NCBI GenBank assembly: GCA_001604585.1 | Contig: LVBW01000065.1 | Coordinates: 1 to 34,275 of the forward strand | DNA from: Puniceicoccales bacterium Verruco_02 | Lineage (GTDB): Bacteria; Verrucomicrobiota; Verrucomicrobiia; Opitutales; Oceanipulchritudinaceae | Direction of reading: 5' to 3' | Length of the DNA stretch: 34,275 bases | In this document: positions 1 to 34,275 of the stretch, piece after piece | Numbering within the stretch: position 1 is the stretch's first letter | Layout of the letters: every line of letters begins with the position of its first letter | Made by a program: the position numbers and the translations under genes | Notes under the pieces: model-generated | What the model was told of the DNA's origin: nothing | Database searches by the model: none | Seen by the model: only the letters and a program-made list of their open reading frames with translations

Positions 1-60
1 CGGAAGGGCCGTGTTTATCTGACTCATGTCCTTGGTTGTCAGGTGTATGCACTTTGTAAA

Positions 61-100
61 GGGGTAGTGGGTATGGGGGGTGGGGTGTACGGACAAGGGG
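61..100 (+). other. Putative G-quadruplex motif upstream of sigma factor gene
   Basis: The + strand carries G-runs of 4, 3, 6 and 4 bases separated by loops of 4, 3 and 1 bases (61-85), with one more GGGG at 97-100. This meets the usual G3+N1-7 pattern for an intramolecular quadruplex. It lies about 155 bases before the sigma factor start, in a 255-base stretch with no convincing gene or tRNA. Function is unknown; the pattern is seen, the folding is inferred. Confidence 0.45.
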
Positions 101-255
101 CAGTCGTCCGGCATGGAGGATGGGGCAAACACTCTCCATGCTACTGTTAGTATGCTCCATGTTCAGAGAAATGCAAGGCCTGACTAACATATCGTGTTGC
201 CTCTTGTTCCCATTACGGGCATGGCTCTTGGTTACTGGAACCACCGGGTGCAAGC

Positions 256-837
256 ATGTCCTTACCCCACATGGAAGCCTCCAACCTTACCTTGCTACTG
301 AACGCCAGGAGCGATAGTCCGGCCTGTTCGTCGGACGAGCTTCTACCTCTTGTTTACGACGAACTTCGACGCATGGCTGCGGAGCGTATGTCGGACGAAT
401 TACGTGAGCGCACTCTCCAGCCGACGGCACTGGTCCACGAAGCTTGGCTCCGCCTTCACCGGGGCAGGCATCAGCAATGGAACGACCGTTTTCATTTCTT
501 TCGTGTAGCAGTGCGGACCATGCGCAGGATACTCGTTGACAGGGCTAGGCAGAGGTCGAGCCTCCGTCACTGCGAGGGAGCGGGGCGGGTGAATATCGCT
601 GATATCGACCTTGCTGCCGCCACGCCGGACGACAGGGTGCTGCTGGTGAACTCGGCTCTGGACGAGCTTCGCAAACTGGACCCAGAGGGGGCAAGGGTGG
701 TGGAGCTGAAGTTTTTCGGCGGCTTTAGCAACAAGGAGGTGGCGTGGATGACGAAGGTGTCCGAACGCACGGTAGAGCGTCAGTGGGCCTATGCAAAGGC
801 CATGGTGTACCAGCTTCTGGAGGAGCTGGATCGCTGA
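256..837 (+). CDS. ECF-family RNA polymerase sigma factor (PF07638 type)
   Basis: A 193-residue sigma factor that should direct RNA polymerase to a specific promoter set. Region sigma-2 spans about residues 26-95 and region sigma-4 about 128-188, where the helix-turn-helix ends in RTVERQW (residues 171-177), typical of this ECF class. The segment that carries acidic residues (DAED) in ordinary ECF factors reads LQPTALVHEAW (54-64), as in members found in Planctomycetes, Verrucomicrobia and Xanthomonads that are often encoded beside Hanks kinases. No anti-sigma gene is adjacent; instead a membrane kinase follows after 48 bases, so control by phosphorylation is plausible. Met1 (256) is used; Met6 (271) is an equally possible start and neither has a Shine-Dalgarno sequence. 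Family assignment is secure; the regulon is unknown. Confidence 0.88.
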   Translation: MSLPHMEASNLTLLLNARSDSPACSSDELLPLVYDELRRMAAERMSDELRERTLQPTALVHEAWLRLHRGRHQQWNDRFHFFRVAVRTMRRILVDRARQRSSLRHCEGAGRVNIADIDLAAATPDDRVLLVNSALDELRKLDPEGARVVELKFFGGFSNKEVAWMTKVSERTVERQWAYAKAMVYQLLEELDR

Positions 838-885
838 GAGTAATTTGAGTCAACCCTGTCGATGGGTTAACTGTGCAGCATAGCC

Positions 886-3087
886 ATGAACAACGGTCCA
901 GACATCCAGCTTGAGAGGCGCCTGCTTGCCGAGGCCCTTGAACTGGAGGACGCCAATGCCCGCAATGCCTACTTGGATCGCATGTGCGCTGGACGGGATA
1001 CTTTGCGCGCGCGTATAGAGCGCTTGCTAGCTGCGACTGCCAGAGCCGACGCCCTGTTCTCCCCGACGGGTTATTCGGCCTCCGGCAGCGCATCCGCATC
1101 TGGAGATCCGGGGGAGTGCCTTACGCAAATTGGTAGATACAAACTCCTTGAGCGCATCGGAGAAGGGGGGCACGGCATGGTGTATCTTGCCGAGCAGCAG
1201 CAGCCGGTGAAGCGTCAGGTGGCGCTGAAGATCATCCGTCTAGGCATGGACACGGCCCGCGTCATAGCCCGCTTCGAGGCCGAGCGCCAGTCCCTAGCCA
1301 TGATGGAGCACCCATATATTGCGCAGGTGTTGGACGCTGGAGCCACCGAGTCCGGCAGACCCTTCTTTGTGATGGAGCTGGTGAGAGGGGAAAAACTCTG
1401 TCAGTTCTGCGACCGCAAACGCCTTGGTGCGCGCGAACGCCTTGAGCTATTCATAAAAGTGTGCCGAGCCATTCAGCACGCTCATCAGAAGGGCATCATT
1501 CACTGCGACATAAAACCGTCCAACATACTTGTAACAGAACTCGACGGCCAGCCCATACCCAAGGTCATCGACTTCGGCATTGCGCGAGCCACCGATTACG
1601 CCCAGCCGGGCAACGATGCCGAAAGGGGCATGTTCATCGGAAGCCCGGACTACATGAGTCCGGAATACGCGCGCGATGGCGGAACCTATGCCGACACCCG
1701 CAGCGACGTATTCAGCCTCGGGGCAGTCCTTTGTGAACTATTGGCCGCTGCTTTGCCATATGAATGCCCGAACTGGGCAAATCTTGAGCCTGAGCAGATA
1801 CGAAGCCTTGTCCAAAGACGTGTGGCAAGTTCACCTTCAGAGGTGTTTCGTTCCCTAGAGCCTGATGCGATGAACCGCGCCTCTTTCTGCCGGAATGTGT
1901 CTGCGCTGGCTCACTCAAGGTTTCTTCAGCGCGACATGGACTGCATAGCGCTCAAGGCTCTGGCTACGGACAGAGACCTGCGCTACGACAGTGCGGCCGC
2001 TCTCGCAGACGACATCCGCCGAAGCCTCGACGGGGCCGTCCCCAGCGCTCATCCATCCGACAGTCTGTACAGGATGCGCAAGTTTGTAACCCGCAACAGG
2101 GTGCCCGTGCTTGCCGCTGCTTTGGCCGTCTGTTCGCTAACAGCGGGCTTGTGCGTTGCGATGCATCTCTACGTTCGCGAGCAGCAGGCATTGAAGGAGC
2201 AGATAGCACTGCGCCACGAGACGGATCTGGCCCGCGCCAACGAGAGCTTGATGCGTCGCAGGGCAGAGGCCGGGGAACTTGTCGCAAGAGCGGCGGTGAA
2301 AATATCCTACGGCAAGGTGGCAGAGGCAGAGGAAATGATGACGGGGCTTTCGCTGGATCTAGTGCAGCCGAGCCTTGAGTCATCGCTTGTTTTTCGCTCG
2401 CTCGGCGAGTGGCACGCCATGGCCGGGCGCTGGGATGAGGCTGCACACTACCTTTCCGCCCTCGCATATTCCATTACCGCAATCGACGAAAATGACACCA
2501 ACGTCGTCTCTGGGCAGGTATTGCCTGCTGCATCGGCCTTGCTGGAATCGGGCGATTTCGATGGCTATGAACGTTTCAGGCGTCACCTTGTGGAGCGTTT
2601 TGGTGGCACCAAGCAGTCTCTTGTTGCAGAGCAGGTCATCAAGTCCTGTCTATTACGACCTGCTCCAGCGCACATTCTCACAGCCCTTGATGCTTCATTC
2701 AGTCTGGTAAGCAAGGAAGAGATGGTCTCTTCGGGCGATTATCACAGTGTGGAGTTATCCGCGTGGCGCGCATTCAGCATTGGGCTGATGGAACATAGAC
2801 GCGGCAATTACAAGGAGGCGCTGGACTGGCTGGAGAAGTGCTCCGCCTCCAAGGATATAAACGAGGCCAGACTCTGCGGGGTGCGTGCAACTATGGCAAT
2901 GGCTGCCGCAAGGCTGGGAAACAGGGCTGAGGCATATGCGTATCTTACCGAGGCCGAAAACCTGCTCCAGCAATTCAGGCTGGAAGCTGGCGGACGTACC
3001 GAATCCAAACTTCGCGGCAACTGGTTCGACTGGGTTAACGACGCAGTCCTCGCCCGTGAGGCATCGCGTATGATGGACGCACGCTGA
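886..3087 (+). CDS. Membrane serine/threonine protein kinase (Hanks type) with C-terminal helical-repeat region
   Basis: A 733-residue kinase. The kinase domain runs from about residue 84 to 375: glycine-rich loop GEGGHG (92-97), ATP-binding Lys115 in VALK, catalytic loop HCDIKPSN (206-213), DFG (229-231) and SPE in place of APE (258-260). The residue before the catalytic Asp208 is Cys rather than the usual Arg, making it a non-RD kinase. One transmembrane helix lies at about 406-429, so residues 430-733, which look like degenerate TPR or helical repeats (AGRWDEAAHY, RRGNYKEALDWLEK), would be on the other side of the membrane from the kinase if the topology is simple. The first 80 residues are helical and lack a signal peptide. 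It follows the ECF sigma gene closely and the two are probably co-transcribed; the sigma factor is the obvious candidate substrate, though nothing in the sequence proves it. Confidence 0.9.
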   Translation: MNNGPDIQLERRLLAEALELEDANARNAYLDRMCAGRDTLRARIERLLAATARADALFSPTGYSASGSASASGDPGECLTQIGRYKLLERIGEGGHGMVYLAEQQQPVKRQVALKIIRLGMDTARVIARFEAERQSLAMMEHPYIAQVLDAGATESGRPFFVMELVRGEKLCQFCDRKRLGARERLELFIKVCRAIQHAHQKGIIHCDIKPSNILVTELDGQPIPKVIDFGIARATDYAQPGNDAERGMFIGSPDYMSPEYARDGGTYADTRSDVFSLGAVLCELLAAALPYECPNWANLEPEQIRSLVQRRVASSPSEVFRSLEPDAMNRASFCRNVSALAHSRFLQRDMDCIALKALATDRDLRYDSAAALADDIRRSLDGAVPSAHPSDSLYRMRKFVTRNRVPVLAAALAVCSLTAGLCVAMHLYVREQQALKEQIALRHETDLARANESLMRRRAEAGELVARAAVKISYGKVAEAEEMMTGLSLDLVQPSLESSLVFRSLGEWHAMAGRWDEAAHYLSALAYSITAIDENDTNVVSGQVLPAASALLESGDFDGYERFRRHLVERFGGTKQSLVAEQVIKSCLLRPAPAHILTALDASFSLVSKEEMVSSGDYHSVELSAWRAFSIGLMEHRRGNYKEALDWLEKCSASKDINEARLCGVRATMAMAAARLGNRAEAYAYLTEAENLLQQFRLEAGGRTESKLRGNWFDWVNDAVLAREASRMMDAR

Positions 3088-3096
3088 GGATTTGTA

Positions 3097-3126
3097 ACAA
3101 TATCTGCTCTCCGTGTCGGATATTGT
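3097..3126. repeat. 8-bp inverted repeat between kinase and esterase genes
   Basis: ACAATATC at 3097-3104 is matched by its exact reverse complement GATATTGT at 3119-3126 with a 14-base spacer. It is AT-rich and has no following T-run, so an operator for the downstream xylan genes seems at least as likely as a terminator for the kinase gene. Confidence 0.35.
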
Positions 3127-3216
3127 AGGATTATTCCGCTATTGTGAGGTGGAGAGGCAGTACCCCGCCTTCTCGCAAGACGAAGCATCGTCGTTTCCTA
3201 ACCCCAATATCAGGTA

Positions 3217-4038
3217 ATGATCCAGCGACACTATTTTGCGAAGCTGCTTGCAGCCTGCGCCCTTATATCTGCATCTGCCAGTGTCCTTACTGCGGAGGAG
3301 GTCCCCGCAGCGGCGCCAACGCACATTGCCTTTCCGCCTTGGAACGAAAACGGACGCATCGCACATCAGCAGCTTGTGGAAAAGGCAAGCTCTGGGAAGA
3401 TAGACCTCTATTTCCTTGGAGACTCCATCACGCGCCGCTGGGGAGCGACCGACTACCCCGAATTCCTTTCGCACTGGAACAAGACGTTTTTCGGCTGGAA
3501 CGCAGCTAACTTCGGCTGGGGTGGGGACAGCACCCATCAAATGCTCTGGCGCATCCAGAACGGTGAGTTGGACGGACTTAATCCCAAGGTAATCGTCATT
3601 CTCGCAGGCACAAACAACATCGACAAGGGGCAGCGTCCCGAGCGTGCTGCCGATGCTGCCGAAGGTGTCGCAGCCCTTGTAGCCACCTGCCGCCAGAAAG
3701 TGCCCGGAGCAACAATTGTCCTCAACGCCATTTTTTCACGCAACGACAGCCCGGCGAGCAACGCACTCATTAACGAGGCAAACAGCGCGATTGAGAAGCT
3801 GGCCGACGGCGACAAGGTTCGCTTCCTGAACATAAACGACCAGCTAGCCGATGCGGATGGCAAGCTATTCGAGGGTGTGACGGTGGACCAGTTGCATCTG
3901 TCTTTGAAGGGCTACGAAATTTGGGCGCGAAACCTTGAACCCATCCTCACGGAGCTTCTTGGCCCCCGCGCCGATGTCGATTACGCACCTGCTCCAACTG
4001 GAGATCCATCGGCCACTGCCCCGATTACATACAATTAG
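3217..4038 (+). CDS. Secreted SGNH/GDSL-family esterase, probable carbohydrate acetylesterase
   Basis: A 273-residue serine hydrolase. A signal peptide covers about residues 1-26 (cleavage near VLTA). The SGNH blocks are all present: GDSIT with nucleophile Ser70, the Gly of block II in NFGWGGD (98-104), GTNN with Asn133, and the catalytic Asp224/His227 pair in VDQLH. Overall form resembles the GDSL-like lipase/acylhydrolases related to platelet-activating-factor acetylhydrolase, which in polysaccharide gene clusters usually remove acetyl groups from sugars. Standing first in a run of xylan-degrading genes, acetylxylan esterase is the most sensible role, but the substrate is inferred from context only. 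The tail after residue 250 is Pro/Ala-rich. The start at 3217 has only a weak AGG before it. Confidence 0.85.
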   Translation: MIQRHYFAKLLAACALISASASVLTAEEVPAAAPTHIAFPPWNENGRIAHQQLVEKASSGKIDLYFLGDSITRRWGATDYPEFLSHWNKTFFGWNAANFGWGGDSTHQMLWRIQNGELDGLNPKVIVILAGTNNIDKGQRPERAADAAEGVAALVATCRQKVPGATIVLNAIFSRNDSPASNALINEANSAIEKLADGDKVRFLNINDQLADADGKLFEGVTVDQLHLSLKGYEIWARNLEPILTELLGPRADVDYAPAPTGDPSATAPITYN

Positions 4039-4049
4039 GTCCGTTCGAC

Positions 4050-4087
4050 GGCCGCGTGCGCCTAGCCACTCGGAGGCGCTAGCGGCC
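4050..4087 (+). terminator. Stem-loop between esterase and xylanase genes
   Basis: GGCCGC (4050-4055) pairs with GCGGCC (4082-4087); inside a 2x2 internal loop, GCGCCT (4058-4063) pairs with AGGCGC (4074-4079) around a 10-base loop. The hairpin starts 11 bases after the esterase stop and is followed by AATATTTA rather than a strong T-run. It may act as a weak terminator, an attenuator inside the operon, or an mRNA-end stabiliser; it ends only 26 bases before the next start codon. Confidence 0.45.
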
Positions 4088-4113
4088 AATATTTAACCCC
4101 GATTCATTCATCA

Positions 4114-6756
4114 ATGAGACCATTCTTACCAGTCATCCGCGCGATTATCGCATGCTTGCCCTTAACGACTCAGGCCGCCGAGGTTACCCTCAGGGAAGCA
4201 TACCGGCCATACTTCCATGTGGGCGTGGCGGTTAATCCCGGCAATTACGCTGCCACCAAGCCCGTGGAAGCGGGGCTAGTGAGCAAGCATTTCAATGCCA
4301 TCACTTCAGAAAATCATATGAAGTGGGGCCTTATTCACCCAAGGCCCGACGTATTCGACTTTACCGAGTCCGACCGGATGGTGGACTTTGCCCTCAAGAA
4401 CGACATGTTCATCACAGGGCACACCCTTGTATGGCATTCACAGACACCTCGCTGGGTCTTTGAGGATGAAGATGGCAAACCTCTTACTCGCGACGCACTT
4501 CTTGCCCGTATGCGCGATCATATCTTGACTGTCGTTGGCTACTACAAGGGACGGGTGCAGTCATGGGACGTTGTAAACGAGGCGCTGAACGAGGATGGTA
4601 CATTGCGCGATTCGCCGTGGACGCGCATCATTGGTGATGACTTCATAGAAAAAGCCTTCCAGTACGCCCACGAGGCGGACCCTGATGCAGAGCTGTATTA
4701 CAACGATTATCTTCTGGAAGTGCCGGAAAAGTGCGCAGGTGCCATCCGCATCGTCAAGCGCCTTCAGGCTGCGGGCTGCCGCATTGACGGGGTAGGGATT
4801 CAAGGACACATGCACCTTGAGGGGCCGAGTGTGGAAGCGCAGGAGGCAAGCATTCTCGCCATAGCAGCCACTGGGGTGAAGGCAATGATTACCGAGCTTG
4901 ATGTCGATGTGTTGCCCGGCACGAAGGGCTGGGGCAATGCTGACATTCAGCGTCAGGAAGCGCAGGATCCGGCGTTCAATCCCTATACTGCCGGACTTCC
5001 CGACGAGGTTCAGCAGCAACTGGCCGAACGCTATGCCGAACTGTTCCGCATGTATCTCAAGCACAGCGATGTGATTACCCGAGTAACCATATGGGGCCTT
5101 AATGACGGGAATTCATGGCTGAACGGCTTTCCAATCCGCGGGCGCACAAATCACGCGCTGCTCTTTGATCGCGATAACAAGGCCAAGCCCGCCCTCGCCA
5201 AGCTCTTGGATACGGTGAAGGAATTCGACGCCACTCCGGGACTTAACCCACTATTTCGCGACCGTTTCACTGCCGATCCAGCCCCTCTTGTGGACGGCGA
5301 TAAGGTGTATCTGTACGTCGGGCACGACGAGGCAAAGGACGGCGAGATGTTCACGATGAATGAATGGCTCTGCTACTCCTCGGAGGACATGATTAACTGG
5401 ACTTCGCACGGCTCCATCATGCGCGCCACCGATTTCAAGTGGGCCATTCGCGACGCATGGGCCGCGCAAGTGGTAAAGAAAGACGAGAAGTATTACCTTT
5501 ATGCAACAGTGCGCCACGGGGAGCCGAATGTTGCAATGGCCATAGGCGTTGCAGTGTCCGACAGCCCTACCGGGCCTTTTGTGGATGCTCGCGGCTCCGC
5601 CTTGATTAGCGACGACATGACGCCCGGCCCTTACCCTTGGGATGACATAGACCCGACAGTGTTCATCGACGACGACGGAACGGCGTGGATGGCATGGGGC
5701 AACCCGGTGTGCCACATTGTTCGCCTCAAGCCGAACATGATAGAAATCGACGGCCCCATCGATAACATAGCCTTGCCGAATTACACCGAGGGGCCTTGGC
5801 TCAGCAAGCGCAACGGCATCTATTACCTTACCTACCCAGCCTTTGCCCATCAGGGGTACTGGGAGCGCATCTGCTATGCCACTGCGCCCTCAATTCACGG
5901 CCCCTGGACTTACAGGGGCATTCTGACTGGCAAGGCCGAGAACAGCTACACGATTCATCCCGGCATCGTGAACGACTTCAAGGGTCAGTCATACCTATTC
6001 TATCATAACGCGACACTGACTTTGCCCGATGGACGCAAGGGGGCCTTGGGCCGTCGCGCTGTGCGTGCCGAATACCTGCATTACAACCCAGACGGCACAA
6101 TGCAGCCCGTTGTGCAGACCAAGGCTGGACTCGCCTTGCAGCCCAATCCGGCCCAATTTGCGGCTCATGCGCCCGTGGACCATGGAATGAGCGATCGTCG
6201 CATATCCTTTCGCCCAATACGCAGCTTCCTACCCCGTGTCTGGAGCGGCAGCCCGGTTTGCGCCTCGGTGTCGGATCCCTTTCAGGACGCGCCCATACCC
6301 ATCAGTTTCAACAATGGTGCATCAACCCTTGGGCAAAGCTTTGTCCCTGAGCGGGATATTCGCATGTCGCGCCTGAGCCTGTACGCCGGTGACGGCTTTG
6401 GGACGGATGCCGACAACACCCTGACGCTGGCCTTGTACGAGCTTGAACGAGGTGGCGCTGAGGATACATACAAGGCTGGTAACAATCTCTTCGGTGAAGG
6501 GATGCGCATCGCTTACTCGGTTCAGGCTCCGGGCCAGTTGGACATAGACTTCATCCCGTCCGCGCAGGTTCTGCTCAAAGCCGGGCATCGCTACGTGATA
6601 GAGCTTCAGGGCAGCCCTCGCTCTGCAAGCATGTACTGGCGTCGCAGCAGGCTCGATGTGTATCCGCAGGGCGCGGCCTACGTGGACCGCAAGCTGTTCA
6701 AGGACAAGGAAGGAAGAGGCGCTGATTTCTCCTTCGCCATATATGAATCTCGTTAA
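4114..6756 (+). CDS. Bifunctional GH10 endo-xylanase / GH43 enzyme fusion, secreted
   Basis: An 880-residue secreted enzyme with signal peptide about 1-22. Residues 25-370 form a GH10 domain: ENHMKWG (66-72), HTLVWH (103-108), acid/base Glu156 in WDVVNEAL and nucleophile Glu261 in ITELDVD. GH10 enzymes cut internal beta-1,4-xylosyl bonds. Residues about 378-675 form a GH43 five-bladed propeller with base Asp388 (ADPAP), pKa-setting Asp513 (DIDPTVF) and acid Glu559 (YTEGPW); such domains remove arabinofuranosyl or xylosyl groups. Residues about 685-880 are a further domain, probably a beta-sandwich (GQSFVPERDIRMSRLSLY), which I cannot assign to a known binding module. The fusion lets backbone cleavage and debranching act together. 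It is followed at 32 bases by the GH3 gene. The start has no Shine-Dalgarno sequence. Confidence 0.94.
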   Translation: MRPFLPVIRAIIACLPLTTQAAEVTLREAYRPYFHVGVAVNPGNYAATKPVEAGLVSKHFNAITSENHMKWGLIHPRPDVFDFTESDRMVDFALKNDMFITGHTLVWHSQTPRWVFEDEDGKPLTRDALLARMRDHILTVVGYYKGRVQSWDVVNEALNEDGTLRDSPWTRIIGDDFIEKAFQYAHEADPDAELYYNDYLLEVPEKCAGAIRIVKRLQAAGCRIDGVGIQGHMHLEGPSVEAQEASILAIAATGVKAMITELDVDVLPGTKGWGNADIQRQEAQDPAFNPYTAGLPDEVQQQLAERYAELFRMYLKHSDVITRVTIWGLNDGNSWLNGFPIRGRTNHALLFDRDNKAKPALAKLLDTVKEFDATPGLNPLFRDRFTADPAPLVDGDKVYLYVGHDEAKDGEMFTMNEWLCYSSEDMINWTSHGSIMRATDFKWAIRDAWAAQVVKKDEKYYLYATVRHGEPNVAMAIGVAVSDSPTGPFVDARGSALISDDMTPGPYPWDDIDPTVFIDDDGTAWMAWGNPVCHIVRLKPNMIEIDGPIDNIALPNYTEGPWLSKRNGIYYLTYPAFAHQGYWERICYATAPSIHGPWTYRGILTGKAENSYTIHPGIVNDFKGQSYLFYHNATLTLPDGRKGALGRRAVRAEYLHYNPDGTMQPVVQTKAGLALQPNPAQFAAHAPVDHGMSDRRISFRPIRSFLPRVWSGSPVCASVSDPFQDAPIPISFNNGASTLGQSFVPERDIRMSRLSLYAGDGFGTDADNTLTLALYELERGGAEDTYKAGNNLFGEGMRIAYSVQAPGQLDIDFIPSAQVLLKAGHRYVIELQGSPRSASMYWRRSRLDVYPQGAAYVDRKLFKDKEGRGADFSFAIYESR

Positions 6757-6761
6757 TTAAT

Positions 6762-6788
6762 CCCCCCCCCAATAACACCCCATACCCC
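6762..6788. repeat. C9 tract and C-run cluster abutting the GH3 start codon
   Basis: The 32-base gap holds nine consecutive C (6762-6770), then CCCC at 6778-6781 and CCCC at 6785-6788, the last touching the ATG. The minus strand thus has G-runs able to form a quadruplex (loops of 3 and 7 bases plus the divided G9 run). The homopolymer could also slip in replication. No Shine-Dalgarno sequence is present. Confidence 0.5.
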
Positions 6789-9380
6789 ATGTTTCCCAAA
6801 TTCGTTGCGAGCGCCCTTGCTGGCGCAGTCCTGCTTCCACTGGCAATACTGGCTGCCGAGGCCACGATTCCGCCATATCTTGACAGATCTCTGCCGCAGA
6901 AAGAGCGCGTCGATGACCTGATTTCCAGAATGACCTTGGAAGAGAAGGCCTCGATGATGACCAATACAACCCCCGGAGTGCCCCGGCTGGGCATTCCCAA
7001 ATACAACTGGTGGAGCGAGGCTCTTCACGGGGTGGCCAACGCCGGGACTGCAACCGTATTCCCGCAGGCCATCGGCCTTGCGGCCATGTGGAACGAGCCT
7101 TTCCAGCAGGAGATTGCAACGGTAATCGGCATTGAGGGCAGGGCGAAGTTCAACGGATATGTGGGCACCCCGCTTGAAGGGGAGATATTTCGCGGTCTCA
7201 CTTTCTGGTCGCCAAACGTGAACATCTTTCGAGATCCGCGCTGGGGGCGTGGGCAGGAGACCTATGGCGAGGATCCTTTCCTCACTTCCCGTCTTGGCGT
7301 TGCTTTTGTTCGCGGGCTTCAGGGGGATGACCCCGATTACCTCAAGGCCGCTGCCTGCGCGAAGCATTTTGCAGTGCACAGTGGTCCGGAACCTCTGCGC
7401 CATATTTTCGATGTCGCGCCTGTGAAGGCAGATCTTTACGAGACTTATCTTCCCGCATTCGAGGCACTTGTCCGCGAGGGTAGGGTGGAGATCGTGATGA
7501 CCGCTTACAACGCCATCGACGGCATTCCCTGCTCCATCCATCCACAGCTTTACGGATTCCTTAAGGAATGGGGATTCAGTGGGCATGTGACCTCGGACTG
7601 CGGCTCGGTCAGTGACCTTATCAACACATACAAGATGGCCTCGGACGAGGCCGAGGCGCAGGCCATGACCTTCCTTGCAGGAATGAACGTCCGTTGCGAC
7701 TGGATGAGTGAGGGGGTTCCACAGGCAGTTGAGCGAGGACTGATTAGCGAGGCACAGATTGACAGTAGCTTGCACCCTCTCTTGCGCACGATGTTCAAGC
7801 TCGGCTTCTTCGATCCCAAGGACAAGGTGCCATTCAACAGCATCAACCCCTCTTTGAACGATAGCCCCGAGCATGGTGCCCTCGCCCTGCGTGCTGCGCG
7901 CGAAAGCATGGTACTGCTGAAGAACGACGGTATCCTGCCTCTTGACACCAAGAAGATCCGTCGAGTGGCAGTAGTCGGGCCGAATGCATCATCTCAGCCC
8001 GTTCTCGTAGGCAACTACAATGGAGAGCCTTCCGCTCCGGTCACAGTGCTCGATGGTATCCGTGCAGCTCTTGAACCTCTGGGCATTCGTGTGGATTACT
8101 CCCACGGCTGTGATTATGCGGATCGCAGCGACGATTGGCGGCTCATTCCTCATCCTTGGTTCCGCGGAGAGTATTACAATAACGGCGATTTTTCCGGAAC
8201 CCCGGCAGCATGGCGCACAGAGCGGCCCATTTGCCACGCCTGCTCTACGGGGCATTCCGACGGGCTTCCTTCCGGTGTGTCCCCAAGCGGGGCCTCGGTG
8301 CGCTGGAACGGGGAACTCCAGAGCACGCTGGCTGGTGAATACCGCTTCCGGGTTCGAGGCATTGGCGGTTTCCGCCTGAGGGTGGATGGGAAGCTGCTCG
8401 TTGACTCCATGAGTCCAGTCTATTTGAAGGGCGCGGAGGAGCGGTCCGTCACCGTTTCTTGCAACTTGCCTGACAATGCGATTCTTCCGATACAACTGGA
8501 ATACGTGCAGGGAGCAGCGCCTTTGAGCGTTGCTCTTGAGTGGATTACTCCAGCAGTTGACGCGCAGATGGAAGAGGCCTTGGGCGTGGTTCGCGGTGCG
8601 GACATGGTCATCTACGTCGGCGGCATATCGGCCCAGCTTGAAGGCGAGGAAATGGCGGTTGACTACGAAGGCTTTGTCGGCGGAGACCGCATTTCCACGG
8701 AGTTGCCGGAGCTTCAACAGCGTTTACTCAAGGCCATTCATGCTAGTGGCAAGCCGGTCGTCATGGTGAACATGTCGGGCAGCGCCGTGGCCCTGCCTTG
8801 GGCCGACGCCAACCTGAATGCAGTCCTTCAGGCATGGTATCCCGGACAGGCTGGAGGAACGGCCGTGGCCGACGTAATTACCGGAAAATACAACCCCGCC
8901 GGACGCCTTCCGCTGACATTCTACCGCTCTACGGAAGATCTGCCGGACTTCGACGACTACGCTATGGAGGGCCGCACCTACAAGTATTTCCGCGGCAAGC
9001 CCCTATATGCATTCGGCCACGGCCTTAGCTACACGAGTTTCGATTACTCCGCCATGAAAGTGAGCCGCTCTGCCAGTGGAGACCTGACTGTCAAGCTGAA
9101 GGTCAGGAACTCCGGCAAGCGCGACGGCGACGAAGTGGTGCAACTTTATGCCGTGCCTCCGGCATCGTCAGCAGCTCGCGAAGTGCAGGCCCTTTGCGGG
9201 TTCAAGCGTCTCTTCCTCAAGGCCGGGGAAACAAAGGAGGTCGTAATCACGGTTCCCGCATCCGCCCTTCGTCGTTGGAGCGATAAGAGCGGAAGTATGT
9301 TCATTCCGTCCGGCGAATGGACAATACGCGCCGCTGCTTCATCCGCAGACATTCGCCTGTCCTCAATAATCAAGCTGTAA
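6789..9380 (+). CDS. GH3 beta-xylosidase (xylan 1,4-beta-xylosidase-like) with PA14-like insert, exported
   Basis: An 863-residue exported enzyme (signal about 1-23) that should release xylose from xylo-oligosaccharides. The N-terminal (beta/alpha)8 domain includes NWWSEALHG (73-81), the RDPRWGRGQETYGEDPF block (148-164), substrate-binding KHF (192-194) and nucleophile Asp270 in TSDCG. These motifs match the beta-xylosidase branch of GH3. The alpha/beta sandwich domain follows from about 370 and is interrupted by a PA14-like carbohydrate-binding insert (about 457-590; WFRGEYYNN, YRFRV, GFRLRVDGKLL). The acid/base is expected among the glutamates of LEGEEM (617-622). A fibronectin-III-like domain closes the protein (about 765-863). 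It sits between the GH10-GH43 gene and a second GH43 gene with short gaps (32 and 17 bases), consistent with one operon. Confidence 0.94.
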   Translation: MFPKFVASALAGAVLLPLAILAAEATIPPYLDRSLPQKERVDDLISRMTLEEKASMMTNTTPGVPRLGIPKYNWWSEALHGVANAGTATVFPQAIGLAAMWNEPFQQEIATVIGIEGRAKFNGYVGTPLEGEIFRGLTFWSPNVNIFRDPRWGRGQETYGEDPFLTSRLGVAFVRGLQGDDPDYLKAAACAKHFAVHSGPEPLRHIFDVAPVKADLYETYLPAFEALVREGRVEIVMTAYNAIDGIPCSIHPQLYGFLKEWGFSGHVTSDCGSVSDLINTYKMASDEAEAQAMTFLAGMNVRCDWMSEGVPQAVERGLISEAQIDSSLHPLLRTMFKLGFFDPKDKVPFNSINPSLNDSPEHGALALRAARESMVLLKNDGILPLDTKKIRRVAVVGPNASSQPVLVGNYNGEPSAPVTVLDGIRAALEPLGIRVDYSHGCDYADRSDDWRLIPHPWFRGEYYNNGDFSGTPAAWRTERPICHACSTGHSDGLPSGVSPSGASVRWNGELQSTLAGEYRFRVRGIGGFRLRVDGKLLVDSMSPVYLKGAEERSVTVSCNLPDNAILPIQLEYVQGAAPLSVALEWITPAVDAQMEEALGVVRGADMVIYVGGISAQLEGEEMAVDYEGFVGGDRISTELPELQQRLLKAIHASGKPVVMVNMSGSAVALPWADANLNAVLQAWYPGQAGGTAVADVITGKYNPAGRLPLTFYRSTEDLPDFDDYAMEGRTYKYFRGKPLYAFGHGLSYTSFDYSAMKVSRSASGDLTVKLKVRNSGKRDGDEVVQLYAVPPASSAAREVQALCGFKRLFLKAGETKEVVITVPASALRRWSDKSGSMFIPSGEWTIRAAASSADIRLSSIIKL

Positions 9381-9397
9381 CACAAAGCGCATCCAGT

Positions 9398-10999
9398 ATG
9401 AGAATCAAAACTAGCTATGCCTGCGCACTGCTCGCGATCTTGGCCTCTGTCACAGCGTTTTCGAGTAATCCCTCTTGTTTGATGCCTACCTCCAAGGTGG
9501 ATTGCCTGGGCCTCGGCGCGCATAATCCAATTATCTACGCGGATGTGCCGGACATGGCCATGATTCGCGTTGGCGACACCTACTACATGAGTAGCACCAC
9601 AATGCACATGTCGCCGGGTGTCCCCATCATGAAGTCCAAGGATCTGGTCAACTGGGAAATAGTCAGCTACGCATACGACAGACTCGAAGAGAGCGACGCG
9701 ATGAACCTTTCCAACGGCAAAAGCCGTTATGGCAAGGGTTCATGGGCAAGCAGCATACGTTATAACAAGGGCACTTTTTACGTCAGCACCTTCTGCGGCC
9801 CCTGCGACAAGACCTATGTGTATTCCACTCAGGACATAGAGCGCGGGCCTTGGAAGGAGGCGTCGTTTTCTCCCAGTTTTCACGACCATTCGCTCTTCTT
9901 CGACGACGACGGGCGCGTTTACATGATTTTGGGTGGTGGATCTCTGCGCCTTGTTGAACTTTTGCCCGATGCTTCCGGCGAAATGCCCGGAGGCTTTAAC
10001 CAAGTGGTCATCCCCAACGCCAATGCCCCAGCTGGTGACAACATTGCCCTTAATGCAGAGGGTTCCCAGCTCATCAAGGTCGATGGCAAATACTATCTCT
10101 TCAACATCGTATGGCCGAGGGGTGGTATGAGAACGGTTCTCGTACACCGAGCCGACAAGTTGAGCGGCCCTTGGGAAGGCAGGATTGTCCTTCAGGACAA
10201 GGGCGTCGCTCAGGGCAGCATTATAGATACCCCGGAGGGCAAGTGGTATGCATACCTATTTCGTGACAATGGGGCTGTGGGGCGCATTCCGTATCTAGTG
10301 CCTGTGGAATGGAGGGACGGCTGGCCTGTTCTCGGCGTGAAGGGCGAGGTACCGATGAACTTGCCGGATTTGCCCGGAAACAAGAGCCTCATACCCGGTA
10401 TTGTGAATAGCGACGAGTTTTCCCGCCTGTCTGGCGAAGCTGCGCTACCTCTAGTCTGGCAGTGGAATCACAATCCCGATAACTCGCTCTGGTCCATATC
10501 CGCCCGTAGTGGCTGGCTACGCCTGACCACTGGGCGCATCGACGCCGATGTGCTGACTGCACGCAACACACTCACACAGAGGACATTCGGCCCGCAATGC
10601 AGCGGATATACCTATCTAGATGTATCCGGCATGAAGGATGGCGACTGTGCTGGTCTAATCCTGCTTCAGAGCGACTATGGATATGTCGGCGTCAAGAAAG
10701 AGGGCGCGCGCAGCTATATTGTGATGCAGAGCGTGGACGATGGGCATATAGCCGAAAGGGCAAGGGTTCCCCTTAGGCAGTCCGGCGTGTATCTGAAGGC
10801 GGAGTGTGATTTCCGTCAGCTCGCGGACAGGGCTCGATTCTATTACAGCTTGGACGGCGACAGCTGGACGGCCATAGGGGAGACTCTGCACATGAAATAC
10901 AAGCTTACGCACTTCATGGGCTATCGCTTCGGCCTGTTCAATCATGCGACACGTAGCTTTGGCGGGCACGCTGATTTTGACTTCTTCCGCATCGAATAA
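9398..10999 (+). CDS. GH43 alpha-L-arabinofuranosidase / beta-xylosidase, subfamily-12-like, secreted
   Basis: A 533-residue secreted enzyme starting at ATG 9398, 17 bases after the GH3 stop; this start puts a normal signal peptide (about 1-22, CALLAILASVTA) at the N-terminus, while an upstream ATG at 9317 would overlap GH3 and bury it. The GH43 propeller (about 40-320) has base Asp49 (IIYADVPD), pKa-setting Asp163 (FHDHSLFFDDDG) and acid Glu221 (NAEGSQLI). The block MSPGVPIMKSKDLVNWE (71-87) is typical of the GH43_12-like group. Residues about 335-533 form a beta-sandwich, the concanavalin-like C-terminal domain that helps close the active site in many GH43 enzymes. The role is removal of arabinose or xylose from arabinoxylan fragments; exact specificity cannot be read from the sequence. 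Confidence 0.92.
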   Translation: MRIKTSYACALLAILASVTAFSSNPSCLMPTSKVDCLGLGAHNPIIYADVPDMAMIRVGDTYYMSSTTMHMSPGVPIMKSKDLVNWEIVSYAYDRLEESDAMNLSNGKSRYGKGSWASSIRYNKGTFYVSTFCGPCDKTYVYSTQDIERGPWKEASFSPSFHDHSLFFDDDGRVYMILGGGSLRLVELLPDASGEMPGGFNQVVIPNANAPAGDNIALNAEGSQLIKVDGKYYLFNIVWPRGGMRTVLVHRADKLSGPWEGRIVLQDKGVAQGSIIDTPEGKWYAYLFRDNGAVGRIPYLVPVEWRDGWPVLGVKGEVPMNLPDLPGNKSLIPGIVNSDEFSRLSGEAALPLVWQWNHNPDNSLWSISARSGWLRLTTGRIDADVLTARNTLTQRTFGPQCSGYTYLDVSGMKDGDCAGLILLQSDYGYVGVKKEGARSYIVMQSVDDGHIAERARVPLRQSGVYLKAECDFRQLADRARFYYSLDGDSWTAIGETLHMKYKLTHFMGYRFGLFNHATRSFGGHADFDFFRIE

Positions 11000-11042
11000 C
11001 TGGCATCGCCGATTTACATGTCAGAGCTAACACTTACCCATG

Positions 11043-11055
11043 CTTTACTGTAAAG
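11043..11055. promoter_or_regulatory. 13-bp palindrome upstream of GH127 gene, candidate operator
   Basis: CTTTACTGTAAAG is a perfect 6+1+6 palindrome in the 128-base gap between the GH43 and GH127 genes. A longer, looser repeat (ACACTT at 11030-11035 and AAGTGT at 11053-11058) overlaps it. It could bind a sugar-responsive repressor or activator; no regulator gene for it is in the window. Confidence 0.4.
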
Positions 11056-11127
11056 TGTGTTGCAACTAAGGGGCACTTTGGGACCTGTTGCCTCATCAAT
11101 GTTCGCTGTGTATATGTATTCTCTCCC

Positions 11128-13560
11128 ATGAAATCCTACAACACCATTGCCAATAGGCGTATCGCTGCGGCGCTATTTACGCTCGCATCCACTTTCACAG
11201 GCCTTGTCGCAAGTCAGGCCTTTGCCGGGCCTCAGTGTTGCAGCGGGCATCACGCAAGTCAGGCAGGCATGTTCCCACTTGGAGCCGTGAGGCTTCTTGA
11301 GCAGGGACCATTTCACCCGGCCGTCAAGGCGAACCGAGAATACCTGCTCGCTCTATCGCCCGACCGCCTGCTTGCGCCCTTCCTTCGCGAGGCAGGCTTG
11401 CAGCCAAAGGCCGACAGTTACGGCAACTGGGAGAGCATCGGCTTGGACGGTCACACCGCAGGGCATTACCTGTCGGCCTTGGCAAACATGATTTCATCGG
11501 GTGCTGACACGGATGATGCTCAACTCCGCTCCCGCTTGGACTACATGCTGAACGAGCTTGAGCGTTGCCAGAAGGCATATGGGGACGGCTACATCGGCGG
11601 AGTGCCCGGAAGCAGGGAGCTGTGGACACGCATCGCCGCTGGAGACGTGGGGGCGGTGTATTCGAGATGGGTTCCCTGGTACAATGTTCACAAGACTTTC
11701 GCCGGCCTGCGCGATGCCTGGCTGGAAACAGGTAGTGAGAAGGCCCGCGACATGCTCCTTGGCCTTGGCGACTGGTGTGTTGAAATATGTTCGCACCTGA
11801 GTGACGCGCAGATGCAGCAGATGCTTGGCAACGAGCACGGAGGCATGAACGAGGTGATGGCCGACATCTACGCCATCAGTGGCGATGCCAAGTATCTGGC
11901 TACAGCCCGTCGCTTCAACCACAAAGCGGTGCTTGACCCGATGATTGAGCAGCGGGACGAGTTGACCGGTCTGCACGCCAATACCCAAATACCCAAGGTG
12001 GTCGGGCTGGAGCGCATTGCCGCCCTAGACGGCGATGGTGCCGCAGACTCAGGCGCACGCTTTTTCTGGGACACAGTGGTGAACAAGCGTTCGATAGCCT
12101 TCGGCGGCAACAGCGTTTCCGAACATTTCAACGACCCCAATGACTTTTACGGACTGCTTATCCACAGGGAAGGGCCGGAGACCTGCAACACCTACAACAT
12201 GTTGCGCCTTACAGAACAGCTCTTTGCTTCAAAGCCTGACGCGACATATGCCGACTATTACGAGCGTGCCTTGTATAATCATATTCTTGCCTCCATAAAC
12301 CCGGTGCACCCCGGTTATGTTTACTTTACATCGCTAAGACCGGGGCACTACCGCGTGTATTCGGAACCGGACAACAGCTTCTGGTGCTGTGTTGGCACGG
12401 GTATGGAGAACCCCGGCAGATACGGTAGCTTCATATACGCCCGTTCCGAGGATGGGGTTTACGTGAACCTTTTTATCGCCTCGGAGCTTGAGGTGAAAGA
12501 ACTTGGCCTGACCCTGCGACAGGATACGGCGTTTCCGGACGAAGGTTCCAGTCGCCTTACCTTGAAGCTGGACAAGCCTGAACACTTTGCCCTGCACCTG
12601 CGCTATCCGGGATGGGTGGGGAAGGGGGAATTCTCAGTTTCCGTCAACGGCGAGTGTGTCTCCGTCTGTGGATCGCCATCATCTTTCGTGAAGATCGAGC
12701 GTACATGGAGGGATGGAGACAAGGTGGAGCTAATCATGCCCATGAAGACCCGCGTGGAGGCCCTGCCTGACAATTCGCCTTGGTATGCCATAATGCACGG
12801 CCCCATTCTCCTCGCCGCACCATCGGGCACTTGGGATATGATCGGTCTGCGTGCCGACGATTCCCGCATGGCCCATGTGGCAAACGGACCGTCCCTGCCC
12901 TTGGACAAGGCCCCGGTCCTTCTTTGCGATGCCGGAACGATTGCCAGCAATGTAGTGCCGGACATGGCCGCCGGGCCGTTGCATTTTCGCCTGATGAACA
13001 TCGTCGAGCCTTCTGTGATGGATGGAGTGCCTCTTGTCCCCTTCTTCCGTCTTCAGGAATCGCGCTACCAGATGTACTGGGAAACTAGCACCCCTGAGAA
13101 GATCGCAGCCAACAGGCAGAGGCTGGCCGAGGAAGAGCAGGCACTAGCTGTGCGCGAAGCGGCCACCATCGACCGGGTGAGCGCAGGAGAGCAGCAGCCG
13201 GAGGTGGAGCACGACTATCTAGGCGAGGACACCGAGAGCGGCATTCACAACGGCAGGCGCTGGCGTCATGGCCGTGTTATCGAGTACACCCTCAATTCCC
13301 GCGGGGAAAAGGCCGTAATCCTGTCCGTCACATATTCTGGCGACGACAACGGGCGAGTGTTCGACATCTTTGCCAACGGCACGCTAGTCGCCACACAGGA
13401 ACTGACGGCGGAAAGGCGCGGCCATTTCATCGAGAAGTCCTACATCATCCCCGCATCAGTGCTGGAAGCTGCCAAGGACGGACGAATCCGCATACGCTTC
13501 GAGGCGCGAAAGGTTCTTGCGGGTGGCTTGTATGAAGTGCGCCTACTGCGCGCCAAATAG
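11128..13560 (+). CDS. GH127 beta-L-arabinofuranosidase-like enzyme (DUF1680), exported
   Basis: An 810-residue exported protein; the signal peptide ends near residue 33 (ASQAFAG). It matches GH127: GHYLSALA (112-119), WVPWYNVHK (181-189) and FGGNSVSEHF (325-334). The zinc/nucleophile set known from the Bifidobacterium enzyme HypBA1 (Glu338, Cys340, Cys417, Cys418) is present as Glu351, Cys353, Cys420 and Cys421, and Glu332 fits the acid/base position. The protein should therefore be active, using a zinc-bound cysteine as nucleophile to cut terminal arabinofuranosides. The C-terminal 110 residues form the extra domain common in long GH127 proteins. A 128-base gap with a palindrome separates it from the upstream GH43 gene, so it may have its own promoter. 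The final gene of the cluster, it ends before a strong stem-loop. Confidence 0.93.
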   Translation: MKSYNTIANRRIAAALFTLASTFTGLVASQAFAGPQCCSGHHASQAGMFPLGAVRLLEQGPFHPAVKANREYLLALSPDRLLAPFLREAGLQPKADSYGNWESIGLDGHTAGHYLSALANMISSGADTDDAQLRSRLDYMLNELERCQKAYGDGYIGGVPGSRELWTRIAAGDVGAVYSRWVPWYNVHKTFAGLRDAWLETGSEKARDMLLGLGDWCVEICSHLSDAQMQQMLGNEHGGMNEVMADIYAISGDAKYLATARRFNHKAVLDPMIEQRDELTGLHANTQIPKVVGLERIAALDGDGAADSGARFFWDTVVNKRSIAFGGNSVSEHFNDPNDFYGLLIHREGPETCNTYNMLRLTEQLFASKPDATYADYYERALYNHILASINPVHPGYVYFTSLRPGHYRVYSEPDNSFWCCVGTGMENPGRYGSFIYARSEDGVYVNLFIASELEVKELGLTLRQDTAFPDEGSSRLTLKLDKPEHFALHLRYPGWVGKGEFSVSVNGECVSVCGSPSSFVKIERTWRDGDKVELIMPMKTRVEALPDNSPWYAIMHGPILLAAPSGTWDMIGLRADDSRMAHVANGPSLPLDKAPVLLCDAGTIASNVVPDMAAGPLHFRLMNIVEPSVMDGVPLVPFFRLQESRYQMYWETSTPEKIAANRQRLAEEEQALAVREAATIDRVSAGEQQPEVEHDYLGEDTESGIHNGRRWRHGRVIEYTLNSRGEKAVILSVTYSGDDNGRVFDIFANGTLVATQELTAERRGHFIEKSYIIPASVLEAAKDGRIRIRFEARKVLAGGLYEVRLLRAK

Positions 13561-13587
13561 CTGCTGCGCGCACACTTGCGCGTGTGT

Positions 13588-13625
13588 GTCTGCCTGCTCC
13601 GGCATTGCGCATGGAGCAGGCAGAC
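13588..13625. terminator. Perfect 13-bp stem-loop between convergent genes, probable bidirectional terminator
   Basis: GTCTGCCTGCTCC (13588-13600) pairs without mismatch with 13613-13625 around a 12-base loop. It lies between the stop of GH127 on the plus strand and the stop of the RND pump gene on the minus strand. There is no T-run on either side, so it is a stem-only terminator or transcript-end protector. A second, weaker GC-rich hairpin precedes it at about 13566-13589. Confidence 0.65.
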
Positions 13626-13637
13626 AACTGAGCCTCA

Positions 13638-16600
13638 TTAGCGTTTGTTGTTGGCCATGAAGTAGAGCACCGGCACGGCCATGCGGCTTATAAGTAGCGA
13701 GGCTATCTCGCCGAACATCAGGCTGATGGCCAACCCCTGGAAAATGGGGTCCGCCAGTATGACGCTAGCACCGACCACAACAGCCAGTGCCGTCAGCAGC
13801 ATTGGGCGGAAGCGCACTGCTCCGGCCTCCACGACGGCTTCACGCAGCGATAGGCCGTGTTCGCGGCGCAACTCTATAAAGTCCACGAGGATAATCGAGT
13901 TACGCACCACGATGCCAGCCCCGGCCATGAAGCCGATCATGGATGTGGCGGTAAAGAATGCGCCCATTGCCCAGTGGGCAGGCAAAATGCCGATTAGCGA
14001 GAACGGGATTGCGGCCATGACAACGAGTGGTGTCACGTAGCTCTTGAACCAGCCCACCATCAGCATGGCGATAAGCACGAGCACGACCGCAAAGGCCAGC
14101 CCGAGATCGCGGAATACTTCCAGCGTGATATGCCATTCGCCATCCCAGAGCACTGTCGGAGAGGCGTCGTCCACGGGCTGCTTGAAGAAGTTGATTGATA
14201 CCTTGCCATTCGCTCCGCCGTAGCTGGCTCCTTCGAGTTTGGCCAAAGCCTTGTTCATCGTGAATATGGCGTATGCCGGGCTTTCCACCTCTCCGGCGAC
14301 ATCGGCAGTTACATATGTCACGGGTTGCAGGTTCTTGTGATATATGCTTCGTTCGCGCTGCGTGTGTTCGACTCGCACAAGCTCCATCAAGGGAATGAGC
14401 GGAGCTTGTGGATTATGGCCGCGAATTCGCAGCTTGAGCAGCGCGTTGGGGGTGGGGCGTGAACTGTCGGGCAGTTCCACAATTATCGGTACCCCTTCGC
14501 GGTCCACAGGCTGGTGGAGCAGGTCGGCCTGAACGCCCAGTGTTGCAAGGCGTATGGCCTCGTTTATCTGCGCCTCGCTTATCCCGGCAAGAGCCGCTTT
14601 GTCCTTGTCCGCCACGTAGCGGACCATTGGCTGCGCGTCTTCCACATACCAGTCGATGTCAACTACGCCGGGTGTATTCTCCATTATCCTTTTAACATCG
14701 GCTGCTAGCGCGTGGCGTGCCTTTTCCGAGGGGCCGTACACTTCTGCAACTATGGTTTGGAGGACAGGTGGACCGGGCGGCACTTCGGCAACGGCGAGCG
14801 CAGCGCCGTACCGTTTGGCGATCTCGGTCATCATAGGGCGCACCTTCAGAGCTATGTCGTGACTCTGAAGCTTGCGCTGCGATGCATCTACGAGGTTAAC
14901 CTGTATGTCGGCCACGTTCGGGCCGCGACGCAGGTAGTAGTGGCGTACTAAACCGTTGAAATTGAATGGAGATGCTGTGCCGGAATAGATTTGGCAGTCG
15001 CGCACTTCTGGAACGGACCTGAGCACGGCGGCCATTTCAAAGGCTACACGGGTGGTGTCTTCGAGGGTGGTGCCTTCGGGTGTGTCGATGACAATCTGGA
15101 ACTCGCTCTTGTTGTCGAAGGGCAGCATTTTGACCTTCACAGCACCCACGCCGACTAGAGCCATCGCAGCAAATAACAGCGCAACTATCACACCAAGAAA
15201 GGCCCAGCGCCAAGCGGTATGGTCGAGCAGGGGATCCATCACCTTGTGATACAGGCGCGATGACCAGTCCGAGGGGGCTTCGTCTTCAAAGGTGGAGGCA
15301 GCTCTCTCTGCTTCAGGCAGTTTAAGTTCGCAGCTAAAGCGGCGCTTCAGGACGCGAATCGCAGCCCAGGGCGTGATGGTGAAAGCTATCACAAGAGAGA
15401 ACAGCATGGCCGCCGTGGAACCGATGGGGATGGGACGCATGTATGGCCCCATCAGGCCACCGACAAAGGCCATTGGCAGAATTGCCGCAATGACGGCCCA
15501 AGTCGCGAGGATTGTTGGGTTCCCAACTTCGTCAACGGCTTCAAGGGCGACTTGCGCGAGGCCTTTCTTCTGCGCCCCGGCCATGCGTACGTGCCTTACG
15601 ATGTTCTCCACAACCACGATGGCATCGTCCACAAGTATGCCTATTGAAAATATCAGGGCAAAGAGCGTGATGCGGTTTAGCGTGTATCCGTAGAGGTAAA
15701 ACACGAGCAGCGTGAGGGCCAGTGTCGATGGAACGGCGAGCAACACGACCAAGGACTCCCTCCAGCCGAGGAAAAACAGTATAAGGAGTGCGACGCCAAA
15801 GACCGCGATTCCCATGTGCAACAGAAGCTCGTTCGACTTGTGTGCAGCCGTGCTTCCGTAGTCACGAACCGTCGTGACGCTCACTTCATCAGGTATCACA
15901 ATCCCTTTTAGTGAATCCACACGGGCTAGCACGGCGTCAACCACTTCGATAGCGTTTGCGCCGGGGCGCTTGGCAAGGCTGAGCGTAACGGCAGCCTCCA
16001 GTGCCCCGTCGCGCCCCATGTGCATCACGTAGTCAGCTGGAGTGGCAGCCTCATCTCGGACTTCCGCCACATCTCTTAGGTACACGGGCCTGCCTTCGTA
16101 AACGCCTACGACTACGGTACCTACATCGCGTGCGTTCTCAAGGAAACTGCCAGTCTGGAGCAGCACGTCTTTCCCGTCAAAGGGCAGAGAACCAAGCTCC
16201 ATTCTCGAGTTTGTCTGGCGCAGGATCGGCACCACTACATCCGCGCTTATGCCGTGAGCGGCCAGCGAAGAGCTGTCCAGCACCACGCGGACTGCGCGCT
16301 TGTCGCCACCAATTAGCTTGGTTTCGGCAACCTTGTCGATGGGCTTGACTGCCTCTTCAACCTGAGCGGCCACGCGGCGCAGGTCCAGATGGTCCAAGCT
16401 GGCACTATGAAAGGTCAGCGCGAGGATCGGCACGTCGTCAATCGTGCGCGGCTTGATCAGCGGGGCACTTACGCCGTAGGGAATGCGGTCGTAGTTGGAC
16501 TGTAGTTTCTGATTGAGCCTTACGATAGCCGCCTCGATGTCGGTGCCGACCTTGAAGCGGACTACGACCAAGGTTCCGCCCGGAGACGAGGTCGAGTAGA

Positions 16601-16874
16601 GGTATTCAACGTCTGGAATTTCCCACAGGAGTTTTTCCATAGGGCGGGTGACGTGATTTTCCACCTCCTGCGGACTTGCACCCGGCATGGAGACGAAGAT
16701 GTCTATCATCGGCACCTTAATCTGCGGCTCTTCTTCGCGCGGCAGGTTGATTACCGCGAAAAGGCCGAGGAGGATTGATGCGATTATGGCAATGGGCGTC
16801 AGTTTTGAGCTGATGAAGGCTTGAGCCATGCGGCCAGCCGTGCCCATTTTTGTGTCTTTGCACTGGGCATCCAT
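13638..16874 (-). CDS. RND-family efflux pump, inner-membrane permease subunit
   Basis: A 1078-residue proton-driven exporter of the AcrB/HAE1 kind. The first helix (about 24-42) is followed by LPREEEPQI and a large periplasmic domain; helices 2-6 begin near 350, and the proton-relay acidic pair is Asp416/Asp417 in the fourth helix (GILVDDAIVVVEN). A second periplasmic domain (about 580-880) and a second set of helices repeat the plan. The sequence resembles a branch found with ArsR regulators and DUF2892 proteins rather than the classical multidrug AcrB; its substrate is unknown. The ATG directly abuts the TAG of the adaptor gene and has a good GGAGG ribosome-binding site 8 bases ahead, supporting Met1 over Met10 and indicating translational coupling. 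Confidence 0.94.
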   Translation of the reverse strand: MDAQCKDTKMGTAGRMAQAFISSKLTPIAIIASILLGLFAVINLPREEEPQIKVPMIDIFVSMPGASPQEVENHVTRPMEKLLWEIPDVEYLYSTSSPGGTLVVVRFKVGTDIEAAIVRLNQKLQSNYDRIPYGVSAPLIKPRTIDDVPILALTFHSASLDHLDLRRVAAQVEEAVKPIDKVAETKLIGGDKRAVRVVLDSSSLAAHGISADVVVPILRQTNSRMELGSLPFDGKDVLLQTGSFLENARDVGTVVVGVYEGRPVYLRDVAEVRDEAATPADYVMHMGRDGALEAAVTLSLAKRPGANAIEVVDAVLARVDSLKGIVIPDEVSVTTVRDYGSTAAHKSNELLLHMGIAVFGVALLILFFLGWRESLVVLLAVPSTLALTLLVFYLYGYTLNRITLFALIFSIGILVDDAIVVVENIVRHVRMAGAQKKGLAQVALEAVDEVGNPTILATWAVIAAILPMAFVGGLMGPYMRPIPIGSTAAMLFSLVIAFTITPWAAIRVLKRRFSCELKLPEAERAASTFEDEAPSDWSSRLYHKVMDPLLDHTAWRWAFLGVIVALLFAAMALVGVGAVKVKMLPFDNKSEFQIVIDTPEGTTLEDTTRVAFEMAAVLRSVPEVRDCQIYSGTASPFNFNGLVRHYYLRRGPNVADIQVNLVDASQRKLQSHDIALKVRPMMTEIAKRYGAALAVAEVPPGPPVLQTIVAEVYGPSEKARHALAADVKRIMENTPGVVDIDWYVEDAQPMVRYVADKDKAALAGISEAQINEAIRLATLGVQADLLHQPVDREGVPIIVELPDSSRPTPNALLKLRIRGHNPQAPLIPLMELVRVEHTQRERSIYHKNLQPVTYVTADVAGEVESPAYAIFTMNKALAKLEGASYGGANGKVSINFFKQPVDDASPTVLWDGEWHITLEVFRDLGLAFAVVLVLIAMLMVGWFKSYVTPLVVMAAIPFSLIGILPAHWAMGAFFTATSMIGFMAGAGIVVRNSIILVDFIELRREHGLSLREAVVEAGAVRFRPMLLTALAVVVGASVILADPIFQGLAISLMFGEIASLLISRMAVPVLYFMANNKR

Positions 16875-17897
16875 CTAGCGAACCTCCAGCTTCTGACCGT
16901 TGACGAGATTGGCAGGCGGGTTAAGTATCACCGTATCGCCATCTTCTATGCCCGAGAGTACCTGCAAGCTGTCTGCGTGGTGTTCGCCGGTTTTGACGAT
17001 TCGCATGTAGGCGCTGCCGTCTCGGACAACGAATACGCGGCTTATCTGGCCGTATTGAGAAATTGCCGACGCCGGAAGGAGAATTTCCGTTCTCTCTCCC
17101 ACGGGCCAGAGAAGGCGCACGAACTGGCCGCTCCGCATGTCCGTACCGGGGGCAAGGTCGAGCTTGACTAGGCGGGTGCGGGAGCTGGGGTCTGCCGCGG
17201 GCGAGTATTCGGCGAGTACGGCCGGGTATTCGGCGTCGGCTGTGCGGATTGTCATCCGAGTGCCGTTGGGCGAGTCCGGAAAGGAATCTGGCACGCCAGC
17301 TTCCACGCGAAGACCGCTTTTGCCTGCAATTTCAAAGAGTGGGGTGCCGGGTGCAGCAAAGTCTCCGACGTTTGTCAGCTTGCTTGTGATGCGACCATCA
17401 AAGGGAGCCGTAACGCTGGTGTAGGAATAGTATGTCTCGGCTTCAACCAGTGCAGCTTCCGCCATTCTCATGCGTTCGGAAAGCTCGCGAACGGTCTGCC
17501 CAGTGGAGGCTCCACTTGCAAAGAGGCTGTTTTCCCTCTCGTAGTCGCGGCGCGCCTTGTCGAGAGCGGCCTGTGCCTGATCCACTCTGGCAAGCATCTC
17601 GGGTGCTGATAGCTGTACTAGCTCCTGTCCTTTGACTACTCCCTGCCCGATGGCGAAATCGGCACGCGATACCGTGCCCATCACTCTGGCTGATACGAGG
17701 GCTTGCTCCTTGTTTACTACCGTGCCGGGGACTTCGCAGAGTCTTGCCACTGGGCCACGACTTACGCGGATAGTCTCGACTGCCAGCGACTTTGAGTCAG
17801 CGGAATGGGGAGCCAGCTTATCAGAACATGCGCCCAGCGCGAGACTGACGAGCAGCAAGGCGGCGGAGAGAGTTACGCGTTTCTTTGTATAGTGCAT
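16875..17897 (-). CDS. RND efflux periplasmic adaptor (membrane fusion protein), lipoprotein
   Basis: A 340-residue adaptor that would link the RND pump to the TolC channel. Its signal sequence ends in a lipobox LGAC with Cys24 as the lipidated residue, so it is anchored in a membrane. The barrel-sandwich hybrid halves flank an alpha-helical hairpin (about 90-155; QAALDKARRDYERENSLF) and the second half-lipoyl is seen at VTAPFDGRITSK (about 162-173); a beta-barrel follows and the C-terminal membrane-proximal domain ends in GQKLEV. It lies between the TolC gene (35-base gap) and the pump gene (no gap), in the usual tripartite operon order. Confidence 0.93.
   Translation of the reverse strand: MHYTKKRVTLSAALLLVSLALGACSDKLAPHSADSKSLAVETIRVSRGPVARLCEVPGTVVNKEQALVSARVMGTVSRADFAIGQGVVKGQELVQLSAPEMLARVDQAQAALDKARRDYERENSLFASGASTGQTVRELSERMRMAEAALVEAETYYSYTSVTAPFDGRITSKLTNVGDFAAPGTPLFEIAGKSGLRVEAGVPDSFPDSPNGTRMTIRTADAEYPAVLAEYSPAADPSSRTRLVKLDLAPGTDMRSGQFVRLLWPVGERTEILLPASAISQYGQISRVFVVRDGSAYMRIVKTGEHHADSLQVLSGIEDGDTVILNPPANLVNGQKLEVR
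16883..16887 (-). promoter_or_regulatory. Strong ribosome-binding site for the RND pump gene
   Basis: GGAGG on the minus strand sits 8 bases before the pump ATG, inside the last codons of the adaptor gene. It is one of only about three clear Shine-Dalgarno sequences among roughly two dozen genes here, and all of these belong to downstream operon members or leadered genes. Confidence 0.7.
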
Positions 17898-17932
17898 GGT
17901 AGGTAAATATATGATGCTTATTGAATTAAAGA

Positions 17933-19243
17933 TTAATTACCCAGAATTTCCAAGCCTAGGGCAGAGCGGAGTTCCGCAACGGCGATTCGTTCCTGGGCAA
18001 GGCTCTGGGCTAGTTGCACGCGGGCATCAGCAAGGCGGGTTTCTACGCCGATAAGTTCTGCGGATAGGAGTGAGCCTGCGGCGAAGCGTTCGCGGGAAAG
18101 CTGTGCGGCTTCCCCGGCCTGCTCAACTTGTTTGCGGCAGACTTCCAACTGGCTGAGGGAAACCTCGTGATTGATGCGCGCCTGCCGGAGGCGCAGTTCT
18201 AGGGCTAGTTGGACTTTGCGTTCGGCTTCCAGTGCCTGTTCAAGTTTGGCCTGAGCTTCGGCTATTCTGGCGTCGGTCTCTGCTCCGTCGTATATAGTCA
18301 TTCCGACAGCCACGCCGGCGGTCCAGTTTTGCCCGTCGCCGTCCCGTCGCCAACCGCGGTTGTCCTGGACGCTGGCAAAGGCACCGATAGTGGGCCTTCG
18401 GGCGGCTTTGGCTACATGCAACAAGTGCTCAGCAGCCGATACTTGTGCCTTTATTGTGGATAGCTCCGGCCACTGCTCCGCAACAGTGGATAAAGGGTGC
18501 TGTATCAGCCTCCCATCGTCATCGGCCAGTTCCAGCCCGCTATCGCTTCGCCGCCCGAGAGCTGTAGCGAGCATGGCACGGGATAGGTCCACCATCTGCC
18601 TTGCAGCCAGTAACTGGCTTTCGGTGCGGGCACGTTGCACTTCAAGATTCAGGCGTTCGCTTTTCAGTAATTGCCCGGCTTCCTCGCGAAGTCGGGCCAC
18701 TCGCAGGCTTTCGTCGTAGCCGCCGAGAGCTGCATCGAGCGCGAGGACCGACTGCTGAGCCTGTCTGATGCTGAAAAATGAGCGCACTACCTCGACGTCC
18801 AGCCTGCGAAGGGCGCTGAGCCTGTCGTATTCGGCGGCCTGCAAGCCAGCTTTGGCCGCGGATCTGCCCCCGGATATGCGTCCCCATGTGTAAATGGGCT
18901 GTTTGATGCTGATCGCGTTGGACAGCACATCGGTTTGGCCTGGCTTGTTGAAATTGATGGAATTGTCGAAAGTGCCTGTGTTGAGAATGGCGCCGAATGC
19001 GTTCATCGGGCTGTTGGTCTGCATGTAAGCGGAAGTAAGCTCGATGCGCGGCTTAATGCTTGAGTCGGCCATGCGACGGAGTGCTTCAGCCTGCTCCACG
19101 CGCAGGCATGCAATCCGGGCGTCCGGGCTTGCAATGCGTGCCTCTACGATGGCGTCGGCGAGTGTGGTCGATGCGTTGGCTGTTGCAGCAATGCCAAACA
19201 CGACGGCAATGCGGAACAGGGTGCTCATGCAATGTGCTGACAT
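17933..19243 (-). CDS. TolC-family outer-membrane efflux protein
   Basis: A 436-residue outer-membrane channel component. A signal peptide (ending near ANAS) is followed by two long alpha-helical repeats of the OEP type; coiled-coil heptads are clear in RVARLREEAGQLLKSERLNLE and in the closing segment AEAQAKLEQALEAERKVQLALELRLRQ. ATG 19243 was chosen; ATG 19228 gives an equally good signal peptide, and a TTG at 19255 would be possible but sits only 3 bases after the DUF2892 stop. It should form the exit duct for the adaptor and pump encoded just downstream. Confidence 0.9.
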   Translation of the reverse strand: MSAHCMSTLFRIAVVFGIAATANASTTLADAIVEARIASPDARIACLRVEQAEALRRMADSSIKPRIELTSAYMQTNSPMNAFGAILNTGTFDNSINFNKPGQTDVLSNAISIKQPIYTWGRISGGRSAAKAGLQAAEYDRLSALRRLDVEVVRSFFSIRQAQQSVLALDAALGGYDESLRVARLREEAGQLLKSERLNLEVQRARTESQLLAARQMVDLSRAMLATALGRRSDSGLELADDDGRLIQHPLSTVAEQWPELSTIKAQVSAAEHLLHVAKAARRPTIGAFASVQDNRGWRRDGDGQNWTAGVAVGMTIYDGAETDARIAEAQAKLEQALEAERKVQLALELRLRQARINHEVSLSQLEVCRKQVEQAGEAAQLSRERFAAGSLLSAELIGVETRLADARVQLAQSLAQERIAVAELRSALGLEILGN

Positions 19244-19258
19244 TGTAATAACCAATCG

Positions 19259-19504
19259 CTACTTTGTGCTGGAATTGCAATCGCTGCCGGCGCTTCCTCT
19301 GGCGCAGGAGCATGGACCTTTTACCACGCCCAGCTTGCGAGCCAGTATCACCGGAGGGCAGAAGCCTGTGTACGCAGACTGTATAAGGTTTAAGCCCACA
19401 AAGCAGGTCAGCAGCAGCCACCATTCGCTAACAAGATGTGTAAGTGCGGCGCTTGCTATCACCACGGTTCCTGCCATTGTCCTGACGAATTTTTCGCTGC
19501 TCAT
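19259..19504 (-). CDS. Small DUF2892 (YgaP-like) inner-membrane protein with cysteine-rich tail
   Basis: An 81-residue protein with two hydrophobic segments (about 10-22 and 28-46) and the FCPP...RKLG motif (48-59) that marks the DUF2892 family, the membrane part of E. coli YgaP. After the membrane region comes a short tail with Cys65, Cys67 and Cys76, in addition to Cys34 and Cys49. It is the first gene of the efflux operon, 15 bases ahead of the TolC start. YgaP joins this region to a rhodanese and its operon is controlled by an ArsR-type regulator; here no rhodanese is seen but an ArsR gene is divergent. A link to sulfur or thiol handling is therefore possible, but function is not established. 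Confidence 0.82.
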   Translation of the reverse strand: MSSEKFVRTMAGTVVIASAALTHLVSEWWLLLTCFVGLNLIQSAYTGFCPPVILARKLGVVKGPCSCARGSAGSDCNSSTK

Positions 19505-19526
19505 ATAGTTTTATTTTGATTTATGA
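19501..19526. promoter_or_regulatory. Candidate operator/promoter between DUF2892 and ArsR genes
   Basis: Only 34 bases separate the two divergent start codons. The AT-rich gap holds a TCATA (19501-19505) and TATGA (19522-19526) inverted pair with 16 bases between. ArsR-family dimers bind AT-rich dyads of about this span, and binding here would block both genes. The repeat itself is short. Confidence 0.3.
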
Positions 19527-19538
19527 GCATAGACGCAT

Positions 19539-19922
19539 ATGGTTGATTCCATGTCAAGCAGCTATTCAGGGATTGTCGATGGTGTGGAACATGAGCCAAT
19601 GAGCGATGAGGCACTGGAGCTGGTCGCAAGGCGTTTCGCCGTCCTTGCGGAGCCGATGCGACTTCGTCTTCTTCAGGCACTGGTCTTGGGGGAAAGGAAC
19701 GTAAATGCTCTGGTGTCTGTTACGCGTGGCACGCAGGCCAACGTGTCGCGTCATCTGCAAACCTTGGCGCGCGAGGGTATCTTGTTGCGGAGAAGGGATG
19801 GGATGCAGGTATATTACTCAGTTGCGGACCCGTCTGTCTTCGAAATGTGTCGTGTGGTATGCGGATGTATCCGCGCCGGGCTAAAGAAGTCGAGCGATGC
19901 AATCGGTGGCATTGACGGATGA
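19539..19922 (+). CDS. ArsR/SmtB-family transcriptional regulator
   Basis: A 127-residue winged-helix repressor-type protein. The HTH is in residues about 52-80 (NVNALVSVTRGTQANVSRHLQTLAREG), followed by the wing (LLRRRDGMQVYYSV). The classical arsenic-sensing CxC motif in helix 3 (ELCVCDL) is absent; instead three cysteines cluster in the C-terminal helix (Cys104, Cys108, Cys110; MCRVVCGC). Divergent from the DUF2892-TolC-adaptor-RND operon with a 34-base gap, it very likely represses that operon and itself. The inducer could be a metal or a thiol-reactive compound; the sequence does not decide. Met1 has no Shine-Dalgarno sequence; Met5 (19551) is an alternative start. Confidence 0.9.
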   Translation: MVDSMSSSYSGIVDGVEHEPMSDEALELVARRFAVLAEPMRLRLLQALVLGERNVNALVSVTRGTQANVSRHLQTLAREGILLRRRDGMQVYYSVADPSVFEMCRVVCGCIRAGLKKSSDAIGGIDG

Positions 19923-19973
19923 CTTTAGTAACCGGATAGCAATTCCCATCAATCTACACCGTCTTAAGTCAGC

Positions 19974-20001
19974 TTTACCCGCGTGTCGCACAATATATAT
20001 T
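19974..20001 (+). promoter_or_regulatory. Candidate sigma-70-type promoter for carbonic anhydrase
   Basis: TTTACC (19974-19979, 4 of 6 to the -35 consensus) is followed after 16 bases by TATATT (19996-20001, 5 of 6 to the -10 consensus); TATTAT two bases on is an alternative with an 18-base spacer. It lies in an AT-rich 200-base gap that otherwise shows no gene or structured RNA. Confidence 0.35.
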
Positions 20002-20123
20002 ATGTCTAATTGAGAAAACGACTATAGAATTGGTGTTGTTGTGTAAGTGTTGACGATGTCCATTGATGGATTTGCGGCTTATGTTGACTGATACCCTTGG
20101 ATAGCTTACTGACCCGCTCGGAA

Positions 20124-20780
20124 ATGAAAGACATCGAACGCTTCGTCAGTGGTTTTCGCAGCTTCCAGAAGGAGTATTTCGGTTCCCACGGATCGCATTT
20201 CGAACAACTTCGTCGCTCCCAAAGCCCGCGCACCATGCTCATTGGTTGTTCGGATTCGAGAGTTGACCCGGCCACGCTTACGCGCAGCCGTCCGGGCGAT
20301 CTATTTATTGTCCGCAACATTGCCAATTTGGTCCCACCATGCGAACGGGAACCGGGCCGTCACGGCGTAAGTGCAGCCATCGAGTACGCGGTCTGCCAAC
20401 TTGAGGTTGAAGACATCATTGTAATGGGACATTCGAATTGCGGTGGCATAGGCTGTCTTATGCGTGGTTGCTGCCAAGTTTCATCCGACAGTTTCCTCGA
20501 ACGCTGGATGTCCATTGCTGCCCCTGCTCGTGAACGAGTCCTGGCAGAGTTGCAAGGCAAGGACGAAGCATTGCTGCGCCGAGCCGTGGAACAGGCGTCC
20601 ATACTTCTATCTATCGAGAACTTGCACAGCTTTCCATTCGTCAAGGAGCGTATTGAAGCCGGTCGCCTGTCTCTGCACGGCTGGTATTTCGACTTGGATG
20701 CTGGAAGCCTCCTCGAATACGATCAGACTGAACGCCTCTTCGTCCCAACCGGAGACTCGCAGCAAGCCTCATCCGGGTAA
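20124..20780 (+). CDS. Beta-class carbonic anhydrase
   Basis: A 218-residue enzyme interconverting CO2 and bicarbonate in the cytoplasm. Zinc ligands are Cys42, His103 and Cys106 (CSDSR and GHSNCGG motifs), with the Asp44-Arg46 dyad that gates the active site. Length and layout fit plant-type/prokaryotic beta enzymes; the MKDIERFVSGFRSFQ opening is the normal family start, so ATG 20124 was chosen over an in-frame TTG at 20097. No signal peptide. It is convergent with the uracil-DNA glycosylase gene (13-base gap) and appears to be a single-gene unit with its own upstream region. Confidence 0.93.
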   Translation: MKDIERFVSGFRSFQKEYFGSHGSHFEQLRRSQSPRTMLIGCSDSRVDPATLTRSRPGDLFIVRNIANLVPPCEREPGRHGVSAAIEYAVCQLEVEDIIVMGHSNCGGIGCLMRGCCQVSSDSFLERWMSIAAPARERVLAELQGKDEALLRRAVEQASILLSIENLHSFPFVKERIEAGRLSLHGWYFDLDAGSLLEYDQTERLFVPTGDSQQASSG

Positions 20781-20793
20781 GAGAGCACTTTAG

Positions 20794-21735
20794 CTAGCGA
20801 AAGTAACCCTGCTGTTTCTCGCTGATAGGCATCCCGACCTTCTCCATCACCGCAAGCATATCCTCCCATATCTGCCTTTTGACGGTATTGCTGCCGTACT
20901 GAAGAACGTAAGATGGGTGATATGTCGGCATGAGCGGAGTTCCGCGAAAATCGAACCATTTTCCGCGTATCTGGCCGAGTTTCCTTTTGGTATCCGGACC
21001 CATAAGGCCGGTTACAGCCGTGTTGCCCAGAGCCACAATCAGCTTCGGTTTGACGACCTCGATCTGTGCCTGAAGGTAAGGCAGGCAGAATGCCATTTCC
21101 TCCCCTGTTGGCGGACGGTTGCCGCTGCTCTGCCCGGTCTGCGGGCGCCAATTCATAATGTTGCCAATATAGACCTGCTCTCTACTCAGGCCCATTGCGC
21201 CAATGATTTTGACAAGCAACTGCCCCGCACGGCCTACAAAAGGAATGCCCTGAACCTCCTCATCTGCCCCCGGAGCCTCGCCGCAGAAGAAAATATCAGC
21301 ATCTAGGCTGCCGTTGCCAAACACCACCTGCGCCCCGGCGTTTAGATTCGCCTTGCACACGGGACAGTTCAGCACTAACTCGCGAAGATACTCCCAGCGC
21401 GCCCTCTTGTCGCCTTCCGGCAATGTGACAGCAGGCGGGGGAGGCAGTTTCGGCTCGGCAGAAGGAACGGGCACGTTGCTACTCTTTGTGGGAGCCGCCC
21501 TGACTGCGGAAGCATCGGGCAGAATTGCAGCGCTACTGGCCAAGGGTGCTGATGGCTGAGGCCTTGGCGAAGATATGGCTGCAGCGGGCAAAACTATAGC
21601 CGGACTCAAGCTCTTTTCACCGCTGGTCGCCGCATTGAGCGAAGCCACACTATCGGTCGAAACGAACACGAACTCCTCGCCCTCGGCCTTGAGGCGCTTC
21701 AGTTCATCGACCACGGCTAGGATCTTCTCACGCAT
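20794..21735 (-). CDS. Family-4-like uracil-DNA glycosylase with long Ala/Pro-rich N-terminal extension
   Basis: A 313-residue DNA repair enzyme that should remove uracil from DNA. The catalytic domain occupies residues about 118-305: motif 1 GEAPGADE (152-159) and motif 2 HPSYVL (273-278) are the family-4 type. Family-4 enzymes bind a 4Fe-4S cluster through four Cys; here Cys124, Cys127 and Cys217 are in place, but the third position reads NWRP with Trp196 where KCRP is usual. Residues 1-20 look helical, and about 30-110 are a low-complexity Ala/Pro/Ser linker, much longer than in typical members. ATG 21735 was chosen because the longer frame adds only a disordered 20 residues. RadC is encoded just upstream on the same strand (66 bases). 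Confidence 0.88.
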   Translation of the reverse strand: MREKILAVVDELKRLKAEGEEFVFVSTDSVASLNAATSGEKSLSPAIVLPAAAISSPRPQPSAPLASSAAILPDASAVRAAPTKSSNVPVPSAEPKLPPPPAVTLPEGDKRARWEYLRELVLNCPVCKANLNAGAQVVFGNGSLDADIFFCGEAPGADEEVQGIPFVGRAGQLLVKIIGAMGLSREQVYIGNIMNWRPQTGQSSGNRPPTGEEMAFCLPYLQAQIEVVKPKLIVALGNTAVTGLMGPDTKRKLGQIRGKWFDFRGTPLMPTYHPSYVLQYGSNTVKRQIWEDMLAVMEKVGMPISEKQQGYFR

Positions 21736-21801
21736 GGGTCGGGAGCCTAGAGAGGTGCGCAGCCTAGGGCAAGCAAGGCTTGGCTGTAAAGACAAGCTGC
21801 G

Positions 21802-22536
21802 TTACAAGCTATTGAGTAAGCCTGCTTTCTGAAAGCTGAAATAGCCCTTTCGCTGCGGGTCAGCGGCCACGGTGCCAACGATGACATGGTCCAGCACCTG
21901 TATGCCCAATAACTCCCCCGACTGGCGTAGAAGGCGCGTCACCTCGTTGTCGTTTCCGCTTGGTGAAGGATCTCCTGTTGGGTGGTTATGGACACAAATC
22001 ATTGCTGATGCGCCACTGCGTATCGCGTCTCTAAACACCTCGCGGCTGTGGACAAGGCTGTTGCTTACGGTGCCGGAGCTGACCTCGCAGACGCGAACTA
22101 GCCTGTTCTTTCGGTTTAGACAGAGGGTCCAGAATTTCTCCACATCCAGCCCTGCCACCCTTGGCTGAAGGTAGTTGAAGACCTTTGCGGGGCTGTCCAT
22201 CAGCGGGTCTTCGTCAACGCGCTGCGCCAGTACGCGCCGGGCCACCTCTGTAACGGTCATCAGTTGAAGTGCCTTGATGTGACCAATGCCCTTCACTTTG
22301 CGAAAATCATTTTCATCCCAGCGAAGCAGTCCGGCGAGCGATCCGGCCTCCAGCATCATTTGCCTCGATACGGCCATGACGTCCATATCCTTGCTCCCGC
22401 TGCGTAGTAACATGGCTAGCAACTCCGTATCGCTGAGCGCGGAAGCCCCCAGACGCTCAAGGCGCTCCTGAGGCCGTTCGTGCGAAGCCATGTCTTTCAG
22501 GCGCTGTCCTGCGCCGGGCGCTAAACAGGTGTTCAT
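21802..22536 (-). CDS. radC: RadC-family JAB/MPN protein (first copy)
   Basis: A 244-residue RadC protein. A helix-hairpin-helix DNA-binding segment lies in residues about 65-100 (KVKGIGHIKALQL), followed by a JAB metalloprotease-like domain with Glu133 and the signature HNHPTGDPSPSGND (183-196) giving His183, His185 and Asp196 as metal ligands. Despite the name, RadC has no proven role in recombinational repair; the family is linked to DNA metabolism and mobile elements. ATG 22536 was chosen; a further in-frame ATG at 22566 adds 10 residues. Upstream of and same-strand as the uracil-DNA glycosylase gene. Confidence 0.92.
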   Translation of the reverse strand: MNTCLAPGAGQRLKDMASHERPQERLERLGASALSDTELLAMLLRSGSKDMDVMAVSRQMMLEAGSLAGLLRWDENDFRKVKGIGHIKALQLMTVTEVARRVLAQRVDEDPLMDSPAKVFNYLQPRVAGLDVEKFWTLCLNRKNRLVRVCEVSSGTVSNSLVHSREVFRDAIRSGASAMICVHNHPTGDPSPSGNDNEVTRLLRQSGELLGIQVLDHVIVGTVAADPQRKGYFSFQKAGLLNSL

Positions 22537-22585
22537 GTGTGTATATATGCACAGATTTGCAGACATGAGAAGATAATTCTATGCT

Positions 22586-22650
22586 GATAGCTCAAAAACC
22601 CGTATCGAATGGTTCATGGAGCCGCCGGCTGCTTCCGCGCTTGAGCTATC
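22586..22650. repeat. Perfect 10-bp inverted repeat with 45-base spacer between RadC and HhH genes
   Basis: GATAGCTCAA (22586-22595) has its exact reverse complement TTGAGCTATC at 22641-22650. The spacer contains a smaller AGCC/GGCT hairpin. It lies in the 140-base divergent gap, so it could be a looped operator or a structured 5' leader of the plus-strand gene. An in-frame upstream ATG (22581) of that gene would make this coding, but the start at 22677 fits the family better. Confidence 0.4.
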
Positions 22651-22676
22651 CCATTCCGCTGTGCAGTCTGAGCGCC

Positions 22677-22976
22677 ATGTACGAGGACTTTCCAATGCGC
22701 GACAAGAAGCGCAAGGTTGACATGGGCGCACTCCAGTCAGAATTCAAGCGCCGCGTTCCGAGCTTGGACCTTGCCGCCGCTCGCGACCTGCTGGACCTTG
22801 GGTTTGCCCATGTGGACGAGCTGCGTGGCCGCTCCCCAGAAGCCCTGCTCGACTCTGTCCGCAAGCTCCGCCCCGACACCCCGCCAGACCGCCTAAGCCA
22901 GTATCGCATGATGGTGTATTATGCGGAAACTCCAGACCCGGAGCTACGCCTTCTTCAGGCACATATGTGGAGTTGA
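22677..22976 (+). CDS. Small helix-hairpin-helix protein, Cdd1 (pathogenicity locus)-like
   Basis: A 99-residue protein without signal peptide. Residues about 20-80 (EFKRRVPSLDLAAARDLLDLG, HVDELRGRSPEALLDSV) follow the pattern of the Cdd1/DUF4332-type HhH domain, in which an element like IPGIGKSMAQDLINLGY is replaced here by a variant lacking the Gly-rich hairpin. The C-terminal MMVYYAETPDPELRLLQ matches the family ending. Such proteins are short, of unknown function, presumably binding nucleic acid. ATG 22677 was selected; 22695 is another option. It is divergent from radC and convergent with the helicase gene. Confidence 0.7.
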   Translation: MYEDFPMRDKKRKVDMGALQSEFKRRVPSLDLAAARDLLDLGFAHVDELRGRSPEALLDSVRKLRPDTPPDRLSQYRMMVYYAETPDPELRLLQAHMWS

Positions 22977-23002
22977 GGCGCGCGAGGTAGGCGCGCGAGG
23001 TA
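22977..23002. repeat. Perfect 13-bp tandem duplication between convergent genes
   Basis: GGCGCGCGAGGTA occurs twice head to tail directly after the stop codon of the HhH gene. Because GCGCGC is self-complementary, the two copies can also pair as a 6-bp GC stem with a short loop, so the unit may serve as a weak terminator. Confidence 0.7.
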
Positions 23003-23042
23003 TCACCCATGCAACTAGTAGTAGCCACCTCTCCTCCATCAC

Positions 23043-25688
23043 CTAGATACCGGCAATCGGTCCGATGGAGACCAAGCGCAGGCGCGGCTGTGAGCACTTG
23101 CGGGATTCTTCAAGGTCCAAATGAAACACAATTGACCAGTCGTTAAGCTCGTCAGTGTCCACCAGGACCTGTTCCACCCTCAAGCCTTCAAGCATTGCTT
23201 CGTCTTCGAAACGCGTGTTTATAGCGGCGCGCGCGGCCGGGTCCAGTCTCAGAGCCTCGTGCTCGTCCCAGTACGGATCAAAAGCCTTTTCAAGAGCCAT
23301 ACCATGCCACTCAAAAGGCCCCCGCCCATCGTTCATGGCAAACGCATCTGCAATGCCCAATGGCGGTGGCGCAGCATCTTCCAAGGGTCTGCCGGTCAAC
23401 TCGGCAAGTTCCTCGGCAGCGTCCCTGTACTGTCCAAGCGACAAGGGGCGAAGGAAGCGGAATATCGCTGCCCTGACGGCGCGCTCCAGCTCTCCACGGT
23501 TACGCGTAATATCGTGCGGCTTGATGGGAAGGGCATCCGACCTGCCCTCAGAGGCCACGTATTCAGGATTACGGATAAGCTCCCACTCATCGAGCAGGCT
23601 GGAGTCTGTGCCACGCACCATCTGGCCGAAGTACAGGATAATCTCCTCTATCTCCTCGTTCCAGAAAGAATCCGGCACTGTTTGCGACAGGGTTTTGTAA
23701 ACGCCCGAAAGATGTCGCAACAAGAGTCCTTCGGCCCTCTCTAGACCATACATTCGGATATAGTCCTGAAAGCTCATATACCGCTCGTACATCTCCAAGC
23801 CTATGCTCTTGGGCTGGATGTTCTCCTGCCCAACCCAGGGATGCACAGCAGCGAACTCGTTGAATACGTTATATATCCAGTCGCGGTAGGGCTTGGGGTG
23901 CTCCACGTCCTGCAAACGCTCCATGCGCTCCTCGTATTCCACGCCCTCGGCCTTCATCTCGGCCACCATGCGCTCCTTGAGCTTGTTGATCTGCGCGTAA
24001 AGAATGACCTGCGGGTTCTCCAGCACGGCCTCGACAAGGGCCAGCACCATGCGTGCGTATTCGGGATTGGCTTGATCAAGCCTCGCCACAGTATCGACAA
24101 GGAACAACGAAAGCTGCTGATTGAGGGAGAAATCGTCCTGAAGCTCGACGTTTACGCGCAGCGGACTCTTGTCCCGCTTCTCGCGAGGCAGAATCTCCAC
24201 AATGCCGCGCTCCAGCATGGAGCGGAAAAGCTGCATCGCGCGGCGGCGGTGAGCTCGTTTGGCAGCGTCTGTATCGTGGCAGTCGCGGATGAGCTGTTTC
24301 ATCGCGCGACACCCATCCTCGGGACGACTGAGCACATTAAGCAGCATCCCGTGACTTACGCTGAATGAGCTTGTAAGAGGCTCCGGCGGGGATTCCATCA
24401 GCTTCTGAAAAGTCTTCTCGTCCCACACAATCGCACCCTTTTCGGGCTGTGCGCGGTGGAACTTGCCCGCTTTTTTCGGGTTCTCGGCCGCCTTGCGCTC
24501 CATCTTGCGGTTCTCGATTACATGCTCCGGGGCTTGGGCAATGACGTATCCGACATCATCAAAGCCCTTGCGCCCTGCCCGGCCCGAAATCTGGTGAAAG
24601 TCCCGCACCGGCAGCACGCGCATCTTTGCCCCGTCGAACTTGGCAAGGCTCGTGAAGAGCACCGTGCGTATGGGCACGTTAACGCCCACGCCCAAAGTAT
24701 CCGTGCCGCAAATCACCTTCAGCAGGTTATCCTGTGCCAGCTTCTCAACGAGGATGCGGTATTTGGGCAACATGCCGGCATGATGCACGCCAATTCCCGC
24801 GCGAAGATACTTCTTGATGTCTTTGCCGAATGGACTGTTGAAGTTCACCTTGGAAAGCCTCTCCGAGAGCCTCTCCTTCTCTGGCCCCGTGCAGAAGTTA
24901 AGGCTCAACAGGTTCTGGGCCGTCTGCGTGGCGCTGTTCTGGGTGAAATGAACAAGGTAGGCCGGGAGGCGTTTCTGTTCCTTCAAGCTCATCACAACCT
25001 CGTCCAAAGCCTCTTCGCTGTAAGAGAATTCCAAGGGTACGGGGCGCTCGGCCGTCCATACAGGCGTTGTCGGCACCCCGGTAAGACGGGTAAGCTCTTT
25101 TTCAAAGAACTCGGTATCGCCCAGCGTTGCAGAAATGAGCAGGAACCTTGCCTTGGGCAAAGTGAGCAAAGGAGCCTGCCAGGCAACACCACGCTCGCGA
25201 TCGCTGTAGTAGTGGAACTCGTCCATGATCACATCGTCCACGTGGGCGAATTCGCCATCTCGCAGGGCGATATTGGCCAGGATTTCTGCCGTGCAGCAGA
25301 TTATTGGCGCGCCGTGGTTCACTGTGGCGTCACCGGTGGACATCCCCACGTTCTCCGGCCCAAAGTCCCGACAAAGGGACAGGAATTTCTCGTTCACGAG
25401 GGCTTTTATCGGGCAGGTGTAGTAAGAGCGCCTGCCTTCGCAGAGGCTCTTGTAATGCATTGCTGCGGCTACGAGCGACTTGCCCGAACCTGTGGGCGTT
25501 TTCAGGATGACGTTGTTACCGGCCAGCAGCTCCAGAATGGCCTCTTCCTGAGCCGGGTACAGCTCCAAGCCCTTGGCTTGGACGTACGCAAGGAAGCCGT
25601 CAAGAATCGTGTCCGCATTCACAAGGCCAGCGACTGGGGCAAGAGGACGAACGGGCATGGTTACGGGGTGGACATGTTCCTGAGACAT
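23043..25688 (-). CDS. DEAD/DEAH-box (Ski2-like) RNA helicase with C-terminal DUF3516
   Basis: An 881-residue superfamily-2 helicase. Motifs in order: Q-motif YPAQ (44-47), Walker A TPTGSGKS (64-71), DEFH (156-159), SAT (186-188), and motif [14 protein letters not shown] (366-377). The rest of the protein (about 430-881) matches the DUF3516 extension of this helicase group, which is best known from actinobacteria. It probably unwinds RNA or remodels RNP, but the physiological role is unknown. No signal peptide. ATG 25688 starts 125 bases from the divergent GH27 gene; Met11 (25658) is an alternative. The C-terminal end ([11 protein letters not shown]) is intact. Confidence 0.92.
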
Positions 25689-25813
25689 TCAGGCAATGAT
25701 GCCTCATGGTATGCCCTTTGGTCAAGGTTGGCAGCCCCCTCCGCTTGATAGCGTGTACAGCAAGAGGCGAGCCTTGCGATTGACTGGGAAATGTGTACCA
25801 ACTTCAACGAAAA

Positions 25814-27613
25814 ATGAAATCACCCCTCCTCCGCCACGTTGCCTTCTTCACCTCCATCGCCTGCCCCACATTCGTAGCCGCATCCGGGACCGGGACAGCA
25901 GACGCCCTTCCAGCCTTCCTTAGCTGGGCGCCCAGCCCGCCGATGGGCTGGAACAGTTGGGACTGCTTTGCGACTACAGTCACAGAGGCCCAGACCAAGG
26001 AACAGGCCGACTTCATGTCAGCCAAACTGAAGGTGCATGGCTGGCAGTACATCGTCGTGGACATACAATGGTATGAACCCGATGCAAAAGATCACGCATA
26101 CCGTGATAACGCCGTTCTTACGATGGACTCATTCGGTCGCCTTCAGCCAGCGCCCAATCGCTTCCCCTCCTCTGCCGACGGCAGCGGCTTCCGCCACCTT
26201 GCGGACTATGTTCACAGCCTCGGGCTGAAGTTCGGAATACACCTGATGCGCGGCATACCAAGACAGGCCGTTGAGCGGAATTTGCCCATACTCGGCACAA
26301 GCTTCCATGCACAGGACATCGCCGACAAGGAGCACTTTTGTCCGTGGAACCCCGACATGTACGGCGTAGATATGAGTAAGCCGGGCGCGCAGGAATACTA
26401 CGACTCTGTGTTTGCCCTGATAGCGGAATGGGGGGTGGACTTTGTAAAAGTCGATGACCTCAGTCGTCCCTATTTTCAGAATCAGCCCGAAGTCGAGGCC
26501 ATACGCCGCGCCATCGACAAGACTGGCCGCCCAATAGTCCTCAGCCTTTCACCCGGAGCCACCGATATACGCGCAGCCGAGCACGTTGCCCTTCATGCCA
26601 ACATGTGGCGCATAAGCGACGACTTCTGGGATCGCTGGCTCGCGCTCAAGGAGCAGTTCTGGAGGCTGGCCCGCTGGAACCTGCCTCGTCAGCCCGGCGC
26701 CTGGCCGGACGCAGACATGCTCCCACTTGGCACACTTGTAATGGGTACGCGAATGACGCGCTTCACGCAGGATGAGCAGATTACGATGATGACGCTCTGG
26801 TCGATCAGCCGCTCTCCCTTGATGCATGGCGGCGACATGAGCAAGACCGATTCTTTCACCCTTTCCCTCCTTACCAACGACGAGGTGCTGGCCGTCAATC
26901 AACACAGTAGCAACAACAAACAGTTATTTGATCGCGATGGACTGGTGGCATGGACTGCGACAGATCCCGCAAGCGGAGACACATACCTTGCTCTCTTCAA
27001 TGCACGTGACCGCGTTCCTCTGACCAAGGAGAATGCAAGCCAGTTTGCGTCGCTCGTAACGGCAGACCCTGCAAGCCATGCCAGAATTGAAATCGACCTC
27101 AGCGGCGGCAGTAAGCTATTCTTCGTTGCCGAGCCGCTTGCCGAGTCGGACGCGTTTACGCAAGTTTTCTGGGAATCGCCAACGCTCAGCCTGGCGGACG
27201 GCAGCGTGGTAAATCTCCTGTCCCTGCCTTGGGCAAGCGCAGATGCGCAGTGGGACTCGGCATCGCTTGTAAAGGATGCCGACGGGAAGCCATATCGCCT
27301 TAACGCGCTGGCTCCGGCCGTGATTGAATACGCTCTGCCTGAGGGCGCGCAGCGCCTTGTTGCAAAGGCCGGCGTGGATGCAAGCGCCGCCGGACATATG
27401 CGCATTTTTACCGTCGTTGGGAATGCCAACAACGAAGACAATGGACCGGGATTGCCGGTGGAGGTGAACCTTGCCGAAATTGTCGGTGGAAAGGCGGTCC
27501 GGATACGGGAACTCTGGACAGGGGAAAACCTTGGTGAACACAGTGGCGTGTTTTCGCCAATAGTCCCATTCCACGGCGCAAAGCTGTACAGGCTGACCCC
27601 GCTAAACCCCTAG
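25814..27613 (+). CDS. GH27 alpha-galactosidase-like enzyme, exported
   Basis: A 599-residue exported glycosidase. The signal peptide (about 1-24) is followed by the GH27 opening PPMGWNSWDCF (42-52). The nucleophile should be Asp214 in DFVKVDD and the acid/base one of Asp269/Asp270 in WRISDDFWD; DIQWYEP (83-89) and PGAWPDADML (294-303) are further family blocks. A C-terminal beta-sandwich completes the fold. It would remove terminal alpha-galactosyl groups, but GH27 includes other specificities (for example N-acetylgalactosaminidase or beta-L-arabinopyranosidase) and the sequence alone does not decide. ATG 25814 gives a clean signal peptide; 25793 adds seven residues. Stand-alone, apart from the xylan cluster, with its stop codon overlapping that of the exonuclease gene on the other strand. 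Confidence 0.92.
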   Translation: MKSPLLRHVAFFTSIACPTFVAASGTGTADALPAFLSWAPSPPMGWNSWDCFATTVTEAQTKEQADFMSAKLKVHGWQYIVVDIQWYEPDAKDHAYRDNAVLTMDSFGRLQPAPNRFPSSADGSGFRHLADYVHSLGLKFGIHLMRGIPRQAVERNLPILGTSFHAQDIADKEHFCPWNPDMYGVDMSKPGAQEYYDSVFALIAEWGVDFVKVDDLSRPYFQNQPEVEAIRRAIDKTGRPIVLSLSPGATDIRAAEHVALHANMWRISDDFWDRWLALKEQFWRLARWNLPRQPGAWPDADMLPLGTLVMGTRMTRFTQDEQITMMTLWSISRSPLMHGGDMSKTDSFTLSLLTNDEVLAVNQHSSNNKQLFDRDGLVAWTATDPASGDTYLALFNARDRVPLTKENASQFASLVTADPASHARIEIDLSGGSKLFFVAEPLAESDAFTQVFWESPTLSLADGSVVNLLSLPWASADAQWDSASLVKDADGKPYRLNALAPAVIEYALPEGAQRLVAKAGVDASAAGHMRIFTVVGNANNEDNGPGLPVEVNLAEIVGGKAVRIRELWTGENLGEHSGVFSPIVPFHGAKLYRLTPLNP

Positions 27614-28470
27614 CCTCTGCGCCGGAGCATTAGTTCCTTAAGCTCATCCCAGCGGGCAAGGTAACGCTTAAGGTGTTCCTTTCCCGCCGCGATCTCGCGC
27701 TCAATCAGCTCGCGTACAGCCATCTGCTCCAGCTCGTATGCCCGGTCGTCCAATAGACCGGCAAAGTGCGCTGTACGCGCCCATAGCAAATGGGTGGTCA
27801 GGGCGTCGAACTCGTTGTAATTGACAATATCCGTCAGTCGCCCCGCAAGCCATAGCTGCCAGACATTGCCGCCGTTAACGTCAATCTTGCCCGGAATGCC
27901 GCAAATAGTCGCTATCTCGTCAAGACGTGGCATAGCGCCCCAGCGCCCCATACCGATTATCTGGCCAAGGTCGATGCTGCCGTCGCTCGAGCTGGCAAAG
28001 TAGTCCATGCCCAGCCAGGGCTTCTCCGGGCGCTCGGCAAAGCCGTGGCTATCCAGCCCGTGGGCAATGGCCCTCTGTACGATTATTGGAATGTCGGAAT
28101 TGTTGGAATTGTAGCCGACAAGCTGCGGATGATTCGCCCCAACCGCCTTAAGGAAATTCTCAAGTATGTAACGCTCCGTCCACTTGGGGTCGGCAGGGTC
28201 CGAGGGCAGGCTAACGAGCTTAAGCTCCGGGCCTTTTCTCCCGGCTTCGCGCAGTACCCCACAAATGGACACTACGCGGCAGAGCGCGGTCTTGACAAAG
28301 GGGCGCGGCTTATCAGGCGTTGCTCCGGCGTCGCCCCACATGGCGCAAAAACTCTCCTCGTAACTGAAGGGCGGGTTGTGCTCCACATTGAATAGTAGTT
28401 CGCCACTTAGTGGGTCCGGCACCCATTCGACGTCAAAGGAGAAGACCTTTTCGGCAATGCTCTTGAACAT
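27610..28470 (-). CDS. PolB-like 3'-5' exonuclease (DEDDy type)
   Basis: A 286-residue nuclease-like protein resembling the exonuclease domain of family-B DNA polymerases (PF10108 group). Exo I FDVEW gives Asp13 and Glu15, Exo II GYNSNNSDIP gives Asp126, and Exo III YNEFD gives Tyr218 and Asp222, so the full DEDDy set is present and the enzyme should be active. It lacks a polymerase domain. ATG 28470 starts one residue run before the family-typical beginning; an upstream ATG at 28533 adds 21 unlikely residues. Its stop shares the palindrome CTAG (27610-27613) with the GH27 stop. Substrate is unknown; downstream of radC copy two on the same strand. Confidence 0.88.
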   Translation of the reverse strand: MFKSIAEKVFSFDVEWVPDPLSGELLFNVEHNPPFSYEESFCAMWGDAGATPDKPRPFVKTALCRVVSICGVLREAGRKGPELKLVSLPSDPADPKWTERYILENFLKAVGANHPQLVGYNSNNSDIPIIVQRAIAHGLDSHGFAERPEKPWLGMDYFASSSDGSIDLGQIIGMGRWGAMPRLDEIATICGIPGKIDVNGGNVWQLWLAGRLTDIVNYNEFDALTTHLLWARTAHFAGLLDDRAYELEQMAVRELIEREIAAGKEHLKRYLARWDELKELMLRRRG

Positions 28471-28545
28471 GGATACAAGCTTTCCAGATTTGCCCCTACT
28501 GTTCAACACGGCAGGATGAGAATTACGCCCCACCCTTCCCGGCTG

Positions 28546-29319
28546 CTACTTTCCGTAAGGGGCCTGACCCGGCTCGGCTGCCATGCCCCAGAACGACACT
28601 CCGCCCCCGCCCAAGGGCGTGTCAAAGAGACCCTGTTCTCTCATGCTAAGCACTTGGTCGTCAACGACGAGCACATGATCGCACAGCTCGATTTCCAAGG
28701 CCTCAGCCGCAGCGCGTGCCGCACGGGTAAGCTCTATGTCGGCATCGCTGAACCTTGCTGCCCCGCCCGGATGGTTGTGTGCCAGAATGAGAAAGCGCGA
28801 CCCTCTACGCAGGGCGCTTTCCAGCATTTTGCGCGGCGCAAGGTTCACCTGATCCACAGTCCCGCTTTCAAGCCTTTCCACTCCCTGAGGTAATAGCCTG
28901 CGCCCGGAGTCAAGGTGTATCAGCTCCACACACTCGTTCTTCATGCCTGCAAAGCGAAGACGCAGGAAGCTCTCCACGCCCCAACCGCTATTGAGTGGCT
29001 CACGCCCTTCCAAGCCCTGTTGAAGATACAGGGAAGCAGACTCGCGGATTATGCGAAGGGCGATGGGGGCCACACTGCCGATCCCGTCCACCGAGCGAAG
29101 CTCTTCTGGCGAGGCGTCGAGCACTGCACGCAGAGAGCCGAACTTTTCGAGCAGGCGTTTTGCCGGCATTTTGACATCATGCCGTGGAATGCAGAGCGTA
29201 AGCAGAAGTTCAAGCACCTCGTGGGGGGCAAACGCGGTAAAGCCAGCCCGCTCGAATCTCTCGCGTAATCTCGCCCGGTGCCCTTCCGCCCCGGCTGGAA
29301 CTGACCTTTCGCCTTTCAA
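28546..29319 (-). CDS. radC: RadC-family JAB/MPN protein (second copy, divergent)
   Basis: A 257-residue RadC protein distinct from the copy at 21802-22536. An N-terminal helical region (about 15-100) includes an HhH-like segment (DGIGSVAPIALRII), followed by the JAB domain with HNHPGGAARFSDAD (181-194) and ligands His181, His183, Asp194. The usual Pro before the Ser is Phe190. The start is a TTG at 29319: an in-frame TAG lies two codons upstream and no ATG or GTG precedes the conserved region. It has an additional C-terminal tail rich in Gly/Pro. A hairpin in its leader region (29333-29371) may affect expression. The gap to the exonuclease gene is 75 bases and both may be co-transcribed. Confidence 0.87.
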   Translation of the reverse strand: MKGERSVPAGAEGHRARLRERFERAGFTAFAPHEVLELLLTLCIPRHDVKMPAKRLLEKFGSLRAVLDASPEELRSVDGIGSVAPIALRIIRESASLYLQQGLEGREPLNSGWGVESFLRLRFAGMKNECVELIHLDSGRRLLPQGVERLESGTVDQVNLAPRKMLESALRRGSRFLILAHNHPGGAARFSDADIELTRAARAAAEALEIELCDHVLVVDDQVLSMREQGLFDTPLGGGGVSFWGMAAEPGQAPYGK

Positions 29320-29332
29320 CGGCTAGCGATAT

Positions 29333-29371
29333 TGTCCGCTGTTCCTTCGCAAGTGAAGGAAAACCCGGACA
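29333..29371. repeat. Two-part stem-loop just upstream of the second radC gene
   Basis: TGTCCG (29333-29338) pairs with CGGACA (29366-29371), and inside it TTCCTTC (29342-29348) pairs with GAAGGAA (29355-29361) around a 6-base loop. It is 13 bases before the minus-strand TTG start, so it would lie in the radC leader RNA; on the plus strand it is followed by TATTTAGTTA. It could be an attenuator, a start-site occluding hairpin or a small RNA end. A smaller stem (GTCCA/TGGAC, 29389-29402) follows. Confidence 0.5.
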
Positions 29372-29432
29372 TATTTAGTTACGCTCAAGTCCAGTGATGG
29401 ACATCAATCGGGAATCGCCTTGCGAATATGGG

Positions 29433-29455
29433 AAGTATGACGGATAAGTATGACG
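29433..29455 (+). promoter_or_regulatory. 10-bp direct repeats upstream of outer-membrane protein gene, candidate activator site
   Basis: AAGTATGACG occurs at 29433-29442 and 29446-29455, starting 13 bases apart. A possible -10 hexamer TATTAA is at 29485-29490 with no recognisable -35, so a promoter needing an activator bound to the repeats is a reasonable model. The repeats are seen; the promoter is inferred. Confidence 0.4.
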
Positions 29456-29511
29456 TGGCTCGCGCTCCCACCCCCAGCCACAGGTATTAACATTACACTC
29501 CCTCAAACAGC

Positions 29512-30135
29512 ATGAATACCACCATCCGCGGCCTTCTTGCCGCCGCATGTCTCTTCGGAGCACAGCAGCTAAGTGCCGACATCTACCTTCGTGGCGGCTT
29601 GATGTATAACCAGCCGCAGGACCTGAGCGGTTCCGACGGCTTCAAGGCGGCTCTGGACAATAGCACGGCTTTCAGCCTTGCCCTTGGCTACAAACTGAGC
29701 ATCTTCCGCGTCGAAGCCGAAGGCATGATGCTGCGCAGCAGCGTGGACGACGTATCGGGCGCTGACTCGACCTGGGGCAAGGGCAAGCTAAAGAGCAGCA
29801 GCATTTTCGTTAACGGATACCTCGATGTTCCCGGCATACCCATCATCACCCCGTACGTAGGCGTCGGAGCTGGCATAGGCTGGGTGGACTTTGACGGCGA
29901 CTTCGACTTTGTCAGCGCCGACGATGTCAAGTTCAAGGAGCGAAGCACCCTGCCCGGCTATCAGGCCATGCTGGGCGTCAAGGCCAAGGTGCCCTTTACG
30001 GGGGTCAGTGCCTATGCGCAGTACCGCTATCTCCACATGAACAGGCTACGCGCCAGCAGCTCCGACTCATCTGCCCCAGTTATCGAGACAGGCGACAGCA
30101 ACATGTGGGAAATCGGCATCAGCATCACCCTGTAA
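29512..30135 (+). CDS. Outer-membrane beta-barrel protein (OmpA/OmpW-like, small)
   Basis: A 207-residue exported protein with signal peptide 1-22 (QQLSA, then DIYLRGG). The mature part is made of alternating amphipathic beta strands with typical barrel phrases (FSLALGYKLS, YVGVGAGIGWVDFD, YAQYRYLHMN, WEIGISITL) and ends in an aromatic/hydrophobic strand, consistent with an eight-stranded barrel. No OmpA peptidoglycan-binding domain follows. Function is unknown; small barrels of this kind are porin-like or structural. The gene is monocistronic, ending in a clear intrinsic terminator. Confidence 0.82.
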   Translation: MNTTIRGLLAAACLFGAQQLSADIYLRGGLMYNQPQDLSGSDGFKAALDNSTAFSLALGYKLSIFRVEAEGMMLRSSVDDVSGADSTWGKGKLKSSSIFVNGYLDVPGIPIITPYVGVGAGIGWVDFDGDFDFVSADDVKFKERSTLPGYQAMLGVKAKVPFTGVSAYAQYRYLHMNRLRASSSDSSAPVIETGDSNMWEIGISITL

Positions 30136-30154
30136 TCATCAGCTACCACGTTTT

Positions 30155-30190
30155 ACGCCCGCCACTCACGCCAGAGGCGGGCGTTTCTTA
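30155..30190 (+). terminator. Intrinsic terminator after the outer-membrane protein gene
   Basis: ACGCCCGCC (30155-30163) pairs perfectly with GGCGGGCGT (30176-30184), a 9-bp GC-rich stem with a 12-base loop, followed by TTCTTATT. It starts 20 bases after the stop codon and fits a Rho-independent terminator. Confidence 0.85.
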
Positions 30191-30253
30191 TTCCACTACG
30201 ACACGCTTGCTTGTTGCCCGACAAAGGGCTTTGCGTAAAACACTCTCTGCCAC

Positions 30254-31474
30254 ATGGGACACGATACTGACACATGTTCGGGCTGGCGCTTTGCCAAGCG
30301 CACGGACTGGAATCTGGAGGGCAACCAATTCAGTGAGCGCATGGCGGCCCTGAAGGTAGGCGGCACGCCCCTGTTGGATCTTTCCATATCCAACCCTCTG
30401 CGTTGCGGCTTTGACCTTTCAGCCTTGGATCTGGCCCATTCATTCGACCGCAAAGGGCTTTGTGACTACCAGCCCGACCCACTTGGCCTCCCATCGGCAA
30501 GGGAGGCGGTATGCCGTTACTACGCAGGACGCGGTGTTACAGTTGAGCCATCCCGTCTGCTGCTTACGCCGAGTACATCCGATGCCTACAACTACATCTT
30601 CCGCCTGCTTTGCGAGGCTGGCGACGAAGTCCTCGTGCCAGCCCCCAGCTACCCTCTGTTCAGCTACCTTGCCGACATAGCCGACATACGCCTATGTCCA
30701 TATCGGCTGAAGCGCAGCCCGGACGGACTCTGGAGTATCGACGCGGACTCGATGCTTGCCTCAATAGGCCCACGTTGCAGAGCAATCATGCTGGTTAATC
30801 CTAATAATCCCACCGGCTCCTTCATCCGCAGGGAAGACCTTAATCTCCTGACTAGAATTGCAACAGAACGCCGACTTGCCCTTATCTGTGACGAGGTGTT
30901 CGGCGACTACGTGCTGGATGCCGCTCCGGATGCTGTGGTATCCTTGGCTGGTCATGCAGTAGATGCACTTACTTTTGTTCTTAGCGGTATATCAAAGATA
31001 CTTGCCCTGCCGCAGATGAAGCTTGGCTGGATGCTGGTGCAGGGACCCAAGGGCGTGGCAGAGGATGCCATGAGACGGCTTGAAATGATTGCTGACAGCT
31101 TTCTATCCGTGGGCACTCCGGTGATGCTCGCCATGCCGGAGTGGATGAACAGTCGAGAACTGATTCAAGGGCAGATACTTGACAGGGCACGGCGAAATCT
31201 GGAATCAGCAAGCCTCGTTTTGCGCGACAAGCCTGGGCTGAAGCTCCTTCGAGTGGAGGGCGGCTGGTATGCAGTGCTACGCATGGAGGGCATCCTCAAC
31301 GAAGAGAGCTTCCTTCTCAGACTGATGGAGGAAGAGCGAGTGGCCGCCCATCCGGGCTATTTTTACGACTTTGCCGAAGGCTCCCATGCGGTGCTCAGTC
31401 TTCTATGCCCGGAAGCTGAATGGACGGAGGGGTTGCGGCGTCTTGCTTCCCTGCATGAAAGAGTGTCGTATTGA
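30254..31474 (+). CDS. PLP-dependent class I/II aminotransferase
   Basis: A 406-residue cytoplasmic enzyme of fold type I. The Schiff-base lysine is Lys248 in SGISK; Asn185 (NPNNPTG) and Asp213 (ICDEVF) contact the cofactor, and PSYPLF (131-136) is the usual substrate-loop block. At the phosphate-binding position the usual RLGW reads KLGW (Lys256), a change seen in some aminotransferase branches that keep PQMKL. The substrate amino acid cannot be told. It lies between the outer-membrane protein terminator and the arginine decarboxylase, 118 bases from the former and 213 from the latter, and seems to be its own unit. Confidence 0.9.
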   Translation: MGHDTDTCSGWRFAKRTDWNLEGNQFSERMAALKVGGTPLLDLSISNPLRCGFDLSALDLAHSFDRKGLCDYQPDPLGLPSAREAVCRYYAGRGVTVEPSRLLLTPSTSDAYNYIFRLLCEAGDEVLVPAPSYPLFSYLADIADIRLCPYRLKRSPDGLWSIDADSMLASIGPRCRAIMLVNPNNPTGSFIRREDLNLLTRIATERRLALICDEVFGDYVLDAAPDAVVSLAGHAVDALTFVLSGISKILALPQMKLGWMLVQGPKGVAEDAMRRLEMIADSFLSVGTPVMLAMPEWMNSRELIQGQILDRARRNLESASLVLRDKPGLKLLRVEGGWYAVLRMEGILNEESFLLRLMEEERVAAHPGYFYDFAEGSHAVLSLLCPEAEWTEGLRRLASLHERVSY

Positions 31475-31580
31475 CACGCGCTACTCGCAGCATATCAACC
31501 ACTTGCGCAATCCGTTCCGGACGCGTGAACTTGTAGCATTTTCTTCACTTAAAATGTTGCCTCGCTTGGGGGGCTATCCA

Positions 31581-31609
31581 TTGACAAGCAGGGGTGTGAA
31601 ACGTATGTA
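31581..31609 (+). promoter_or_regulatory. Candidate sigma-70 promoter for the arginine decarboxylase
   Basis: A perfect -35 TTGACA (31581-31586) is followed after 17 bases by TATGTA (31604-31609, 3 of 6). It would give a leader of about 70 bases before the chosen start. A second TTGACA at 31471-31476 with TATCAA after 16 bases is an alternative. Confidence 0.4.
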
Positions 31610-31687
31610 TGCGGTCCTTTTATCCGTGCATCCTGCCCTTTGGCGGATGACTGTACTGTGGCTGTTTGGATACGAGGTTTTGTCGAA

Positions 31688-33613
31688 ATGTGGCGTGACC
31701 CTGATAAGATAAACAAGTGGACTATCGCGGATGCTTCCGATCTCTACGGCGTGGCCCGCTGGGGAGCTGACTATTTCTCCATAGATGAGGCCGGAGATCT
31801 GGTAGTTACGCCCTTTGGACGTGACGGAGCCGCGCGCATATCGCTGCGCAAGATCGTGAGCGAGATTGAGGAACGCGGCATGGCCATGCCAGCCATACTT
31901 CGCATCGAGAACATACTTGGCTCGCAGATCAAGCTGCTGCACGACACTTTCCGCTCGGTCATCAAACAGACTGGCTACAAGGGCGAGTTCCGTGGCGTAT
32001 TCCCCATCAAGGTCAATCAACAGGAGCAGGTCGTGGAGGCCATTGCTCAGTTTGGCAAGGAATACCATCACGGCCTCGAAGCCGGTAGCAAGCCCGAGCT
32101 TATTGCGGCCATTTCCATGCTGCCGAGCAGAGACTGCTGCCTTATCTGCAACGGCTACAAGGACGAGGAGTTCATAGACCTGGGCCTCTACGCTACCAAG
32201 ATGGGGTATCAGTGCTTCTTTGTTGTGGAGGTGCCCGGCGAGGCGGAGCTGATACTTGAGCGCGCAAAGCGCATGAATGTGCGCCCGATGCTGGGTCTGC
32301 GCGTTCGCCTGTCCACCAAGGCCGACGGCCAGTGGGCGGAGTCTGGCGGCGAGGGCAGCGTGTTCGGCCTGAGCATGGGGCAGGTCGTGGACGTGTTGGA
32401 CCGCCTGAAGGCGCTCGACATGATGGACTGCCTGCGCCTGCTACATTACCACATAGGTTCGCAGATTCCGAACATTGCCGACATTCGCGCCGGGGCGATG
32501 GAGGCCAGCCGTATCTACGAAGAGCTGGTCAAGGAAGGGGCGCGCATGGGCTACCTGGACCTTGGAGGCGGCCTGGCCGTGGACTACGACGGCTCCAACA
32601 CCAACGACCAGTCCTCACGCAATTACTCGGTGGAGGAATACTGCTACGACATCGTCGAGTCCATCATGGGCATACTCGACAAGAACGGCATCGCCCACCC
32701 AACGATTGTGACCGAGTCAGGCCGTATGACGGTGGCCTACTACTCGATGCTGCTCTTCAACGTGCTGGACGTTTCCAGCTTTGTCCCAAGCAGGATACCC
32801 GACAAGCTGCCGCGCATTGCTGGCGACCTTCTGGGCAACCTGATGAGCGCATACGAGATGGTTTCGCCAAAGACCTTGCAAGAGTGCTGCAACGACGCTC
32901 TATACTATCGCAATCAAGCCCTCCAGATGTTCAAGCACGGCAACATCAGCCTGCGCGAAAGGGCAATGGCAGAGAACATCGTACGCCACATCCTCATTAA
33001 AATCGCCCGCACGGCGGCCACGATGAAGCAGGTTCCCAAAGACGTTTTCAAGATCGAGGAGCAGCTTTACGACATCTACTACGGCAACTTCAGTCTCTTC
33101 CAGAGCCTGCCTGACATGTGGGCTATCAACCAGATATTCCCCGTGATGCCCATCCACCGCCTCAACGAGGCACCGACGCATCCGGCTATTATCTCCGACA
33201 TAACCTGCGACTGCGACGGCAAGATAGACAACTTCCCAGAGAGCAGCGGCAACCGGCGCACCATAATGCTGCACGAGCTGAAGGAGAATGAGGAGTATTA
33301 CCTAGGCGTGTTCCTTGTGGGAGCGTATCAGGAGACCCTTGGCGACCTGCACAACCTCTTCGGCGACACGAACATCGTGTCGATCCACGTCAACGAGGAC
33401 GGCAGCTACCAATTCATCCGCGACATAGAGGGCGACTCGGTATCGGACGTACTAAGCTACGTCGAATACGACATCAACGACATGAAGCAGCGCCTCAAGA
33501 AGATGGCCGAGGCCGCGATAGCAGACGGCATCATCACAGTTCGCGAGCGCAAGCAGATACTGGACGGCTTTGCAGAAGGCCTGCGAGGCTACACTTACTT
33601 TGAAAAGGAATAA
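31688..33613 (+). CDS. speA: Biosynthetic arginine decarboxylase (SpeA type)
   Basis: A 641-residue PLP enzyme converting arginine to agmatine, the first step of a polyamine route. It is the alanine-racemase fold (type III) form, with cofactor Lys108 in FPIKVNQ, the HYHIGSQI block, the Gly-rich phosphate loop LDLGGGLAVDYDG and the conserved TCDCDGKID segment holding the catalytic cysteine. Length matches the family (630-660). ATG 31688 was chosen with a GAGG ten bases before it; the longer frame from a TTG at 31640 adds 16 residues without family support. Only 57 bases separate it from the next gene, so the two probably form a polyamine operon. Confidence 0.94.
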   Translation: MWRDPDKINKWTIADASDLYGVARWGADYFSIDEAGDLVVTPFGRDGAARISLRKIVSEIEERGMAMPAILRIENILGSQIKLLHDTFRSVIKQTGYKGEFRGVFPIKVNQQEQVVEAIAQFGKEYHHGLEAGSKPELIAAISMLPSRDCCLICNGYKDEEFIDLGLYATKMGYQCFFVVEVPGEAELILERAKRMNVRPMLGLRVRLSTKADGQWAESGGEGSVFGLSMGQVVDVLDRLKALDMMDCLRLLHYHIGSQIPNIADIRAGAMEASRIYEELVKEGARMGYLDLGGGLAVDYDGSNTNDQSSRNYSVEEYCYDIVESIMGILDKNGIAHPTIVTESGRMTVAYYSMLLFNVLDVSSFVPSRIPDKLPRIAGDLLGNLMSAYEMVSPKTLQECCNDALYYRNQALQMFKHGNISLRERAMAENIVRHILIKIARTAATMKQVPKDVFKIEEQLYDIYYGNFSLFQSLPDMWAINQIFPVMPIHRLNEAPTHPAIISDITCDCDGKIDNFPESSGNRRTIMLHELKENEEYYLGVFLVGAYQETLGDLHNLFGDTNIVSIHVNEDGSYQFIRDIEGDSVSDVLSYVEYDINDMKQRLKKMAEAAIADGIITVRERKQILDGFAEGLRGYTYFEKE

Positions 33614-33670
33614 GCGGCCCACTCTTGCAGAGGGCGAGCTACTACAACACTCTTCCAACAGGATACAGCA

Positions 33671-34275
33671 ATGTCACGAATACTCATCATCGGCGCGGGC
33701 GGGGTCAGCAATGTGGTCGTCAAGAAGTGCGCACAGCACCCTGACGTTTTCAGCGAGATCTTCCTCGCCAGCCGCACCAAGTCCAAGTGCGACGCCATAG
33801 CCGCCGAGGTGAAGAGCCTGTACGGCGTGGATGTGCAGACTGCACAGGTGGACGCCGACGAGGTGCCGCAGCTAGTAGAGCTGATTGGCAAAGTGAAGCC
33901 TGCGCTAGTCCTGAATGTCGCCCTGCCCTATCAGGATCTTACCATCATGGACGCCTGCCTTGAATGCGGCGTTAACTACCTGGACACCGCCAATTACGAG
34001 CCAAAGGACAAGGCGCACTTTGAATACAGCTGGCAGTGGGCGTATCAGGACCGCTTCAAGGATAAGGGCCTTATGGCAGTTCTTGGCTGTGGGTTCGACC
34101 CTGGCGTGACCAACATATTTTGCGCCTACGCCCAGAAGCACCTCTACGACAGCATCCGCCAGATAGACATTCTCGACGCCAACGCTGGCGACCACGGCCA
34201 CGCCTTCGCAACGAACTTCAACCCCGAGATCAACATCCGCGAGGTGACGCAAATAGTGCGCCATTGGGACAAGGG
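33671..34275 (+). CDS. Carboxyspermidine dehydrogenase-like (saccharopine dehydrogenase family), partial at window end
   Basis: An open reading frame of 201 codons with no stop before the window ends. It starts with the Rossmann motif MSRILIIGAGGVSNVVVKK and continues with LVLNVALPYQDLTIMDACLE and YLDTANYE, as in the carboxynorspermidine/carboxyspermidine dehydrogenases related to saccharopine dehydrogenase. The enzyme would condense putrescine (or diaminopropane) with aspartate semialdehyde and reduce the product with NADPH, the step that replaces S-adenosylmethionine-dependent spermidine synthase. An AGGA seven bases before the ATG supports the start. Its place directly after the arginine decarboxylase fits this route; a carboxyspermidine decarboxylase is expected further on. 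The C-terminal half is outside the window. Confidence 0.88.
   Translation, partial: MSRILIIGAGGVSNVVVKKCAQHPDVFSEIFLASRTKSKCDAIAAEVKSLYGVDVQTAQVDADEVPQLVELIGKVKPALVLNVALPYQDLTIMDACLECGVNYLDTANYEPKDKAHFEYSWQWAYQDRFKDKGLMAVLGCGFDPGVTNIFCAYAQKHLYDSIRQIDILDANAGDHGHAFATNFNPEINIREVTQIVRHWDK

Follow-up and report, generated by a model that had tools for sequence, protein, structure and literature searches.

A sigma factor paired with a membrane Ser/Thr kinase as a probable phospho-switch of glycan-use genes in Verrucomicrobiota

Introduction

Can a sigma factor whose neighbour is a protein kinase, instead of an anti-sigma factor, govern the hemicellulose genes that lie beside it? Two-component hybrids, sigma/anti-sigma pairs and repressors are known as switches of bacterial polysaccharide loci. 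The question is raised by a stretch of 34,275 nucleotides from Puniceicoccales bacterium Verruco_02 (the window). This stretch makes up an entire contig; the genome, of 2.7 Mb, comes from the order that holds Pelagicoccus. An earlier note, made from the letters of this DNA, had proposed that an ECF sigma factor is activated by the kinase encoded next to it and turns on the adjacent arabinoxylan genes. Here, we examine the two proteins, their relatives and the DNA that follows their genes.

Results

The sigma gene (Table 1) encodes 193 amino acids that match PF07638 (Sigma70_ECF, 2.1e-47) and TIGR02999 (176.9 bits, with a cut-off of 126), and its AlphaFold model (pLDDT 79) matches ECF sigma structures. 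Where ordinary ECF factors have DAED, this protein has QPTA, as the earlier note had observed; in related genomes, ordinary ECFs have DAND or DAAD at these columns. In a weak phmmer match (E 0.04), QPTA was aligned to QAED of M. tuberculosis SigL, which places Thr57 (codon 424-426) opposite a glutamate. The idea that QPTA and Thr57 are peculiar to this locus had to be rejected, since the feature is family-wide: Thr57 is kept in 73 of 73 aligned relatives, nearly all of which lack an acidic residue in the motif, and one gammaproteobacterial sigma-kinase pair reads QTTE there.

The replacement of the acidic motif of region 2.2 by an uncharged Q/S-x-T-x with conserved threonine is the pattern of ECF43. 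The proposal that Thr57 stands at the phosphorylated column of that group is supported by two of its members. EcfP of Vibrio, which is activated by PknT, reads STTA (PMC8999054), and EcfK of Xanthomonas citri, which PknS phosphorylates at Thr51 and at linker sites, reads QATE (PMC13147305). The T51A form of EcfK still works in X. citri (PMC13147305), so the threonine need not be the sole switch.

Table 1. Features of the window that bear on the sigma-kinase pair and the hemicellulose genes around it.
Feature	Position	Strand	Basis
Start region of LacI gene, continuing on contig C58, then MFS_2 and GH8-GH43-GH43_C2 fusion	1..253	-	contig overlap
ECF sigma factor, PF07638/TIGR02999, without anti-sigma partner	256..837	+	Pfam/TIGR matches; AlphaFold model against ECF structures
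QPTA motif (residues 55-58), region 2.2, in the place of acidic DAED	418..429	+	alignments
Membrane Ser/Thr kinase: N-terminal cytoplasmic kinase domain, one TM helix, C-terminal alpha-helical TPR-like domain	886..3087	+	
HCD catalytic loop (non-RD), residues 206-208	1501..1509	+	sequence
Predicted transmembrane segment, about residues 408-429	2107..2172	+	hydropathy peak; long helix 405-474 in model
C-terminal helical repeat domain, about residues 475-733, presumed periplasmic sensor	2308..3084	+	AlphaFold model; weak TPR matches
Promoter-like site TGTCGG-N17-CGCTA, 29 bp after start of kinase stop codon	3114..3141	+	pattern match
GDSL esterase (PF13472), first gene after promoter-like site	3217..4038	+	Pfam
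GH10 xylanase-GH43 fusion	4114..6756	+	Pfam
GH3, Xyl3A-like beta-xylosidase	6789..9380	+	Pfam/TIGR-type searches
GH43 with GH43_C2 domain	9317..10999	+	Pfam
GH127 beta-L-arabinofuranosidase	11128..13560	+	Pfam

The kinase gene follows after a gap of 48 bp, which fits a single operon. Its product of 733 amino acids matches Pkinase at residues 85-307 (9.8e-39) and has a complete catalytic set (G-loop, Lys115, Glu133, Asp208, Asn213 and the DFG motif), together with a single hydrophobic segment at about residues 408-426. At this locus, no anti-sigma gene was found among the annotated neighbours on either side, which confirms the proposed arrangement of a Hanks kinase without an anti-sigma partner, be it FecR-like or RsgI-like as in the ECF sigma/anti-sigma regulators of polysaccharide use. 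The best match in the PDB, both by sequence (39% identity) and by fold (Foldseek 2e-19), is PknS (9eed). An AlphaFold model (pLDDT 88) shows a helical-repeat C-terminal domain; the Foldseek-type search gave only kinase domains among the matches listed and none for this part of the protein. Taken together, PknS as the nearest structure, the family-wide Thr57 and the EcfP and EcfK motifs speak for a pair of a known kind, which in its anatomy thus appears to be ECF43-like.

The pairing is conserved. In the loci fetched around close relatives, a kinase gene adjoins every sigma homologue, so the arrangement is not due to chance, and the same adjacency is found in Verrucomicrobiota, Planctomycetota and Proteobacteria. 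Less can be made of the non-RD loop to which the earlier note had drawn attention: HCD is indeed present, but its residue varies among 50 short kinases (HRD in 30, HGD in 17, HCD in 3) and has changed more than once. HGD is frequent in a clade of relatives with arabinan genes, described below, and the HCD of the window kinase is a separate change. A non-RD loop also fails as a mark of that clade, since L069, L072 and L153 have HRD and the same target genes.

On the far side of the sigma gene, the first 77 nucleotides of the window are identical to the end of another contig of the same genome (G000:C58:27852-27928) and occur nowhere else in it. This unique overlap identifies the upstream neighbours of the sigma gene as LacI, MFS_2 and GH8-GH43, all divergent from it, and xylan genes consequently flank the pair on both sides. 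The genes from 3217 to 10999 are densely packed and could form a single transcript. AACCCC-type leaders lie directly 5' of start codons at 3195-3219 (CTAACCCCAATATCAGGTAATG), 4090-4116 (TTTAACCCCGATTCATTCATCAATG) and 6757-6791 (CCCCATACCCCATG); a Shine-Dalgarno sequence is not obvious at them, and such leaders are also present in many related loci, including those of the arabinan clade. Further along, the window holds an RND efflux trio (ACR_tran, HlyD, OEP) on the minus strand at 13638-19255, an alpha-galactosidase-like gene (25793-27613) and an arginine decarboxylase gene (31640-33613), the latter two from families that also lie near the relatives L161 and L162. A close homologue of the GH127 gene of the window (1110 bits) is found in L157 (G239:C74), beside a sigma-kinase pair with QPTM and HRD.

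Among the relatives, about 22 pairs from Opitutales and near kin form a supported clade, in most members of which the operon is followed by genes for an MFS_2 sugar symporter, two types of GH43, GH51 and/or TonB receptors. One of these GH43 enzymes resembles exo-arabinofuranosidases (3akf is among its relatives) and another endo-arabinanases (1gyd). Genes found beside other short-kinase pairs include those for GH127, GH51, AbfB, alpha-galactosidase and large secreted proteins; such families are absent among the 25 listed for the neighbours of long-kinase pairs, which served as control. The window pair lies outside the arabinan clade; on a long branch it joins L076, L085 and L080, with SH-aLRT support of 91-96 for the kinase and 80-82 for the sigma factor. 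Both trees thereby refute an orthology with the clade that a score of 1033 bits had suggested, the profile in question (A3) having contained the window itself.

In the DNA 3' of the kinase stop codons of the relatives we noticed a bipartite signal, TG[T/G]CGG-N17-CGCAT. It occurs within 400 bp 3' of the kinase in 19 of 21 clade loci, against a mean of 0.04 and a maximum of 1 in dinucleotide shuffles. A spacer of exactly 17 was found in 21 of 26 clade loci, in 7 of 47 other short-kinase loci (the window among them) and in none of 65 long-kinase loci. As the pattern was derived from part of the same loci, the controls and a search of whole genomes weigh more than the first count. In that search the strict form, TGKCGGGTTY-N12-GCGCAT, was present in 14 of 18 genomes with the pair and in none of 18 without it (Fisher 1.6e-6, a value that overstates independence because the genomes are related). 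The loose form TGKCGG-N17-CGCAT had to be abandoned as a specific genome-wide marker, since even with RNT added it still matched 19 times in genomes that lack the pair, against 50 times in those that have it. The weight is only on the strict form and on position, not on the loose pattern.

Copies of the signal remote from the pair lie 19 to 123 bp 5' of arabinan-type TonB receptors (L181, L188, L189) and of GH43 enzymes (L183, L185, L186, L189, and L190 by a looser form); in L182 the remote copy is close to where the longest frame of an arabinan-type TonB receptor begins. Two strict remote sites, L184 and L187, do not fit an arabinan regulon, the genes concerned being that of a 237-aa protein without Pfam match and a next same-strand gene 1.6 kb away. 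A single cluster of G002, from the window's own genus, carries four copies, which precede two GH43 genes, a TonB receptor gene and MFS_2. L152 and L154 also have a copy upstream of the sigma gene itself (positions 8291 and 7761, respectively, on that gene's strand), which hints at self-activation there.

In the window, the signal was looked for before 3217, 4114, 6789 and 11128 and found only before 3217. Of the three places (3217, 4114 and 11128) upstream of which the earlier note had proposed to look for a shared promoter motif, only the first therefore has one, and a signal for each xylan gene was not found. The proposal that the sigma factor turns on the adjacent arabinoxylan genes is likewise supported in part: the promoter-like signal that separates the kinase gene from the GDSL esterase gene preserves the link to hemicellulose, but the best-supported regulon is one of arabinan, not xylan, and lies in the sister clade.

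Does the site before 3217 serve the pair? An alternative, which we regard as unlikely but worth serious attention, is that the pair is a kinase-activated switch with another target, that the xylan genes are under the adjacent LacI repressor, and that TGTCGG-N17-CGCTA has arisen by chance. LacI, together with MFS_2 and GH8-GH43, is indeed directly beside the sigma gene and divergent from it, the window lineage is separate from the arabinan clade, and the site is weak by the matrix of that clade, with a score of 4.6 against 13-43 for clade sites. Nor is the variant pattern specific as such: the 16 copies in the window's genome, few of them intergenic, compare with 8 for a reversed control, so most are due to chance. 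Against this, the site ranks first of 7635 intergenic positions by the same matrix, and the relaxed pattern has a single exact match in 34 kb, just 3' of the kinase stop codon, at the place that the signal has in the clade. Close kin have a corresponding sequence there (TGGCGG-N17-CGTTT in L076, TGGCGG-N17-CGCTT in L162). A second intergenic variant in the same genome, TGGCGG-N17-CGCTT (G000:C28:7984-8011; L197, L209), is located 97 bp 5' of a GH95 gene that adjoins a gene for glucuronyl esterase, which takes part in breaking down xylan. Judged by its sequence and place, the site of the window is probably a promoter in use (about two chances in three), and LacI, as a second candidate regulator, may add further control.

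Discussion

Together, our data suggest a model in which the kinase activates its partner sigma factor, as in ECF43, and so drives glycan-use regulons, with a variant of the promoter before the xylan operon of the window; we give this reading a probability of roughly 0.65. By analogy with ECF43, we infer that the sigma factor, having no acidic region-2.2 motif, is presumably unable to bind RNA polymerase until it is phosphorylated. The C-terminal helical domain of the membrane kinase would sense a glycan that contains arabinose, or the products of its degradation, and the activated kinase would phosphorylate Thr57, upon which the sigma factor could bind RNA polymerase. For the last step the pattern of sites is the guide: the active sigma factor would read TG[T/G]CGG-N17-CG[C/T][A/T]T promoters before glycan-use genes, and in the window TGTCGG-N17-CGCTA, before the xylan operon at 3217.

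It is improbable that the bipartite signal belongs instead to some other factor that accompanies the cluster, be it as a regulator's operator or as a second sigma factor's promoter. Between the genomes that have the pair and those that lack it there are presumably further differences in gene content, which leaves room for such a companion, but the strict form comes and goes with the pair and the signal is absent after the 65 long-kinase pairs. The signal also has no dyad symmetry, has a fixed 17-bp spacer and lies mostly 20-120 bp before start codons, like -35/-10 boxes. Equally little speaks for a kinase that acts on other proteins and a sigma factor governed only by its own level, with Thr57 serving only the structure of PF07638 proteins. 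Structure alone could explain the invariance of Thr57, but the two genes are tightly paired across phyla, and phosphorylation at this column has been demonstrated in EcfP (PMC8999054) and EcfK (PMC13147305).

The preferred reading, a kinase-activated switch, has precedents on the side of the proteins. Like EcfP/PknT of Vibrio parahaemolyticus, the pair combines a sigma factor without DAED and with threonine at the third motif position with an adjacent Ser/Thr kinase and no anti-sigma factor; however, EcfP answers polymyxin, whereas the window and its relatives are linked to hemicellulose or arabinan genes. With EcfK/PknS it shares the membrane kinase, of which PknS is the nearest solved kinase domain, and a threonine (Thr51) at the same column, but PknS has HRD instead of HCD, and the target in X. 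citri is a type VI secretion system. On the side of the genes, the resemblance is to the sigma/anti-sigma and hybrid two-component regulators of Bacteroides and Clostridium thermocellum, which also place a membrane sensor beside glycan-use genes and TonB receptors; unlike these, the pair has neither anti-sigma factor nor histidine kinase, and a Ser/Thr kinase takes the place of the sensor.

The phospho-switch itself is thus already known, and what is new is its probable target, a regulon for arabinan or xylan with a promoter of its own. In the open-licence papers searched, we found no kinase-sigma pair on polysaccharide genes and no such switch tied to an arabinan or xylan regulon through a defined promoter, and the word threonine is absent from a 2024 review of hemicellulase regulation (PMC10766802). 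More tentatively, and at slightly less than even odds, kinase-activated sigma factors could be general regulators of glycan loci in Verrucomicrobiota. Each short-kinase pair would then lie next to polysaccharide genes of its own (arabinan, xylan, GH127, GH51 or alpha-galactosidase), read a variant of TGKCGG-N17-CGYWT and fill the role that in Bacteroidetes falls to hybrid two-component and sigma/anti-sigma systems.

If the model is true, plant-fibre digestion would have one more kind of switch, in which a sigma factor serves a hemicellulose regulon only when licensed by a Ser/Thr kinase. The design is open to direct test, since its promoter sequence can be read and one of its carriers, Pelagicoccus mobilis, is in culture. 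Many kinase-sigma pairs of Verrucomicrobiota and Planctomycetota are orphans, and for one family of them the model would supply a role tied to a substrate.
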